Part shown: positions 1 through 64,000 of the stretch, piece after piece
Layout of the letters: the number at the start of each line of letters is the position of its first letter
Position numbering within the stretch: the first letter of the stretch is position 1
Source: Niveibacterium umoris
GTDB taxonomy: Bacteria > Pseudomonadota > Gammaproteobacteria > Burkholderiales > Rhodocyclaceae
Reading direction: 5' to 3'
Length of the DNA: 64,000 nucleotides
NCBI RefSeq assembly: GCF_014197015.1
Contig: NZ_JACIET010000001.1
Span: 992,001-1,056,000 of the forward strand
Notes under the pieces: model-generated
Database searches by the model: none
Told to the model about the DNA's origin: nothing
What the model saw: the letters and a program-made list of their open reading frames with translations, nothing else
Program-made: the position numbers and the translations under genes

Positions 1-845
1 TCAACATCGGCGCCGAGGGCCAGCTGATTATGGGCGCGATCTTCGGTGGCGGCGTCGCAATAGCATTCCCCGAATCGCAAAGTGCCTGGCTACTGCCGGC
101 TATGGTGCTCGCTGGCGCAACCGGTGGTGCGCTGTGGGGCGCGATACCGGCACTGCTCAAGACGCGATTCAACGCCGAAGAGACCCTCACCACGCTGATG
201 CTGGCCTACGTCGCCAACCTGGTGCTTGCCTGGCTGGTGAGCGACCCGTGGCGTGATCCGGGCGGCATGAATTTCCCGCAGTCGGTGATGTTCGGCGACG
301 CCGCGCTGTTCTCGATGCTGTTCGAGGGGCTGCGCCTGAACACCTCGGTGTTCATCACCGGGGTCGCCGTGCTGCTGTTCTGGCTGTTCGTGTCGAAGAG
401 CTTCCTGTCCTACCAGGTCACGGTCGGTGGCCTTGCGCCGCAGGCCGCGCGCTACGCGGGCTTCCCGGCCAGCCGCACGGTCTGGCTCAGCCTGGTGCTC
501 TCCGGCCTCACCGCCGGGCTGGCCGGCATAGGCGAAGTCGCCGGCCCGGTCGGGCAACTGAACCTGAACATCTCGCCGGGGTATGGCTACGCCGCGATCA
601 TCGTTGCCTGGATCGGGCGTCTACACCCTGTTGGCATTGTGTTCTCTGGCCTCTTGATGGCGCTGATCTACCTCGGCGGTGAAGCCGCGCAGATGGCGCT
701 GCAAACACCGGCCGCGATCACCGGCATCTTCCAGGGCATGTTGTTGTTCTTCCTGCTTGCCTGCGACGTGTTCATCGACTTCCGCCTGCGCAAGCCACTC
801 GAAAAACGCCGCGCCGCCGCGCTCGCCAAAAAGGCCATCGCATGA
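1..845 (+). CDS. ABC transporter permease, BMP/nucleoside type (5' end outside window)
   Basis: Partial gene: the open frame runs in from the left edge (first full codon at base 3, reading NIGAEGQL), so the true start is outside. The protein is very hydrophobic, with several membrane spans, and the NIGAEGQ string is typical of the cytoplasmic loop of permeases that work with BMP-family binding proteins (YufP/NupB-like). It would form the inner-membrane pore for a nucleoside or purine-like solute. Its stop overlaps the next permease start (ATGA), so the two are translationally coupled. The ATPase and binding protein expected upstream are not visible. Substrate is inferred from the deaminases downstream. 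Confidence 0.85.
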   Translation, partial: NIGAEGQLIMGAIFGGGVAIAFPESQSAWLLPAMVLAGATGGALWGAIPALLKTRFNAEETLTTLMLAYVANLVLAWLVSDPWRDPGGMNFPQSVMFGDAALFSMLFEGLRLNTSVFITGVAVLLFWLFVSKSFLSYQVTVGGLAPQAARYAGFPASRTVWLSLVLSGLTAGLAGIGEVAGPVGQLNLNISPGYGYAAIIVAWIGRLHPVGIVFSGLLMALIYLGGEAAQMALQTPAAITGIFQGMLLFFLLACDVFIDFRLRKPLEKRRAAALAKKAIA

Positions 846-1768
846 TCGAACACCTGATCCCGATTCTCGCCGGCACCTTGGGGGCTGCCACGCCGTTGAT
901 CTACGCCGGGCTCGGCGAACTGGTTGCCGAACGCAGCGGCGTCATCAACCTCGGCGTCGAAGGCATGATGCTGATCGGCGCCGTCGCCGGCTTTGCCGCC
1001 GCGGTGGAAACCGGTGGCGGCGCAGGGGCCGGCTTCCTTGCGGGCGCTGCCGCCGGCACCTTCGCGGCGCTGTGCTTCGCGGTGCTCACGATGTCGCTGG
1101 CCGCGAACCAGTCCGCTGCGGGGCTCGCACTGACGATCTTCGGCATCGGCCTCTCCGCCTTTATCGGCCAGCACTACGTCAGCCACAGCCTGCCCGGCCT
1201 CAAGCCGGTTGCGCTGCCGCTGCTCTCGTCCATTCCGCTACTCGGCCCGGTGTTCTTCACTCAGGACATGGGCGTGTACCTGTCCTTCGTGTTCTTCGGC
1301 ATCGTCTGGTGGGTGCTGGCGAAGACCAAGCTGGGCCTGATGCTGCGCGCGGTTGGCGAATCGCCCGAATCGGCGCATGCGCTGGGCTTTCCAGTGTTCG
1401 CGATCCGCTATGGCGCGGTGCTGTTCGGCGGTGCGATGGCAGGCATCGCGGGGGCCTACCTCTCGACCGTCTACACCCCGATGTGGGTGCAGAACATGAG
1501 CGCCGGGCGCGGCTGGATCGCCGTGGCGCTGGTCGTATTCGCAACCTGGAGGCCGGGCCGCCTGCTGCTCGGCGCCTGGCTGTTCGGCGGCGTCACGATC
1601 CTGCAGTTCCATGCGCAAGCGCTGGGCGTGCGGGTGCCATCGCAGTTGCTCTCCGCCCTGCCCTACATCGCCACCATTGTGGTGCTGGTGCTGATCTCGC
1701 GCGACCGCAAGCTGCTGCAGCTGAACCTGCCCGCCTCGCTCGGCAAGAGCTTCGTGCCAGGGCGCTGA
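842..1768 (+). CDS. ABC transporter permease, BMP/nucleoside type
   Basis: 308-residue integral membrane protein and partner of the preceding permease; the start codon sits inside the upstream stop (ATGA). The N-terminal third carries GERSGVINLGVEGMM-like sequence (visible as ERSGVINLGVEGMM), the hallmark of YufQ/NupC-type permeases of the BMP transporter group. Several Ala/Gly/Leu-rich spans cover the protein. Together with the first permease it should form a heterodimeric channel. The deaminase gene follows after 55 bases, so the transported solute is probably a purine base or nucleoside; that is inference from context. Confidence 0.87.
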   Translation: MIEHLIPILAGTLGAATPLIYAGLGELVAERSGVINLGVEGMMLIGAVAGFAAAVETGGGAGAGFLAGAAAGTFAALCFAVLTMSLAANQSAAGLALTIFGIGLSAFIGQHYVSHSLPGLKPVALPLLSSIPLLGPVFFTQDMGVYLSFVFFGIVWWVLAKTKLGLMLRAVGESPESAHALGFPVFAIRYGAVLFGGAMAGIAGAYLSTVYTPMWVQNMSAGRGWIAVALVVFATWRPGRLLLGAWLFGGVTILQFHAQALGVRVPSQLLSALPYIATIVVLVLISRDRKLLQLNLPASLGKSFVPGR

Positions 1769-1823
1769 TTCCCAATTCAATCCGGCGACGCCACCTGAAG
1801 CGTTGCCGTGCAGGACCTGAACC

Positions 1824-3206
1824 ATGACGACGCTTTTGCTGCAGCACGCCGATGTGCTGCTGACGATGGACGCTGCGCGCCGCGAGATCGCGGACGGCGC
1901 AGTGCTGATCCGCGATGGCGTGATCGAAACCGTCGGCACCACCGATGAACTCGCCGTGCTCTGCGCGCACGCCGGTGTGGCGCCGGACGAAACGATCGAG
2001 CTGCGCGGTCATGTGCTGATGCCCGGCCTCGTAAACACCCATCACCACATGTACCAGAGCCTGACCCGCGCAATGCCTGCCGCGCAGGACGCGGAGCTGT
2101 TCGACTGGCTGCGCGCGCTCTACCCGGTCTGGGCCGGGCTCACGCCGGAGATGATCCATGCTTCGACGCAGACGGCGATGGCGGAGCTGATCCTTTCTGG
2201 CTGCACGACTTCGTCCGACCACCTCTACATCTATCCGAACGGCAGCCGGCTCGACGATTCGATCGCCGCCGCGCAGGAGATCGGCATGCGCTTCACCGCG
2301 TGCCGCGGCAGCATGAGCGTGGGCCAGTCGAAAGGCGGCTTGCCGCCGGACGAAGTGGTGGAGCGCGAGGACGCGATCCTCACCGACACCCGGCGACTGA
2401 TCGAGACCTGGCACGACCCGCGGCGGCATTCGATGCTGCATGTGGCGGTGGCGCCCTGCTCGCCCTTCTCGGTGTCGCGTGAGTTGATGCGCGAATCGGC
2501 CGAGCTGGCGCGCCACTACGGCGTGCGCCTGCACACCCACCTCGCCGAGAACGACAAGGACATCTCGTACAGCCGCGAAGTCTTCGGCATGACGCCGGCC
2601 GAATACGCTCAATCGCTGGGCTGGACGGGCGACGATGTATGGCACGCGCACTGCGTGAAACTGGACGCGCCGGGCATTGCGCTCTTCGCACGCAGCGGCA
2701 CCGGCGTGGCGCACTGCCCATGCTCGAACATGCGACTGGCCTCTGGCATCGCGCCGATTCCGCAGATGCGCGCGGCGGGGGTGCCGGTCGGTCTGGGCGT
2801 CGACGGTTCGGCATCGAACGACGGTGCGCACATGCTAGGCGAAGCGCGGCAGGCGATGCTGCTGGCGCGCGTCGGCCACGGCCCCGCTGCGCTCAGCGCG
2901 CGCCAGGCGCTGGAACTGGCAACGCTGGGCGGCGCCCGCGTGCTGGGCCGCGACGACATCGGCGCGATCGCGCCCGGCATGAGCGCAGATTGCGTTGCGT
3001 TCGCGACTGGTGGCGTCAGCCTTGCGGGCGGCGCGGTGCACGACCCGGTTGCCGCGCTGCTGTTCTGCACCCCGCCGCAGGTGAGCCTGTCGGTGATCAA
3101 CGGCCGTGTGGTGGTGCGAGAAGGTCAGCTCACGACGATCGACCTGCCACGGGTACTGGAGCGCCACAACCGCTTCGCGATCGCGCTCGCAGCGGGGCAC
3201 GCATGA
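1824..3206 (+). CDS. 8-oxoguanine deaminase (amidohydrolase family)
   Basis: 460-residue metal-dependent amidohydrolase. The metal motif NTHHHMYQSL lies near residue 73, followed by the family strings HTHLAEN and GVDGSASND. The HHHMYQSLTRA region and the overall length match bacterial 8-oxoguanine deaminases, which turn 8-oxoguanine into urate and ammonia and are related to the triazine hydrolases TrzN/AtzB. AGGAC lies about 6 bases before the ATG. It sits between a purine-type transporter and guanine deaminase (4-base overlap), which supports a purine substrate. A related role on isocytosine-like or triazine compounds cannot be excluded. Confidence 0.8.
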   Translation: MTTLLLQHADVLLTMDAARREIADGAVLIRDGVIETVGTTDELAVLCAHAGVAPDETIELRGHVLMPGLVNTHHHMYQSLTRAMPAAQDAELFDWLRALYPVWAGLTPEMIHASTQTAMAELILSGCTTSSDHLYIYPNGSRLDDSIAAAQEIGMRFTACRGSMSVGQSKGGLPPDEVVEREDAILTDTRRLIETWHDPRRHSMLHVAVAPCSPFSVSRELMRESAELARHYGVRLHTHLAENDKDISYSREVFGMTPAEYAQSLGWTGDDVWHAHCVKLDAPGIALFARSGTGVAHCPCSNMRLASGIAPIPQMRAAGVPVGLGVDGSASNDGAHMLGEARQAMLLARVGHGPAALSARQALELATLGGARVLGRDDIGAIAPGMSADCVAFATGGVSLAGGAVHDPVAALLFCTPPQVSLSVINGRVVVREGQLTTIDLPRVLERHNRFAIALAAGHA

Positions 3207-4522
3207 ATCGCCAGCTTCACCTCGTTCGCGGAACGGTGCTGCACTTCTTGCGCGACCCGGGGCCTACCGATGACGCTTCGGCCTGCGAATTCTTCGAGGA
3301 TGGTGGACTGCTGATCGAAGCCGGCCACGTCAGTGCGGTCGGTGACTGGGATCGGGTAGCAGCGCTGCTGGAACCGGAAGCCCGCGCGCACGCCCAGTTG
3401 CACGATTACCGAGGCCACCTGATCCTCCCGGGGCTGGTCGACACGCACATCCACTACCCGCAGGTAGGGGTGCTGGGTTCCTTCGGGCGGCAACTGATCG
3501 ACTGGCTCACCGAGTACACCTTCCCGGCCGAGACCGCGTTTTCAGATCCGGCGGTGGCACATCAGTGTGCCGAGTTCGTGGTGCGGAGGATGCTCGCGCA
3601 CGGCACCACCACGGCATCGGTGTTCGCCACGGTGCATCCGCATTCGGTCGACGCCTTCTTCGAGGCCGCGTCCCACTTCGATCTGCGCATGCTCTGCGGC
3701 AAGGTGATGATGGATCGCAACTGCCCGGATTCACTGCGCGACACCGCCGTGAGTGCCGAACACGACAGCCGCGCGTTGATCGAGCGCTGGCACGGCCACG
3801 GCCGCCTGCGCTACACGCTGACCCCGCGCTTCGCGCCCACCTCGACGCCACAGCAGCTGGACGTGGCCGGTGCGCTGTACGCCGCGTGGCCGGACCTGCA
3901 TGTGCAATCGCACCTCGCGGAAAACAAACGCGAGATCGAATGGGTGCGCGAGCTCTTCCCCGACCGACGTAGCTACCTTGATGTGTATGCGCACCACGGC
4001 TTGATCGGCCCGCGCACGATCTACGGCCACTGCGTGCATCTGGATGAGGCCGAACGCAAGTGGATGGCCGACACCCAAACGGCGGCCGCGTTCTGCCCGA
4101 CGTCGAACCTGTTCCTCGGCAGCGGCATGTTCGACTACGGCGCCGCACGCGAAGCGGGCATGGCGGTGGGGCTGGCGACCGACGTCGGTGGCGGCACGTC
4201 CTTCTCGCTGATCCGCACGCTGGGCGAGGCCTACAAGGTGTCGCAGTTCTGCGCGCAGCCGCTTGCGCCGCTCTCGGCCTGGTATCTGGCGACGCTGGGG
4301 GGCGCCAGGGCTTTGGGGCTCGATCGCTTCATCGGCAACTTTGTGGCCGGCAAGGAAGCGGACTTCGTTGTGCTGGACCTGCACGCCACCGAAGAGCTGG
4401 CATGGCGGATCTCACATGCCTCGACGCTGGCAGAACGCCTGTTCGCCCTTCAAACGCTGGGTGACGAGCGCTGCGTCGTGGCCACTCACGCGATGGGACG
4501 ACCGGTGTTCCGCCGCGACTAA
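3203..4522 (+). CDS. guaD: Guanine deaminase
   Basis: 439-residue amidohydrolase that converts guanine to xanthine and ammonia in the cytoplasm. The first zinc motif reads PGLVDTHIHYPQ, the typical GuaD form, followed by HLAENKREIEW, YGHCVHLD and ATDVGGGTSFS, all characteristic of the family. The chosen ATG overlaps the stop of the 8-oxoguanine deaminase gene (ATGA), indicating translational coupling; an upstream extension of the same frame is the shadow of that gene. Xanthine would need a dehydrogenase, not present here, before entering the urate pathway encoded downstream. Confidence 0.95.
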   Translation: MNRQLHLVRGTVLHFLRDPGPTDDASACEFFEDGGLLIEAGHVSAVGDWDRVAALLEPEARAHAQLHDYRGHLILPGLVDTHIHYPQVGVLGSFGRQLIDWLTEYTFPAETAFSDPAVAHQCAEFVVRRMLAHGTTTASVFATVHPHSVDAFFEAASHFDLRMLCGKVMMDRNCPDSLRDTAVSAEHDSRALIERWHGHGRLRYTLTPRFAPTSTPQQLDVAGALYAAWPDLHVQSHLAENKREIEWVRELFPDRRSYLDVYAHHGLIGPRTIYGHCVHLDEAERKWMADTQTAAAFCPTSNLFLGSGMFDYGAAREAGMAVGLATDVGGGTSFSLIRTLGEAYKVSQFCAQPLAPLSAWYLATLGGARALGLDRFIGNFVAGKEADFVVLDLHATEELAWRISHASTLAERLFALQTLGDERCVVATHAMGRPVFRRD

Positions 4523-5007
4523 GCCTTCCAGAAGCTAAAAGAAGAAAAACGCTTGCCGCTAGGCAATTGCCACTGCCGAGCCCCAATTCGATCCGAGTAT
4601 TGCGCGTTTCAATGCCATTTTCGAGATAGGCATCTTGAATTGGCGCGTCAATTCACCGCCAATCTGGTGCAAAGAAACGTTCTCAAAACCCAGTTTGGTG
4701 CTTTGCGCACTGCAATTGGCCGCCTCCGGTAAAATACGATCCACCCCGCCTTCACCCAACGGCCTTTGCCTCCTGGCGCCGGGCTGATTTGTTGTGCAAA
4801 TACGTCAATCATGAATTGGCGTATTGCACACAGAAACCAGCAATTACGGGCGATATTACGGAATGATTATCCGGGGTATAAGCCCCCCCTCTACCTACCA
4901 CTGCTAGCATCGATTCGACTCCAATCGCTGCCCGGTCGAAAGACGTGGCGCAGACATGTTGTCCAGATCGTTCAACTGCCAGCCCAAATACAGACAGGGA
5001 GATTCAC
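4523..5007. other. Long intergenic region upstream of the Tsx-like porin
   Basis: 485 bases without a convincing gene, noticeably more AT-rich than its surroundings. It contains a perfect inverted repeat GAATTG-N6-CAATTC (4637-4654), two further AATTGGC copies (4713-4720 and 4813-4820), an imperfect dyad around 4792-4832, and a TATAAG element at 4777-4882 scale (exactly 4877-4882) that could be a -10 box. It probably holds the regulated promoter of the porin gene at 5008. Confidence 0.6.
4792..4832. promoter_or_regulatory. Imperfect dyad, candidate operator
   Basis: The left arm TTGTGCAAATACG (4792-4804) and right arm CGTATTGCACACA (4820-4832) are inverted repeats differing by one bulged A, separated by 15 bases. 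It lies about 180 bases before the Tsx-like start and about 45 bases upstream of a TATAAG element. The arms resemble the TTGTATGCAAGATACG site upstream of the binding-protein gene at 14160, so a shared GntR-type regulator is possible but unproven. Confidence 0.4.
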
Positions 5008-5844
5008 ATGAAAGCAAAACTTTCGATCGGCGCCTTTGCCGTATTCAGCGCCCTCGCCGCCACACCGGCCTTCGCCGCGGACTGGAGCGACACCTCGGCC
5101 AGCTGGCGTTATGGCACGCACTTCGCCGAACCGGCGATTGAAGGGGCCATCAAGAAGAACATCTTCGCGCTGACCCATGTCAGCGGCTACAAATACGGCA
5201 CGAACTTCTTCAACGTCGATTTCCTGCTGTCGGACGAAAACGACCCGGCAGCAGGCGGCAAGGGTGGCGCGCAGGAAGTCTATGCCGTCTATGCGAACCA
5301 ATTGCACCTGGGCAAATTGACTGGCTCGGATCTCTCTTTCGGCCCGGTTCGCGACATCGCCCTCACCACGGGTTTTGACGCCAGCGCCAAGAACACCGAC
5401 TTCGCCGCGCGCGTCCGCAAGTTCACCTTCGGCCCGACACTCAAGTTCGGCGTACTGGACGGCTGGTTCGACCTGAGCCTGCTGTACTACAAGGAAACCA
5501 ACCACAACGGCATCGTCGGCACGGACGTGAACTTCGACAGCACCTACCGCGTCGCAGGCGCGTGGGACATCCCCTTCAGTGCAGGTCCGGTGCCGCTGAG
5601 CTTCAACGGTTTCTTCACCTATACCGGCGAAAAGGGTAAGGACGGCTTCGGCGCTGATACCAAGCCGGAAACGCTGGCTGACCTGTTCCTGATGGCCGAC
5701 GTGGGTGCGCTGGCAGGCAAGAAGGGCACGTTCAAGGCCGGTATCGGTTACGAGTACTGGACGAACAAGTTCGGCAACGACCACACCCAGGTCATCGGCT
5801 CGAACGCCTACACCCCGATGATCAAGGCGGAAGTTCACTTCTGA
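5008..5844 (+). CDS. Tsx-like nucleoside-specific outer membrane channel
   Basis: 278 residues, starting with a clear signal peptide (MKAKLSIGAFAVFSALAATP, cleavage likely after AFA) and an AGGGAGA ribosome site 6 bases before the ATG. The rest alternates aromatic and polar residues as in a small beta-barrel and ends in a C-terminal Phe (EVHF), the usual outer-membrane insertion signal. The opening WSDTSASWRYGTHF and NIFALTHVSGYKYGTN match the Tsx/OmpK family, which passes nucleosides across the outer membrane. It probably feeds the purine uptake and degradation genes on both sides. Ligand preference is inferred. Confidence 0.82.
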   Translation: MKAKLSIGAFAVFSALAATPAFAADWSDTSASWRYGTHFAEPAIEGAIKKNIFALTHVSGYKYGTNFFNVDFLLSDENDPAAGGKGGAQEVYAVYANQLHLGKLTGSDLSFGPVRDIALTTGFDASAKNTDFAARVRKFTFGPTLKFGVLDGWFDLSLLYYKETNHNGIVGTDVNFDSTYRVAGAWDIPFSAGPVPLSFNGFFTYTGEKGKDGFGADTKPETLADLFLMADVGALAGKKGTFKAGIGYEYWTNKFGNDHTQVIGSNAYTPMIKAEVHF

Positions 5845-5866
5845 TCTTGTCAGAGCCGCAATAACG

Positions 5867-5897
5867 AATCGGCCCGCACAATGCGGGCCGATTTATT
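5867..5897 (+). terminator. Rho-independent terminator after the Tsx-like gene
   Basis: An 11-base perfect stem AATCGGCCCGC / GCGGGCCGATT with loop ACAAT, followed by TATTTG. It is placed 22 bases after the porin stop and between convergent genes, so it may also stop the atzF transcript from the other strand. Confidence 0.8.
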
Positions 5898-6022
5898 TGT
5901 CGCTACGCAATTTTCAATTCGGGTTGCGGCCCATTTCGGCGACGGCGTTTCATTGCAAGCGGACGCGTCTGAATCTTCGCTTGTCGATTGCGCCCATGCT
6001 CTTCCGGCTCGCTTGGATTAAC

Positions 6023-7843
6023 TCATTTTGCGCGCTGCGCGAGGTACGCACGCCAGCCGCCAAAATGGGTAATGTCTTCGGCCCCCTCGGCCGCGATCGC
6101 CTCGCAAGTAAAGCCCTGCACCGTCGATCCGTCCGCGAGTTTCACGACGCCAATACCGAGCGGCGCCGGAATAGCGGCAACGAAGCTGCCAAACTCGCGT
6201 GCCGGCATCTCCCACACTTCCATCTGCACTGCCCCGCCGCCCGTTCCTACGCGGATCATGCCGGGTCGGAACGGCGGCCCGCCGGGTAAAGCCACGAACT
6301 TGTATTCCGGGGCAGATTCGACAGCCGCAATCAACCGCGCGCCGCGGCTGGTGAGTTGTCCGTTCAAGGGCAGACCACTGAGGTGGGCACCGCACACCGC
6401 GACGCGCACTTGCCCGCTGGGCAGCGACAGAGGCGCCGATGCCACCGGCTGCGGCAGCCCTGTTGCGCCAAGCGGCGCGCCGAGCGCGCGCTGCATGCGC
6501 CCAGCGAGCCGCAGCAACGGGCCATCCTGGTGCGCTGGTGCAAACAGCGTCACGCCGAATGGCAGCCCATCCGTCTGAAAGCCGGCCGGCACTGCAGTCG
6601 CCGCGTAGTCGAGCAGGTTCATGAAGTTGGTATAGGTGCCGAGATTCGCGTTGAGCCGGATCGGATCGGACAGCATCTCGGCGATCGTGTAGATCGTGCC
6701 GGCAGAAGGCGTGAGGATCGTATCTACGTCCTGCCACACGGCATCGCACTGCCGCTTGGCGGCCTTCAGCCTGTAGCCGTAGTCGTATGCATCAGCGGCC
6801 GACCAGCGTTCCGCGCCGCCGATGATCTCGCGGATCACCGGCAACAAGGCATCCGGCTGCGCATCGAAGAAACCGCGGATCGCCGCATAGCGTTCGGCGA
6901 CCCAAGGGCCCTCGTACAGCATCTTCGCAGTATCGAGAAAGGGCTGCAGGTCGACTTCGACGATCTCGCCGCCGAGCGCGGCAATCCGCTCAATCGCTTC
7001 AGCGAACAGGCGTTCGGCCTCGGCATTGCCAAAGAAGGCCAGCTGCGAGGCCTTCGGCACGCCAACGCGGAATGATGTAACGCGCCCAAAGTCGAAGCCA
7101 TGCCCTTCCTGCTTGCGGGCAAAACAATCGTCGGCATCAAAGGCCGCGGCCACGCTCGTCACCAACTCGGCATCGTCGGCCGTAAGCGCGAAGACCGATA
7201 CGGTATCGAGCGAGCGGCAGGCCGGCACAACGCCGGTTGTGGATAGCCAACCCAGGGTCGGTTTGTGCCCGATCAGATTATTGAAAGCCGCAGGCACCCG
7301 GCCGGAGCCCGCGGTGTCGGTGCCCAGCGCGAAGCTGACATAGCCCTTCGCCACCGCCACCGCAGACCCCGAACTCGACCCGCCTGAGATGTATTCAGGA
7401 TTGAAGGCGTTGCGGCACGCGCCCCAGGGCGATCGGGTGCCGTTAAGCCCGGTGGCGAACTGGTCGAGGTTGGTCTTGCCGATCGGGATCGCACCCGCAT
7501 CGATCAGACGCTGCACGACGAATGCGCTGGCCTGTGGCGTGTAGGCAAACTCGCGGCAGGCGGCGGTCGTCGGCACACCGGCCAGATCGATGTTGTCCTT
7601 GATCGCAAACGGGATGCCGTAGAGCGGCAGCGACGCGGGGTCGCGCCCGGCGAGCGCCTGCGCGTAGCGGCGGACGGCCTCATCCGACAGGCGCGTGATC
7701 CACACACAGTTCGGATCTTCTGCGGTGCGCCGAAGCACCTCGTCCACCACATCGAGCGGTGTCAGCCTGCCTTCGCGATACGCCGTCTGGAGACTGGCGA
7801 TATCCAGGCTCTGCGCGTGCAGCGCCGCGTCGGGTTTGCTCAT
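6023..7843 (-). CDS. atzF: Allophanate hydrolase (AtzF-type)
   Basis: 606 residues, the usual length for stand-alone AtzF. The N-terminal amidase-signature domain has the catalytic triad Lys82 (FAIKDN), Ser156 (GGSSSGS) and Ser180 (GTDTAGSG), with the same spacing as in AtzF. The C-terminal domain (from about residue 460) is the AtzF-specific one, with VAVCGAHLSGLPLN and a conserved LPGGPP. It hydrolyses allophanate to two ammonia and two CO2. There is no biotin carboxylase domain, so it does not serve ATP-dependent urea amidolyase. Its ATG overlaps the upstream hydrolase stop (ATGA); as last gene of the biuret operon it completes release of nitrogen. Confidence 0.93.
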   Translation of the reverse strand: MSKPDAALHAQSLDIASLQTAYREGRLTPLDVVDEVLRRTAEDPNCVWITRLSDEAVRRYAQALAGRDPASLPLYGIPFAIKDNIDLAGVPTTAACREFAYTPQASAFVVQRLIDAGAIPIGKTNLDQFATGLNGTRSPWGACRNAFNPEYISGGSSSGSAVAVAKGYVSFALGTDTAGSGRVPAAFNNLIGHKPTLGWLSTTGVVPACRSLDTVSVFALTADDAELVTSVAAAFDADDCFARKQEGHGFDFGRVTSFRVGVPKASQLAFFGNAEAERLFAEAIERIAALGGEIVEVDLQPFLDTAKMLYEGPWVAERYAAIRGFFDAQPDALLPVIREIIGGAERWSAADAYDYGYRLKAAKRQCDAVWQDVDTILTPSAGTIYTIAEMLSDPIRLNANLGTYTNFMNLLDYAATAVPAGFQTDGLPFGVTLFAPAHQDGPLLRLAGRMQRALGAPLGATGLPQPVASAPLSLPSGQVRVAVCGAHLSGLPLNGQLTSRGARLIAAVESAPEYKFVALPGGPPFRPGMIRVGTGGGAVQMEVWEMPAREFGSFVAAIPAPLGIGVVKLADGSTVQGFTCEAIAAEGAEDITHFGGWRAYLAQRAK

Positions 7844-8529
7844 GCGCGCCCCTTTGCGAGCAGCGTTTCGCCGGCGCCGGTCAGCGCCGCGAGACTCGCA
7901 GTCCAGCCCACGATGCCGCCTTGCGCTCGCACCATATCGAGCGTCGTCTGCTTGAAGTGCGGGAAGTAGCTGGCGGTGGCTTCTTCGACCAGCAGGCAGT
8001 TGTAGCCGCGGTCGTTCGCTTCACGCATCGTCGTCTGCACGCAGACCTCGGTGGTGACGCCGGCAAAGATCAGGGTATCGACGTTGCGGCGCGCGAGCCA
8101 TTCACCCAGATCCGTCGCATAGAACGCACCCTTGCCCGGCTTGCGCAACACACGCTCGCCCGCCAGGGGCGCCAGTTCGGGCACGAAGTCGCTACCGGTT
8201 TCGCCATCGATCAGGATGCGGCCCATCGGCCCGGCATCGCCGATGCGCTTGCCAGGCGCGCCGCGCTGCAGCTTGGCGGGCGGACAGTCAGACAGGTCCG
8301 GCGCATGAGCCTCCTTGGTGTGCACGATGCTCATGCGCACACTGCGCGCCCAATCAAGCAATTGCCGCGCAGGGGCAATGCACCCCGCAAGCTGAGACAC
8401 ATCGTTGCCCAGAGCCTCGCCAAAACCACCCGGCAGCAGGAAGTCGCGCTGCATGTCGATCATGATCAGCGCGCTGCGCGTGGTCTCGAAGCTGAACGGC
8501 GCGGGTTGTGCGTCGATACCCAGTTCCAT
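7840..8529 (-). CDS. Cysteine hydrolase of the isochorismatase-like superfamily; candidate triuret hydrolase (TrtA-like)
   Basis: 229 residues, started at the ATG with a strong AGGAGG 12 bases ahead; a longer upstream frame runs into a repeat and was rejected. Catalytic residues of the isochorismatase-like fold are all present: Asp25 (MIDMQRDF), Lys130 (LRKPGKGAF) and Cys163 (TTEVCVQTT). It is a clear paralogue of the BiuH encoded 1.75 kb upstream but lacks BiuH-specific strings. A BiuH paralogue that hydrolyses triuret (TrtA) is known in proteobacteria, and genes for triuret, biuret and allophanate hydrolysis together fit this operon. It overlaps atzF by four bases. A second biuret hydrolase or ureidoacrylate-type amidase is the alternative. 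Confidence 0.6.
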   Translation of the reverse strand: MELGIDAQPAPFSFETTRSALIMIDMQRDFLLPGGFGEALGNDVSQLAGCIAPARQLLDWARSVRMSIVHTKEAHAPDLSDCPPAKLQRGAPGKRIGDAGPMGRILIDGETGSDFVPELAPLAGERVLRKPGKGAFYATDLGEWLARRNVDTLIFAGVTTEVCVQTTMREANDRGYNCLLVEEATASYFPHFKQTTLDMVRAQGGIVGWTASLAALTGAGETLLAKGRA

Positions 8530-8537
8530 AGCCCCTC

Positions 8538-8684
8538 CTAAGGAAGATCTGAATAAGTGGCTGCGACGGCGCATCGCTGCGTTACGGCGCGCTCACTCCT
8601 GCGCCTATCCAACAGATATGTCTTGGTCGCTGCGCGCGCCGCGCCTTGCGCTGCATCCGTCTCGCTCACTTGTTCAGACCTTCC

Positions 8685-8689
<5 letters not shown>
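8538..8689. repeat. Long imperfect palindromic repeat (REP/MITE-like)
   Basis: The left end CTAAGGAAGATCTGAATAAG and the right end CTTGTTCAGACCTTCCCTAAG-type sequence (8669-8689) are inverted copies with few mismatches. The inner parts are also GC-rich and partly self-complementary, so the whole of about 152 bases can fold back. No transposase is present. It lies within the biuret operon, between the ATPase gene and the second hydrolase, and its right end supplies the ATPase stop codon (8685-8687). Repeats with GGAAGGTCTGAACAAGT ends recur in Rhodocyclales genomes, from memory; no second copy was seen here. Confidence 0.65.
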
Positions 8690-10268
<1,579 letters not shown>

Positions 10269-10278
10269 GGCGCGCGCC

Positions 10279-10974
10279 TCAGGCGTCCGGCCATGCGGCC
10301 AGCGCAGCGAGCACCGAGGCCGAATCCGCCACCGCGCCGAACACACCACCTTGCATCAGCACCATGTTGATCGCGGCAAGGTGATTGTTGTAGTCGGTCG
10401 CGCCGCAACCATCGGTGACCAGCAGGCATTCGAAGCCGCGGTCGTTCGCTTCGCGCATCGTGGTGTGCACACACACATCGGTGGTGATGCCGGTGAGCAC
10501 GATGTTGCGGATGCCGCGGGTGTGCAGCACCAGCTCCAGATCGGTCGCGCAGAAGGAACCCTTGCCGGGTTTGTCGATGATCACTTCGCCCGGCAGCGGG
10601 TAGAGCTCGGGAATGATGTCCCAGCCCGGCTCGCCGCGTACCAGGATGCGGCCACAAGGCCCGGCGTCGCCAATCCCCGCACCGATGCGCTGCGAGCGCC
10701 AGCGCTTGTTCGCCGGCAGATCCGACAGATCGGGGCGATGGCCCTCGCGGGTGTGGATCACGTGCGCACCGGCCGCACGGAACTTCGACAGCAGCTTGCC
10801 GATCGGTTCGATCGGCGCGCGGGTCAGCGAGATGTCGTAGCCCATCGTGTCGACATAGCCGCCCTTGCCGCAGAAGTCGGTCTGCATGTCGATGATGACC
10901 AGCGCGGTGTTCGCGGGCGTCAGCGCACCATCGAACGGCCAGGGATAGGGCTTTGATTCCAGGGTCAGGCTCAT
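10279..10974 (-). CDS. biuH: Biuret amidohydrolase
   Basis: 231 residues; matches the characterised rhizobial BiuH in length and in long diagnostic strings such as [41 protein letters not shown] and [13 protein letters not shown]. The catalytic triad is Asp29, Lys135 and Cys168, at the BiuH spacing. It converts biuret to allophanate and ammonia in the cytoplasm; AtzF downstream then acts on allophanate. It is sandwiched between the second permease (16-base gap) and the ATPase (10-base gap) of a BMP-type transporter, so uptake of biuret or a related ureide is the simplest reading. Confidence 0.9.
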
Positions 10975-10990
10975 GGTCGTGCCTCGGTCA

Positions 10991-11911
10991 TCAGCGATTC
11001 AGGGATAGCTCGCCCGGCGCGCCCTTGAGGCTGGTATCGCGCGAACAGGTCAGCGTCATCAGCAGCAGGGTCAGCGCGTAGGGCGCAGCATTGAAGAGGT
11101 AGTAGCCGGACGAGATGCCGACCGACTGCAAGGCCGGCCCGATCGCCCCGGCGGCGCCGAACATCAGCGCAGCCAGCACACAGCGGCGCGGCTGCCAGCG
11201 CGCGAAGATCACCAGCGCAACGGCCATGATCCCCTGCCCGTTCGAGAGCCCTTCGTTCCAGCTGCCCGGATAGAACAGCGACAGGAAGGCGCCGCCCACC
11301 CCGGCCAGGGCACCACCAAATACTGTGGCCGCGATGCGGATCGGGATGACCGCGGCGCCGGCCGCGCGTGCGGCGGCCTCGCTATCGCCAACCAGGCGCA
11401 GCGTCAGGCCGAGTCGGGTATTCGCGAACGCCCAGTGCAGGGCAAACGCCAGCACCAGACCCGCGACGAAGAGCGGGTTGATGTCGAGCGCCGAACGCAG
11501 CGCGGGCGAATCGCTCCACGCTCCGAAGTGAAACGCGGTGAGCGTGGGCGCCTGAGGCTGTATGTAGGCCTTGCCCCAGTAGAAGGCCAAGCCGGTGCCG
11601 AGAAGCATCAGGGCGATGCCGAGCGCGATGTCGTTAACCCGCCGCAAGCTCGCGAGCAGCCCGTGCAACAGGCCGAACACGGCGCCGGCACCGGCCGCGG
11701 CGAGCACCCCGAGCCACGGCTGGCTGCTATGCAGCGAGGCGGCGTACGCACTCATCGCCCCCATCACCAGCGTGCCTTCGAGGCCAAGGTTGATGCGCCC
11801 CGCCTTCTCGGTGATCGTTTCGCCCAGGCTCACGAACAGGAAGGGTGTGCTGACGCGGATCGCGCCGCCCAGCATGGCCAACAGCACCGCAGTGATCGCA
11901 TCGACGTGCAT
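10991..11911 (-). CDS. ABC transporter permease (BMP/nucleoside type, second system)
   Basis: 306 residues, highly hydrophobic, with [20 protein letters not shown] near the N-terminus, the diagnostic loop of YufQ/NupC-like permeases. The start at 11911 is chosen for the GAGGAGG 5 bases upstream; the longer frame lies over the preceding gene. It pairs with the permease encoded immediately upstream (10-base gap) and is followed by biuH. This is a distinct paralogue of the permease at 842-1768, so the window carries two separate transporters of this type. Confidence 0.88.
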
Positions 11912-11921
11912 CGGGGCCTCC

Positions 11922-13028
11922 TCAGACGCTGACGTCAGTCTTGGCTGCCAGCGCTGGCGTGGGCGAACGCCGCGGCGTTGCCAGCTGCGGCAGCCGCCAC
12001 GCATGGCCGCGCAGGGTTTCGATCGCGATCAGCACGACGAACAAGATGCCCTGCAGCACCAGCACGGTGGCGTCCGGCATGTCCAGCCGGCGCTGTAGCA
12101 AGCTGCCGGCGGCGCCAATGCCGCCGATGAGGATGGCGGCGGGGACCACGGCCAGCGGGTTCTGCCGTGCAATGAAGGCGATCAGGATGCCCGCATGGCC
12201 GTAGCCGACCAGCACCGACGCGTTGCATGCGCCATGCACCGCCGCGACTTCGATCATGCCGGCAAGCCCGGCCATGGCGCCGCCAGCAGCGCACAGCCCG
12301 ATCACCCACGGTGTGACAGCGAGCCCCGCCATCGCCGCGGCGCGCGGGTTGCCGCCCACCACGCGCACGGCAAATCCCCACACGGTGAAGCGCAGGAAGA
12401 CCCAGGCCAGCAGTGCACACACGACACCGACCGCGAGCCCCACATGGACATCGAGCCCCGGCAGTGCGCCCAGCATCGCTTCCGGCGCCAAGGGATAGGT
12501 CGAGGGCTTGTTGAGACTCGCCGGATCGCGCAGCGGCCCCTCGACAAAATGATTCATCAAGGCCACTGCGATGTACGAGAGCAGCAGGCTGGAGATCGTC
12601 TCATTGACGCCGCGCCACTGACGCAGCGCACCCGCAAAGCCAATCAGCACCCCACCGGCAAGCATGCCGGCCAAGGCCATGGCCAGCCACAGCAGCAGGT
12701 TCGGGCTGCCCGCGAGTGGCACGGCCACCGCCGCGGCGCCCAGCGCGCCAAAGGCCAGCGCTCCTTCGCCGCCGATGATCACCAGGCCTGCGCGCGCTGG
12801 CAGCGCAACCGCAAGGCCGGTGAGAATCAGCGGTGCCGCGCGCAGCAGGGTGTTCTGCCAGCCGAATGCATCGCCAAACGCACCGGCGAAAATGGTTTCG
12901 AGCACCTCCAACGGCGCCTGCCCTTCCAGCGCCACAAACAGCGAAAACAACATCAACGCGATCGCCAGCGCTGCAAGCGGCAGCAGCGCATCGATCAACG
13001 GACGTGGGCGGGCAGGCGCGGCACTCAT
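11922..13028 (-). CDS. ABC transporter permease (BMP/nucleoside type, second system)
   Basis: 368 residues, about ten hydrophobic segments, with a GLVIIGGEGALAFGAL string around residue 80 equivalent to the NIGAEGQ loop of the first-system permease. GAGG lies 9 bases before the ATG. It is the YufP/NupB-like half of the permease heterodimer. It follows the binding-protein gene by 10 bases and precedes the second permease by 10, consistent with one transcript from about 14.2 kb. Substrate is inferred to be biuret, triuret or a urate-derived compound from the embedded hydrolases. Confidence 0.88.
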   Translation of the reverse strand: MSAAPARPRPLIDALLPLAALAIALMLFSLFVALEGQAPLEVLETIFAGAFGDAFGWQNTLLRAAPLILTGLAVALPARAGLVIIGGEGALAFGALGAAAVAVPLAGSPNLLLWLAMALAGMLAGGVLIGFAGALRQWRGVNETISSLLLSYIAVALMNHFVEGPLRDPASLNKPSTYPLAPEAMLGALPGLDVHVGLAVGVVCALLAWVFLRFTVWGFAVRVVGGNPRAAAMAGLAVTPWVIGLCAAGGAMAGLAGMIEVAAVHGACNASVLVGYGHAGILIAFIARQNPLAVVPAAILIGGIGAAGSLLQRRLDMPDATVLVLQGILFVVLIAIETLRGHAWRLPQLATPRRSPTPALAAKTDVSV

Positions 13029-13038
13029 CTGCGTGGCC

Positions 13039-14160
13039 TCAGACCGAACCGATCACGCCTTCGACGAGGTAGTTCATGCCTTCAAGCTCGATCGCCTGCT
13101 GCGCGAAGCTCTTGCCTGCGGCGATCACTTCCTTGCCGGTGTTGTCTTTCAGCGGGCCCTTGAAGATCACGAATTCGCCCTTGAGCATCTTCGCCTTCAC
13201 CTCGTCGGCGGCCTTTCGTGCCTTGTCGCCCACCGCAGCCCCGTAGGGCGACATCTTCACGAAGCCCTCTTTCAGACCGCCGCGCACGAAGTTCGGGAAG
13301 GGTTTGCCCTCCTGCAGCGCCTTCACGAAGGTCGTATTGGGGGTCACCCAGTCCCATTCCGCGCCGGTGAGGTAGCCCTTCGGGGCCAGTTTGGCCTGGC
13401 TGGCGTGGTAGCCACAGCTGAAGGCGCCACGGCGCTCCGCGGTTTCGACCACGACCTTGGGGCCATCCACATGGCAGGTCAGCACGTCGCAGCCCTGGTC
13501 CAGCAGGCTGTTGGCCGCTTCCGCCTCCTTCACCGGCATCGCCCAATCACCGGTGAAGATCACGCGGGTCGTCGCATTCGGGTTCACCGAACGCGCACCC
13601 AGGGTGAAGGCGTTGATGTTGCGCAGCACCTGCGGAATCGGCTTGGCCGCCACAAAGCCGAACTTGCCCGTCTTGCTGGTGAGTCCGGCGACGATGCCGC
13701 TCAGGTATTCACATTCGTCGATGTAGCCGAAGTAGCTCGCGACGTTCTTCGGGTGCTTGCCTTCCGACCACAGGCCGCCACAGTGCGCGATGTGCGCGTT
13801 GGGGTACTTCTGCGCCACTTTCAGCACGTGCGGATCGAAGTAGCCGAACGAGGTGGCGAACACCACGGCGGCCTTGTCCTGCACGATCATCGCTTCCATC
13901 GACTTTTGCACAGCAACGGTTTCCGGCACTTTCTCTTCTTCGATGACCTTCACGCCGGGCAGCTTCTTCAATGCCGCAGCAGCCTGCGCGTGGGCCTGGT
14001 TGTATCCGAAGTCGTCACGCGCACCGACATAAATGAACCCGACCGTGATGCCGCCCGCCGCCAGCGCGTCGCGCACCGACGCGGGCAGCAGCCCCAGCGC
14101 AGGCGCCGCCGCCGCGGCCTTGATGAAATTGCGACGCGAAAAGCTGGAACGATCCTGCAT
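13039..14160 (-). CDS. BMP-family ABC transporter substrate-binding protein, Tat-exported
   Basis: 373 residues. The N-terminus has a twin-arginine motif (FSRRNFIK, Arg9-Arg10), a hydrophobic Ala/Leu stretch and a likely AxA site near residue 35, so the protein should be exported folded by Tat. There is no lipobox, unlike many BMP proteins. The mature part has GITVGFIYVG, RDDFGYNQAH and FATSFGYFDPHVLKVAQ, typical of BMP/PnrA-like binding proteins for nucleosides and related solutes. It is the first gene of the transporter-hydrolase operon. A palindromic candidate operator lies about 70 bases upstream. Confidence 0.9.
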   Translation of the reverse strand: MQDRSSFSRRNFIKAAAAAPALGLLPASVRDALAAGGITVGFIYVGARDDFGYNQAHAQAAAALKKLPGVKVIEEEKVPETVAVQKSMEAMIVQDKAAVVFATSFGYFDPHVLKVAQKYPNAHIAHCGGLWSEGKHPKNVASYFGYIDECEYLSGIVAGLTSKTGKFGFVAAKPIPQVLRNINAFTLGARSVNPNATTRVIFTGDWAMPVKEAEAANSLLDQGCDVLTCHVDGPKVVVETAERRGAFSCGYHASQAKLAPKGYLTGAEWDWVTPNTTFVKALQEGKPFPNFVRGGLKEGFVKMSPYGAAVGDKARKAADEVKAKMLKGEFVIFKGPLKDNTGKEVIAAGKSFAQQAIELEGMNYLVEGVIGSV

Positions 14161-14645
14161 GGCGTTTCTCCCTGATCGATGTCATTGGCCGGAGGGCGTA
14201 TCACTGACAGCGCATTTCTTGTACGCCGTCTTGTATGCAAGATACGCAAAGCGCGTGCCAGTCTTGTCATCGAACCCGCCGCGATGTGCCTGCCAAGGCT
14301 GGAGGGCGCGCGGGCAGTACGCAGAAGGCTGAGCGGGCAACATGGGTCGTACGGGATGCGCCGGCGGCGCAATCGGGAGCACGCGGGAACCCCCCGATTT
14401 ACGAGCCGCCTTGGTGCGGCGCGCACCGTTGGCGTGCTCCATCGCGCTGGAGAACGAGGCGTGACGACGACGAAGCTGTCCGGTGCGACAGCCCGTTCTT
14501 AAGGACCGCAAAAGGAGGCAGCGAGACGGCCGCCTCGCCACGTTTCGCACACAAAGCGACTCCGCCAACGCGAAGAACGGACTTGGTGGCGGCAGCGTCG
14601 CGCTTGAGCTGCGCCTACCGGAGCAGCCACGTCGCTACGACCTGC
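14161..14645. other. Intergenic region upstream of the BMP transporter operon
   Basis: 485 bases between the binding-protein start and the end of the GntR gene, both on the minus strand. The only signal I can support is the operator-like palindrome at 14229-14246. The remainder is GC-rich and shows no convincing gene; open frames here lack ribosome sites and recognisable products. Confidence 0.6.
14229..14246. promoter_or_regulatory. Candidate GntR operator, site 1
   Basis: The sequence TCTTGTATGCAAGATACG contains TCTTG-N4-CAAGA inverted arms. It matches 14 or more of 18 positions with site 2 (15827-15844), which lies upstream of the gene preceding gntR. The form TTGT-N2-CAA with short central spacing fits FadR-type GntR operators. 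It is 69 bases before the binding-protein start codon. Confidence 0.55.
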
Positions 14646-15398
14646 TTAACCGCGCCCTGTTCGGCGCGCTTCGTAGAGCTTATGCAGCGTGATCTTGCGC
14701 ACCTCTGCGCGGCTCGCCTCGATGTGAGCCGCAAGTAATGAGGTCGCCCGCTCGCTGCTGCGCCGCCGGATGGCGCGCAGGATCGCGGCGTGTTCCGCGT
14801 AGGTGGTCTCGATGCGCTCGCGCTGCGTGAAATCGAGGCGCCGCACGATCCGGATGCGCTCGGTCACGTCGGCATGCACCCGCGCCATCTCGGGATTGCC
14901 AGCGGCCTCGACCAGCGCCATGTGGAAGGCTTCGTCCTGCAGCGCCACGCTGCGCCCGTCGTTGTCGCGCTCCGACTCATCAAGCAGCCAATAAGCTTCC
15001 AGACGGGTCAAAGCGGAGAGGGATTCCTTGCGATCGCACAAGCGGCGCACCGATTCCAGTTCGATCAACTGACGCAGGTCGTAGAGGTTCTCGAAGCGAT
15101 CGAAATCGTAGGGGTTCACGCTCCAGCCATTGCGGAACTGAACGCTGAGGAAACCCTCGCGCTGCAACTGGTACAGTGCTTCGCGCACCGGTGTGCGTGA
15201 CACGCCTAGCCGCTCGGCAAGCTCCGTCTCGGTAAAGCGGTCGCCGGGAAGCAGCCGAAACTCAGCAATGTCGTCCTTGATCGCGGCATAAACCGCCTGG
15301 GCTCGGGTCGCCGGCTGTTCCGCAGCACGCGCGCTGGCAACGCTGCGGCGCCCCCCTTTCGACGGCAGCTTGGGCTGCGAGGTATGACGCGCTGTCAT
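14646..15398 (-). CDS. GntR-family transcriptional regulator (FCD domain)
   Basis: 250 residues. An N-terminal winged helix (about residues 38-100) has the GntR signature TETELAERLGVSRTPVREAL, followed by an all-helical FCD ligand-binding domain with the metal-site pattern of Asp and His residues (DEAFHMALVEAAGN, YAEHAAIL). The ATG is chosen because it overlaps the upstream AtzH-like stop (ATGA); a longer frame reads through that gene. The two genes form one transcript. Likely targets are its own operon and the BMP transporter/biuret operon downstream, since both carry the same palindrome. The effector is unknown; a purine or ureide is likely. Confidence 0.88.
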   Translation of the reverse strand: MTARHTSQPKLPSKGGRRSVASARAAEQPATRAQAVYAAIKDDIAEFRLLPGDRFTETELAERLGVSRTPVREALYQLQREGFLSVQFRNGWSVNPYDFDRFENLYDLRQLIELESVRRLCDRKESLSALTRLEAYWLLDESERDNDGRSVALQDEAFHMALVEAAGNPEMARVHADVTERIRIVRRLDFTQRERIETTYAEHAAILRAIRRRSSERATSLLAAHIEASRAEVRKITLHKLYEARRTGRG

Positions 15399-15811
15399 GC
15401 TTGCGACTCGTTCTTCAGGCTTACATGCGCAGCAACGATGCGCCAGCCACCATGCTCCGGGAGATCCGATCTCACCCAGGTCTGGCTCTGTCGCCCACCG
15501 CCTTCCCGATCGGTATAGCGAAACACCAGGTTCACGGTACCGAGATCCGTGCCGTACGTGCTGACCTCGCAACGCACGATCCGCCTTGGCGGGCTCTGCA
15601 GTGGCAAGCTGGCGCGGAAGGCGACCACAGCGTCGTAGCCGTACTGCTCGTCTGCCAAACCGAAGCGCAGTGTGTTTTCCCCCGGCATGAAGAAACGATC
15701 CAACGCAAGGCGATCGTTACCCACCAGGGCCACCTCATAGCGTTCGGCAATCGCCGTCAGCTCATTCCGGATGGCAGGAATATTGATCTGATCCGAAGGA
15801 ATCGGCATCAC
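15395..15811 (-). CDS. AtzH/HpxZ-like protein (SnoaL/NTF2 fold, DUF3225)
   Basis: 138 residues. It matches the HpxZ/AtzH family through YGYDAVVAFRA, STYGTDLGTVNLVF, QSQTWVR and GGWRIVAAHVSL. HpxZ is linked to oxalurate use in urate-degrading enterobacteria, and AtzH is reported as a decarboxylating amidohydrolase acting on 1,3-dicarboxyurea in cyanuric acid breakdown. Usually the gene sits beside an AtzE/HpxY-type amidase; none is adjacent here. It overlaps the GntR gene by four bases and has a candidate operator 16 bases upstream. A role in clearing carboxylated ureides from the triuret/biuret route is plausible inference. Confidence 0.8.
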   Translation of the reverse strand: MMPIPSDQINIPAIRNELTAIAERYEVALVGNDRLALDRFFMPGENTLRFGLADEQYGYDAVVAFRASLPLQSPPRRIVRCEVSTYGTDLGTVNLVFRYTDREGGGRQSQTWVRSDLPEHGGWRIVAAHVSLKNESQA

Positions 15812-16140
15812 TCACCTTGCGTGCAATTTTGTGTACAAGATAAGAATAACGCAGGTTCCGGGCCACCGCGCTTGGCGCGCGATTGCGTGCTTCGCGATAG
15901 CGTCGCGTGCCAACACTCTGGTTGCGCATACGTGGGCCCGCTTCCGTCGGCGCAAGCGCGCCAGTCCTCGCCAAGCTGCGCATCCATGCACCATACGCCA
16001 GCGAAGGGACACCGCCGAAGGCACCACCTCGGTGCCGTGAGGCCAGACGTTTGCCTCATCGATGCATGGGAGATAGCCGCCACGTCCGTGGAACGAGACT
16101 TGCATAGCTTGCTGCGTTGCAACGTACAAACGGAAAGAAC
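15812..16140. other. Divergent intergenic region between the AtzH-like and LysR genes
   Basis: 329 bases separating divergently transcribed genes. It holds operator site 2 near its left end and should contain promoters for both directions. No gene or RNA is recognisable in the remainder. Confidence 0.55.
15827..15844. promoter_or_regulatory. Candidate GntR operator, site 2
   Basis: The sequence TTTTGTGTACAAGATAAG shares the pattern TYTTGTRTRCAAGATAMG with site 1. The core TTGTGTACAA is nearly palindromic. It lies 16 bases before the ATG of the AtzH-like gene, where binding would block transcription of that gene and of gntR, implying autoregulation. Confidence 0.55.
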
Positions 16141-17088
16141 ATGGCCAACAACTCCTGGGACACGATGGACGTCCACCTGCTGCGCGTGCTCCACGCAGTG
16201 CTGGCCGAATGCAGCGTCACCAAGGCGGCGCTGCGCCTGAACCAGTCGCAACCTGCCGTCAGCACCGCGTTGCGACGGCTGCGCGATATCACCGGCGACC
16301 AACTGCTGGTGCGCTCACGCAACGGCATGACTCCGACCGAACGCGGCGCCGCACTGCTTGAGCCCGTCAAGCTGGCGCTGGCGCAGATCGAAGCGATCGC
16401 AGTGCGCCAGGTGCGCTTCGACCCGGCAAAGTCACGCCGCGTCTTCAACATTGCCACGCCGGACTACCTCAATGCGGTGGTGCTGGGAGAGATCGTCGCG
16501 CGGTTGCGCAAGATGGCGCCGCACTCGCAGGTGGTGTTCCATTCGCTTGGCCCCGACAGCGACTTCACGCAGGCGCTCGAATCCGGTGAACTGGATGTCG
16601 TGATCGGCAACTGGCCGCAACCGCCCGAGTTGCTGCGCATGACGCCCTTGTTCGAGGACGATCTGGTGTGCGTGATGCGCAAGGATCACCCCTTCGCCCA
16701 GCGACCGCTCACCACCGAGCGCTATCTCGAAGCCGAACATCTGGCGCCGACGCCCTATTCGGTCGGCCGCCGTGGCGTCATCGACATGCACTTGGCCCGC
16801 GAGCGGATCAAGCGCAATGTGGTGGCCTATGTGCCCTACTTCGGCCTGGTGCCCTACCTGCTGCTGCAGACCGACATGATCTTCACCGGCCCGCGCGTCT
16901 TCGCCGAGCACTTCGCGAAGCTGATGCCGCTCGCCGTGACCGAGGTGCCAATCGATTTTCCGAAGATGGCCTTCTATCTGCTGTGGCACGACCGCACACA
17001 CCTTGCGGATGAATGTCGCTGGTTCCGCGAGCAGATCGTCAGCGTGGCGCGCAAACCGCAGGAGCGCGTGCTCAACGCTGCGGCGTAA
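16141..17088 (+). CDS. LysR-family transcriptional regulator
   Basis: 315 residues. The N-terminal helix-turn-helix reads SVTKAALRLNQSQPAVSTALRRLRD, followed by a PBP2-type effector domain with the usual FDPAKSRRVFNIATPDY start. GGAAAG 6 bases before the ATG at 16141 decides the start over an upstream TTG. The domain resembles NodD/PA0477-like regulators, but the effector cannot be named. It is divergent from the gntR operon and convergent with uraD, so purine or urate catabolic genes are the likely targets. Confidence 0.88.
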   Translation: MANNSWDTMDVHLLRVLHAVLAECSVTKAALRLNQSQPAVSTALRRLRDITGDQLLVRSRNGMTPTERGAALLEPVKLALAQIEAIAVRQVRFDPAKSRRVFNIATPDYLNAVVLGEIVARLRKMAPHSQVVFHSLGPDSDFTQALESGELDVVIGNWPQPPELLRMTPLFEDDLVCVMRKDHPFAQRPLTTERYLEAEHLAPTPYSVGRRGVIDMHLARERIKRNVVAYVPYFGLVPYLLLQTDMIFTGPRVFAEHFAKLMPLAVTEVPIDFPKMAFYLLWHDRTHLADECRWFREQIVSVARKPQERVLNAAA

Positions 17089-17113
17089 GGCGCGCCGGGT
17101 GCGCGAGTGCCGC

Positions 17114-17130
17114 GCCCGCGTTGTGCGGGC
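17114..17130. terminator. GC-rich hairpin between convergent genes
   Basis: GCCCGC / GCGGGC stem with loop GTTGT in the 52 bases between the convergent LysR and uraD stops. There is no T-run on either outgoing side, so a terminator role is uncertain. Confidence 0.3.
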
Positions 17131-17140
17131 AAAATGCGGA

Positions 17141-17659
17141 TCAGGCGACGCGATCAGCGAGTCGCAGCGCTGCGATCCGCGCGATCTGCGTCAGCGCTTC
17201 GTCGAACTCGGCCTCCGGCGTATGTGCCAGGCGCTCGGCGAAGCGGCTGATGATGCCGCGGCGATCATAGCCGCGCACCGCGAGGATGAAGGGAAAACCG
17301 AAGCGGGCGACGTAGGCGGCGTTGAGTTGCTGGAGCTGCGCAAACTCTTCCGGACTGCAGGCATCGAGGCCTGCTCCCGACTGCTCGCCGCGTGATTCCA
17401 CGGTCAGTTCGCCTCGGACGGCCGCACGGCCGGCAAGCTCCGGGTGTGCTCGGATCAACGCCAATTGCAGATCGCGCGGCGCCGCACGCATCGCCTCCAC
17501 CAACGCCGCCAGCAGCGCGGCCCGGTCGGCAAACGGGCCGGCCGACCAGGCCGTCTCGGCCACCCAGGGGGAGTGCTCGAAGATGCCGTCGAGGGCGGCA
17601 ACGAACGCGTCCCTTGTGAGGCCAGACAGGGCAGCGGCGGAGATCGGCGTAATCGGCAT
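17141..17659 (-). CDS. uraD: 2-oxo-4-hydroxy-4-carboxy-5-ureidoimidazoline decarboxylase
   Basis: 172 residues, the normal size. Family motifs include FVAALDGIFEHSPWVAE, RAHPELAGRAA with the catalytic-type His, and SRGEQSGAGLD. It decarboxylates OHCU, made from urate by PuuD and HiuH, to S-allantoin. The ATG at 17659 begins MPITPISAAAL, the expected family start; the longer frame has no family similarity. It is divergent from hiuH-puuD-puuE, so the urate-to-allantoin steps are split over two transcripts from a shared 300-base region. Confidence 0.92.
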   Translation of the reverse strand: MPITPISAAALSGLTRDAFVAALDGIFEHSPWVAETAWSAGPFADRAALLAALVEAMRAAPRDLQLALIRAHPELAGRAAVRGELTVESRGEQSGAGLDACSPEEFAQLQQLNAAYVARFGFPFILAVRGYDRRGIISRFAERLAHTPEAEFDEALTQIARIAALRLADRVA

Positions 17660-17959
17660 GAAAGTGCTTGATCGCAAGTGTTTGTCGGGTTCGGCGGGCA
17701 GTGGCAAGACCGCTCGATGCCCGTTGGATGCTTCCAGCCTAGGGACCACCCCCCGGGGCACGCAAGCGGCGATTCCGAATAGCCAACTTCGCCGTTTCCG
17801 GATGTGCCATCGCAAATCCATGTCCCACAAGGCTTGCGTGGCGGCTCCGGCGGCGCCCTCATGCGCGGTGGCGGATACGGGGTATCCACCGATGCAGACC
17901 AAGCCCTTCCTACAATCCGGTCATGCGCCGGCCTCCCGCCAGCCTCCCCCCGGATCGGA
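17660..17959. other. Divergent uraD / hiuH promoter region
   Basis: 300 bases between the uraD and hiuH starts with no gene. A CTTG-ATCG-CAAG palindrome (17667-17678) lies 8 bases upstream of uraD and resembles the core of the two GntR operator candidates, but its flanks do not match, so it may be chance. Confidence 0.45.
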
Positions 17960-18313
17960 ATGAAGATGGGACGACTCACCACCCATGTGCTCGACACCGC
18001 CCACGGCCGGCCGGCCGCCGGCATCCCCTACACGCTGACCACGGCCGATAGCGCTGTGCCGCTCGCGCAGGGCGTCACCAACGCCGACGGTCGTTGCGAC
18101 AAACCGCTGCTCGAAGGTGCGGCGCTGAAGACCGGGCGCTATGTGCTGCGTTTTGAAGTCGCCGCCTACTTCCGCGCCGCCGGGGTGCAACTGTCGGAGC
18201 CGCCCTTCCTCGACGAAATCAGCATCGCCTTCGGCGTGGCCGACACCGCAGCCCACTACCATGTGCCGCTACTGGTCTCGCCCTGGGCCTACAGCACCTA
18301 CCGGGGCAGCTGA
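17960..18313 (+). CDS. hiuH: 5-hydroxyisourate hydrolase (transthyretin-like)
   Basis: 117 residues, started at the first of two nearby ATGs (17960 and 17966; either is possible). It has the transthyretin-related signature: THVLDTAHGRPA at the N-terminus, an internal RFEVAAYF, the HYHVPLLVSP stretch and the C-terminal YRGS that distinguishes HIU hydrolases from vertebrate transthyretin. It hydrolyses 5-hydroxyisourate to OHCU. No signal peptide, so it acts in the cytoplasm. puuD begins 2 bases after its stop, coupling it to the enzyme that makes its substrate. Confidence 0.95.
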   Translation: MKMGRLTTHVLDTAHGRPAAGIPYTLTTADSAVPLAQGVTNADGRCDKPLLEGAALKTGRYVLRFEVAAYFRAAGVQLSEPPFLDEISIAFGVADTAAHYHVPLLVSPWAYSTYRGS

Positions 18314-18315
18314 GC

Positions 18316-19503
18316 ATGGATCACGCCTACCTCATCGAAGTCGCCAGCATGTTGCTGCGCTGGCTGCACCTGATCGTCGGCATCGCCTGGATCGGTTCCT
18401 CGTTCTACTTCGTCTGGCTCGACAACTCCATCAAGCCGCCGACCGACCCGAAGCTCAAGGAGGCCGGCGTCGGCGGCGAGCTGTGGGCGATGCACGCGGG
18501 GGGCTTCTACAACCCGCAGAAGTACCTGGTCGCGCCCAAGGCGTTGCCGAAGGAACTGCACTTCTTTTTCTGGCCGTCCTACTCCACCTGGATCACTGGC
18601 TTCCTGCTCATCTCGGTGCTGTACTACTTTCAGGCAGCAACCTGGATGGTCGACCCGGCGGTCGCGCAGATCAGTGCAGCGCAGTCCGTACTGATCGGGC
18701 TTGGCACGTTGGCCGGGGGCTGGATCGTCTACGACCTGCTCTCGCGCCTGCTGATCGAACGCAGTCAGCTCGTTTTCGCGGTGATCTACACGCTCTTCGT
18801 CGCCGCAGTGGCCTGGGCGCTGACGCACCTGCTCGCAGGTCGTGCCGCGTATATCCATGTCGGCGCGATGATCGCCACCACGATGAGTGGCAACGTGTTC
18901 TTCATCATCATCCCGAACCAGCGCAAGCTCGTGGCGGCGATGAAGCGTGGCGAAGCACCCGACCCCACGCTGGGGAAGAAGGCCAAGCAGCGTAGCGTGC
19001 ACAACAACTACCTGACACTGCCGGTGCTGTTCGCGATGATCAGCAACCACTACGCCTTCACCTACAGCCATCCGCAAGGCTGGCTGGTGCTGGTGTTGAT
19101 CATGCTCGGCGCAGCGCTGATCCGCCACTTCTTCAACCTTAAGCACAAGGGCGAATGGCGTTGGGAATACCCGGCCGCCGGTGGCGCGATCCTGCTCGCA
19201 GTGCTGTGGTGGACTGCGCCGACCCCGACGAGAGTGGACACCTCGAAGCCCGTTCCCACGCTGGCGCAAGTGATGCCGGTGATCCAGGCCCGCTGCACCG
19301 CCTGCCATGCCGAAAAGGCGACGATGATGCCCTCCGCGCCCGGCGGCGTGATGCTCGATACCGAGGCGCGCATCCGCCAGCATTCGCAGCGCATTTTCGC
19401 CCGCGCCACCCAGACCAAGGACATGCCGCTGGGCAATATCACCGGCATCACCGCAGACGAACGCGCGTTGATCGCCGCCTGGTATCTCGGCGGTACGCAC
19501 TGA
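18316..19503 (+). CDS. puuD: Membrane-bound urate oxidase with C-terminal cytochrome c domain
   Basis: 395 residues. The N-terminal part (about 1-300) is the PuuD/DUF989 membrane domain with about eight helices, starting MLLRWLHLIVGIAWIGSSFY. A short linker leads to a cytochrome c domain with heme motif CTACH (Cys327, Cys330, His331) and a probable Met ligand in KDMPLGN. PuuD oxidises urate to 5-hydroxyisourate and passes electrons to the respiratory chain instead of making peroxide as soluble uricase does. It lies between hiuH and puuE on one transcript. Confidence 0.94.
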   Translation: MDHAYLIEVASMLLRWLHLIVGIAWIGSSFYFVWLDNSIKPPTDPKLKEAGVGGELWAMHAGGFYNPQKYLVAPKALPKELHFFFWPSYSTWITGFLLISVLYYFQAATWMVDPAVAQISAAQSVLIGLGTLAGGWIVYDLLSRLLIERSQLVFAVIYTLFVAAVAWALTHLLAGRAAYIHVGAMIATTMSGNVFFIIIPNQRKLVAAMKRGEAPDPTLGKKAKQRSVHNNYLTLPVLFAMISNHYAFTYSHPQGWLVLVLIMLGAALIRHFFNLKHKGEWRWEYPAAGGAILLAVLWWTAPTPTRVDTSKPVPTLAQVMPVIQARCTACHAEKATMMPSAPGGVMLDTEARIRQHSQRIFARATQTKDMPLGNITGITADERALIAAWYLGGTH

Positions 19504-19516
19504 GGCAAATGCGACA

Positions 19517-20449
19517 ATGACCCACGCTTCGTATCCGCGCGACCTGATCGGCTACGGCCGCACGCCACCGCATGCGCACTGGCCCGGCAACGCGAAGATC
19601 GCGGTGCAGTTCGTGCTCAACTACGAAGAAGGTGGCGAGAACTGCGTGCTGCATGGCGATGCCGGCAGCGAGCAGTTCCTCTCGGAACTCTTCAATCCTG
19701 CAAGCTACCCGGACCGCCACCTGTCGATGGAGTCGGTTTACGAATACGGCTCGCGCGTGGGCGTGTGGCGCATCCTGCGCGAGTTCGAGCGCCGCGGTCT
19801 GCCGCTCACCGTGTTTGGCGTGTCGATGGCGCTCGAACGCCACCCCGAGCTCACCGCCGCCTTCAAGGCACTGGGCCACGAGATCGCCTGCCACGGCTGG
19901 CGCTGGATTCACTACCAAGCGCTGGACGAGGCCACCGAACGCGAACACATGCGCATCGGCATGGAGATCATTGAGCGCCTCACCGGCGAGCGCGCGCTGG
20001 GCTGGTACACCGGCCGCGACAGCCCCAACACCCGGCGACTCGTCGCCGACTACGGCGGCTTCCTCTACGACAGCGACTACTACGGCGACGACCTGCCATT
20101 CTGGACGCCAGTGACCAGGAGTGACGGCACGACTGCCCCGCAGCTCATCGTGCCCTACACGCTCGACACCAACGACATGCGCTTTTCGCTGCCTCAGGGC
20201 TTCAGCCAGGGCGAGGACTTCTTCACCTACCTGCGCGACGCCTTCGACGTGCTCTATGCCGAAGGCGCAGAGGCACCGAAGATGCTGTCGGTCGGCATGC
20301 ACTGCCGCCTGCTCGGTCGCCCCGGGCGCATGCGTGCGCTGCAGCGCTTCCTCGACCACATCGAGGCGCACGACCGGGTCTGGGTGTGCCGCCGCGTCGA
20401 TATCGCCCGCCACTGGCACACGCACTTCCCGCCGCCGCAGTCCGCCTGA
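19517..20449 (+). CDS. puuE: Allantoinase, polysaccharide-deacetylase type
   Basis: 310 residues. The opening YPRDLIGYGRTPPHAHWPG and the strings NYEEGGENCVLHGD and GHEIACHGWRWI are those of PuuE, the allantoinase unrelated to the amidohydrolase-type AllB. It opens allantoin to allantoate in the cytoplasm. GAGG lies 11 bases before the ATG, 13 bases after puuD. The product passes to allantoicase, encoded 2 kb further on after an unrelated ABC-F gene. Confidence 0.94.
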   Translation: MTHASYPRDLIGYGRTPPHAHWPGNAKIAVQFVLNYEEGGENCVLHGDAGSEQFLSELFNPASYPDRHLSMESVYEYGSRVGVWRILREFERRGLPLTVFGVSMALERHPELTAAFKALGHEIACHGWRWIHYQALDEATEREHMRIGMEIIERLTGERALGWYTGRDSPNTRRLVADYGGFLYDSDYYGDDLPFWTPVTRSDGTTAPQLIVPYTLDTNDMRFSLPQGFSQGEDFFTYLRDAFDVLYAEGAEAPKMLSVGMHCRLLGRPGRMRALQRFLDHIEAHDRVWVCRRVDIARHWHTHFPPPQSA

Positions 20450-20593
20450 GCGGGCGCGAGGCCGCAGCCCGCCTTGCGCTGCGACATGGTGGCCCCTTCT
20501 GGCACGTGAGCCTCCGGATACGCCGTGCGCGAAAAACCACGGCCGGTCGTGCGCGGGCGGCTATCATGCCGGTCCTCTTTGAAGTAGCGCCCC

Positions 20594-22276
20594 ATGATTT
20601 CCGTCCGTAATGTCACGCTGCGTCGCGGCGTAAAGGTCGTGCTCGACCGCGCATCCGTCACCTTCACCCCCGGCGAGAAGATCGGCCTTGTCGGCCGCAA
20701 TGGTGCCGGCAAATCCTCCTTCTTCGGCCTGCTCAACGGCACGCTGCATGAAGACAGCGGCGAGTTCTCGATCCCCGCCGCGTGGAAGATGGCGCAGGTG
20801 GCACAGGACATGCCCGAGACCGAGCAGAGCGCAACTGACTTCGTGATCGAGGGCGACACCGTGTTGCTGGCTGCACAGGCCGAAGTCGCCGCTGCAGAAG
20901 CGAGCGACGACGGCATGCGCATGGCGCACGCCTACATGGATCTGCACGACGCTGGCGCGCACGACGCCGCGGCCCGCGCGCAGGCGCTGATCCTCGGCCT
21001 GGGCTTCTCGGTCGCACAGCTCGACGAGCCGGTGAACAGCTTCTCCGGTGGCTGGCGCATGCGCCTGCAGCTGGCGCGCGCACTGATGTGCCCGTCCGAT
21101 CTGCTGCTGCTCGACGAACCGACCAACCACCTCGACCTCGATGCGCTGGTGTGGCTGGAAGCCTGGCTCAAGCGCTACCAGGGGACCATGGTGGTGATCA
21201 GCCACGACCGCGAGTTCCTCGACGCGGTGACGCAGGTGACGGTGCACGTCGATAACGCCAAGCTCGTGCGCTATGGCGGCAACTACAGCAAGTTCGAAGA
21301 CATGCGCGCCGAGCAGCTGGTGCTGCAGCAGGCCGCGATGGCCAAGCAGGCGGACAAGATCGCCCACCTGCAGAAGTTCATCGACCGCTTCAAGGCCAAG
21401 GCCAGCAAGGCCAAGCAGGCGCAGAGCCGGGTCAAGGCGCTCGAACGCATGGAAAAGATCGCGCCGGTGCTGGCCGACGCCGAGTTCAGCTTCGAGTTCA
21501 AGGAGCCGCTCAACGTCCCCAACCCGATGCTGTCGATGCTCGACGCGAGCTTCGGCTACCCTGCGCCGGACGACGCGCCGGCCGGGACGCCGCCGACGGT
21601 GATCGTGCGCAACATCAACCGCTCGGTGCTCGCCGGTCAGCGCATCGGCATCCTCGGCGCCAACGGCCAGGGCAAGTCGACGCTGGTGAAGACGGTGGCG
21701 CACGCGCTCGCGCCGATCGCCGGCGAGATCAGCGAAGGCAAGGGCCTGAACATCGGCTACTTCGCGCAGCAGGAACTCGACGTGCTCGATCCGGCCGCGT
21801 CGCCGCTGCTGCACATGACCCGCCTCGCCAAGGACACGCCGGCTCACCTGCGCGGCCCTGGCCAGAGCGGCACCGAGCAGGCGCTGCGTACCTTCCTCGG
21901 CACCTTCAATTTCAGCGGCGACATGGTGCACCAGGCGGTCGGCACCATGAGCGGCGGCGAAAAGGCACGCCTGGTGCTGTGCATGATCGTGTGGCAACGC
22001 CCCAACCTGCTCCTGCTCGATGAGCCGACCAACCATCTCGACCTCTCGACCCGCGAGGCGCTCGGCGTGGCGCTCAACGAGTTCGAAGGGACGGTGATGC
22101 TGGTCAGCCACGACCGCGCCTTGTTGCGCGCGGTGTGCGACGAGTTCTGGCTGGTCACCCATGGCGGCGTGGAACCCTTCGACGGCGACCTCGACGACTA
22201 CCAGCAATTCCTGCTCGACGAGGCGCGCCGCATGCGTGAACAGGCGGCCGCTGCCCTCAAGAAGGCTGCCGCCTGA
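20594..22276 (+). CDS. yheS: ABC-F family ATPase (YheS-like)
   Basis: 560 residues with two ABC domains and no membrane segments. Walker A motifs are GRNGAGKSS and GANGQGKST; both domains have LLLDEPTNHLDL and SGGWRMRL / SGGEKARLV signatures. The linker between the domains, rich in KAKASKAKQAQSRVKAL, is typical of YheS. ABC-F proteins act on the ribosome E site. It lacks the extended Lys/Glu-rich C-tail of E. coli YheS, ending soon after the PFDGDLDDYQQFL string. It splits the urate genes puuE and alc, with no obvious functional tie. Confidence 0.9.
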   Translation: MISVRNVTLRRGVKVVLDRASVTFTPGEKIGLVGRNGAGKSSFFGLLNGTLHEDSGEFSIPAAWKMAQVAQDMPETEQSATDFVIEGDTVLLAAQAEVAAAEASDDGMRMAHAYMDLHDAGAHDAAARAQALILGLGFSVAQLDEPVNSFSGGWRMRLQLARALMCPSDLLLLDEPTNHLDLDALVWLEAWLKRYQGTMVVISHDREFLDAVTQVTVHVDNAKLVRYGGNYSKFEDMRAEQLVLQQAAMAKQADKIAHLQKFIDRFKAKASKAKQAQSRVKALERMEKIAPVLADAEFSFEFKEPLNVPNPMLSMLDASFGYPAPDDAPAGTPPTVIVRNINRSVLAGQRIGILGANGQGKSTLVKTVAHALAPIAGEISEGKGLNIGYFAQQELDVLDPAASPLLHMTRLAKDTPAHLRGPGQSGTEQALRTFLGTFNFSGDMVHQAVGTMSGGEKARLVLCMIVWQRPNLLLLDEPTNHLDLSTREALGVALNEFEGTVMLVSHDRALLRAVCDEFWLVTHGGVEPFDGDLDDYQQFLLDEARRMREQAAAALKKAAA

Positions 22277-22415
22277 CGCCAGCCTCCACGGCGCGCACCG
22301 CGACAAGCCAAGTGCGCGCCGGGTGGGTCATATTCGGTTCCAGCGATTCGCGCCATTCCGCTGCGCATAGCCCTATCGCGCTAAGCTGGAAGGGTCGACC
22401 TCTCGGACCCTCGCC

Positions 22416-23420
22416 ATGGCCGCAGTCATCTTCGATCCGGACGCGCCGGATTTCACCCGCCGATTCACGAACCTCGCCGACCCACGCCTCGGCGCCGAGG
22501 CCATCGCCTGCAGCGACGAGTTCTTCGCAGCGCGCGGCCGCATGCTTTCGCCCGATGAACCGGTATTCATCCCCGGCAAGTACGACGAACATGGCAAGTG
22601 GATGGACGGCTGGGAATCGCGTCGCAAGCGCGGCCCCGGCAACGACTGGTGCGTCGTTCGGCTGGCCCGCGCCGGCCGCATCACCGGCTTGGATATCGAC
22701 ACCCGACACTTCACCGGCAATTACCCGCCCGGCGCATCCATCGAAGCCTGCCGGTGCGAGCGCGGAGACCCGGCGGCGGATGCCGTGTGGACGCCGCTGT
22801 TGCCGACCGTTGCGCTCAGGGGCAACGCGCACCACTACCACGCGATAGAGAACGACACGGCGTGGACGCATGTACGCCTGTCGATCTACCCCGACGGCGG
22901 CATCGCCCGCCTGCGCGTGTACGGCCGCCCGGTGGCGGATTGGGCCGAAGGCGCTGAATTGGATCTCGCCGCCGCCATCAACGGCGCCTATGTCGTCGCC
23001 ACCAACAACGAACACTTCGGCCGTGCGGCCACCCTGCTACTACCCGGCCGCGGCGCGAACATGGGCGATGGCTGGGAAACCCGCCGCCGCCGCGAGCCCG
23101 GCAACGACTGGTGCATCATCGCGCTGGCTGCGCCGGGCATCATCGAGCGCGTGGAAGTCGATACCGCCCATTTCAAGGGCAACTACCCCGATGCCTGTTC
23201 GCTGCAGGCCGCCCACCTGGCGGACGGCACCGAGCAGACGCTGATCACGCAGAGCATGTTCTGGCCCGAGTTGCTCGCGCCGCAGAAGCTGCAGATGGAT
23301 GCGGTGCACGGGTTCGACGACCTCGCCAAGCAGGGCCTCGTTACCCATGTGCGCTTCAACATCTTTCCCGACGGCGGCGTGAGTCGCCTGCGTCTGTTCG
23401 GCAGAGCAGCCGGGGCGTGA
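22416..23420 (+). CDS. alc: Allantoicase
   Basis: 334 residues built of two similar halves, each with the motif GWE(S/T)RR(K/R)R.PGNDWC (first near residue 70, second near 235) and a TGNYPP/KGNYPD partner, as expected for the double jelly-roll allantoicase fold. It hydrolyses allantoate to ureidoglycolate and urea. The stop overlaps the GTG start of the next gene (GTGA), coupling it to ureidoglycolate lyase, the next step. Urea released here would need a urease or urea amidolyase encoded elsewhere. Confidence 0.95.
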
Positions 23421-23926
23421 GCACGCTTCCCATCGAACCCCTCACCCGCGAGGCATTCGCGCCCTTCGGTGATGTCATCGAGGCGAGCGATGCTGTTCGA
23501 CACTTCCCGATCAATGGCGGCAACACCGAGCGCTACCACGATCTCGCGCGGCTCGATCCGGGGGGCGATGGGCGCATCATCGCCAGCATCTTCCGCGGTC
23601 AGCCGCGCTCGTTGCCGTTCTCGATCACGATGCTCGAACGCCACCCGCGCGGCTCGCAAGCCTTCATTCCGCTCAATGGCCGCGACTATCTCGTTGTCGT
23701 CGCCACCGCGCCGGCTGCAGGTGCGCTGCGCTGCTTCCTCGCGCGCAGCGTTCAGGGCGTCAACTACGCCGCCGGTACATGGCACCACCCATTACTCGCG
23801 CTGGATGCGGTCAGCGATTTCCTGGTGCTGGATCGCAGCGGACCGGGAGCGAATTGTGATGAGGTCGTGTTGGGCGACGCATGCCTGATCGAGCCGCACA
23901 TACTTGCGGCGGCACGTTTGCGATAG
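23417..23926 (+). CDS. allA: Ureidoglycolate lyase
   Basis: 169 residues from a GTG start that overlaps the allantoicase stop. Family motifs include [48 protein letters not shown] and [11 protein letters not shown], the cupin-type AllA core. It splits ureidoglycolate into glyoxylate and urea, completing purine ring breakdown. The gene ends 15 bases before the convergent psd gene. Confidence 0.94.
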
Positions 23927-23941
23927 GGATCCGCGCGAACG

Positions 23942-24793
23942 TCAAGGCCGCGCGAAAGTCGCCATCGAGGCCCCCATCCTCACCGCACCTGCGGGCGCCC
24001 AAGCCTTGTTGAACTGCAAGGGCCCATCCTTGAACAGCAGCACCACCGTCGAGCCAAGCAGGAAGCGTCCCATTTCAGCGCCCTTCTCCAGTACGATCGA
24101 CTGATCGTCGTACGACCATTCCCTCAACTGACCCGGGCGCGGCGGGTTAACGACGCCATGCCAGACGGTCGCCATGCTGCCGACGATCGTCGCGCCAACC
24201 AGGGTCAACACGAACGGACCGAACTCGGAATCGAACAGGCACACGACGCGCTCATTGCGCGCGAAAAGCCCGGGCACGCCACGTGCGGTCGTCGGATTCA
24301 CGGAAAACAGCGCACCGGGAACATGGATCATCCGCAAGAGCCGCCCGGTGCAGGGCATGTGAATCCGATGGTAGTCGCGCGGGCTCAGGTAGAGCGTCGC
24401 GAAGTGGCCGTTATCGAACTGTCGGGCAAGATCGGCGTCGCCGCCGACAAGTGCTGCGGTGCTGTACTGGTGCCCTTTGGCCTGAAAGATCTGATCGCCC
24501 GCGATCTTGCCGAACTGGCTGATCGCACCGTCGACCGGGCAGATCAATTCACTGTCGGCCAGCGGCCTTGCGCCCGGCTTGAGCGCGCGGGTGAAGAACT
24601 CATTGAAGGTCGGGTAGCTCGTGATATCCGGATTGGCGGCTTCCGACATATCTACGCCGTAGCGCGCGGCGAAACGGCAAATCGCTGAATGGGTGACGCT
24701 ACCGCCTTGCCAGGATGCAAAGCGCCCAGCCAGCGTGGTCAGCAATTGTTTGGGTAGCAGGTACTGCGGGAGGACGGCGAGGCGATCGGACAC
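23942..24793 (-). CDS. psd: Phosphatidylserine decarboxylase proenzyme
   Basis: 283 residues from a GTG start chosen because it gives the standard opening MSDRLAVLPQYLLPKQ and the usual length; a longer upstream frame is not family-like. The self-cleavage motif LGST is present, with cleavage expected between Gly247 and Ser248 to make the pyruvoyl alpha chain. Other signatures are FNEFFTRALKPGARP, CPVDGAISQFG and the active-site region YHRIHMPCTGRL. It makes phosphatidylethanolamine at the inner membrane. Housekeeping gene, probably monocistronic here. Confidence 0.94.
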   Translation of the reverse strand: MSDRLAVLPQYLLPKQLLTTLAGRFASWQGGSVTHSAICRFAARYGVDMSEAANPDITSYPTFNEFFTRALKPGARPLADSELICPVDGAISQFGKIAGDQIFQAKGHQYSTAALVGGDADLARQFDNGHFATLYLSPRDYHRIHMPCTGRLLRMIHVPGALFSVNPTTARGVPGLFARNERVVCLFDSEFGPFVLTLVGATIVGSMATVWHGVVNPPRPGQLREWSYDDQSIVLEKGAEMGRFLLGSTVVLLFKDGPLQFNKAWAPAGAVRMGASMATFARP

Positions 24794-24997
24794 GGCGAGA
24801 CTCGAATAGGATGTAGAGGGGGATTGTAGCCAGCCGGGCGACCTAACGTCATGCCGGCCCGACGTCGCCTCACCCTTCACGCGCACATTCACGCTTGATT
24901 GCCTTCCGTTTATCGCCATTTCGCGTCGCATGCACGATTGCGCCCGCCACGCTTATCGGTGTGAAATCGCGCATCGTTAACACTGTGCGTGCCCGAC

Positions 24998-25921
24998 ATG
25001 AAAACCCGTATCAGCCTGATAGGCGCTCCCACCGATATCGGCGCCGGCAGTCGCGGCGCGTCGATGGGGCCCGAAGCCCTGCGTGTCGCCGATATCGGAC
25101 CGATTCTTCAAAGCCACGGACTGGATGTCGAAGACTGGGGCAATATTTCCGGCCCTAAGAATCCATGGCTCCCGCCCGAAGACGGTTATCGTCATCTGGA
25201 TGAAGTCGTGGCATGGAACCGCGCCGTGCACAATGCGGTGTACAGCGAACTGGTTCGGGATCGCTTGCCCATCATGCTGGGCGGCGACCACTGCCTTGCG
25301 ATCGGGTCGATCAGCGCGGTGGCACGACGTTGCCGCGAAACCGGCAGGAAACTGCGGATCCTCTGGCTCGATGCGCACGCAGACTTCAACACCAGCCAGA
25401 TCACGCCGAGCGGCAACGTCCACGGCATGCCGGTCGCCTGCCTGTGTGGCTTGGGCCCCCAGTCGTTGGTCGAGATCGGTGGCGTGACGCCCGCAATTCA
25501 GCCTGAGTGGATTCGCCAGATCGGCATCCGCAGCGTCGACGAAGGCGAAAAGCGGCTCGTCCACGCAAAGAATCTTGAAGTGTTCGACATGCGCTTCATC
25601 GACGAAGCCGGCATGCGTGCAGCCATGGAACTCGCGCTCGATGATCTAGAACCGGACACGCATCTGCATGTGAGCTTCGACGTCGATTTCCTCGACCCGG
25701 AGATCGCACCGGGCGTCGGCACCACCGTGCGCGGCGGGCCGACTTACCGCGAGGCGCAATTGTGCATGGAGATGATTGCCGACACCGGCATGCTGGGTTC
25801 GCTCGATGTCGTTGAACTCAACCCCGCCCTCGATGTGCGGAACCAGACCGCCGACCTCGCCGTGGATCTGATCGAGAGCCTGTTCGGCAAATCGACCTTG
25901 ATGCGGATTCCGCGTCGCTAA
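24998..25921 (+). CDS. rocF: Arginase
   Basis: 307 residues from the ATG at 24998; an in-frame GTG 9 bases earlier is also possible and neither has a clear ribosome site. The two-manganese ureohydrolase ligands are present: GGDHCLAIGS, DAHADFN and SFDVDFLDP. The opening SLIGAPTDIGAGSRGASMGP and the VVELNPALD tail indicate arginase more than agmatinase. It hydrolyses arginine to ornithine and urea. It is divergent from psd and followed by a strong hairpin, so it stands alone. Confidence 0.9.
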   Translation: MKTRISLIGAPTDIGAGSRGASMGPEALRVADIGPILQSHGLDVEDWGNISGPKNPWLPPEDGYRHLDEVVAWNRAVHNAVYSELVRDRLPIMLGGDHCLAIGSISAVARRCRETGRKLRILWLDAHADFNTSQITPSGNVHGMPVACLCGLGPQSLVEIGGVTPAIQPEWIRQIGIRSVDEGEKRLVHAKNLEVFDMRFIDEAGMRAAMELALDDLEPDTHLHVSFDVDFLDPEIAPGVGTTVRGGPTYREAQLCMEMIADTGMLGSLDVVELNPALDVRNQTADLAVDLIESLFGKSTLMRIPRR

Positions 25922-25937
25922 CTTCGCGACTTCTCAA

Positions 25938-25970
25938 ACAACAACGCCGGCTTCGTGCCGGCGTTGTTGT
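25938..25970. terminator. Bidirectional hairpin between rocF and the EPS locus
   Basis: 14-base perfect arms ACAACAACGCCGGC / GCCGGCGTTGTTGT with loop TTCGT, placed between convergent genes. Short T-rich tracts follow on both strands, so it can serve rocF and the EPS transcript. Confidence 0.75.
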
Positions 25971-25987
25971 TCGTACTGCTGAACCAA

Positions 25988-27091
25988 TCAGGCGCGTGCA
26001 TCGCCCCAGCGTAGCAGGCAGGTGTCGTCGCCGACGTACATCGTGTCGCCCTTGCGATCCACGCAATACTGTGGCGAGGCGATCATCTCTTCGAAGACCA
26101 TGTCTTCGCCCAGACGGGTGTACTCGAAGAGCACACTGCGGATCACCTTGGCGCCGTGGCGCAGGTGGCTTCCGTGCCCGATCCAGGCGGGGCCGATCAC
26201 GCTGCAGCCCGGTTCGATCCTGACACCGGAGCCGATGTACACTGGCCCGACGATCTGCACGCTATCCCACGCTATGCGCGTGTTCAGGCCGACCCAGATG
26301 CCCGGTGACACCTCGTGCCCCGGCATGTCCATCTGCGCAATTTCGCCGCGCAACACACGCATCAGCACCGAGTAGTAGTCTGAGACGCGGCCGATATCGA
26401 TCCAGTTGAAGAAGCGCTTCTGCGCATAGAACGGCAGCCCCTTTTCGACCAGCAACGGGAACAACTGGCTGCCGATATCGAACTCGGTATCCGGCGGGAT
26501 CAGATCGAGCACTTCCGGTTCGAAAATGTAGATACCGGTAGAGGCGGCTGTCGACTTTGCATCCTCGGGCTTCGGCTTTTCCTGGAACGAGGTCACCCGC
26601 CCGGACTCGTCGGTCACGACGATGCCATAGTTCTTGGTGTCTTCGCGCGGCACGTCCAGCGTCACGACGCTCGCAATGGCGCCCTTGGTCTTGTGTTCAA
26701 AGAGGGCGGCCTTGATATCCAGATCAACGATGGCATCGCCGCACAACACGATAAAGGTGTCGTCGAAGAAGTTACCGAAATCCTGGATCTTGCGCATGCC
26801 GCCAGCAGAGCCGACAGGCTTGCAGACGACCTCGCCGTTCTCACGCACGCCTTCGTACGAATAGCCCAGTTCCACCCCGAAACGGCGACCATCTCCAAAG
26901 TAATTCTCAAGCTTCCAGTGCATGAATGCCACGTTGATCATGATCTCCTTGACCCCGTACTGGGCAAGGTGATCGATCAGGTATTCCATCACCGGTTTGC
27001 CAAGTATCGGCACCATCGGCTTTGGCGTGTGCTTGGTCAGTGGTCTTACGCGCGTGCCCTGCCCGGCTGCAAGGATCAGTGCCTTGGCCAT
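25988..27091 (-). CDS. Sugar-1-phosphate nucleotidyltransferase, copy 1
   Basis: 367 residues. The N-terminal nucleotidyltransferase domain starts KALILAAGQGTRVRPLTKHT with GXGTRxRP and Lys motifs and CGDAIVDLD as metal site. The C-terminal part (from about 270) has hexapeptide-like repeats (VGPVYIGSGVRIEPGCSVIGP type). This layout fits mannose-1-phosphate guanylyltransferase or glucose-1-phosphate transferases; the exact sugar cannot be assigned. AGGGAGA precedes the ATG. It is about 93 percent identical by eye to the protein at 32026-33129, so it arose by recent duplication or gene conversion. It is the last gene of the EPS locus. Confidence 0.85.
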   Translation of the reverse strand: MAKALILAAGQGTRVRPLTKHTPKPMVPILGKPVMEYLIDHLAQYGVKEIMINVAFMHWKLENYFGDGRRFGVELGYSYEGVRENGEVVCKPVGSAGGMRKIQDFGNFFDDTFIVLCGDAIVDLDIKAALFEHKTKGAIASVVTLDVPREDTKNYGIVVTDESGRVTSFQEKPKPEDAKSTAASTGIYIFEPEVLDLIPPDTEFDIGSQLFPLLVEKGLPFYAQKRFFNWIDIGRVSDYYSVLMRVLRGEIAQMDMPGHEVSPGIWVGLNTRIAWDSVQIVGPVYIGSGVRIEPGCSVIGPAWIGHGSHLRHGAKVIRSVLFEYTRLGEDMVFEEMIASPQYCVDRKGDTMYVGDDTCLLRWGDARA

Positions 27092-27188
27092 GGTCTTTCT
27101 CCCTTGTTCTGTTCTTGATAGTGGCATTTCACGCCCCCCGGCGCGGAATGCCAACGATTCAAGTCAATTCAATCCGCGATGAAGCGCA

Positions 27189-27737
27189 TCAGGCGAAGGT
27201 GTCGCAGTCTGCCAGCGCCCTGCCCTGCTGATCCTTTGCCGAGAGGCTCGGTTCAAGGCCGTCCAGCGGCCACGCAACGCCGACCGACGGGTCGTCCCAC
27301 TTCAGGCAGCGCTCATGCGCCGGCGCGTAGTAATCCGTCGTCTTGTAAAGAAAGTCGGCCGACTCGGACAGCACGACAAAGCCGTGTGCAAAGCCCGCCG
27401 GCACCCATAGTTGCCGATGGTTCTCTTCGCTCAGTTCCACGCCCACCCACTGCCCGAACCGGGGCGATGATTTGCGCATGTCCACCGCCACATCGAATAC
27501 GCGACCTTTGGCAACGCGTACCAGCTTCCCCTGCGGTTGCTGCAACTGATAGTGCAAACCCCGCAGCACGCCGCGCGAAGAACGGGAATGGTTGTCCTGC
27601 ACGAACTGCACATCCAGCCCGGTCGCATCGCGAAAGGTGTTGGCGTTGAAACTTTCCATGAAGAACCCGCGCGCGTCGCCAAAGACCTTGGGTTCAAGGA
27701 TCAGCACTTCGGGTAGCGCGGTCGCCGTCACTTTCAT
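27189..27737 (-). CDS. rmlC: dTDP-4-dehydrorhamnose 3,5-epimerase
   Basis: 182 residues. The cupin-type RmlC motifs are clear: EPKVFGDARGFFMESFN, VQDNHSRSSRGVLRGLHYQ with the catalytic His, VAVDMRKSSPRFGQW and WVPAGFAHGFVVLSE. It inverts C3 and C5 of dTDP-4-keto-6-deoxyglucose in dTDP-L-rhamnose synthesis. Its ATG shares one base with the rmlA stop (TGATG), so it is translationally coupled to rmlA. The rml genes here are in order B, (acyltransferase), D, A, C along the transcript. Confidence 0.95.
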   Translation of the reverse strand: MKVTATALPEVLILEPKVFGDARGFFMESFNANTFRDATGLDVQFVQDNHSRSSRGVLRGLHYQLQQPQGKLVRVAKGRVFDVAVDMRKSSPRFGQWVGVELSEENHRQLWVPAGFAHGFVVLSESADFLYKTTDYYAPAHERCLKWDDPSVGVAWPLDGLEPSLSAKDQQGRALADCDTFA

Positions 27738-28621
27738 CAGAACACCTTGTCATCGAGAATGCGGGTCAGGTACTGCCCGTAGCCGCTCTTTGCGAGCGGC
27801 TTGGCGAGCGCCATGAGTTGCTGGTCGTCGATCCACTTCCGGCGCCAGACGATTTCTTCCGGACAACAGATCTTGAGGCCCTGACGCTTCTCCAGGGTCT
27901 GGATGAACTGGCCGGCCTCGATCAGGCTGTCGTGGGTACCGGTGTCCAGCCAGGCGTCGCCACGCCCCATCACCTGCACATCCATCTGCCCGCGTTCCAG
28001 GTAGATTCGGTTCAGATCGGTAATCTCCAGTTCGCCACGCGCCGAAGGCTCGAGGTTGCGCGCGAACTCGACCACCTGATTGTCATAGAAATAGAGGCCG
28101 GTCACTGCGTACCGGCTCTTCGGCGCCTTCGGTTTTTCCTCCAGGCTAACCGCCCGCCCGCTCGCGTCGAACTCGACCACGCCGTAACGTTCTGGATCGT
28201 GCACCGGGTAAGCAAATACCGTCGCACCGTCGGCTCGCGCATCAGCCGCTTCAAGTCGCCTCTGAAGGTCGTGGCCATAGAAGATGTTGTCGCCGAGCAC
28301 GAGCGCGGATGGCGCGTCGCCAACGAAGTCCGCACCGATCGTGAAGGCCTGCGCCAGCCCATCAGGGCTCGGCTGCACCGCGTAGCTGATCTCGATACCC
28401 CAGTGCTTTCCGTCGCCAAGCAGCTGCTCAAAGCGTGGCGTGTCCTGCGGAGTCGAGATAATCAGGATCTCGCGAATTCCCGCGAGCAACAATGCGCACA
28501 GCGGGTAATAGATCATCGGCTTGTCATACACCGGCATGAGCTGTTTGCTCACCGCCAGTGTCACCGGGTGCAGCCGGGTACCGGACCCGCCGGCCAGGAT
28601 GATGCCCTTACGTTGAGTCAT
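27737..28621 (-). CDS. rmlA: Glucose-1-phosphate thymidylyltransferase
   Basis: 294 residues. The start [20 protein letters not shown] carries the nucleotide-binding loop; other RmlA signatures are [40 protein letters not shown] and the C-terminal [10 protein letters not shown]. It makes dTDP-glucose, the first step of dTDP-L-rhamnose synthesis. The ATG at 28621 has AGGAA upstream and gives the standard N-terminus. It lies between rmlD and rmlC in one transcript. Confidence 0.96.
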
Positions 28622-28676
28622 GAGGGTTCCTCGATTCAATTTCGCGCGTTTGAGGTGGGCTCTGTGGCCTTCGTGG

Positions 28677-29567
28677 TTACTTGCCCAGGATTTCGGTCAG
28701 CATCCGTTCGACGCCCTGCTCCCAACGCGGGAGCGTCAGCCCGAAGGCTTCCTGCAGACGATTAGTCGCGAGGCGCGAGTTCAGCGGACGTTTGGCGGGC
28801 GTGGGAAAGCTTGTCGTCGGCACAGGCGCAATCTCCTGTACCGCCAGAGATTCGCCTGCACGACGCGCGAACCCGATGACGAAATTCGCATAGCCGTGCC
28901 AGGAAGTTTCGCCCCCAGCAACAAGGTGATACAGGCCGCACAGTTCGGGTTGATTGCGCGTCGCTCGAATTGCATGAGCGGTGACATCCGCCAGCAAGTC
29001 GGCGCCAGTCGGCGCACCGATCTGATCGTCGATCACGGTCAGGCGATCGCGTTCGCGGGCGAGCTTGAGCATGGTCTTCGCGAAGTTGCCGCCGCGCGCC
29101 GCGTACACCCAGCTCGTGCGGAAGATCAGGTGACGACAGCCGCTATCGCGGATCTGCTGCTCGCCTTCGAGCTTGGTCGAACCGTAGACGCTCAAGGGGC
29201 CAACCGCATCCGATTCGGTTCGCGGCGCTTCTCCGCTGCCGTCGAACACATAGTCGGTGGAGTAATGCACGAGCAATGCGCCTGCTGCCGCGGCTTCACG
29301 TGCCAGCACGCCCGGCGCCAGCGCATTGATCTCGCGCGCCAATTCCGGTTCGCTCTCTGCCTTATCTACGGCCGTGTGCGCAGCCGCATTGACAATGACA
29401 TCCGGCTTCACGGCACGCACAGTCTCCGCCAGACCGTCGAGATTGGTGAAGTCGCCGCAGTAATCGGTGCTGTCGAAATCGACGGCAACGATCTGCCCCA
29501 GCGGCGCAAGCGCTCGCTGCAACTCCCAACCCACCTGACCACCCTTTCCGAAAATCAAAACTCGCAT
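28677..29567 (-). CDS. rmlD: dTDP-4-dehydrorhamnose reductase
   Basis: 296 residues. A short-chain dehydrogenase-type NAD(P)-binding start ([16 protein letters not shown]) is followed by the RmlD strings [23 protein letters not shown] and [10 protein letters not shown], which holds the YxxxK catalytic pair. It reduces the 4-keto group to give dTDP-L-rhamnose. GGGGAA lies 6 bases before the ATG at 29567. It follows the acyltransferase gene and precedes rmlA. Confidence 0.95.
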
Positions 29568-29644
29568 GCGGTTCCCCGGCACTTGGAAGCAATAAGCTGA
29601 TAGCAAGAATTGTGGCGTTGTTCATCAACCATTGCGGATTGGAA

Positions 29645-30844
29645 TCATTGCACAGGCTCTGCCTGGAGGCGCAGTTGCCGGAAGTCTCGCCATTTCTTGC
29701 ACAAAACCCTGCCGGCTCTAATTCCGGGCCATTCAACGGTGACGCATGTCACAGACGCGATTGCAACCACAACAAACGTGTTCAGGATGATCGCAACGAC
29801 ATACAGCTCGATCGATACGTTACGCCACTGGGCGTGGAACAGAGGGCTACTGAAGAGCACCCAAAGTGTGAGGCCATGTAACAGGTAAATGCTGTAACTC
29901 ACTTCGCCAAGCCAGACGGCAGCACGCGCGCGTAAAGCGCCCCACATCGTATTCCCGCTTGCAACCGCGACGAAGAACACAGGCAGGCCGATTGATTCCG
30001 GAACATCGGTTAGCAAGGTGAGCGCAAAACAGAACACCCCAAACACGCCGAACGCACTCGTTTTGGCGAGCCCAGCCAGTTGCGGCACCCTGACCCAATG
30101 CGCCCCGGCGACTCCGCCTGCGAAAAGCGCCAAGATCTTCGCATCCGGCCAACCAAGGTGCCATGCAATAAGCATGACGCACAGCCCAACCGAAGCCGCA
30201 AACACATTCTTCGACTTCAATGTGAGCAGGGCCGCAACTGGAAGGACAAAGTAGAAAAGCCACTCGTACGTTAACGTCCACTGGACGCCCGCAATCATCC
30301 GCCATGTTGCGTTGACACCGTTCAAGTCCGAGGTCTGGCTAAAGGTGAACAGCAGCCAGTGCACGATATGCCGCGCAAATATCAAAGGGCTCTCAACGAT
30401 GTACCCGCCTGCGAGGAGAAAGGTGGAGGCCACGAGAACAGCAACGACGGTATAGAACAGGGGCACGAGTCGCGCCATGCGCGACAAGAAGAAGCCAAAC
30501 CAGTCAAACCGCTTTCCTTGCTCAAGCACGCGACCCCAAAACAGAAAGCCGGTCACCATGAAGAAGAGTGCAACGGCACATTCTCCAGAGTTCGCGAGCA
30601 GCTTTGACGGAGGCAGTTCCCATTTTCCGCGCTGTAAATAGAACCAAGTAATCGAGGCATGATGAATGTACACCGCGATGGCCAGGTAACCGCGAAGCGA
30701 ATCGATTGTTACCAACCGATTCGGAAGCTCATTTTGGCTTCGCCAACCGCTGGGCACTAAAGGCAAAACGATTCTGGCTGCCGTCAGTCCCGCCGCAAGA
30801 ATTGCAAACGCAGCGACGTGCAGAAGAGTCGCTTCCTCCGCCAT
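29645..30844 (-). CDS. Acyltransferase 3 family membrane protein (OafA-like)
   Basis: 399 residues with about ten membrane segments. The family signature is near residue 50: TIDSLRGYLAIAVYIHHASI, with the Arg and His used by acyltransferase-3 enzymes that O-acetylate sugars. There is no C-terminal SGNH domain. The ATG is one base after the rmlB stop, so it belongs to the rml transcript. Position between rmlB and rmlD suggests that it acetylates the polysaccharide, perhaps on rhamnose; the acceptor is inference. Confidence 0.85.
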   Translation of the reverse strand: MAEEATLLHVAAFAILAAGLTAARIVLPLVPSGWRSQNELPNRLVTIDSLRGYLAIAVYIHHASITWFYLQRGKWELPPSKLLANSGECAVALFFMVTGFLFWGRVLEQGKRFDWFGFFLSRMARLVPLFYTVVAVLVASTFLLAGGYIVESPLIFARHIVHWLLFTFSQTSDLNGVNATWRMIAGVQWTLTYEWLFYFVLPVAALLTLKSKNVFAASVGLCVMLIAWHLGWPDAKILALFAGGVAGAHWVRVPQLAGLAKTSAFGVFGVFCFALTLLTDVPESIGLPVFFVAVASGNTMWGALRARAAVWLGEVSYSIYLLHGLTLWVLFSSPLFHAQWRNVSIELYVVAIILNTFVVVAIASVTCVTVEWPGIRAGRVLCKKWRDFRQLRLQAEPVQ

Positions 30845-30845
30845 T

Positions 30846-31916
30846 TCAAACGGCTTCTCGTCCTGCGTAGTTCTTCGCCACCCAATCACGGTAGGCACCA
30901 CTCAGCACGTTCTGCACCCAGTCCTGGTTATCCAGGTACCACTGAACGGTCTTACGGATACCCGTCTCGAAAGTCTCGGCCGGCTTCCAGCCCAGTTCGC
31001 GCTCGATCTTTCGGGCGTCGATCGCGTAGCGTCGGTCATGGCCAGGGCGATCCGTCACATAGGTAATCAGGCGCGCATAGCTGCCCTCTGCACTCGGCTT
31101 GAGTTCGTCGAGCAACGCGATGATGGTCTTCACGATGTCGATGTTCGGCTTCTCGTTCCAGCCGCCGACGTTGTACACCTCGCCCACCTTGCCCTTGGCC
31201 AGGATCGTGCGGATCGCGCTGCAGTGGTCGGTGACATAGAGCCAGTCGCGAATCTGCTGTCCATCGCCGTAGATCGGCAACGGTTTTCCCGCCAGCGCGT
31301 TGGCGATCATCAGCGGAATCAGCTTTTCGGGGAAGTGATACGGCCCGTAGTTGTTCGAGCAATTGCTCGTCGTAACCGGCAGGCCGTAGGTGTGGTGCCA
31401 GGCCCGCACCAGATGATCACTGGCTGCCTTGCTCGCCGAGTAGGGGCTGTTCGGCTCGTAGGTGTTCGTTTCGGTGAACGGCGGATCGTTCGGGCCTAGA
31501 GAGCCGTAAACCTCGTCGGTGGAAACATGGTGAAAGCGGAAGTCCGCTTTCGCTTGACCTTCAAGGCCATTCCAGTACGCGCGTGCCGCTTCGAGCAAGG
31601 TGAACGTGCCCTCGACGTTGGTTCGAACGAATTCGCCGGGGCCGTGGATCGAACGATCAACATGCGATTCGGCGGCGAAGTGCACGATCGCACGCGGGCG
31701 ATGTGTCGCGAGCAGAGAATCGACCAACGCGCGGTCACAGATATCGCCCTCGACAAAGGTGTGCCGGCTATCGCCTTCAAGCGATTTGAGTGTTTCCAGA
31801 TTGCCCGCGTAAGTCAGCTTGTCCAGATTCACGACTGGCTCGCCGGTTGTCGCGATCCAGTCAAGAACAAAATTGCCGCCAATGAAACCGGCCCCGCCGG
31901 TAACGATAATGGTCAT
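30846..31916 (-). CDS. rmlB: dTDP-glucose 4,6-dehydratase
   Basis: 356 residues. Extended SDR fold: [11 protein letters not shown] nucleotide-binding start, [23 protein letters not shown], the [10 protein letters not shown] catalytic Tyr-Lys pair and the C-terminal [12 protein letters not shown]. All are standard for RmlB. It turns dTDP-glucose into the 4-keto-6-deoxy intermediate. A minus-strand terminator lies 54 bases upstream, so rmlB probably opens a separate transcript, followed by the acyltransferase, rmlD, rmlA, rmlC and the nucleotidyltransferase copy 1. Confidence 0.96.
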
Positions 31917-31969
31917 GTGAGTCTTTCGGAATCCGGGGTGGTTGTTTGCTTAGGCGACTATTCTAGCGC

Positions 31970-31999
31970 GCACGAAAAAGGCCGGCACTTCGGCCGGCC
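31970..31999 (-). terminator. Rho-independent terminator after nucleotidyltransferase copy 2
   Basis: On the minus strand a GGCCGGC / GCCGGCC stem with 6-base loop is followed directly by TTTTTCGTG. It lies 27 bases past the copy 2 stop and 54 bases before rmlB, separating the EPS assembly genes from the rml block. Confidence 0.8.
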
Positions 32000-32025
32000 G
32001 TAGGGCATGCTCGACCTGTGCAGGC

Positions 32026-33129
32026 TTAGGCTCTGGCGTCGCCCCAGCGCAACGTGCAGCTGTCGTCTCCGACGTACTTCGTCTCGCCGTTCCTGTCCAC
32101 ACAGTACTGCGGCGAAGCGATCACCTCGTCAAAGACCATGTCCTCCCCAAGTCGGGTGTACTCGAACAGCACGCTACGGATCACTTTTGAGCCTGGCCGC
32201 AGGTGACTGCCGTGGCCGATCCATGCAGGCCCGATGACGCTGCATCCCGGGTCGATCCGGACACCCGAACCAATGTAAACCGGTCCGACGATCTGTACGC
32301 TGTCCCACGCAATCGAGGTATTCAGCCCGACCCAGACACCAGGTGCACACTCCTTGCCGGGCATGTCCATCTGTGCCACCTCGCCGCGCAATACGCGCAT
32401 CAGGACCGAGTAATAGTCCGTGACTCTTCCAATATCAATCCAGTTGAAGAAGCGTTTCTGTGCAAAGAACGGCAGTCCTTTTTCGACCAGCAGCGGAAAC
32501 AATTGACTACCGATGTCGAACTCGACGTTCGGTGGTATCAGGTCGAGCACCTCCGGTTCGAAAATGTAGATGCCGGTAGACGCGGCGGTAGATTTCGCAT
32601 CTTCGGGTTTTGGTTTTTCCTGGAAGGAAGTAACACGGCCCGATTCGTCCGTTACGACAATGCCATAGTTCTTGGTTTCCTCTCGAGGCACATCGAGGGT
32701 GACGACACTGGCGATGGCGCCCTTCGTCTTGTGCTCGAAAACTGCTGCCTTGATATCAAGATCAACAATGGCATCGCCGCACAGCACGATAAACGTGTCA
32801 TCGAAAAATCCGCCGAAGTCCTGGATTTTTCGCATCCCCCCGGCAGAACCCACCGGTTTACATACGACTTCACCGTGCTCACGCACGCCTTCATACGAGT
32901 AACCGAGTTCCACGCCGAAACGGCGACCGTCGCCAAAGTAGTTCTCAATCTTCCAGTGCATGAAAGCCACATTGACCATGATCTCCTTCACGCCGTAGTT
33001 GGCGAGGTGATCGATCAGATACTCCATCACTGGTTTGCCGAGAATTGGCACCATCGGCTTTGGCGTGTGCTTTGTCAGTGGTCGTACGCGCGTGCCCTGT
33101 CCGGCAGCAAGGATCAGTGCCTTGGCCAT
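32026..33129 (-). CDS. Sugar-1-phosphate nucleotidyltransferase, copy 2
   Basis: 367 residues, same length as copy 1 (25988-27091) and differing at roughly 27 positions by eye, mostly conservative changes spread along the chain. The active-site regions (AAGQGTRVRPLTKHTPKP, CGDAIVDLD) are identical. The C-terminal hexapeptide region is also kept. It follows the phosphomannomutase gene by 90 bases, which suggests that the true partner sugar could be mannose-1-phosphate. A strong terminator follows it. Whether both copies are needed, or have different sugar or nucleotide preference, is not evident. Confidence 0.85.
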   Translation of the reverse strand: MAKALILAAGQGTRVRPLTKHTPKPMVPILGKPVMEYLIDHLANYGVKEIMVNVAFMHWKIENYFGDGRRFGVELGYSYEGVREHGEVVCKPVGSAGGMRKIQDFGGFFDDTFIVLCGDAIVDLDIKAAVFEHKTKGAIASVVTLDVPREETKNYGIVVTDESGRVTSFQEKPKPEDAKSTAASTGIYIFEPEVLDLIPPNVEFDIGSQLFPLLVEKGLPFFAQKRFFNWIDIGRVTDYYSVLMRVLRGEVAQMDMPGKECAPGVWVGLNTSIAWDSVQIVGPVYIGSGVRIDPGCSVIGPAWIGHGSHLRPGSKVIRSVLFEYTRLGEDMVFDEVIASPQYCVDRNGETKYVGDDSCTLRWGDARA

Positions 33130-33219
33130 TTTCTTCTCCCTAAGTAATGTGACGGAACCTTCGAACCCGAATGCAATGCTCCGGTCCCGACACCAGCAAC
33201 CAGTTCCACCGCGGTCGAG

Positions 33220-34674
33220 TCACTCGACCTTGAGTTGCCCTTTGAGCCGTTGCAGACATTCGGCCACAAGCTGCTCTGCTCGTGCCTGATCCCCTGCTTC
33301 GGCATAGCAACGCAGCTCTGGCGCATTGCCGGACGGTCGGAAATGCACGATCTCGTCGCTCTCGAGATAGATCCGCAAGCCATCGGTTTGGTCTTGCCGC
33401 TTCGCGCTGCCGCAGATCGAACCAAAGAGCGCTGCAAATGCCTCTGGCGATTCAGCGAACTCGCCGATCAGCTTTTTGCTCAGGGCCGTCGGGAAAGATT
33501 GGATGCGGTCGCTAGCGGTAAAGCGTGTGGGCAACAGACCCGGAAGCGCGGAAACCTTGACGCCCCGCTCTCTCGCCATGTGCAGCACGCACAGCATTGG
33601 GAGCACAGCATCACGAGTCATCAGTGGCGCTAGCGTGCGGCCATCCCGTTCGATGGGCGAGCCAACCAGAAAGCCACCGTTGGGCTCGAAACCAACAACC
33701 TGTGTCACGCCAGCGGTAATCAGCTTTTCGATTCCCTCGATGACATAGGGCGAACCGATGCGCGTACGGATCACTTGCTCGAACTTGCCGCACAATTCGA
33801 CAGCGCTGTTCGAACTTACGGTCGTTACAACCCCCTGAGCACGTAGATACTGCGCGCTCAGAATGCCAACGACATCGCCACGAAACCAGTCGCCGTTCTC
33901 GTCGCCCAGCAAAGGGCGATCTGCGTCGCCATCGGTCGACACGATGGCATCGAACCGGTGCTGAGCCGCCCAGCGCCGTGCCTGTTCAATATCGGCCTTG
34001 CTGACCGCCTCGGTATCGATCGGCACAAATTCATCGGTACGCCCGAGCGAAATCACCTCCGCGCCCAGTGCCGAAAGGATCGACTTCAACACCTCGCGCG
34101 CCAGGCTTGAGTGCTCGTAAAAGCCAAGCCGCATCCCCGCAAAGCACCGAGGCGGGAAGAAGTCAACATACCGGGCGACGTACGCATCGTAGGCATTGCG
34201 GTTAATCGACGGCAATGCAACTGTCTGTGCGCCCAAAGGCACATCGACCACCGCCGCGCTGATCTTCGCCTCGTCGGCCTTGGTGATTTCGCCGTCGGCT
34301 CGATAGAACTTGATGCCATTTCGGTCGAAGGGAATGTGACTACCGGTCACCATGATGCCCGGCACGCATCGCTCCTGAGCGTGAAAGGCCAGCGCCGGAG
34401 TGGGCACAGCGCCACAGAAATCGATCGCCAGGCCACTATCGTGAATTGCCGCCGCGCAGGCGGCCGCGATAGCAGGACTACTGGGCCGAAGGTCCATCGC
34501 AATGGCAATGCCGCCCGACTTCTGCGGAATCGCCCCAAGAAATGCTGAGGCATACGCGTAGCAAACTTCGCTGGTCATGTCGGCAACCAAGCCGCGCGCA
34601 CCGCTGGTGCCAAAGCGGACACCGCTTGTGTCCTGGATTTCTTGGATCGATACGCTTCGCGTGGAGTTTTCCAT
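33220..34674 (-). CDS. Phosphomannomutase/phosphoglucomutase-like phosphohexomutase
   Basis: 484 residues in the alpha-D-phosphohexomutase layout: FGTSGARG start, phosphoserine loop VTGSHIPFDRNG (Ser112), metal site STDGDADRPL, sugar loop GFEPNGGFL and phosphate loop RPSGNAPELRCYAE. The sequence departs from classic ManB/CpsG, and the sugar loop EPNGG is unusual, so glucose versus mannose preference is open. ATG at 34674 is preferred to an upstream TTG. The nucleotidyltransferase follows, so together they probably make an NDP-sugar for the exopolysaccharide. Confidence 0.82.
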   Translation of the reverse strand: MENSTRSVSIQEIQDTSGVRFGTSGARGLVADMTSEVCYAYASAFLGAIPQKSGGIAIAMDLRPSSPAIAAACAAAIHDSGLAIDFCGAVPTPALAFHAQERCVPGIMVTGSHIPFDRNGIKFYRADGEITKADEAKISAAVVDVPLGAQTVALPSINRNAYDAYVARYVDFFPPRCFAGMRLGFYEHSSLAREVLKSILSALGAEVISLGRTDEFVPIDTEAVSKADIEQARRWAAQHRFDAIVSTDGDADRPLLGDENGDWFRGDVVGILSAQYLRAQGVVTTVSSNSAVELCGKFEQVIRTRIGSPYVIEGIEKLITAGVTQVVGFEPNGGFLVGSPIERDGRTLAPLMTRDAVLPMLCVLHMARERGVKVSALPGLLPTRFTASDRIQSFPTALSKKLIGEFAESPEAFAALFGSICGSAKRQDQTDGLRIYLESDEIVHFRPSGNAPELRCYAEAGDQARAEQLVAECLQRLKGQLKVE

Positions 34675-34785
34675 CTTGTGCAATTCCAAATTGATTACGA
34701 CAGCCTTCTATCTGCGCCACAACCCCGTCGAGTGCCTACCCATAGGTCTTGGCCGGCATCGTCGACGAACACGTTGCCCCTTTGA

Positions 34786-36108
34786 TCAAGCCCGGCCGAT
34801 CGGCTGATAAGTGAGGCCGGCTGCACGCGGCATCGCCGGGTCGTAGAGATTGCGGCCATCGAACACCACTGGGCTACGCAGCACCGCTTTGATGCGCTCG
34901 AAATCCGGGCTGCGGAATTCCTTCCACTCGGTCACGATGACCAGAGCATCAGCGCCTTCCAGCGCATCCATAGGGTTTTTGGCATACGCCAGGCGCGGTT
35001 CGTCACCGAAGATGCGCTTGGCCTCATGCATAGCCACCGGGTCGTATGCGCTCACAGTCGCGCCGCGCTTGAAAAGCTCCTCGATCACGACGCGACTCGT
35101 TGCCTCGCGCATGTCATCAGTGTTCGGCTTGAAGGCGAGCCCCCACAACGCGAAATGTTTACCGGAAAGGTCCGCTCCAAACTGCTTTACGACCTTGTCG
35201 ACCAACACCATTTTCTGTGCATCATTGGCTGCCTCAACGGCGTTAAGCACCTTGAGGTCCTGCCCCGCATCGGCACCGCTCTTGATCAGCGCCTTCACAT
35301 CCTTCGGGAAGCACGAGCCGCCATAACCGCAACCGGCATAAAGAAAGTGATAGCCGATCCGCGGGTCAGAGCCGATACCCTGGCGCACCAGTTCGATGTC
35401 CGCGCCCAACTTCTCAGCCAGCAACGCCAGCTCGTTCATGAACGAGATCCGCGTTGCCAGCATCGCGTTAGCGGCGTACTTGGTCAGTTCCGCTGAACGC
35501 ACGTCCATTACCACCAGCTTGTCGTGATTGCGCTGGAACGGTGCATACAGCGCACGCATCAAGTAGATCGCGCGTTCGTCTTCTGCGCCAATCACGATGC
35601 GGTCGGGCTTCATGAAGTCATCAACCGCAGCGCCCTCTTTCAGGAATTCCGGGTTGGAGACAACCGAGTACTCCAGATCAAGACCACGCTTTGCCAACTC
35701 GTCTGCCACCGCCGCGCGTACCTTGTCGGCCGTGCCAACAGGCACCGTGCTCTTGTCGATGATCACCTTGTAATCGGTCATCAGGCGGCCGATGTTGCGC
35801 GCCGCTGCCAGCACGTACTTCAAATCGGCAGAGCCGTCCTCATCCGGCGGCGTACCCACCGCGATGAACTGAATTGTTCCAAAGCGCACCGCTTCTTCCA
35901 CGTCGGTCGTGAAGTGCAATCGGCCGGCCGCCACGTTGCGCTCGACTACCTTGTCCAGCCCTGGCTCATGAATAGGAATGCCGCCTTCTTTAAGGATGCG
36001 GATCTTGTTGGGATCCAGATCCAGACACAGCACATCGTTGCCCATCTCGGCGAGGCATGCGCCCGACACCAAACCGACATAGCCGGTGCCTACCACAGTA
36101 ACTTTCAT
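34786..36108 (-). CDS. ugd: UDP-glucose 6-dehydrogenase
   Basis: 440 residues. NAD-binding motif GTGYVG at 7-12, [15 protein letters not shown], and the catalytic cysteine Cys266 in [11 protein letters not shown]; the C-terminal domain has [11 protein letters not shown]. It oxidises UDP-glucose to UDP-glucuronate, giving an acidic sugar precursor. Its place between glycosyltransferase genes and the mutase points to glucuronic acid (or a derived sugar) in the exopolysaccharide. Confidence 0.95.
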
Positions 36109-36188
36109 CGTTTTGAGTTCCGATTAGTTCGAAGAGAATAATGAGATGCCGTGCTGAAACGGGAAGCGCATCGCACAACGCCCGGGCC

Positions 36189-37283
36189 TTAGGAGTTGAA
36201 TCCGTAAACTGCACACAGTTCACGGTGAACTCGCTCCATCGTGAAGTGCTCAGCGAAGCGAGCCTTTCCGGCCTCGCCCATTTCACGCCAGCGTTGTGGG
36301 CTCACTCGCATCAACGCAGTTGCCAGTGCATCGGCGGATTCGGGTTCAACCATGACGCCTGTCACACCATCATCGACAACTTCGGGTAGGCCGCCCACGC
36401 GGGTCGCAAGAACAGGCAACCCAGCCCGCATTGCTTCTGCAGCGATCAGACCAAAGCCTTCCCAACGCGACGGCACCACCAAGACTTGCGCCGAAGCGAA
36501 GAGCGTTTCCAGATCGCCCGGCGATACCCAGCCGATGCTCGTCACGTTTTCGGGAGTCGCAAGGATCGTGCCGTCGGAGAGCACAGAAGATCCCGCCACG
36601 ACCGCGTGCACCCTGTCGCCCAGCATTCGCAGGGCATCGAAAAGCACATCGACCCCCTTCTGTCGATCAAGTCGCCCCACAAAGAGCACCCGCAACCGTC
36701 CATCAGGCCACTGAGGTGCACCACCCAGTGGCACAGGCCGTCGCCGTGAAACTCCATTTCGCACGACAACAATGCGCGCCGGCGCAATGCCATTCGCCAG
36801 CGCCGTGTATCGTTCATGATCGGAAATGCAGACAATCACGTCGCTCAGCCAGGACATTACGCGCTCGACGGCTACCACCATCGTGCGTGCTGTCCCAGAC
36901 AAAGGTCGATCCCAGGCCCAGCCATGCGCGCAATAAACCACCCGTGCAGATCGATATGCCAGCGCCAAGAATGGCCTTACCAGAGCACCGGCAAACGTCG
37001 AATGAACGTGTACTACATCGACTCGCTCGCGGCGTGCGACAGCTAACGATTTGATTGCCAAGCGCACGGCATTTGATGCCCGCCCGCCCACATCCGGATA
37101 CGTTTCAACCTTAACGCCATCGGGTACTGGCAACTCCTTGCGCTGTGATTCCGGAATCACGACGAGCACATTGTTCGCGCCAAATTCGTCGCACTGCAGC
37201 GGAATCAGCTCGCGCAAGTAAGTGGCAATGCCCCCTTTGATGGTTTCGGCACAATGCAGGACACGGCCGTGCGAAGGGCTCAC
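36189..37283 (-). CDS. Glycosyltransferase family 4 (group 1)
   Basis: 364 residues from a GTG that overlaps the upstream gene stop (GTGA). GT-B fold: HCAETIKGGIATYLREL acceptor-side loop, VLFVGRLDRQKGVD at the start of the donor domain and the E-x7-E motif in SRWEGFGLIAAEAMRAGLP. A retaining cytoplasmic transferase that extends the lipid-linked repeat unit. Donor and acceptor sugars cannot be told from sequence. It lies next to ugd. Confidence 0.88.
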   Translation of the reverse strand: MSPSHGRVLHCAETIKGGIATYLRELIPLQCDEFGANNVLVVIPESQRKELPVPDGVKVETYPDVGGRASNAVRLAIKSLAVARRERVDVVHVHSTFAGALVRPFLALAYRSARVVYCAHGWAWDRPLSGTARTMVVAVERVMSWLSDVIVCISDHERYTALANGIAPARIVVVRNGVSRRRPVPLGGAPQWPDGRLRVLFVGRLDRQKGVDVLFDALRMLGDRVHAVVAGSSVLSDGTILATPENVTSIGWVSPGDLETLFASAQVLVVPSRWEGFGLIAAEAMRAGLPVLATRVGGLPEVVDDGVTGVMVEPESADALATALMRVSPQRWREMGEAGKARFAEHFTMERVHRELCAVYGFNS

Positions 37284-38407
37284 TTCGCCACCTCTCGGCA
37301 CGCCGCGAGCACCTGGCAGGCCGCAGCTTCCCAAGAAAACTTCGCCGCCTGCACGCGCCCTTTTGCGACGAGTTCAGCACGCAGATCAGCATCGCCTGCA
37401 ACGCGCACCAACTGCGCCGCCAATTCATCCGCATTGTGCGGATCAAAGAACACGGCCGCATCGCCACACACTTCCGGAATCGAAGCCGCGCGCGCCGCTA
37501 CGACCGGGCAGCCACAAGTCATTGCCTCCAGCGGCGGAATACCAAACCCCTCGTAAAGCGAAGGAAATACAAAACACATCGCTCCCTCATACAAGGCGCG
37601 AAGCTCACCGTCACTTACGTACCCCAACCACTTCACACGATCGGAATGCACCAGACCGGCTGAGCCAAACACTCGGGCGTTTGCCCCGCCCGCAATCGCA
37701 ATATCAAATGGGGGGTCATCGAGCTTCGCGATGGTGTCGAGCACCAGACGGAAGTTCTTGTGGGCCGCCATGCTGCTCACCGCGAGAACAAACGGGCGAT
37801 CCGCCAATCCAAATCGTGCAATCGCGCCTACGTCGGCTGGCACACGAAGGATGTGCTCTCCACCCTCAATCACCACATCAATCTTCTTGGCCGGAATACC
37901 GAAGCGCCGGGTTAACTCACCCTTCGAGAACTCCGAAACGGTGATGATTCGACGACTCATCAAACCGAGCAATGGCATCAAGATTCGGTACCACCAGCGA
38001 AATCCACGGCTAAATGCGCGCGGAATCGCTGCGGTCGCCGCATCGTGAATCACTACCACCTGGCTGCGAACGCCGGCCGGCGCTGTATTGCAAAGACTAA
38101 GCAACAAGCGTCCCTTGACAGCGCCGCGCAAATCCAGTTGCTCCCATAGTTGCCCATCACGCTTGCCGACAGCACTCACCGAAATATTGCGAAATTGATG
38201 ACGCTCGGGAACCGTGCGGGGGATCAGAACTTTGAATTCCAATTCAGCCAATCTCGGATCTGAGCGATCAAGCAAACTATCAATAGCGTTAAGCACTTCG
38301 TAGGCAAAACGATCGACCCCGGTGGCGCGCCGCCCCAAAAACCGGCCGTTTACAACAATTGTCGATGATGAAGCTGCTGTTAATGATCCTACTGCGTCAC
38401 TTTGCAT
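37280..38407 (-). CDS. Glycosyltransferase family 4 (group 1)
   Basis: 375 residues. Early NGRFLGRRATGVDRFAYEVL and the donor-site string SLYEGFGIPPLEAMTCGCPVV (E-x7-E) place it with GT4 enzymes similar to mannosyl- or rhamnosyltransferases (WbaZ/MtfB-like). The start overlaps the preceding hydrolase gene by 11 bases and its stop overlaps the next transferase, so the three are coupled. Specific sugar unknown. Confidence 0.88.
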   Translation of the reverse strand: MQSDAVGSLTAASSSTIVVNGRFLGRRATGVDRFAYEVLNAIDSLLDRSDPRLAELEFKVLIPRTVPERHQFRNISVSAVGKRDGQLWEQLDLRGAVKGRLLLSLCNTAPAGVRSQVVVIHDAATAAIPRAFSRGFRWWYRILMPLLGLMSRRIITVSEFSKGELTRRFGIPAKKIDVVIEGGEHILRVPADVGAIARFGLADRPFVLAVSSMAAHKNFRLVLDTIAKLDDPPFDIAIAGGANARVFGSAGLVHSDRVKWLGYVSDGELRALYEGAMCFVFPSLYEGFGIPPLEAMTCGCPVVAARAASIPEVCGDAAVFFDPHNADELAAQLVRVAGDADLRAELVAKGRVQAAKFSWEAAACQVLAACREVAK

Positions 38408-39689
38408 CTTTGGTCACCAATCGCGCCAATTCAACAACGGAGCGAACTTTCCATACCCCTGAATCTTCGACAATTTCGATTGGCGATCCACCAACCGCTA
38501 TCTCCGAAATCGATCCAGGCCTTCCCATGACAAATCCGGTTGCAGCAGCTATTTTGCCCGCATCAATGGTCACCTTTGGCTCGTCGATTTTGCGCTCAGC
38601 CCAAACAAAGCACCTGGTGCGCCTTTTCTCTTCGACGATCACACCTCGTACGCCACTTCCGATATTCAATTCCTTGAATGACGCCGAGTTCAATAGTGGG
38701 TTTATGTATTTGGCGACGTAACCCATCGGCTTATACCCACCATCCCTACGAACGATCCCAAACCGGTGCTCCTTGTTGCTCTCATCGTTCCCGGAGTCCA
38801 GGAGCGTGTACCACCAAACACCCTTAACCCAATCTCTAGCGCGCGCCAATAAAACGTAGCGAGCGTAATACGCGGCCGCCTCATCCTCTGCAACACCATA
38901 TTGGCCACGGTTGGTTGGCCAACCGATTTCCGTCACGTAAACAGGCATAGCTCTACCGGGGGAAGCCGCTGCGACCTTCTTATGCAACATATCTAGCCAC
39001 TCAATTGAAGTCTCTGGCAAATTGTTGCGTGCCTTTTGAAGAACGTACGGATGAACGGAAATTGCATCGGACCAAGAAAGCCCACCGGACGATATAAATC
39101 CATCCACCCATCTATCATCAAGCCCTTCGATGGCGCCAGCCACAATCTCAACGGACGTTCGCTCTCGCCTAAGAGCTTGAGAGACAGACTTGAGTAAACG
39201 AACATAATCATCGGGACGCCCCAATGTCCTCGGCCTCCTCGGAGAGCCAAGACCTATGTTCCATTCGTTCCACACCTCATAACTGCTGACTTTATCTCCA
39301 AAATACCGATCAACAAATAGCGCATATTTTGTGAAAGCCTCAATTGCAACATCGGTGGTCGGGAGATCGCCGTCCTGAAAGGCCTTGTTTCCGTAATTCA
39401 ATATGATTAGCGGAATAACATTTAGGCGCTTGGAGTTATCAACTGCCCTATTGAGGTCGGCCAGACTCGCGGGGAACTCTCTGGTTCCAACGGTTGACTC
39501 CAGCCGATGCCAGAACACTTCATCGCGAAAGCTATTGAACCCTAGATTCTGTATAGATGGAAAAACGTCACCATAGGAATCCCAGTTAGTTCCAAAGTGA
39601 ATACTTACCCCAATCTTAAACTGCTCTGAGGCAACAACACATGAAGAAGCAACGAGCCAAGACAGCAGCGTCAATTTGCCGAGCAGCAT
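38397..39689 (-). CDS. Secreted glycoside hydrolase, clan GH-A (PslG/GH39-like)
   Basis: 430 residues from the ATG that begins a good signal peptide (MLLGKLTLLSWLVASS, cleavage near VVA-SE); earlier in-frame starts would overlap the upstream gene and spoil the signal. The (beta/alpha)8 catalytic pair is visible: acid/base Glu142 in YEVWNEWNIG and nucleophile Glu254 in VYVTEIGWPT, at the spacing of clan GH-A. A small beta domain follows. It probably trims or releases the exopolysaccharide in the periplasm, like PslG in Pseudomonas. Substrate not known. Base composition is AT-richer than the flanking genes. Confidence 0.82.
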   Translation of the reverse strand: MLLGKLTLLSWLVASSCVVASEQFKIGVSIHFGTNWDSYGDVFPSIQNLGFNSFRDEVFWHRLESTVGTREFPASLADLNRAVDNSKRLNVIPLIILNYGNKAFQDGDLPTTDVAIEAFTKYALFVDRYFGDKVSSYEVWNEWNIGLGSPRRPRTLGRPDDYVRLLKSVSQALRRERTSVEIVAGAIEGLDDRWVDGFISSGGLSWSDAISVHPYVLQKARNNLPETSIEWLDMLHKKVAAASPGRAMPVYVTEIGWPTNRGQYGVAEDEAAAYYARYVLLARARDWVKGVWWYTLLDSGNDESNKEHRFGIVRRDGGYKPMGYVAKYINPLLNSASFKELNIGSGVRGVIVEEKRRTRCFVWAERKIDEPKVTIDAGKIAAATGFVMGRPGSISEIAVGGSPIEIVEDSGVWKVRSVVELARLVTKDAK

Positions 39690-39711
39690 GGTAACGGGGA
39701 TAAATCCTGAC

Positions 39712-41028
39712 CTAGTTCTTGGCAATTCTCTCTCCGTCGGGTATTCCAACATAGAACGCAGCTCCAAGAATCAGCATTAACTGGTAGATTTGGATGTAGC
39801 CAAATAGACTTAACAAGAGCCAAGTCGAATAGATTGCAGCAACTCCTGCTTGCAGAACGGAAGAAGACGACAGAGCCCGATGCAGCACCCTCCTCCAGTA
39901 CATCCAAGTAATAGCAAGCCAAAATACAAGCCCAACAAAGCCACTATTTAGAACTACAGCAAAGAATCCGTTGTCGATCGGAACGTAGGCGCGCGGAGCA
40001 CCATTGAAGTGCCAACCAAGTCCAAAGAGCCACGCAAAGAGACCCTCTCCCGACAAGATATTTGCGTAGTAGGAGATTCCGTAAATGCGATCTTCGATAG
40101 AAGATGATGAGAATACGACCGACGAAGAGGCGAAAAGATGCTCAATGATTGCCCTAGAAAAGAACAGCAAGACACCGCAACCCAGAAACAGGATTGGGAT
40201 TGCCGCTACAAGGTGCGCTCTTTTGTTTTCTCGTGCCCGCACAAGAAGAAAAGACGCGAACGACGCACTTGCAAAGCATAGATAGGCAGAGCGCGTAAGG
40301 GTGGAATAGCATCCAATTGCCAGCACCAGCATAATGGGTAGCGCAAGGATTCTCCTCGCAACCCCGCCGCCCTGCGTCCAGGCAACAGTCAATGCGGCGC
40401 CAATGGAAAGAAAAAACCCTAGATCTTCGGAATGCGCAAAGAACGCATTGGCTCTAATGTTTCCACCAAATCCAAGATTGAAGGCGCCAGATTCCACTGC
40501 AATTGTCCGTCCAAAATCAAACTGATCGTGCAGCAGGTGCTGTGCCGTTCCAATGATCGCCATCACGACACCTAGAGCGACCAACACAAACGCAACGACG
40601 GCACTGTTCCTCGTCGGTCGAAGCGACCTCATGAAAGGCTCTGAAAACAGATAGAAATAGTATAAAAAGAAGGAGAACCAAACCCCAAAAAAGCTAACAC
40701 CTCCCGAATCCGCATGGTAGGCAGAGGCGCCGAGCAAATAACATAGAAACGCCCATAACAATCCAACAATTAGTGGATCCATATCTAGAGAGCGCCGGCG
40801 CTGAAGGTAGGAGCAAAACAGCGCAAAAGCAATAACAGTCCACATTAGAATGGTTATTGGCACGGCACGCCTACCCACCAACTTTACCATTGAGTATGTC
40901 CATAATCCGTCAATGGTAATGAGCAGCCAGACAACTACGAATGCAAAGCGCGTGAGCTGGGAAAGCAATCCACCAGCCTCTTCTTTCTGTACCCCCTTAT
41001 GCATAGACAATGTGTCACTTACGAGCAT
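39712..41028 (-). CDS. O-antigen ligase/polymerase family membrane protein (Wzy candidate)
   Basis: 438 residues with about 11-12 membrane segments and one large periplasmic loop (about residues 290-370) containing SIEDRIYG and FGLGWHFNG, the pattern of the Wzy_C/O-antigen ligase superfamily. In this locus it is the best candidate for polymerising repeat units delivered by the flippase. It overlaps the next upstream transferase by 14 bases. The gene is clearly more AT-rich than the rest of the window, common for polymerase genes and suggestive of transfer. Confidence 0.8.
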   Translation of the reverse strand: MLVSDTLSMHKGVQKEEAGGLLSQLTRFAFVVVWLLITIDGLWTYSMVKLVGRRAVPITILMWTVIAFALFCSYLQRRRSLDMDPLIVGLLWAFLCYLLGASAYHADSGGVSFFGVWFSFFLYYFYLFSEPFMRSLRPTRNSAVVAFVLVALGVVMAIIGTAQHLLHDQFDFGRTIAVESGAFNLGFGGNIRANAFFAHSEDLGFFLSIGAALTVAWTQGGGVARRILALPIMLVLAIGCYSTLTRSAYLCFASASFASFLLVRARENKRAHLVAAIPILFLGCGVLLFFSRAIIEHLFASSSVVFSSSSIEDRIYGISYYANILSGEGLFAWLFGLGWHFNGAPRAYVPIDNGFFAVVLNSGFVGLVFWLAITWMYWRRVLHRALSSSSVLQAGVAAIYSTWLLLSLFGYIQIYQLMLILGAAFYVGIPDGERIAKN

Positions 41029-42229
41029 TTTCGTTACTCAGTAAGGCGCTGACGAACATCTCTCGATATCTTTCAACCACCTTTGTTGGTTCAAATAATT
41101 GCGCAGCAACAAGCGTTCGTTGGCTAGCCATTGAATATGAATCAAGATCCTCGAGTACGCCAAGCATTGTTTGAAGTAGCGCGTCCGGATCGGTTGGATC
41201 GTAGAGCCATCCCGTCTCTCGGTTCTTTATGAGTTCGGGTGAGCCACCTGTGTTCGTCGCGATAACTGGTAGTGCGTGCGCAAATGATTCAAACAACACC
41301 CGCGCCAGTGGTTCATCCCAAAGTGAGGGGACTACCGGGATGTCGATCTGGTCGTAGAAAGCGTCAGGGCGTGTATGCCCGAGAAATCTAATCGCCGTTT
41401 CACTTCCCGCCGTAGCGCGCAGGTGCTTCTCGTAGCAATCGTCGCCAACGCCTGCGATCCTGAGTTCGACTGGCCGTTTGACACTGGATTTGAGTCGGAG
41501 AAATGTTTCGATAAGGTGCCCGACACCTTTGGTCGCCGCAAGGCGACCGATATAGCCGAAGACGACCGGGCGGTCGCCATCGGGGGGTGGGCGCGCTACG
41601 ACAGGCGCCGGCGGGCTATACGCGTTATAGACAACCTGGGTTGCCGCATTGGGAAACCCACCGCACTCCGTGTGCTTTGCGAGGATAAAGTGACTGTTGC
41701 CGACGACGACATCAACGTGCTTGCTGGCGCGCAAGCGGGGACTGGAGAGGGTACGACATGCAAAGCAGCGCCCTGGGCCGCATTGCTTGTCGTTCTTGAA
41801 CATCGCAGTGTTTGGACACAGCAGATAGTAGTCGCGCAGCGTATGGACGATCGGAATGCCAGCGCGCTTGAGGAGCGGCCATAGCGCAACAGAGATTCCA
41901 GACAGGTTGTTCGTATGAACAACGTCGGGAGCGAAGGCTTTGATCACGGCCGCGACTTCACGCGCTGCTGCGTGGTTCCATGTGTCAACAGAGTGCCAAA
42001 GTAGCTTCCCCGCTGCGCCTTTGAGCGGGATTACCTGGGCTGCATTGCGCCGGCGGCGGCGAACCACTCGGACACCGGCGATTTCCTCTTCGCAGTCGGT
42101 GTCGCCGGTGACGACAACCATAACTTGATCACCCCGCTGCACGAGGGCTTCCGCGAGAAAACGAATGGAGCGCTCAGCGCCCCCGACGTCTTGAGGGTGG
42201 TAGTAGGTGTTGACGATCGCGATTTTCAT
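41015..42229 (-). CDS. Glycosyltransferase family 4 (group 1)
   Basis: 404 residues. GT-B fold with KIAIVNTYYHPQDVGGAERS at the N-terminus (acceptor loop GGAE) and donor domain VFGYIGRLAATKGVGHLIE. The usual E-x7-E becomes DEPLARVLFE, so the first Glu is shifted or replaced by Asp, a variant seen in some GT4 enzymes. A cysteine pair region CGPGRCFACR near residue 150 resembles the small Cys-rich insert of other GT4 proteins. Ends 14 bases into the polymerase gene. Confidence 0.85.
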   Translation of the reverse strand: MKIAIVNTYYHPQDVGGAERSIRFLAEALVQRGDQVMVVVTGDTDCEEEIAGVRVVRRRRRNAAQVIPLKGAAGKLLWHSVDTWNHAAAREVAAVIKAFAPDVVHTNNLSGISVALWPLLKRAGIPIVHTLRDYYLLCPNTAMFKNDKQCGPGRCFACRTLSSPRLRASKHVDVVVGNSHFILAKHTECGGFPNAATQVVYNAYSPPAPVVARPPPDGDRPVVFGYIGRLAATKGVGHLIETFLRLKSSVKRPVELRIAGVGDDCYEKHLRATAGSETAIRFLGHTRPDAFYDQIDIPVVPSLWDEPLARVLFESFAHALPVIATNTGGSPELIKNRETGWLYDPTDPDALLQTMLGVLEDLDSYSMASQRTLVAAQLFEPTKVVERYREMFVSALLSNENARK

Positions 42230-42238
42230 TCCGCGCTT

Positions 42239-43366
42239 TCAGCTTGTGTAGGTTTGCGCGGCACACCGGGCCCAGGTGTACTGTCGGACATGCTCGATGC
42301 ATGCAATGCGCGCGGATGAATCGCGACTTAATGTGATGGCGCCTTCAATCTTTGCTGCTATATCGCATAGGTCGTCCGGGTCGCACAGCCAGCCGGTGGT
42401 GCCCTCAGCAATAACCTCTGGAATCGCGTGTACGCGACAACCGATAGATGGCAGCCCTTGCGCTCCCGCTTCGAGAAAAACGAGGCCGAACCCCTCTATC
42501 CGTGTCGGGTCCGGCTCAGCCGGGAGCAGGAATACCGAAGCCGCCCCGTAAGCGCCTCGTACGACGTCATCGGGCTGCCGTCCAGCAAATACCGCATTTA
42601 CCTTGAGTTCGCGCGCGAGCGCTTCCAATTCGGCCTTATAGCCTTTATCTACTTCGCCACCAATTGCAAGGTAACGTAGTCGGGATCGTTTCGCTCTTTC
42701 AATCTGGCCAATCGCGCGCAGAGCTTTTGCATGCCCTTTTCGGCGGTCGAGCCGTGCTACGGTAAGGATGATTTCGTCCCCGTCCTGAGCGCCAGCGAGT
42801 GAGCGCGCCGCCTCGCGCCAAGCTGGCAGAGTCGGCTCGAACCAATGCGAGCCAACTCCAAGGGGGGTTACTTCTTGCCTGTTACCCAGGCCTTCCGGGA
42901 AGGCGCTGCGAACGAGATCAAGCGTGAATGCACTGTTGGCAAAAGCGGTGTCAATTCGTTTGGCGGCGCGTTTTGCACCAAGAAGACGCAGAAATTTCGA
43001 GCGCCCGAGGATCAGCGCGTCGGTTCCGTGAAAGGTCATCGATACAGGGATGCTTTTCGGTGCGATCGACCAATGAAGTGCAATGAGCATCGGCCAATCC
43101 GCCACATGAATCCGATCAAACGACTTTTCCCGAACGATCTTGTTGATCGCCGATACTGCCGCGAACAACCCGCGCGGGCGGAATACGCCACCGGGAAATC
43201 TCGTAATGCGGTCGTGATGCTCAGCCTCGCCATGACTTGAGAAAGTCGGCGCCAGGACGTGCAGATCAACGCCACCCGCCTCTGCGGCCGCGAGCAGCTC
43301 AGCACAATACCGCCCCACGCCCCCTGGGTAAGGCGGGTATTCATGGGTGAGCATCAATGTTGTCAT
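42239..43366 (-). CDS. Glycosyltransferase family 4 (group 1)
   Basis: 375 residues. Opening LMLTHEYPPYPGGVGRYCAE is the classic GT4 acceptor-side loop; the donor domain has LTVARLDRRKGHAKALRAI and the E-x7-E motif in IEGFGLVFLEAGAQGLPSIG. It sits 9 bases from the next transferase and 3 bases after the flippase stop, within the tight assembly operon. Sugar specificity cannot be read from the sequence. Confidence 0.88.
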   Translation of the reverse strand: MTTLMLTHEYPPYPGGVGRYCAELLAAAEAGGVDLHVLAPTFSSHGEAEHHDRITRFPGGVFRPRGLFAAVSAINKIVREKSFDRIHVADWPMLIALHWSIAPKSIPVSMTFHGTDALILGRSKFLRLLGAKRAAKRIDTAFANSAFTLDLVRSAFPEGLGNRQEVTPLGVGSHWFEPTLPAWREAARSLAGAQDGDEIILTVARLDRRKGHAKALRAIGQIERAKRSRLRYLAIGGEVDKGYKAELEALARELKVNAVFAGRQPDDVVRGAYGAASVFLLPAEPDPTRIEGFGLVFLEAGAQGLPSIGCRVHAIPEVIAEGTTGWLCDPDDLCDIAAKIEGAITLSRDSSARIACIEHVRQYTWARCAAQTYTS

Positions 43367-43369
43367 GAA

Positions 43370-44620
43370 TCAGGTTCTCGTATTTCTGTCGCGCCGATGT
43401 GCCCAGTAAACAGCAAGAGCAATCATGACTGCGAGTAAAGACTCGGCTGAAATGCACACGATAGCAGCGCCTTTCCAGCCGTTTGATGGAATAACCAGGT
43501 AGCCAGCAACGATGTATGCGACTACGACCAGGAGTTGTATCTTCGTCCTCAAGCCCTGAAGCCCAGCCCCTGTCAGCGCATCTGAGAGGACGTAGTGGAC
43601 GGACTGAATGAAGGGCAGCAGGAAGAGGATTCGCAACACCTCAGGAGCCGTAGCGAACGATTGCCCCAAAATGTGTGGTACGAGCGGCGCAAACACGTAC
43701 ATTGAGCATCCAACTACCACGCCGTAAGGAACTGAAACGCGGAGAAGTTTGAGTGACAACGCGACAGCGTCACTCATCCCACCTTCGCCCGCGCGGAAAA
43801 ATCGTGCAGCACTTGCGTCCAGCAGCGCACGTACCGGCATGAACGCCATTGTGGTGAGACGATACGCGGAGGCATAAGCGCCAAGCGCACCGGCTGATGA
43901 AAAGTGCGCGAGCATTATCTTGTCGGCGTCCGTGTAAACCGCCTTTGCACCAATTCCGGACGCAAATGCAATCCCCATTCTCATGCGGCTTGAGATCGCC
44001 CCAAAATCAAAAGACAACCCGCCTGAGTTCCGAGCCATGCTTCTTACGTATATGATCGCCGCGCTTGTGGAAAGAACAATTGAAGTCGTAACCCAAGCAG
44101 CAGACGTTCTTGGCACCAGCCCCACCACCAAAGCCCCTGTCGCAGCGAGCCGGACAAGGGCAACAGACAATGTTGCAATAGCAGAGCGCCTGAAATCCTC
44201 AAGAGCCGAGAAGTATTGCGCCGCGAGCAAAACCGTGCGCGAAAGCAGTAACTCGACAAACAAGACCCCGCAAACAACCCAAGGGGATACTTTGGTGTCG
44301 TAGATCAAAAATCCAACGGCAGTGCCGCCAATTACCAACATCACGCCACAAATATAGGTGAGCGTGAGGGCGCTTCCAACCCATAGCCGAGCTGAGGCGT
44401 GATTGCGCGACACTTCCATCAACATTACATTGCCCATTCCCAGACCCGAGAACGGGATTAGCACCGCTGCCATTGCGTTGGCCGCCGCTATCTCGCCGAA
44501 TTGGTCTACGCCGAGGACGCGAGCAAGTAGAACAAACTGCAGCGCTTGAACTAGGACAACCGCCATGTTTCCACTGAGGAGCTTCGCGACTCCGGCGACG
44601 AAGTTTGACTTTGAGGTCAT
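43370..44620 (-). CDS. Polysaccharide flippase (Wzx/MATE-like)
   Basis: 416 residues with about 12 membrane helices, starting FVAGVAKLLSGNMAVVLVQALQ and having the LARVLGVDQFGEIAAANA loop common to the polysaccharide transporter family. It should flip undecaprenyl-linked repeat units across the inner membrane for the polymerase. It follows epsI by 10 bases. Identity as flippase rests on topology and context; there is no catalytic motif. Confidence 0.83.
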   Translation of the reverse strand: MTSKSNFVAGVAKLLSGNMAVVLVQALQFVLLARVLGVDQFGEIAAANAMAAVLIPFSGLGMGNVMLMEVSRNHASARLWVGSALTLTYICGVMLVIGGTAVGFLIYDTKVSPWVVCGVLFVELLLSRTVLLAAQYFSALEDFRRSAIATLSVALVRLAATGALVVGLVPRTSAAWVTTSIVLSTSAAIIYVRSMARNSGGLSFDFGAISSRMRMGIAFASGIGAKAVYTDADKIMLAHFSSAGALGAYASAYRLTTMAFMPVRALLDASAARFFRAGEGGMSDAVALSLKLLRVSVPYGVVVGCSMYVFAPLVPHILGQSFATAPEVLRILFLLPFIQSVHYVLSDALTGAGLQGLRTKIQLLVVVAYIVAGYLVIPSNGWKGAAIVCISAESLLAVMIALAVYWAHRRDRNTRT

Positions 44621-44630
44621 ATTTCCCGAA

Positions 44631-45344
44631 TTACCGGATCATTAGCTTGCGTGTGCCAAATGGTGTGGCGGCGACAAGATCCGTAAGAAAGGCTTCCATC
44701 ACCGGCCACGCGGTCTGAGCATCTTCTTGTCCGCGAATCTGGATCGAAGCACGGACCAGAATGCCGTCCGGAATGCGTCCAGAGATCCCCTCTAACAGGA
44801 TGTGCACGCGTGTTGCGACGGCACTCTCGCTATAGATATCTCCAATTCGGATCCAATACATGACGGCCTCGCCGCCGTGGGGACCTTCCGTCACCATTTT
44901 CGACCCAATAACCGGACCATGGTCGGCTGCTATTCCCGAGAATTGGGCTGAACTAAACTGCTTCACTTTGTGGCCCTGCGCGACATAGCAGAGATCAGGG
45001 CGGTGAACCTTGACCTCCTGACGCTGCTTTGCGCCCCAGGCAAGCGCAAGCATGACGACTTGCCCCTTGCTATTGACGTACGTCCGCATCAAGGTTTGAT
45101 CGTACGGTTGATCCATGTTTGGGGCCTCCCCGGTGCTGAGGCTTACCTGTGCGTAGGGTGACGGCAATTCCGCCCAGTCGCCAAATCGTCGCGGCACCGT
45201 TTCTTCAAGGCGCGGAGCGTTTTCCACTGCCACCAAACGTGGCGTTATCGCCCAAGCAGTAAGGGCTGCAAGAACACAGGCAACCGCCAGTACGATCGAA
45301 GCCTTAAGAGATATGCGAGGCAAGACATTGAAGACTGAGTTCAT
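44631..45344 (-). CDS. epsI: EpsI-family protein associated with exosortase B
   Basis: 237 residues. One N-terminal membrane anchor (about 13-33) followed by a periplasmic domain with RRFGDWAELP, YVNSKGQVVMLALAWG and HRPDLCYVAQGHKV, the EpsI signature including the conserved Cys. EpsI accompanies exosortases in EPS loci; its biochemical role is unclear. The start overlaps the exosortase stop (ATGA), as expected for an XrtB-EpsI pair, whereas in XrtA systems EpsI is commonly fused to the exosortase. Confidence 0.85.
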   Translation of the reverse strand: MNSVFNVLPRISLKASIVLAVACVLAALTAWAITPRLVAVENAPRLEETVPRRFGDWAELPSPYAQVSLSTGEAPNMDQPYDQTLMRTYVNSKGQVVMLALAWGAKQRQEVKVHRPDLCYVAQGHKVKQFSSAQFSGIAADHGPVIGSKMVTEGPHGGEAVMYWIRIGDIYSESAVATRVHILLEGISGRIPDGILVRASIQIRGQEDAQTAWPVMEAFLTDLVAATPFGTRKLMIR

Positions 45345-46249
45345 GAGCGCAGCCCCTTGTGCTCGTACCAAAGGACAGAGGCTCGTCGCAGCAACCCATC
45401 GAGGACGATGATCAAGGCAAGCGCACTGATGAACAGGACCATGCCGGAAAACTTGTGAAGGAACCCCTGCCCGGCTTCATCACCCATATGGAAGGTAATG
45501 AGTGACAGGGTGACAACACGAATCAGATTGGCGGTGAAGCTGATCGGGACGATGAGCGTCGCGAGCAGTATGTTTCGGAATGCGGTTTCGTGACGAGTAA
45601 CGTTCAGGTAAAGAAGCCCCAGTGCTTCGAGTGTGAAGAGCGAATTGAGGCCCGCGCAAGCGTCTGCGACAAGTAGTTGATAAGGTCCGATGCTCAATAC
45701 GACGCCGTTACGCGCTATCGGGTAGTCGAGCCAATAGAGGACATGCTCCGCCCCCCAAGAGACGGCTATCTTCATTGGCTGGGTGAGGGTGTCGGTAATT
45801 GACCCTGGTAGCGGAATCATGAAGAACATGAAGAAAAACGCGAACCAGATGCGCCGGAGAACATTCGTCCCGAAAAAAACAGCGACACCGCCCGCCAGCA
45901 ACGGTATCAGCGACCCGACTTCCAATAGGTAGACTGCCTGGGACCGGCCTACGATATACATCGCAAGGGCAACTACGATCGCGATGCCGCCGGAATATGG
46001 TGCGGGATCAAATTGGATGGACGGGTCCGCCGCAAGCTGACGTGATTTGAACCATAAGAACCACATCGAGACACCCAACACGATTGGGCCGTGAGCGTTT
46101 TGATCCGTACTCCATAGCCCGTTGAGCAAGTCACTGAATGTGGGTACGTACAGCACACCAAGGCCGACCAACAACACTGCCCATGCCGCAATAGTTGTGT
46201 TGCGGGACGGCTGGACTGCCTGAGGAGTAGTGGGCGTCGTTGCGGACAT
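45341..46249 (-). CDS. xrtB: Exosortase B
   Basis: 302 residues, about eight membrane helices. The transpeptidase-like triad is present: Cys198 (VADACAGLNSL), Arg244 (TANLIRVV) and His265 (GFLHKFSG). Exosortases recognise PEP-CTERM tails, cut them and pass the protein to the cell surface, often together with exopolysaccharide. The small size and separate EpsI suggest type B. The ATG at 46249 is preferred; another at 46294 would add 15 residues. The only PEP-CTERM protein in the window is encoded at 50839-51522. Confidence 0.87.
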   Translation of the reverse strand: MSATTPTTPQAVQPSRNTTIAAWAVLLVGLGVLYVPTFSDLLNGLWSTDQNAHGPIVLGVSMWFLWFKSRQLAADPSIQFDPAPYSGGIAIVVALAMYIVGRSQAVYLLEVGSLIPLLAGGVAVFFGTNVLRRIWFAFFFMFFMIPLPGSITDTLTQPMKIAVSWGAEHVLYWLDYPIARNGVVLSIGPYQLLVADACAGLNSLFTLEALGLLYLNVTRHETAFRNILLATLIVPISFTANLIRVVTLSLITFHMGDEAGQGFLHKFSGMVLFISALALIIVLDGLLRRASVLWYEHKGLRS

Positions 46250-46432
46250 TTCGTTGCTTGATTTCGGTTTTACTTCATGTGCTACAAGTGACATCCGCAC
46301 GCAGCCCGATCGACCATCGCATGTCATACGGCGTGACTCTGCAGCCCGAATCGACCAACCGCGAAAATGCAGCCCAAGCCTGCGAGAACCAGGCCGCGGC
46401 GCTATTGCGTGCAGCCTGTCTGGGTTGCCAGA

Positions 46433-47335
46433 TCAATATGCGTTGAGGACGGAACCCAGCAATTGCGCGCGTGACCCCGCGAGCGAGCCTGAAAGGGCGT
46501 GCAATTGATCAGCCGAGGTATAGTCGCGACGAGCCACGACTAGAGAAGCCCCCGCCCGCGCGCTTGCGACTTGTGCATCGGCCCCTGTGCTGGCCGACGG
46601 TGTGTCGATAATGATTGCGTCGAACGACTTGCTTGCTTGTTCAATCAGCCTGGAAAACTGGGGTCGCGACAGTAGCTCTTGCGGGTTGGGAGGCACTGCA
46701 CCAGCGGGCAACACCGACAACCCGACAAGCGACGGGATACGCACGACCGCCTCGCCGTTAGCGCGACCAGATAGCACCGCTGACAGACCAGACCCCCGTG
46801 GATCGAGTTTGAAGAGTTTGTCCTGCGTCGGATTCCGTAGATCCGCGTCGATAAGCAGCGTGCGCTCGCCCAGTTGCGAAAAAACGATAGCAAGATTCGC
46901 AGCAATGTAGCTGCGCCCATCGCCGCGATCAGGGCTCACGATCGCAAGCGCCTTCTGCGCGACATCGTCACTGAACCAGCGAACCATCAACTGGCTGCGC
47001 AGCGCCCGGAGTTGCTCAACGGCGGGGCTGAAGGGGTTGAACGCAGCAATGAGCTTTTCGCTGAGCGACTCGTCAGCAGGACTGAGGTATGGATAGTCGA
47101 ACTGGCGAGCAAGGGCGAAGTCAATATCCGCCTGGTTTAGCAGACCGAGGCTGATTGCTGCGTCGCCGAAGCGCAAGCCCTTTGCCTTTTGCTCGCGAAT
47201 GATGCGCTCTGCGCTTTCGACATCGAGCCGACCCGAGTCAATCAGGATTGCGCCGATCGAACGATCGCGTCCCTGGCTGGCTGCGCTTCGCGCCGCCGCG
47301 GACGCTTCAATGACGCTGGGCTGATTCATGTCCAT
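46433..47335 (-). CDS. epsG: EpsG, tyrosine-kinase-like chain length regulator (CpsD/CapB type)
   Basis: 300 residues. An N-terminal segment (about 25-100) resembles the GspE/MshEN N-domain, with GAILIDSGRLDVESAERI. The P-loop ATPase domain follows: Walker A region VSPDRGDGRS (133-142), Walker A-prime LLIDADLR and Walker B IIIDTP. The canonical Walker lysine is Arg141, as in other EpsG proteins as far as I recall. No tyrosine-rich C-tail. It should pair with EpsF as a split BY-kinase and control chain length. Confidence 0.87.
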   Translation of the reverse strand: MDMNQPSVIEASAAARSAASQGRDRSIGAILIDSGRLDVESAERIIREQKAKGLRFGDAAISLGLLNQADIDFALARQFDYPYLSPADESLSEKLIAAFNPFSPAVEQLRALRSQLMVRWFSDDVAQKALAIVSPDRGDGRSYIAANLAIVFSQLGERTLLIDADLRNPTQDKLFKLDPRGSGLSAVLSGRANGEAVVRIPSLVGLSVLPAGAVPPNPQELLSRPQFSRLIEQASKSFDAIIIDTPSASTGADAQVASARAGASLVVARRDYTSADQLHALSGSLAGSRAQLLGSVLNAY

Positions 47336-47473
47336 GCTCGTACTTTCTCTTTGTTACCGCTCGGCAGGCGCGGGGGGTGCGCCCAACGTTGTTTCCGATT
47401 GATGCTGGCTGCAAGTTCGCGTCGTTGCCGACGCGCCTTGCCAGGGGTGGTTGCCCGCCGCGATGAAGCTTCG

Positions 47474-48868
47474 TCACGCGCTTACAGTGCGTCGAAAGCC
47501 GATCCGATGCTTACGGCTTGGCAACGCCACCGATTCGAGCACGGCAAGTACGGGTATGCCGAGCGATTCGACAAGGTCTTCGCGGGAGCGGATCCTGCGG
47601 TTACGCATCTCCTGCAGCAGCGCCACGCCGACACCGAGCAAGCCGCCAAGGAACGCCGCGACAATCGTGTTGAGCAGCAGCTTCGGGCTTGAATGCTTGA
47701 TGGGCACATCGGCCGGCGTGAGCACGGTGATGTTGGTCTGCTGCGTCTGACTTTCTAGGCTGGTTTGCGAAAGCCGCTGGCCGACTATGTCGTATGCGCG
47801 CTGGGCGGCTTCGACGTCTTTCTGCAAGACCGCCACTTCATCACGCTGCGCGCGCAATTCGAGCACCTTCTGCTTCTGTGCTTCGAGTGATGCACGCAGT
47901 TCTGCTTCGCGTTGCTGATTGACGACGTTCGACGTTCCGACCGACGACGCGACTTGCCGCATTTCGGAGTCGAGCTTCGACTTGAGCGCATCAAGCTCTG
48001 CCTGGGTCCGCTGGTATTGCGGGTGGTTCTGGCCCAGTTGCCCCGCCATCTCTTTGAGCTTGGCTTCCTGGCGAGCAACGTCGGCCCGGAGGGACTGGAT
48101 GACCGGGCTGTTGATGACGTCAGGCGACGTGTCCATTCGCCCGGCTGCCTGCCGTTGGCGGGACGAGCTATCGGAGCGCTGTGCCTGGATCGCGGTCAGC
48201 TGTGACGAAAGTTCGGCATAGCGGGCATTTTCGACGTCGAGACGATCATCGGTCGCAACAATGCCCTTCTCGCGCTGAAACTTTGAGAGTCGCGTCTGTG
48301 CGGCCTCCAGATTGTCGCGAAGTTGCTTCGCGCGATCGCCGAACCAGGCGGCGTATTCCTTGGCGGGATCAACCTTCAATTCAAGGTTGGTGTCCATGTA
48401 GGCCCGCGCAAAGGCGTTCGCGACCGTGGCGGCAAATTTAGGATCTGCGCCGGTGAAAGCAACGTTGATCACGCTCGATTCGCGCGATGGTTTGACGTCG
48501 AGTTTCCTCTGCAACGCATCGGCGAAATACGTAACTACCGTTCCCTTGCCTTCTCCTTCGTCTTGCCACTGGGCAATCGCCTCGGGGCTCTTGTCGAACC
48601 CGAGCATCTTGACCACGCGCTGCGCGACGCGATCGCTCGTGATGATGTCGACTTGCGTCGCCATGTAGCCTGGCATCATCTGGGCTTGCATCATTGCGCC
48701 GTAGATCGGGTCGCTCGACTTGACATCCACGAGAACTGAAGTCGTGGCGGTGTACTGTTTCGGCAGCACGAGACTCAGCGTAATCGCCGTTCCGACAATC
48801 ACCGAAAAGATCGTTGCAATGATCTTCCAGCGCGCCTTGAGAATGAGGATGAACTGTTGAAAGGTCAT
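47474..48868 (-). CDS. epsF: EpsF, chain length determinant (polysaccharide co-polymerase)
   Basis: 464 residues. A Wzz domain with an N-terminal membrane helix (about 15-35), a long periplasmic coiled coil (about 170-380, rich in Gln, Glu, Arg and Ala), and a second helix near 410 followed by a short cytoplasmic tail. It would span the inner membrane and periplasm, set chain length and activate EpsG. It lies 13 bases after epsE. Length and layout are normal for EpsF. Confidence 0.9.
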   Translation of the reverse strand: MTFQQFILILKARWKIIATIFSVIVGTAITLSLVLPKQYTATTSVLVDVKSSDPIYGAMMQAQMMPGYMATQVDIITSDRVAQRVVKMLGFDKSPEAIAQWQDEGEGKGTVVTYFADALQRKLDVKPSRESSVINVAFTGADPKFAATVANAFARAYMDTNLELKVDPAKEYAAWFGDRAKQLRDNLEAAQTRLSKFQREKGIVATDDRLDVENARYAELSSQLTAIQAQRSDSSSRQRQAAGRMDTSPDVINSPVIQSLRADVARQEAKLKEMAGQLGQNHPQYQRTQAELDALKSKLDSEMRQVASSVGTSNVVNQQREAELRASLEAQKQKVLELRAQRDEVAVLQKDVEAAQRAYDIVGQRLSQTSLESQTQQTNITVLTPADVPIKHSSPKLLLNTIVAAFLGGLLGVGVALLQEMRNRRIRSREDLVESLGIPVLAVLESVALPSRKHRIGFRRTVSA

Positions 48869-48881
48869 TTCGCGGCGTCTC

Positions 48882-49739
48882 TTAGAAGATGCTTTCTTTG
48901 ACGTACACGACGTCGTTTGCTCGGATCAGTTCATCCAGCGCAGGCTCGATGATCTGGGTCTTGCCGTCGTCGCCCCGGCGGTGAATGCGCAATCCGCGCT
49001 GGGTGCCCTTTGGCGTGAGGCCGCCACCACTTGCGAGTGCCTGCATGACGGTCATGTCACGCTCGACGCGGAACACGCCGGGACGCTGGACTTCCCCGTA
49101 GATGTAGAAGACCGACGCTCGATGGACATATAGGATGTCACCGCCTCTCAGGGTGAGGTCGTCTTGCGCATCGCCGCGCAGGAACATCGACGCGATATCT
49201 ACTTCTCGCCTGATCTGCTTCCCGTCACGCACGCCAGAGACGATCACAACGTCGGAGCCGGTTGCTGCGATGCCGCCGGCTTGCGAGAGCATGTCGGACA
49301 GCCGGGTATTCGCGGTTTCGAGCGGGTAGCGTCCAGGGCGGTTAACCTGGCCCAGCACTGCAACCTGGTTGCCCCGGATCTGCAGCAGCAGGATCGATAC
49401 CTGAGGTTGCACCACGAAGCCGCCATCTTTCAGCCGCTTGGCGATCTTGGCTTCAGCAACAGGAAGCGACAGCCCACCAATCTGGACCACGCCAATCAGC
49501 GGATACGTAATGCTGCCGTTCTCTGAAACTCGTGTCTCAAGAAGGAGGTCCGGACTCTGAAACACACTGATGCGAATCACGTCCCCCGGGCCAAGCAGGT
49601 ACTCCGCCCCCTTTTCGGCGGCGGGCTGCTCCCCAGCCGCTAACGCGAAGCCGTTCGGAATACTCGCGCCTGCCAACGCAATCGCGATGACGCGCATGAA
49701 ACGAAGGGCTTGTACTAGTAATGCTGATTGCGTGAGCAT
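48882..49739 (-). CDS. epsE: EpsE, polysaccharide export protein (Wza-like)
   Basis: 285 residues. N-terminal hydrophobic signal (about 1-35), then the Poly_export domain starting YLLGPGDVIRISVFQSPDL, and SLBB domains with VLGQVNRPGRYPLE and YGEVQRPGVFRVERDM. It forms the outer-membrane/periplasmic export channel with EpsF. There is no lipobox cysteine, unlike Wza. An internal ATG at 49697 would shorten the signal; the first ATG was kept. Between epsD and epsF in the standard eps order. Confidence 0.9.
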   Translation of the reverse strand: MLTQSALLVQALRFMRVIAIALAGASIPNGFALAAGEQPAAEKGAEYLLGPGDVIRISVFQSPDLLLETRVSENGSITYPLIGVVQIGGLSLPVAEAKIAKRLKDGGFVVQPQVSILLLQIRGNQVAVLGQVNRPGRYPLETANTRLSDMLSQAGGIAATGSDVVIVSGVRDGKQIRREVDIASMFLRGDAQDDLTLRGGDILYVHRASVFYIYGEVQRPGVFRVERDMTVMQALASGGGLTPKGTQRGLRIHRRGDDGKTQIIEPALDELIRANDVVYVKESIF

Positions 49740-49773
49740 GTGTGGACTGCCTGATCAGGTGCGTGATGCCGGA

Positions 49774-50700
49774 CTACTTAAGACCCTTGATGCCCTGCTG
49801 CATGCCTTCCGCAGGTGCAGACTGCGATGTGGATGGCTCGGGCGTAGTAACCGATGGTGAAGTCGCCTCTTTGGCAAAGTCGCCGACATAGTTGATCTTG
49901 CCCGCCGAGCGAAGGCGCTTGACCTCGGCAGCCACTGCTTCGGATTTGGCTTGGTTGCTCAAGAACTGCTCGATCGCTTGTTTCGCTTTGGCTTGCTCGA
50001 CCGGTTCGGTGCGCGAGGCTGCGATCTGAAGCACGATAAAGCCCTCTCCGCGCGGGACGATTGTTACCTCGCCGTCCTTCAAGGTGTGCAGGCGTCGCGC
50101 GGCATCAAGCGGCAGTTGTTCTGCAGGCTTCACGAACGCATTGGCTGCAAAGCGCACGTTTTCCGCCCGAAGCACGTTGATCAAGTCGTCCATCGACTTG
50201 CCGGCGTCAAAGTGGCTTTTGACAAGCGACTGCTTGCTTCCATCTGCGATCGCCAGTTCGCGAAAACTGTATACGCGGCGCTGCGCGAAGAGTTCCGGAT
50301 GTTCGCTGTAATAAGCCGATACCGCCTGATCGGTGGGTTTAGCCTGGCCGTTTGCGACCTGTTCGAGATACGCGCGCGCAATGACTTCACGGCGAGCGGC
50401 CTCGATCGCCTGAACGACGCGGGGATCTCGATCGAGTTTCTTTTCCTTTGCGGCCTGAACGAGAAGCGACTCTTCGACCAGACGATCTAGCGCTTGCTTG
50501 CGGGCCTGATTGACGTCCGCCCCGGCTGGGATGTTCGCCTTTCCTAGAAGGCCATTAAGTTGATGAACCGTTACTTCTTCGTCATTGACCTTGGCTGCGA
50601 CCTGTGTCGAGCCAGACTCTTTGGATTTGGAGCCACAAGCTGCGAGCATCGTGACAACGAGCAACGCCACACCAACATGACGAATAGAAACAGCAAACAT
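49774..50700 (-). CDS. epsD: EpsD, SurA/PrsA-like peptidyl-prolyl isomerase lipoprotein
   Basis: 308 residues. Lipoprotein signal with lipobox LAAC (Cys22), then a SurA-like N-domain (VAAKVNDEEVTVHQLN) and a degenerate parvulin domain (about 150-240, HPELFAQRRVYSFRELAI and GEGFIVLQI). The Ser/Pro-rich tail is probably disordered. EpsD proteins are periplasmic foldases that accompany EPS export in exosortase-type loci. Its upstream leader contains a perfect 16-base hairpin. Confidence 0.86.
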   Translation of the reverse strand: MFAVSIRHVGVALLVVTMLAACGSKSKESGSTQVAAKVNDEEVTVHQLNGLLGKANIPAGADVNQARKQALDRLVEESLLVQAAKEKKLDRDPRVVQAIEAARREVIARAYLEQVANGQAKPTDQAVSAYYSEHPELFAQRRVYSFRELAIADGSKQSLVKSHFDAGKSMDDLINVLRAENVRFAANAFVKPAEQLPLDAARRLHTLKDGEVTIVPRGEGFIVLQIAASRTEPVEQAKAKQAIEQFLSNQAKSEAVAAEVKRLRSAGKINYVGDFAKEATSPSVTTPEPSTSQSAPAEGMQQGIKGLK

Positions 50701-50786
50701 CGAAACCTCTGGATGGTGGCGCCCGGAAATCGGGCAAGAACCGGAAATTTGCCAGAATTATCAGCGCTGGCAAGTCGCCAAGGTCG

Positions 50787-50830
50787 TCTGTCGCACGTCG
50801 GGTGTGACCTGCTTCCCGACGTGCGACAGA
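50787..50830 (-). terminator. Perfect 16-base hairpin between the PEP-CTERM gene and epsD
   Basis: Arms TCTGTCGCACGTCGGG and CCCGACGTGCGACAGA are exactly complementary with a 12-base loop. It begins 9 bases after the PEP-CTERM stop on the minus strand. There is no T-run after it, so it may be a Rho-limited attenuator or an mRNA-stabilising/processing stem, allowing higher output of the cargo protein than of the eps genes. Confidence 0.6.
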
Positions 50831-50838
50831 GAGGGGGA

Positions 50839-51522
50839 TTAGCTGCGGGTTGTGCGGCGGCGAGCGATCGCACCCACCATGCCAATACCTGCCAGCATCA
50901 GTGCCCACTGATCAGGTTCCGGCACCGCAGCGGTGATCACCTGCAACGAGTAATCACGGGCGGCGATCGATGCGAAGCCCTTGTTCGCAGCGTCTGCGTA
51001 CAAGAGGCTCTCAGCCCAGAAATTGATCTTGGGTGCGTTGGCGTACTTAGTGCCCGTGAGCGTGTAAGTGGAGCCAATGGACCAAACGTCCGAGCCGCTC
51101 TTTACCCCGTCTTTGCTGAACACGTCAGCCTTGACCACGGAGCCCTTGTGAGCGCCAGGAACAGAGATCCCGCTCGTGAGCGAGGCGAACACTTCGCTGT
51201 TCTTCTTGATCAGGGAGTACGTACCCGATTGGCTCAGTTCGAGCGATTTGAAGGCGTAGCCTGAATCAAGCGTCAGCGAGAACTTCAGCGCATCGAACGC
51301 ATCGTCGGAATCGCCCTTCCTCGCAATCACCGACAACGCGTCGGTATCAAACAGCAGCGAGCTGCGGTCGGAGGACAGGCTGATCGACCCTGCGGCAAAT
51401 TTGCTGCTGTCATAGCTCACATCAAAGCCCTTACCATCCAGGGTCGTGACGGAAGCTGACGCAGCAACGGAGCCGATAGCCGCAATGGCGGCAACGATGA
51501 CTTTCATTGCAGTTGAACGCAT
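50839..51522 (-). CDS. PEP-CTERM sorting domain protein
   Basis: 227 residues. N-terminal Sec signal (about 1-23, ending SVAASA), a Ser/Asp/Lys-rich beta-type domain of no family I recognise, and a C-terminal PEP-CTERM tail: VPEPDQWALMLAGIGMVG followed by a basic end ARRRTTRS. This is the substrate tail for exosortase B, encoded 4.6 kb downstream in the same orientation. GAGG lies 8 bases ahead of the ATG. A consensus sigma-54 promoter precedes it. Likely a cell-surface or matrix protein tied to the exopolysaccharide. Confidence 0.9.
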   Translation of the reverse strand: MRSTAMKVIVAAIAAIGSVAASASVTTLDGKGFDVSYDSSKFAAGSISLSSDRSSLLFDTDALSVIARKGDSDDAFDALKFSLTLDSGYAFKSLELSQSGTYSLIKKNSEVFASLTSGISVPGAHKGSVVKADVFSKDGVKSGSDVWSIGSTYTLTGTKYANAPKINFWAESLLYADAANKGFASIAARDYSLQVITAAVPEPDQWALMLAGIGMVGAIARRRTTRS

Positions 51523-51562
51523 GGGAGTGACCTCAAGTTTGTTGGTCGGGCGCTTCTACAGA

Positions 51563-51578
51563 TGCAATCCACGTGCCA
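51563..51578 (-). promoter_or_regulatory. Sigma-54 (-24/-12) promoter of the PEP-CTERM gene
   Basis: On the minus strand the sequence reads TGGCACGTGGATTGCA: a full -24 box TGGCAC and a -12 box TTGCA with the exact 5-base spacer. Transcription would start about 30 bases before the ATG at 51522. In Zoogloea-type EPS systems, PEP-CTERM genes are known to depend on RpoN and the PrsK/PrsR regulators. Confidence 0.85.
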
Positions 51579-51619
51579 AGTGCATCCCCCATGTGAAGAA
51601 CGGAGCATGACGTAGCCGT

Positions 51620-51850
51620 GGTGCATATGCAGATGGCAACTTACGCTGCCTGCACCGCGTTGGAGCGTGGAGTCTAGCGAGCGCATCTTTGCACCGCAAC
51701 ATGACATAGGTATTGCCCGCGACTTATTGCCTTGTGCGCCATAGAGCCTCTTCATGCACCCATGCAAATTGCTTATCGCACATGGATTCCGACGCTTTCT
51801 GCGGCAGGATCAAGAAGCTCTAGCAAACGCAATCACCTACTTCATGCACC
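51620..51850. promoter_or_regulatory. TGCACC repeats, candidate enhancer sites
   Basis: Copies at GGTGCATATGCA (51620-51631), TGCACC (51651-51656), TGCACC (51690-51695), and the 10-base direct repeat TTCATGCACC at 51751-51760 and 51841-51850. They lie 40-270 bases upstream of the sigma-54 promoter, the usual range for an activator such as PrsR. Confidence 0.45.
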
Positions 51851-51851
51851 A

Positions 51852-53054
51852 TCAAAACCCAATTTGCACCGTCACTGTGCCCGTGTGGTCTATGTAGTCG
51901 CGCTGCGGCCAGTTCGAGTCTCGCCGTTCCCCCCGGTAACCAAGATCAAGACCCAGCCAGCGAGCAAGGTCGTAATGGAGACTCACCCCCAAGGACTGGA
52001 AGTTATCCTCCCGCTCGGGCACCAGACTGACGTCATGAACGGCGCCAATGTAGCTGCGCTGTCCCGCCTCGATCTGGCCAGCCAAGCTTAGCTTGCCGGT
52101 GATCGCCCAAACCGGTGAGATGCGCAGCGCCTTCGTCGCCGCAGCTTCGTATTCATTGTCGCCGGCGGCACCCATGGTTCGGTAAGCGGTCACAGCAACG
52201 ACCGTTGAGCCGGAAGGTTCCCATGTCCATCCCAGCTTGAAGTTTGGGCCCGAGAAGTCTTGATTGCTGTAGTGCTCATTTCGCCTTTGCAGGTAGCCAA
52301 ACTGCCCCTCGAGGCGAGAGGAGCCGCTCGCCGACCACAATGCACGAAGATATGCGCTGCGTTCGTGGTATGCGGAGTCGCCGTAGTCCTGCGGGATGCG
52401 ATTCGGGTAATCCACGTTGGTCTGCTGCAAGACCAGATCGAGTCGGTTTCCGTAATTGGTGACATACCTCACGCCGCCCTCTGCGCTGTGACCATCGAGA
52501 TCATTACCGCGGTCAAGTGTGTTGCTGTTCCTCGACTGGTTGACAGTGCCTGCTGCGACAATATGCCAGCTCGCGATGACAGGGACATCGAGATCAAGGC
52601 GCACGGCATCACGCGTGATCACATTGCGGCGTGGCAAGTTCAGATCGGCGAAGTTTGCGAGCTGCGATGTTCGAGTCCAGACCAGTCCGGTCTGAATCTG
52701 ACCGGGGAAGTCGCCAGACCAGCCCGTCTTGATGTCCTGTTTGTCATAATCGAGTTGTGAAAAACGGCTAAAATGGGCCCTTCCGATGTTGAAGTTCCCG
52801 TAAAGTCTTTGCCTGCTTAAAGTGGTGTCGAACCCCAGGTAGGCGTAGCCGCTTGTAATGTTGTCCGACTGCACCTCACCAGTGGCCTCTCCATCCAGCC
52901 TGAAGAGGTTTGAGTCGCGCTGATACGTCACTCCTGCCCCGTAACGCAGGGGCGTCGGGTCTTCAGCCTTGGCGCATTGGGGAACCGCCAGTGCCGAGAA
53001 AAGGATCACATTCACGAGGCTGAGGCAGGCGGAGTTCTTGCTAGAGATGGTCAT
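51852..53054 (-). CDS. epsL: EpsL, outer membrane beta-barrel of the EPS locus
   Basis: 400 residues from the ATG at 53054, which gives a normal signal peptide ending near AKA-ED; an in-frame GTG 13 codons earlier lacks a ribosome site and was rejected. The mature protein is rich in alternating beta strands (RLYGNFNIGRAHFSRF, YHERSAYLRALWSASGSSR) and ends in Phe (VQIGF), as in outer-membrane barrels. It matches the EpsL family of exosortase-linked EPS loci. Its role in export is assumed. It is divergent from epsB over 118 bases. Confidence 0.87.
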   Translation of the reverse strand: MTISSKNSACLSLVNVILFSALAVPQCAKAEDPTPLRYGAGVTYQRDSNLFRLDGEATGEVQSDNITSGYAYLGFDTTLSRQRLYGNFNIGRAHFSRFSQLDYDKQDIKTGWSGDFPGQIQTGLVWTRTSQLANFADLNLPRRNVITRDAVRLDLDVPVIASWHIVAAGTVNQSRNSNTLDRGNDLDGHSAEGGVRYVTNYGNRLDLVLQQTNVDYPNRIPQDYGDSAYHERSAYLRALWSASGSSRLEGQFGYLQRRNEHYSNQDFSGPNFKLGWTWEPSGSTVVAVTAYRTMGAAGDNEYEAAATKALRISPVWAITGKLSLAGQIEAGQRSYIGAVHDVSLVPEREDNFQSLGVSLHYDLARWLGLDLGYRGERRDSNWPQRDYIDHTGTVTVQIGF

Positions 53055-53114
53055 CGGAGTCGTACTTAGGTTATTCGTGTGGAACACGCACACGATCAGA
53101 AGTTCGCAAAACGG

Positions 53115-53131
53115 GCGTCATAGTATGACGC
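53115..53131. promoter_or_regulatory. Perfect palindrome between epsL and epsB
   Basis: GCGTCATA-G-TATGACGC has 8-base exact arms and lies in the short divergent region, 41 bases before the epsB ATG. It is a likely operator controlling one or both promoters. Confidence 0.5.
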
Positions 53132-53137
53132 TCGGCT

Positions 53138-53153
53138 TTCAAATTCAGTGCCA
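53138..53153 (-). promoter_or_regulatory. Near-consensus sigma-54 promoter for epsL
   Basis: The minus strand reads TGGCACTGAATTTGAA: exact TGGCAC, a 5-base spacer, then TTGAA in place of TTGCA. The lost C in the -12 box weakens the call. It would start RNA just at the palindrome, upstream of epsL. Confidence 0.35.
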
Positions 53154-53172
53154 ACGGATTCTCGCTTAAACA

Positions 53173-54567
53173 ATGCTTGCTCGACTTGAAGCTCATCGTA
53201 CGCCGCTGCGAAACAACGTCACCCTGTCAGGGGTGGTGGAGACTTTTCTTGATCCTGTTGTCGTGATCCTGACGCTCTTCGCGTGCGCCCTTATCTTCGG
53301 TGAAGCCATCGATGCCGACTATGTGATTCTCTCGCTGATCGCGTTTTCGCTGAGCTTTCCCGGAAACACCTTGTTGAGTGATCCGCTTCGCCGAGTGGCG
53401 AAGGATGCGTTCCTCAACTCGATGATTCTGGCCGGTATTCTGTTGCTCCTCGGATACGCGACCGGATACGCCAGCTATTTCCCATCCGACCTTCTGTTCG
53501 CGTGGTTTGCCTCGCTGCCGATCGTTTTGTTCTCATCCCATGCGTTGGCTCGTCTTGCGATACCACGTCTTCTTAGTCTCTCAGAGGCTGAGGTTTCAGC
53601 GGTTGTTTGTGGATGCAACGACATAGGTTCACAGCTTGCTACGCATTTTCAGAGCAATCGGTTCTTGGGCGTTCGACTGAAGGGATTCTTTGATGACCGG
53701 AGCCGGGAACGACTCGGTGCTGGCGATCATGTCCAGTTGCTGGGCGCGCTCTCTGAGGTTGCCAGTTACGTGAAGCAGCATCGGATCGATCGCATCTACC
53801 TTGCGCTGCCGATGGCGACTCAGCCCAGAATTTTGGCCCTTCTGGACGACCTCAAGGACACCACAGCGTCGATCTATTTCGTACCTGACATCTTTGTAAC
53901 GGACTTGATTCAGGGTCGGACCGAATCGGTTGCTGGGATGCCGGTCGTCGCAGTTTGTGAGACGCCGTTCAGCGGCTTTAACGGACTAATCAAGCGGGTT
54001 GAAGACATCGTCCTATCTTCGATCATCTTGCTTCTCATTGCCCCGATTCTGGTTGCCGTGGCGATTGGCGTAAAGCGGAGCTCCCCTGGCCCTGTGATTT
54101 TCAAGCAACGCCGGTATGGGCTCGACGGCAAGGAGATCATGGTTTACAAATTCAGGTCGATGTCGGTCACTGAGGACGGTGCGAAGACGTATACCCAAGT
54201 TACACGCAACGATTCGCGCGTAACCCCGTTTGGTGCATTCATCCGAAAGACTTCGCTTGATGAACTGCCGCAGTTCATCAACGTACTTCAGGGGCGCATG
54301 AGTATTGTTGGCCCGCGCCCTCACGCGATTGCAGTGAATGAGCAGTATCGCAGTCTCATTCCAGGGTACATGGTCCGGCACAAGGTAAAGCCGGGTATTA
54401 CCGGGTGGGCACAAGTGAACGGCTATCGCGGCGGGGATGACCTTGAGCACATGAAGGGGCGCATTCAATACGACCTTGAATACTTGCGGCATTGGACCAT
54501 CACGATGGACATCTGGATCATCATCAAGACCGCTCTGCTGGTAGTGCGAGACGAAAGCGCATACTGA
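53173..54567 (+). CDS. epsB: EpsB, undecaprenyl-phosphate glucose phosphotransferase
   Basis: 464 residues. Four N-terminal membrane helices (about 25-130), a Rossmann-like CoA-binding domain (about 140-260), a fifth helix near 285, then the bacterial sugar transferase domain with KRSSPGPVIFKQRRYG, KFRSM, IRKTSLDELPQF and GPRPHAIAVNEQY. This WcaJ-type enzyme puts the first sugar phosphate, usually glucose, on undecaprenyl phosphate. Only EPS gene on the plus strand; ends at a strong terminator. No clear ribosome site precedes the ATG. Confidence 0.92.
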   Translation: MLARLEAHRTPLRNNVTLSGVVETFLDPVVVILTLFACALIFGEAIDADYVILSLIAFSLSFPGNTLLSDPLRRVAKDAFLNSMILAGILLLLGYATGYASYFPSDLLFAWFASLPIVLFSSHALARLAIPRLLSLSEAEVSAVVCGCNDIGSQLATHFQSNRFLGVRLKGFFDDRSRERLGAGDHVQLLGALSEVASYVKQHRIDRIYLALPMATQPRILALLDDLKDTTASIYFVPDIFVTDLIQGRTESVAGMPVVAVCETPFSGFNGLIKRVEDIVLSSIILLLIAPILVAVAIGVKRSSPGPVIFKQRRYGLDGKEIMVYKFRSMSVTEDGAKTYTQVTRNDSRVTPFGAFIRKTSLDELPQFINVLQGRMSIVGPRPHAIAVNEQYRSLIPGYMVRHKVKPGITGWAQVNGYRGGDDLEHMKGRIQYDLEYLRHWTITMDIWIIIKTALLVVRDESAY

Positions 54568-54586
54568 TCCAACAGATTTGCGAATG

Positions 54587-54627
54587 ACGGGCACCTGGGC
54601 TTTTGCCCGGGTGCCCGTTTTGTTTTT
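54587..54627 (+). terminator. Rho-independent terminator after epsB
   Basis: Stem ACGGGCACCTGGGC / GCCCGGGTGCCCGT with a TTTT loop and one mismatch, followed by TTTGTTTTT. It also lies at the end of the convergent LysR gene. Confidence 0.9.
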
Positions 54628-55549
54628 ACTCGGCGCGATGAGCTTCGAGCAGGCAGTCGATGAAGGTCTGGGTCACTCGTGATGGCTGCGGTGCGTGGCG
54701 CACCAGCGCTGCGAACTTGACGTCGTACGACAGCAGGGACGGCCGCAGCCGCCTGATCTGACCCAGCTGTTCAAAGGAGTGGGCGTAGTGATCGGGCAGA
54801 AAGCCGACGAATCGCCCGGATTGCACCAGCATCGCAACCGCCTCCTGATCGTATGCCGTGGCAGCGCGCCGCAGCTGGACGTCGTGACTGAGTTCCATGT
54901 TCGGAGAGTGATACCCGAGACCCGCGTATTTCTCGGCACGCACCTCGTCCCAACCCAGGCGGTCGTCATCCGCCTCAAAGAGTTTGTGGTCTCTCCCACA
55001 GAACAGGAACATCCGCTCGTTGAATAGCGGGTGATAGTCCAGACTCGCAGACAGCCGGTGCATTGGAGCGATGCCCAGTTGGAACTGCCCATCCATGACA
55101 CCCCGCTCGATCGTGTTCAGCGGGGCAACATGCAACTCGATCGTCACGTCGGGCGCCTTGTCTGCAAACAACCCCAGCGCATGACTGACGCGTGCTGCCG
55201 GATTGGTCGCGATCTTGTCGAACAGACCCAGCGTGATTGAACCGGTCATGCGTTGGTGGAGTTCTTCGACCCCGCTCCGAAAGGTGTCGATCGCGGCGAG
55301 CAGCCGCAATGCGTCGGCATAGATCTGCTGTCCTTCCGCAGTCAGCGCAAACCCGCCGCGTCCGCGATGGCACAGCACTAGCCCGAGCCGCTCTTCCAGA
55401 TCTTTGATGTGGCGGCTGACCGTCGACACGCCTATGTTGAGTTCAAGCTCTGCGGCGGCCAGACCACCGCATTCGGCAACCGTCTTGAAGACACGCAGCA
55501 AGCGGATATCGAGGTCACTGACCTGTCCAAGCAGAATTCGAGGACGCAC
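54626..55549 (-). CDS. LysR-family transcriptional regulator (beta-alanine cluster)
   Basis: 307 residues from a GTG start. The helix-turn-helix is at about 14-75 (GGLAAAELELNIGVSTVSRHIKDLEERLG), then a PBP2 domain with GSITLGLFDKIATNPAARV. It is divergent from the aminotransferase gene and probably controls it, with an amino acid or semialdehyde-related effector. The 115-base shared region has two adjacent palindromes suitable as LysR sites. Confidence 0.88.
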   Translation of the reverse strand: MRPRILLGQVSDLDIRLLRVFKTVAECGGLAAAELELNIGVSTVSRHIKDLEERLGLVLCHRGRGGFALTAEGQQIYADALRLLAAIDTFRSGVEELHQRMTGSITLGLFDKIATNPAARVSHALGLFADKAPDVTIELHVAPLNTIERGVMDGQFQLGIAPMHRLSASLDYHPLFNERMFLFCGRDHKLFEADDDRLGWDEVRAEKYAGLGYHSPNMELSHDVQLRRAATAYDQEAVAMLVQSGRFVGFLPDHYAHSFEQLGQIRRLRPSLLSYDVKFAALVRHAPQPSRVTQTFIDCLLEAHRAE

Positions 55550-55590
55550 GGGCCATTACTTTCATAAATGCGCAAGTGAAGCGCGATAGA

Positions 55591-55618
55591 TTGCAATTTA
55601 ATGCAAGCGAAGGCTTGC
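55591..55618. promoter_or_regulatory. Overlapping palindromes in the LysR / bauA divergent region
   Basis: TTGCA-N6-TGCAA (55591-55606) overlaps GCAAGC-GAAG-GCTTGC (55603-55618). The first fits a T-N11-A LysR box. Both lie midway between the two start codons, 47 or more bases before the aminotransferase ATG. Confidence 0.5.
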
Positions 55619-55664
55619 GAGAAGATGCGTGCATCGATAAGCACCCGCCCCACCGGGAGAGAAC

Positions 55665-57002
55665 ATGAAGATGGAAAGCCTGAACTGCGGCCTCAGCGCC
55701 GAACAGCTCGAAGCGCACTGGATGCCTTTCACCGGCAACCGCGACTTCAAGAAGAACCCGCGCCTGATCACCCGTGCCGAGGGCGCATACCTTTTTGACG
55801 CAGGCGGACGCCGGATCTTTGACGGGCTATCCGGCCTGTGGTGTTCGGGGCTGGGCCATTGCCGCCCTGAAATCACCGAGGCGATCAGTCGTCAGGCGGC
55901 CACGCTGGATTACTCACCAGCCTTCCAGTTCGGCCACCCGACCGCCTTCCAGCTGGCCCACCGGATTAAGGAAATGACGCCGGCGGGGCTCGACTATGTG
56001 TTCTTCACCGGATCGGGTTCGGAGTCAGCCGACACCGCTCTGAAAATGGCTCGCGCCTACTGGCGCCAGAAGGGCAAGGCGACCAAGACGCGCCTGATCG
56101 GCCGTGAAAAGGGTTACCACGGTGTGAACTTCGGCGGCATCAGTGTCGGCGGCATCGGCGGCAACCGCAAGCTGTTCGGCCAAGGGGTCGAAGCCGATCA
56201 CCTGCCGCACACCCAGCTCAAGCAGAACGCCTTCAGCCGCGGCATGCCGGAATACGGCGCCCACCTTGCGGATGAGTTGCTGAACCTGATTGCGCTGCAC
56301 GACGCCTCGAACATCGCAGCCGTCATCGTCGAGCCCTTTTCCGGGTCCGCTGGTGTGGTGATTCCACCGCAGGGCTATCTCAAGCGCCTGCGCGAGATCT
56401 GCACCCAGCACGACATCCTGTTGATCTTCGACGAAGTCATCACCGGGTTTGGCCGCGCCGGTTCGCTGTTCGGCGCCACCGCCTTCGATGTCGTGCCGGA
56501 CATCCTGAACGTTGCCAAGCAGCTGACCAACGGTGCGATGCCGATGGGCGCGGTGATCGCCAAGGAAGAGATCTACCGCACCTTCATCGAGACGGGCGGC
56601 CCGGAATACATGCTCGAATTCCCGCACGGCTACACCTACTCCGCCCACCCGTTGGCCTGCGCCGCCGCGATGGCCTCGCTCGACGTCCTTGAGAAGGAAA
56701 ACCTCGTCGCACGTGTCGCCGAACTGGCCCCGTACTTCGAGAACGCAGTGCATAGCCTCAAGGGCAGCAAGTACATCACCGATATCCGCAATTACGGTCT
56801 CGCGGCTGGCATCACCTTCGAGGCCTATCCCGGCGAACCCGCGCGTCGCCCGTACGAAATTGCGATGAAGTGCTGGGAGAAGGGTTTCTACGTCCGCTAC
56901 GGCGGCGACACGATCCAGCTCGCCCCGCCCTTCATCGTCGAGCGCGAGGAGATCGATCGCCTGGTGAACGCGCTGGGCGACGTGATCCAGTCGCTGCCCT
57001 GA
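55665..57002 (+). CDS. bauA: Beta-alanine (omega-amino acid):pyruvate aminotransferase
   Basis: 445 residues, class-III PLP aminotransferase. Signatures: HWMPFTGNRDFKKNPRL, FFTGSGSESADTALKMARAYWR, IFDEVITGFGRAG with the PLP-ring Asp, and Lys285 in NVAKQLTNGAMPMGAV. The opening and the following methylmalonate-semialdehyde dehydrogenase gene match the BauA type that moves the amino group of beta-alanine to pyruvate, giving malonate semialdehyde. GGGAGA precedes the ATG. Other omega-amines cannot be excluded as substrates. Confidence 0.9.
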   Translation: MKMESLNCGLSAEQLEAHWMPFTGNRDFKKNPRLITRAEGAYLFDAGGRRIFDGLSGLWCSGLGHCRPEITEAISRQAATLDYSPAFQFGHPTAFQLAHRIKEMTPAGLDYVFFTGSGSESADTALKMARAYWRQKGKATKTRLIGREKGYHGVNFGGISVGGIGGNRKLFGQGVEADHLPHTQLKQNAFSRGMPEYGAHLADELLNLIALHDASNIAAVIVEPFSGSAGVVIPPQGYLKRLREICTQHDILLIFDEVITGFGRAGSLFGATAFDVVPDILNVAKQLTNGAMPMGAVIAKEEIYRTFIETGGPEYMLEFPHGYTYSAHPLACAAAMASLDVLEKENLVARVAELAPYFENAVHSLKGSKYITDIRNYGLAAGITFEAYPGEPARRPYEIAMKCWEKGFYVRYGGDTIQLAPPFIVEREEIDRLVNALGDVIQSLP

Positions 57003-57033
57003 TCCCACTTCCATGAATCCGCAGGATTGCTCC

Positions 57034-58530
57034 ATGAATACCGTAGGTCACCTCATCAACGGCGCACTGGTCGCCGACGCCGCCCGCGTGCAGAACGTCT
57101 ACAACCCGGCCACCGGCGAAGCGACGAAACAGGTTGCCCTGGCATCTGCCGAAACCGTGCAAGCGGCGATTGCCGCAGCGCAGGCTGCCTTCCCGGCCTG
57201 GCGTGACACCCCGCCGATCAAGCGTGCGCGGGTGATGTTCCGCTTCAAGCAATTGCTCGAGGAAAACGCCGACAAGATCTGTGCGCTGATCACCGACGAA
57301 CACGGCAAGGTGCTCAATGACGCGATGGGCGAGTTGCAGCGCGGCATCGAGAACGTCGAATACGCCTGTTGCGCGCCGGAACTGCTCAAGGGCGAGCACA
57401 GCAAGAACGTCGGCCCGGCGATCGACTCGTGGAGCGAATTCCAGGCGCTCGGCGTCACCGCCGGCATCACCCCGTTCAACTTCCCCTGCATGGTCCCGCT
57501 CTGGATGTGGCCGATGGCGGTGGTATGCGGCAATACCTTCGTGCTGAAACCCTCGGAGCGCGATCCCTCCTCCACGCTTTTCATCGCGCAACTGGCGCAG
57601 GAAGCCGGTTTGCCGCCCGGGGTGCTCAATGTCGTCAACGGCGACAAGGTGGCAGTCGACACCCTGCTCAGCGATCCGCGGGTGCAGGCGATCAGTTTCG
57701 TGGGTTCGACCCCGATCGCCGAATACATCTACGCGACCGGTTGCGCCAATGGCAAACGGGTGCAGGCGCTGGGCGGCGCCAAGAACCACGCGATCGTGAT
57801 GCCCGACGCCGATCTGGATAACGCGGTCAGCGCACTGATGGGGGCCGCCTATGGTTCCTGTGGCGAGCGCTGCATGGCGATCCCGGTGGTGGTGGCGGTC
57901 GGAGACGAGACCGGCGACGCGGTGGTCGCGCGCCTCAAGGCCGAGCTCGCCAAGATGAAGGTGGGCCCTGGTACCGACAACGGCAACGACATGGGCCCGC
58001 TGGTCACCCGCGAGCACTTCAACAAGGTCAAGGGTTACGTAGACCTGGGCGCTGACGAAGGCGCCAGCCTCGTCGTCGACGGCCGTGGCATCAAGGTGCC
58101 GGGCCACGAGGCGGGCTACTTCCTCGGCGGCTGCCTGTTCGACCATGTCACCCCGCAGATGAAGATCTACCGCGACGAGATCTTCGGGCCCGTGCTGTCG
58201 GTCGTGCGGGTCGAGAGCCTGCAAGCCGCCATGGACCTGATCGACGCCCACGAGTACGGCAACGGCACGTGCATCTTCACCCGCGACGGCGAAGCCGCCC
58301 GTTACTTCACCGACAACATCAAGGTCGGCATGGTGGGCGTCAATGTGCCGCTACCGGTTCCGGTGGCGTATCACAGCTTCGGTGGCTGGAAGCGCTCACT
58401 CTTTGGCGACCTCTCCGCCTACGGCCCGGATGCTGTGCGCTTCTACACCCGCCGCAAGACCATCACCCAGCGCTGGCCGTCGGCCGGCGTGCGCGAAGGT
58501 GCCGTCTTCACCTTCCCCAGCAATCGCTGA
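57034..58530 (+). CDS. mmsA: CoA-acylating methylmalonate/malonate-semialdehyde dehydrogenase
   Basis: 498 residues. Aldehyde dehydrogenase fold with ITPFNFPCMVPLWMWP, FVGSTPIAEYIY and the catalytic Cys280 in GERCMAIPVVV, the MmsA-specific motif. With BauA it converts malonate semialdehyde to acetyl-CoA and CO2. The second of two nearby ATGs (57034, with AGGA 8 bases ahead) is preferred over 57013. Same transcript as bauA, 31 bases apart. Confidence 0.93.
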   Translation: MNTVGHLINGALVADAARVQNVYNPATGEATKQVALASAETVQAAIAAAQAAFPAWRDTPPIKRARVMFRFKQLLEENADKICALITDEHGKVLNDAMGELQRGIENVEYACCAPELLKGEHSKNVGPAIDSWSEFQALGVTAGITPFNFPCMVPLWMWPMAVVCGNTFVLKPSERDPSSTLFIAQLAQEAGLPPGVLNVVNGDKVAVDTLLSDPRVQAISFVGSTPIAEYIYATGCANGKRVQALGGAKNHAIVMPDADLDNAVSALMGAAYGSCGERCMAIPVVVAVGDETGDAVVARLKAELAKMKVGPGTDNGNDMGPLVTREHFNKVKGYVDLGADEGASLVVDGRGIKVPGHEAGYFLGGCLFDHVTPQMKIYRDEIFGPVLSVVRVESLQAAMDLIDAHEYGNGTCIFTRDGEAARYFTDNIKVGMVGVNVPLPVPVAYHSFGGWKRSLFGDLSAYGPDAVRFYTRRKTITQRWPSAGVREGAVFTFPSNR

Positions 58531-58548
58531 TCCTGATCATTCAGACAT

Positions 58549-58567
58549 GGCCCGCCTTGCGCGGGCC
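58549..58567 (+). terminator. GC hairpin after mmsA
   Basis: GGCCCGC / GCGGGCC stem with loop CTTGC, 18 bases after the mmsA stop, followed by GCTTCCTGTTT. The T-run is weak, so termination may be partial before the oxidoreductase genes. Confidence 0.4.
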
Positions 58568-58691
58568 GCTTCCTGTTTGCCCAATGTCAAGGTCTCTCCC
58601 CCGCCGGCGCCCACAATCTGCCGCGTCATGACGGCGTAACTTACCGTCTGACATCCAGTTGGCGCACTACATCGACTTCGGGGGAGGCACG

Positions 58692-59276
58692 ATGTTCCAG
58701 GTTCGCATACATGGGCGCGGCGGTCAGGGGGTCGTCACTGCAGCGGAGACGCTGTCGATCGCCGCATTTCTCGACGGCGAATGGGCGCAAGCCTTTCCCA
58801 GCTTCGGTTCCGAGCGCACAGGCGCGCCTGTCGTCGCCTTCTGCCGCATCGATCACAAGGAAATCCGCTCGCGAGAGCCGGTGATGAAGCCGGACGCTCT
58901 GATCATCCAGGACCCAACCCTGCTGCACCAGATCGACGTCTTCGCCGGCCTGGCGAGCAACGGATTCGTGCTGATCAACTCGACCAAGAGTTTTGAAGAC
59001 CTTGGCTTGGGGAGCCTTGCCGAACGCTATCCACCTGCCCACCTTTGCTGCCTGCCGGCGACCGAGATTTCGTTGCGGCATGTCGGCCGCCCGGTACCCA
59101 ACATCCCGCTGCTGGCCGGTTTCGCCGCCATCACCGGGCTGGTGAAACTCGAATCCATCCACGCCGCAATTGGCGAGAAGTTCAAGGGCAAGACCGCCGC
59201 CGCCAACATTGCCGCCGCGACCGACGCCTACGCCACCGCGCGCTCGCTGGCCGCGCTGCAACCGGCAGAGATCTGA
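58692..59276 (+). CDS. 2-oxoacid:acceptor oxidoreductase, gamma subunit
   Basis: 194 residues from the ATG with GGGGAGG just upstream. The POR/KOR gamma fold is shown by VRIHGRGGQGVVTAAETLS at the start and FGSERTGAPVVAF. It is one of four adjacent genes (gamma, alpha, beta, reductase) for a thiamine-dependent enzyme that oxidatively decarboxylates a 2-oxoacid to an acyl-CoA. Closest in organisation to the phenylglyoxylate and indolepyruvate enzymes of betaproteobacteria; the actual 2-oxoacid is unknown. Confidence 0.87.
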   Translation: MFQVRIHGRGGQGVVTAAETLSIAAFLDGEWAQAFPSFGSERTGAPVVAFCRIDHKEIRSREPVMKPDALIIQDPTLLHQIDVFAGLASNGFVLINSTKSFEDLGLGSLAERYPPAHLCCLPATEISLRHVGRPVPNIPLLAGFAAITGLVKLESIHAAIGEKFKGKTAAANIAAATDAYATARSLAALQPAEI

Positions 59277-59304
59277 CCACCGCCCCGTCAGAAGGGAGTC
59301 ATCC

Positions 59305-60558
59305 GTGCTCAAACAGATTGAAGGTTCGCGCGCCGTCGCCGAAGCGGTCGCGCTGTGTCGCCCTGAGGTCATCAGCGCCTACCCGATCTCGCCGCAGACG
59401 CACATCGTCGAAGCGCTGTCCGAATTCGTCCGTACCGGCGAACTGTCGCCCTGCGAGTACATCAACGTGGAATCGGAATTCGCGGCGATGTCGGGCTGCA
59501 TCGGCGCATCGGCGATGGGGGCGAGAACCTACACGGCCACTGCGTCGCAGGGCATCCTGTTCATGGCCGAAGCGGTCTTCAACGCGTCCGGCCTCGGCCT
59601 GCCGATCGTGATGACGGTCGCCAACCGTGCCATCGGCGCCCCCATCAATATCTGGAACGACCATTCCGATTCGATGGCGCTGCGCGACAGCGGCTGGCTG
59701 CAACTCTTTGCCGAGAACAACCAGGAGGCGCTGGATCTCCACATCCAGGCTTTCAAACTCGCAGAGGCCTTGTCGCTGCCGATCATGGTCTGCATGGACG
59801 GGTTCATCCTGACGCATGCCTACGAACGGGTCGACATACCTAGCCAGGCGCTGGTCGACGCTTATCTACCGCCTTATGTGCCACGGCAGGTACTGGACCC
59901 GGACGACCCGGTGTCAATCGGCGCAATGGTCGGGCCTGAAGCCTTTACCGAGGTGCGTTACCTCGCTCATGCGCGGCAGATGCAAGCGCTGGAGCTGATT
60001 CCCGAACTGGCGCTCGAATTCAGGCAGGCATTCGGGCGCGACTCCGGTGGCCTGATCTCGCCTTATTTCAGCGACGAATCCGAAACGGTTGTGGTCGCGC
60101 TCGGTTCGGTCCTCGGCACCATCAAGGATGTGGTGGACGAGTTGCGCACGGAAGGCAAATCGATTGGCGTGCTGGGCATCAAGACCTTCCGCCCCTTCCC
60201 GCTCGATGCGGTGCGCGAAGCAATCGGGCATGCGAAGCGGGTTGTCGTCATCGAACGCAGCTTCGCGATCGGCCAGGGCGGCATCGTTGCCGACTCGCTG
60301 CGCAAGGCGCTTGCGGGCTTGCACATTCCTACCCACACCGTCGTCGCAGGCCTTGGTGGCCGCCCGATCACCACGGTGTCGCTCGACCGCCTGTTCCGCA
60401 CGGCACTCTCAGGCGAACTGGGGAACCTGACTTTCCTCGACCTTGACCACGCTGCGGTAGACCGGGTGCTCGCCCACGAGCGCGAGGTGCGCCGCAGCGG
60501 ACCGGGGGCCAACCGCATGGTCCAGGAAATCGCACGCGCCAACGTGCGCATCGTCTAG
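59305..60558 (+). CDS. 2-oxoacid:acceptor oxidoreductase, alpha subunit
   Basis: 417 residues from a GTG with GAAGGGAG 6 bases ahead. Pyrimidine-binding TPP domain (about 15-240) with ISAYPISPQTHIVEAL, YINVESEFAAMSGCIGAS and TATASQGILFMAEA, then transketolase-C-like domain II with LGIKTFRPFP. It binds thiamine diphosphate together with the beta subunit encoded 11 bases downstream. Substrate not identified. Confidence 0.88.
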   Translation: MLKQIEGSRAVAEAVALCRPEVISAYPISPQTHIVEALSEFVRTGELSPCEYINVESEFAAMSGCIGASAMGARTYTATASQGILFMAEAVFNASGLGLPIVMTVANRAIGAPINIWNDHSDSMALRDSGWLQLFAENNQEALDLHIQAFKLAEALSLPIMVCMDGFILTHAYERVDIPSQALVDAYLPPYVPRQVLDPDDPVSIGAMVGPEAFTEVRYLAHARQMQALELIPELALEFRQAFGRDSGGLISPYFSDESETVVVALGSVLGTIKDVVDELRTEGKSIGVLGIKTFRPFPLDAVREAIGHAKRVVVIERSFAIGQGGIVADSLRKALAGLHIPTHTVVAGLGGRPITTVSLDRLFRTALSGELGNLTFLDLDHAAVDRVLAHEREVRRSGPGANRMVQEIARANVRIV

Positions 60559-60569
60559 GAGCGCGCAGC

Positions 60570-61559
60570 ATGACTGTCCAGCAGATCAGCTTCTACCAGA
60601 CCGGCACCTTCACCGTCGGCAACCGCTTGCTCGACGAGGCACAGCGCACTGTGCAGGCGACGGTCGCCCGCGCCAACTCGCTCACCTCGGGGCACCGCGC
60701 CTGCCAGGGTTGCGGTGAGGCCCTCGGGGCACGCTACGCGATGGATGCGGCGATGCACGCAACCCAGCGCCAGATGGTCGTCGTCAATGCCACCGGCTGC
60801 CTTGAAGTCTTTTCGACGCCCTACCCCGAAACTTCATGGCAGGTGCCGTGGATCCATTCGCTGTTCGGCAATGCTCCCGCGGTAGCCACCGGCGTCGCAG
60901 CGGCCTTGCGGGTCAAGGGCCGGCAGGACGTGCGCGTCGTCGCACAGGGCGGTGATGGCGGCACCACGGACATCGGCTTCGGTTGCCTGTCAGGGATGTT
61001 CGAGCGCAACGACGACGTGCTCTACATTTGCTACGACAACGAGGCCTACATGAATACCGGCGTGCAGCGCTCCTCTGCTACACCGCCGGCCGCCCGCACC
61101 GCTACCACCCCCGCGATGGGCGACGCGCCGGGCAACCAGTTCGGTCAGGGCAAGTTCCTGCCCGAAATCGCGATGGCGCATCGCATTCCCTATGTGGCCA
61201 CCGCCAGCGTCGCCGACCTGCGCGACCTCGAAGCCAAGGTCGAAGAGGCCATCCACCTGCGCGGCGCGCGCTACATTCATGTCATGGTGCCCTGCCCGCT
61301 GGGCTGGGGCGCCGCCTCGCACGACACCATCCGCCTCGCAAGGCTGGCCTCGGAATGCGGTTTGTTTCCGATCTTCGAGGCACGCAATGGTGAAGTGGCC
61401 GACGTGCGCAAGATTCGCCATCGCGTACCGGTGGAAGACTTCCTGAAGCCGCAGAAACGATTCGCGCACCTCTTCGATCCCGAACCTGATACCCGCCGCA
61501 TCGCGCTGATCCAGGCGCATGCCGATCGCAACATCCAGCGCTACGCGCTGTTGCCCTGA
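60570..61559 (+). CDS. 2-oxoacid:acceptor oxidoreductase, beta subunit
   Basis: 329 residues. TPP-binding motif GGDGGTTDIGFG (about 127-138) with the partner YDNEAYMNTG, and Cys45 and Cys48 in RACQGCGE plus Cys77 in NATGCLEVF, likely ligands of a proximal iron-sulfur cluster. SSATPPAARTAT is the substrate-loop string of pyruvate-type enzymes. It combines with the alpha and gamma subunits encoded upstream; electrons would pass to the reductase subunit encoded 13 bases downstream. Confidence 0.9.
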   Translation: MTVQQISFYQTGTFTVGNRLLDEAQRTVQATVARANSLTSGHRACQGCGEALGARYAMDAAMHATQRQMVVVNATGCLEVFSTPYPETSWQVPWIHSLFGNAPAVATGVAAALRVKGRQDVRVVAQGGDGGTTDIGFGCLSGMFERNDDVLYICYDNEAYMNTGVQRSSATPPAARTATTPAMGDAPGNQFGQGKFLPEIAMAHRIPYVATASVADLRDLEAKVEEAIHLRGARYIHVMVPCPLGWGAASHDTIRLARLASECGLFPIFEARNGEVADVRKIRHRVPVEDFLKPQKRFAHLFDPEPDTRRIALIQAHADRNIQRYALLP

Positions 61560-61572
61560 GCGGAGCCCGACC

Positions 61573-63210
61573 ATGGACAAGCCCTTTGCCATCACGCTGG
61601 ACCCCGGCTCATCACTGGCCAACCGTACCGGTTCTTGGCGCACGCTGCGGCCGGCGTATTCCGACCACTTGCCGCCCTGCAATAACGCCTGCCCGACCGG
61701 CGAGAACATCCAGGCCTGGCTTTACCACGCCGAGAGCGGGCGCTATGAGGATGCGTGGCGCGCTCTGGTGCGCGACAACCCGATGCCGGCGGTGACCGGC
61801 CGCGTCTGCTACCACCCTTGCGAGAACGCCTGCAATCGCGGTCGGCTGGACGAATCGGTGTCGATCCATGCCGTTGAGCGTTTCCTGGGTGACGAAGCGA
61901 TTGCGAAGGGCTGGACCTTCGAGCCGCCGCCGCAGCGCAGCGGCAAGCGGGTGCTTGTCGTCGGGGCCGGCCCGTCCGGTTTGGCCGCGGCCTATCACCT
62001 CGCTCGCTTTGGGCACGAGGTGGAGATTCGTGAAGCCGGTCCGATGGCCGGCGGCATGATGCGCTTCGGCATTCCGAAGTATCGGCTGCCTCGCGAAGTG
62101 CTGGATGCGGAAGTCCGGCGTATCGAGGCTCTGGGCGTCACGATCCGCCTCAATGCCAAGGTCGACAGCCTGCTCAAGGCCCGCGATGAAGGCGGGTTCG
62201 ACGCGGCCTTTGTCGCGGTGGGCGCGCACCTCTCCAAGCGAGCCTGGGTTCCGGCCGGCGAAGCAGCCCGGATCATGGATGCGCTGAGCGTGCTGCGCGG
62301 GGTCGAGATGGGCGAGAAGCCCCTGCTCGGTCGCCGCGTGCTGGTGTATGGCGGCGGCAACACTGCCATCGACGTGGCGCGCACCGCCCGCCGCCTGGGG
62401 GCCGAAGAGGCTGTCATCATCTACCGTCGCACCCGCGACCGCATGCCTGCACATGACTCCGAGGTGCAGGAGGCGCTCGACGAAGGGGTCATGTTCCGCT
62501 GGCTCTCGACGATCAAGATGGGCACCGACAGCGCAGCGGGCGAGACGTTCACGATCGAGAAGATGGCGCTGGACGACACCGGATTCCCGCAACCGACCGG
62601 CGAGTTCGAAACCATCGAAGCCGATTCGCTGGTGCTGGCCCTGGGGCAGGAAGTCGACCTGTCGCTGCTCGACGACGTCAAAGGACTGACACTGCACAAC
62701 GGCGTCGTGAAGGTGGATGCGCACATGATGACCGACTGCCCGGGGATCTTCGCGGGCGGCGACATGGTGCCATCGGAACGCACGGTCACCGTCGCACTCG
62801 GGCACGGGAAGAAGGCCGCCCGTTACATCGATGCATGGTTGCGCGGCACCCGCGTCGAGGACACGCCCAAACATTCGCTTGCCAGTTTCGAGCGCCTCAA
62901 CCCGTGGTACTACACCGACGCCCCGCGCACAGTGCAGGCCGAACTCGAACGTGCCCGGCGCGAGTCGAGCTTCGACGAAGTCGTCAGTGGGCTGAATGCC
63001 GACAACGCCCTGTTCGAGGCGCGGCGCTGCCTGTCGTGCGGCAACTGTTTCGAATGCGATAACTGCTACGGCGTCTGCCCAGACAACGCGGTGATCAAGC
63101 TTGGGCCGGGCAAACGCTTCAGCATCAATCTTGACTACTGCAAGGGCTGTGGTCTGTGCGCCGAGGAATGCCCGTGCGGCGCGATCGACATGGTGCCGGA
63201 ATCGATCTGA
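61573..63210 (+). CDS. GltD-like NAD(P) oxidoreductase fused to a 2[4Fe-4S] ferredoxin domain
   Basis: 545 residues. N-terminal iron-sulfur region (Cys36, 40, 79, 83 and 87), FAD-binding GAGPSG at 131-136, NAD(P)-binding YGGGNTAIDVARTARRLGAEE near 275, FAGGD FAD site, and a C-terminal ferredoxin with Cys-rich motifs CLSCGNCFECDNCYGVC and CKGCGLCAEECPCGA. It should link the 2-oxoacid oxidoreductase to NAD(P)H, the ferredoxin part replacing a separate delta subunit. It is too short and in the wrong context for glutamate synthase. Confidence 0.88.
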   Translation: MDKPFAITLDPGSSLANRTGSWRTLRPAYSDHLPPCNNACPTGENIQAWLYHAESGRYEDAWRALVRDNPMPAVTGRVCYHPCENACNRGRLDESVSIHAVERFLGDEAIAKGWTFEPPPQRSGKRVLVVGAGPSGLAAAYHLARFGHEVEIREAGPMAGGMMRFGIPKYRLPREVLDAEVRRIEALGVTIRLNAKVDSLLKARDEGGFDAAFVAVGAHLSKRAWVPAGEAARIMDALSVLRGVEMGEKPLLGRRVLVYGGGNTAIDVARTARRLGAEEAVIIYRRTRDRMPAHDSEVQEALDEGVMFRWLSTIKMGTDSAAGETFTIEKMALDDTGFPQPTGEFETIEADSLVLALGQEVDLSLLDDVKGLTLHNGVVKVDAHMMTDCPGIFAGGDMVPSERTVTVALGHGKKAARYIDAWLRGTRVEDTPKHSLASFERLNPWYYTDAPRTVQAELERARRESSFDEVVSGLNADNALFEARRCLSCGNCFECDNCYGVCPDNAVIKLGPGKRFSINLDYCKGCGLCAEECPCGAIDMVPESI

Positions 63211-63363
63211 GCCCGTTTGGCGGGAGAACGCTGCTGCGCGGGCACGGAAGCCATCGCAGTTAGCGCAATGGGCCAGCGGATCTTCGGCGCCCGGGCCAAC
63301 GCGAGCCCAACGCCGATCGCTCGCCGAGGATCGGCGCCATTGCGTCGCCGCATTTGGCGCTGC

Positions 63364-64000
63364 TCAAGTCCCGCCGAAGTAGCGCAATGTGTCGGCCCCG
63401 AAGTCCGGCCCGCGACGCGACCGGATCAAGGAGCCGATGCCTTCGCTGCCCAGCACCTCAAGCAGCAAGGCGTTCGGCACGCGGGCGTCGAGCAGTTTCG
63501 CCGAACCAATGCCGCCCTTCAAGGCATCGACAACCGGCGCAAGCCTTGCGCGCAGATCCGCCGCCAAGCCCCCCGTGGATGCGAGCAACGCCTCCGCCGC
63601 AGCAATGCCCAGGCTCGACTGGACGTGCCCGTTCGCGTCAGTGAGCCCAGGAGAGTCGGCCATCACCAGGAGCTTTTCGGCGTGCATTGCCTCGGCGATC
63701 CGCGCAGCGGCGGCATCGGCGTCCACAAAGGTGGCAGCGCCATCGTTGCCGGCGGCGATCGGCATGATCACCGGCACGAAATTGCGTGTCTGAAGCAGAC
63801 GAATGATTTCGGCATCAATCCCGGCAACCTCGCCGAACACGACTTGGCCGGTTTCCGGCGATCCGTCGGCGTGCATCACACCCCGAATCAATGGACCATC
63901 CAGGCCACTCAGCCCAACCGCCTTGCCGCCGTTTCGATTGATCAGGGCAACGATTTCCTGATTGAGTTCTCCGAGCACCATCTCGACATAGTCACGCGTC
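63364..64000 (-). CDS. argB: Acetylglutamate kinase-like protein (5' end outside window)
   Basis: Partial: the frame continues past base 64000 (reading TRDYVEMVLGELNQEIVALI), so the N-terminal third with the nucleotide loop is not seen. The visible 212 residues follow the ArgB pattern: NRNGGKAVGLSGLDG, VFGEVAGIDAEII, PVIMPIAAGNDG, VDADAAAARIAEA, ALLLEVLGSEGIGS. It departs at two key places: MADSPGL in place of the usual LTDTPGV, and no GGMxxK motif where the catalytic Lys is expected. It could be a divergent or altered-function amino acid kinase. Confidence 0.75.
   Translation of the reverse strand, partial: TRDYVEMVLGELNQEIVALINRNGGKAVGLSGLDGPLIRGVMHADGSPETGQVVFGEVAGIDAEIIRLLQTRNFVPVIMPIAAGNDGAATFVDADAAAARIAEAMHAEKLLVMADSPGLTDANGHVQSSLGIAAAEALLASTGGLAADLRARLAPVVDALKGGIGSAKLLDARVPNALLLEVLGSEGIGSLIRSRRGPDFGADTLRYFGGT

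What the first reader, a model, noticed from the sequence alone, without database searches (positions are those of the whole stretch)
6023..14160. Transporter-coupled triuret/biuret/allophanate degradation operon
Seven minus-strand genes in one direction join a complete BMP-type ABC importer with BiuH, a second BiuH-like cysteine hydrolase and AtzF. BiuH is embedded between permease and ATPase genes. Known enzymology gives biuret to allophanate to ammonia; the second hydrolase may add triuret to biuret (TrtA). This would be an importer dedicated to biuret or triuret, which I do not know as characterised.
Basis: partly seen in the sequence, partly recalled or inferred. Interest (0 to 1): 0.82.

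Follow-up and report, generated by a model that had tools for sequence, protein, structure and literature searches.

The report
Triuret and biuret scavenging operon
A bacterium carries a compact gene set that very probably imports the urea-like compounds biuret and triuret and breaks them down to ammonia; the set is of a known kind, but its importer and its middle enzyme step are unproven and now have clear, testable predictions.

Summary
Seven minus-strand genes at 6023-14160 encode AtzF, TrtA, an ABC ATPase, BiuH, two permeases and a BMP-type binding protein. The second hydrolase is TrtA by residues (15/15) and tree (0.996). BiuH lies between permease and ATPase in 67/67 judgeable BiuH-first loci and in 27 of 28 loci found by the binding protein. 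That protein is closest to guanine-binding AtzT, but base-contacting Glu165 (36/37 purine-type) is absent from 94/94 operon-type relatives; biuret, triuret or both as ligand remain unproven. TrtA makes carboxybiuret, so a step was missing; the AtzH-like protein is the best candidate. Arg66 is lost almost only where AtzE is absent, and AtzH never shares a locus with a ChrR-type cupin (47, 34, 0 both, of 108). Against this: Arg66 variants of strain ADP's AtzH were not among the impaired ones, and 16 of 17 trtA loci away from the importer have neither helper. Such operons, with this importer, are in print (2020, 2025). Verdict: new member of a known kind, with testable additions.

The parts
6023..7843 (-). 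atzF, allophanate hydrolase (amidase domain plus C-terminal AH_C domain)
   Evidence: NF006043 872.9 bits (cut-off 487), PF01425 and PF21986 over cut-off
7840..8529 (-). trtA, triuret hydrolase of the isochorismatase-like family
   Evidence: best solved relative 6XIX TrtA, 278.9 bits against 186.9 for BiuH 6AZO; identical to 6XIX at all 15 active-site and diagnostic positions checked; TrtA clade support 0.996
8685..10268 (-). ABC importer ATPase (two nucleotide-binding halves), longest ORF to 10349
   Evidence: PF00005, 2 stretches; best NCBIfam NF047930, below cut-off
10279..10974 (-). biuH, biuret hydrolase
   Evidence: NF050097 419.2 bits over cut-off 370; all BiuH diagnostic residues
10991..11911 (-). 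ABC importer permease 1 (longest ORF to 12004)
   Evidence: PF02653
11922..13028 (-). ABC importer permease 2
   Evidence: PF02653
13039..14160 (-). BMP-type periplasmic binding protein with TAT signal; predicted biuret/triuret binder
   Evidence: PF02608 124.3 bits, PF10518 24.7; closest 6PI5 AtzT and 3S99; Glu165 of AtzT is Gln here
14230..14241 (-). palindrome CTTGCATACAAG, possible GntR/FCD operator before the binding-protein gene
   Evidence: pattern search (7 matches in the window against 2.4 expected, this site counted on both strands); TTGTATACAA-type site upstream of this gene in 11/35 and 14/64 loci against 2.0% and 1.2% of background windows
14646..15398 (-). GntR-family regulator with FCD domain
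   Evidence: PF00392 and PF07729 over cut-off
15395..15808 (-). atzH-like NTF2-fold protein; candidate carboxybiuret decarboxylase
   Evidence: PF11533 129.5 bits, only copy in the genome; Tyr22, Arg46, Arg63, Arg73 kept, Arg66 to Leu, read from the alignment
15828..15839 (-). second copy of the palindrome (CTTGTACACAAA) before atzH-gntR
5008..5844 (+). possible accessory: Tsx-fold outer-membrane channel, convergent with atzF
   Evidence: no Pfam match at E<=1; AlphaFold model (pLDDT 79.7) best matches Tsx 1TLW, TM 0.66/0.72; single copy in genome; relatives in 11 of 108 triuret/biuret loci and 2 of 32 purine-type loci

Best explanation
This is a nitrogen-scavenging operon for open-chain ureides. 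A BMP-type ABC importer brings biuret and/or triuret into the cytoplasm (inferred). TrtA deaminates triuret to carboxybiuret (assigned by sequence). The AtzH-like protein decarboxylates carboxybiuret to biuret faster than the spontaneous reaction (inferred). BiuH converts biuret to allophanate (assigned by sequence) and AtzF hydrolyses allophanate to ammonia and CO2 (assigned by sequence). The GntR/FCD protein probably regulates both atzH-gntR and the importer-enzyme genes through a TTGTATACAA-type palindrome (inferred). The operon lies between purine-to-urate and urate-to-allantoin genes, so triuret formed by chemical oxidation of urate is a plausible natural source (inferred).
For: TrtA: 15/15 checked residues identical to 6XIX; 83/83 TrtA-like and 92/92 BiuH-like proteins (grouped by identity to the window proteins) follow the published TrtA/BiuH split at positions 35, 41, 160, 187 and 205. 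TrtA clade 0.996, BiuH clade 0.872. Importer linkage: searching by binding protein alone, 27 of 28 fetched regions carry the full importer with BiuH between permease and ATPase (samples of 398 and 274 genomes). Pocket: Glu165 in 36/37 purine-type and 0/94 operon-type proteins. AtzH-like step: in a second sample 34/34 AtzH from loci with an AtzE-like ORF keep Arg66 and 3/3 AtzE-less ones in this operon context lack it. Cupin and AtzH never share a locus: 34 and 47 of 108, 0 both, with about 9 switches inferred on a BiuH tree. Neighbours are 8-oxoguanine deaminase, guanine deaminase, hydroxyisourate hydrolase, OHCU decarboxylase and allantoinase PuuE, all over cut-offs.
Against: No ligand or activity was measured. 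The binding protein is 38% identical to guanine-binding AtzT and keeps its aromatic sandwich, Ser97 and Phe98, so a purine or other planar ligand is not excluded. Positions near the pocket did not differ between the two clades more than the rest of the protein (4/17 against 18/71, p = 1.0). Biuret and triuret cannot be told apart by co-occurrence: the 12 genomes tested whose importer is not directly followed by trtA all have trtA elsewhere or further along. In the first AtzH sample 2 AtzE-bearing loci (L022, L026) lack Arg66 and one AtzE-less locus (L074) keeps it. In 16 of 17 trtA stretches without importer genes there is neither cupin nor AtzH within about 1.5 kb. 9 of 82 trtA-bearing operon loci also have neither (L015 and L061 are about 5 kb). 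Here the AtzH gene heads the unit with gntR rather than following trtA as it usually does.
Confidence: 0.72

Rival explanations
1. The importer is an ordinary purine or nucleoside importer, as published annotation has it, that happens to share an operon with biuret and triuret hydrolases.
For: Closest structures hold guanine or adenine; aromatic sandwich and Ser97 are kept; PMC12625717 calls the linked importer a nucleoside transporter.
Against: The genome has its own purine-type BMP protein at C1:984078-985109, a few kb from the purine genes; Glu165 is absent in 94/94 operon-type proteins; BiuH is in 27 of 28 regions found from the binding protein alone.
Confidence: 0.13
2. The importer takes up a cyclic ureide or triazine such as cyanuric acid, which is opened inside to carboxybiuret and biuret.
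For: AtzD is found in 14 of 40 BiuH-bearing genomes, and an AtzD-family gene lies between BiuH and ATPase in several Rhizobiales loci.
Against: 26 of those 40 genomes have no AtzD match; none is found in this genome (where no control rang) or in the two congeners searched with the model that rang elsewhere, G120 and G072.
Confidence: 0.07
3. The AtzH-like protein still acts on 1,3-dicarboxyurea as in strain ADP, with an unrecognised AtzE elsewhere, or is a leftover without a role in this pathway.
For: It lies in the same family, its genus falls within the AtzE-associated part of the AtzH tree, Arg66 variants of strain ADP's AtzH were not reported as weaker, and carboxybiuret decarboxylates without help with a half-life of about 20 min (PMC7948467).
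Against: The genome's best match to the AtzE model is below cut-off, 297 bits against 425.75; Arg66 is Leu here, and is likewise lost in other AtzE-less operons.
Confidence: 0.3

Closest known systems
trtA-biuH-atzF triuret operons of Herbaspirillum sp. BH-1 and Rhizobium leguminosarum 3841 (PMC7948467, parts 1-4 of 6 read)
   Same: TrtA, BiuH and AtzF in one cluster; diagnostic residues identical
   Different: The parts of the paper that I read do not describe the importer; here AtzH-like and GntR genes lead and atzF closes the run of genes
trtA-trtB-biuH-atzF with bmpA-nupABC in ammonia oxidisers (PMC12625717, passages only)
   Same: Same enzymes beside a BMP-type ABC importer; a gntR regulator is in its figure legend
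   Different: There the importer is taken for a nucleoside transporter, and the family of TrtB is not stated in the passages seen
AtzT, periplasmic binding protein of Pseudomonas sp. ADP (6PI5; PMC6834077, parts 1-3 of 5 read)
   Same: Closest solved structure by sequence, 38% identity, same fold and aromatic sandwich
   Different: Glu165, Thr46 and Tyr47 become Gln, Asn and Gln; AtzT binds guanine (KD about 110 nM)
AtzH of Pseudomonas sp. ADP (6BJT; PMC6219798, passages and section 14 read)
   Same: Same NTF2-fold family, Tyr22 and Arg46 kept
   Different: Arg66 and Arg96 replaced; no AtzE over cut-off in the genome

Membership tests
Triuret hydrolase TrtA | Catalytic triad Asp24, Lys129, Cys162 | tested here: met
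Triuret hydrolase TrtA | TrtA consensus Phe35, Asn41, Ala134, Glu160, Tyr187, Gln202, Ile205 instead of the BiuH consensus | tested here: met
   residues named in PMC7948467
Triuret hydrolase TrtA | Groups with characterised TrtA in a tree | tested here: met
   support 0.996
Triuret hydrolase TrtA | Hydrolysis of triuret with little activity on biuret | not testable with these tools
   needs an assay
Biuret hydrolase BiuH (10279-10974) | NCBIfam equivalog NF050097 over curated cut-off | tested here: met
   419.2 against 370
Biuret hydrolase BiuH (7840-8529) | NCBIfam equivalog NF050097 over curated cut-off | tested here: not met
   235.5 against 370; it is assigned to TrtA instead
Allophanate hydrolase AtzF | Amidase plus AH_C domains and equivalog cut-off | tested here: met
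   (TIGR02713 815.9 against 511.05)
Purine-binding BMP proteins of the AtzT/3S99 type | Fold and family | tested here: met
Purine-binding BMP proteins of the AtzT/3S99 type | Glu165 contacting the base | tested here: not met
   Gln in the window, 0/94 Glu in the clade
AtzH (1,3-dicarboxyurea decarboxylase) | PF11533 and catalytic Tyr22/Arg46 | tested here: met
AtzH (1,3-dicarboxyurea decarboxylase) | Accompanied by AtzE | tested here: not met
   best AtzE match in the genome below cut-off
AtzH (1,3-dicarboxyurea decarboxylase) | Arg66 in the pocket (a correlate of AtzE found here, not a published requirement) | tested here: not met
   Leu at 66
TrtB (carboxybiuret decarboxylase) | Homology to the published TrtB | not tested
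   family of TrtB not stated in the text available; source paper not seen

The most novel reading that the evidence does not exclude
The carboxybiuret step of triuret breakdown is filled by alternative, unrelated helpers: an AtzH-like protein that lost Arg66 (at least twice, once in this genus), a ChrR-type cupin, or the AtzE-AtzH pair. The co-encoded BMP importer is a ureide-specific branch whose key change is loss of the base-contacting Glu165, so a large group of importers annotated as nucleoside transporters in fact imports biuret and triuret, in some lineages with a Tsx-fold outer-membrane channel.
Probability: 0.38. Interest if true: 0.6.

Novelty: new member of a known kind. Interest (0 to 1): 0.42.

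Why it matters
Biuret and triuret reach soils as impurities of urea fertiliser, and triuret also forms from urate (PMC7948467). How bacteria take them up did not turn up in the searches made. If the prediction holds, an importer type that sits next to biuret hydrolase in many Pseudomonadota, annotated as nucleoside transport in the one paper seen, would be reassigned, and two small protein families (AtzH-like without Arg66, ChrR-type cupin) would gain a concrete reaction to test.

Tried and rejected
Importer specific for biuret because trtA is missing from part of the loci: rejected, since the 12 genomes tested all have trtA elsewhere or further along (in G743, G555, G602 and G610 it lies on the same contig within about 15 kb). 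Cyanuric acid as general substrate: set back by the lack of an AtzD match in 26 of 40 genomes. A general remodelling of the pocket: the count near the pocket is no higher than elsewhere (4/17 against 18/71); only the Glu165 change and the linkage are used. A cupin or AtzH next to every trtA: rejected by 16 of 17 stretches without importer genes. Promoter and terminator scans gave 0 promoter-like sites (0.9 expected) and 7 terminator-like sites (7.2 expected), nothing above chance. A broad CTTG-N4-CAAG scan was weak (13/35 and 14/64 against 16% of background windows), so I used the TTGTATACAA form chosen after seeing those hits; it is not an independent test.

Rows dropped: 41 of 43 new AtzH loci entered the count (two gave sequences already in the first sample).

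Papers: PMC7948467 parts 1-4 of 6; PMC6834077 parts 1-3 of 5; PMC6219798 passages and section 14; PMC12625717 passages only; PMC5806882 term search without matches; PMC7700744 search listing only. The papers that named trtB (Aukema et al. 2020) and surveyed biuret hydrolases (Robinson et al. 2018) are recalled, not seen. The numbering of AtzH follows the cloned construct, worked out from the primer and the alignment.
Full report
What is there. The window is G000:C1:992001-1056000 of a 4.80 Mb genome. The nearest named record is an uncultured Uliginosibacterium genome (L003, BiuH 98% identical). AtzF and BiuH pass their curated family cut-offs. The unit may continue upstream: a GntR/FCD regulator (14646-15398) and an AtzH-like gene (15395-15808) run in the same direction, the AtzH-like gene overlapping the regulator by 4 nt, with a 485-nt gap between regulator and binding-protein gene.

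The second hydrolase is TrtA. Its best solved relative is TrtA of Herbaspirillum sp. BH-1, 278.9 bits, against 186.9 bits for the Rhizobium BiuH and about 75 for RutB. Using the positions that Tassoulas et al. found to matter or to separate the enzymes (PMC7948467), the window protein is identical to 6XIX at all 15 positions checked and the 10279-10974 protein carries the BiuH set. Of proteins grouped by identity to the window's two, 83 of 83 TrtA-like and 92 of 92 BiuH-like follow the same split at positions 35, 41, 160, 187 and 205. In a 187-tip tree the TrtA clade has support 0.996 (it also takes in two proteins, from L024 and L078, that I had labelled BiuH-like but that carry TrtA residues at those positions) and the BiuH clade 0.872. 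The BiuH model scores the second hydrolase below cut-off (235.5 against 370), as expected for a sister enzyme.

The importer belongs with the enzymes. Of 80 loci found by BiuH, 64 carry the full importer, 66 TrtA, 41 AtzF, 40 AtzH and 13 AtzE; BiuH lies between a permease gene and the ATPase gene in 67 of the 67 where this can be judged. Some of the 16 without the full importer are short or at contig ends, but several have long flanks and no importer of this type. Searching by the binding protein instead, in samples of 398 and 274 genomes, relatives over the thresholds used fall into two groups: at least 52% identical, or at most 43%; values of 45-48% occur in loci reached by other routes (L033, L054, L170, L171). 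Of 28 fetched regions of the first group, 27 have the full importer with BiuH in the same place and one (L240) is an orphan binding protein. The second group lies mostly beside another permease set and, in part, purine genes; a few such regions show no recognised neighbour. The genome's own second BMP protein, C1:984078-985109, is of that purine type.

What the importer may bind. The AlphaFold model (mean pLDDT 88.9) is closest to AtzT and 3S99. AtzT holds guanine between Tyr45 and Trp194 with contacts from Ser97, Phe98 (backbone), Glu165, Asn218 and Asn220 (PMC6834077). In 94 operon-type and 37 purine-type proteins, the aromatic sandwich, Ser97, Phe98 and Asp220 are largely shared, but Glu165 is present in 36 of 37 purine-type and 0 of 94 operon-type proteins (Gln 82, Ser 8, Thr 3, Ile 1), and positions 46-47 are Asn-Gln in 94 of 94. 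The one purine-type exception, L138, sits beside an isochorismatase-like hydrolase. A planar but non-purine ligand such as biuret or triuret fits; this is inference. Near-pocket positions as a whole are not enriched for clade differences. Biuret and triuret cannot be separated by linkage: the 12 genomes tested whose importer is not directly accompanied by trtA all have it elsewhere or further along. Cyanuric acid is unlikely here: no AtzD match in this genome (with no control ringing) or in two congeners, while the same model rings in 14 of 40 BiuH-bearing genomes.

The missing step. TrtA forms carboxybiuret, which decarboxylates by itself with a half-life of about 20 min (PMC7948467). The AtzH-like gene, the only one of its family in the genome, is a candidate to speed this. 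AtzH of strain ADP acts after AtzE, on 1,3-dicarboxyurea; Tyr22 and Arg46 are reported as needed, and Arg66 is among the residues of the docked pocket, but its Ala and Lys variants are not among the five reported as weaker (PMC6219798). The genome's best AtzE match is below cut-off (297 against 425.75). In a first sample, AtzH keeps Arg66 in 11 of 13 loci with AtzE and lacks it in 29 of 30 trtA/biuH loci without AtzE (ten AtzE proteins confirmed over cut-off). In a second sample chosen by the AtzH family alone (46 of 398 genomes matched, 42 over cut-off), 34 of 34 proteins from loci with an AtzE-like ORF keep Arg66, although four of those AtzE calls rest on 31-34% identity; the three AtzE-less ones in an importer or trtA/biuH context have Leu, Cys and Cys; four with neither AtzE nor trtA/biuH in view have Arg. 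The window protein has Leu. On a midpoint-rooted AtzH tree Arg66 changed about three times: in a large triuret-operon clade, in this genus with L211, and in the two AtzE-bearing exceptions L022 and L026. The correlation is clear; its meaning for the substrate is inference, and the strain ADP variants speak against Arg66 alone deciding it.

A second helper fills the same slot elsewhere. Clustering of neighbouring ORFs found a protein of about 118 residues (ChrR-type cupin, PF12973). Of 108 operon loci, 34 have the cupin, 47 have AtzH and none has both (Fisher 1.6e-11, not corrected for relatedness). On a BiuH tree parsimony infers 9 switches between the two (shuffled mean 26, lowest 19), so the states are clumped by descent but not confined to one lineage. 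Where they follow TrtA on the same strand, the median gaps are -13 nt (27 cupins) and -3 nt (23 AtzH), measured on longest ORFs; in this window AtzH lies instead at the head with gntR. This suggests interchangeable roles. Against necessity, 9 of 82 TrtA-bearing operon loci have neither, and 16 of 17 trtA stretches without importer genes have neither within about 1.5 kb. Which of these families is the published TrtB I could not establish: the texts available do not say.

Regulation and surroundings. A TTGTATACAA-type palindrome occurs upstream of the binding-protein gene in 11 of 35 loci with a close GntR and 14 of 64 without, against 2.0% and 1.2% of background windows; the window has sites at 14230-14241 and 15828-15839. 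The form was chosen after a first scan, so this is a lead. On both sides lie purine genes: 8-oxoguanine deaminase, guanine deaminase, OHCU decarboxylase, hydroxyisourate hydrolase and allantoinase PuuE, all over cut-offs. Urate or purine genes near the operon also occur in L065, L234, L236 and L237. Convergent with atzF is an outer-membrane protein without a Pfam match whose model best matches the nucleoside channel Tsx (TM 0.66/0.72). It is single-copy in the genome, and relatives occur in 11 of the 108 loci but also in 2 of 32 purine-type loci.

What is known and what is new. trtA-biuH-atzF operons were published in 2020 (PMC7948467) and the same cluster with a BMP-type importer in 2025, as a nucleoside transporter (PMC12625717). 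No paper on bacterial biuret or triuret import turned up, and of the 12 papers listed (96 matched) none mentions cupin. The operon is therefore a new member of a known kind. The Glu165 change, the Arg66 correlation and the cupin/AtzH alternation are the additions I offer; none is experimentally shown.

Noticed in passing
window 30-1768 and 1824-4522; G000:C1:984078-985109: A separate purine-type BMP binding protein and permease pair near 8-oxoguanine deaminase and guanine deaminase; a useful in-genome control for ligand tests.
   Followed up: partly
window 5008-5844: Outer-membrane barrel with no Pfam match whose predicted fold best matches Tsx; recurs in triuret/biuret loci of several lineages.
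   Followed up: yes
36 loci, e.g. L006 8798-9844: A carbon-nitrogen hydrolase (PF00795) often lies between permease 1 and BiuH in other genomes; not seen in this window's operon.
   Followed up: partly
L004 10776-12556 and similar loci: An NMT1-like (NitT/TauT-type) binding protein and a permease are inserted in the operon of several loci (12 and 22 loci); substrate unknown.
   Followed up: no
L170 12246-13604, L171 11807-12937, L227 6264-7367: Binding proteins of 48-52% identity near trtA without recognised permease or ATPase genes alongside, possibly triuret-specific partners of a shared importer.
   Followed up: partly
L138: A BMP importer whose binding protein is 39% like the purine type and lacks Glu165 sits beside a distant isochorismatase-like hydrolase: maybe another ureide or amide importer.
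   Followed up: no
L091 and L093 (genomes G011, G024): trtA-like genes in genomes with no second, BiuH-like match at E<=1e-40; fate of biuret there is unclear.
   Followed up: no
window 36189-46327: Glycosyltransferase, polysaccharide-synthesis and EpsH-type exosortase genes, an apparent exopolysaccharide cluster.
   Followed up: no
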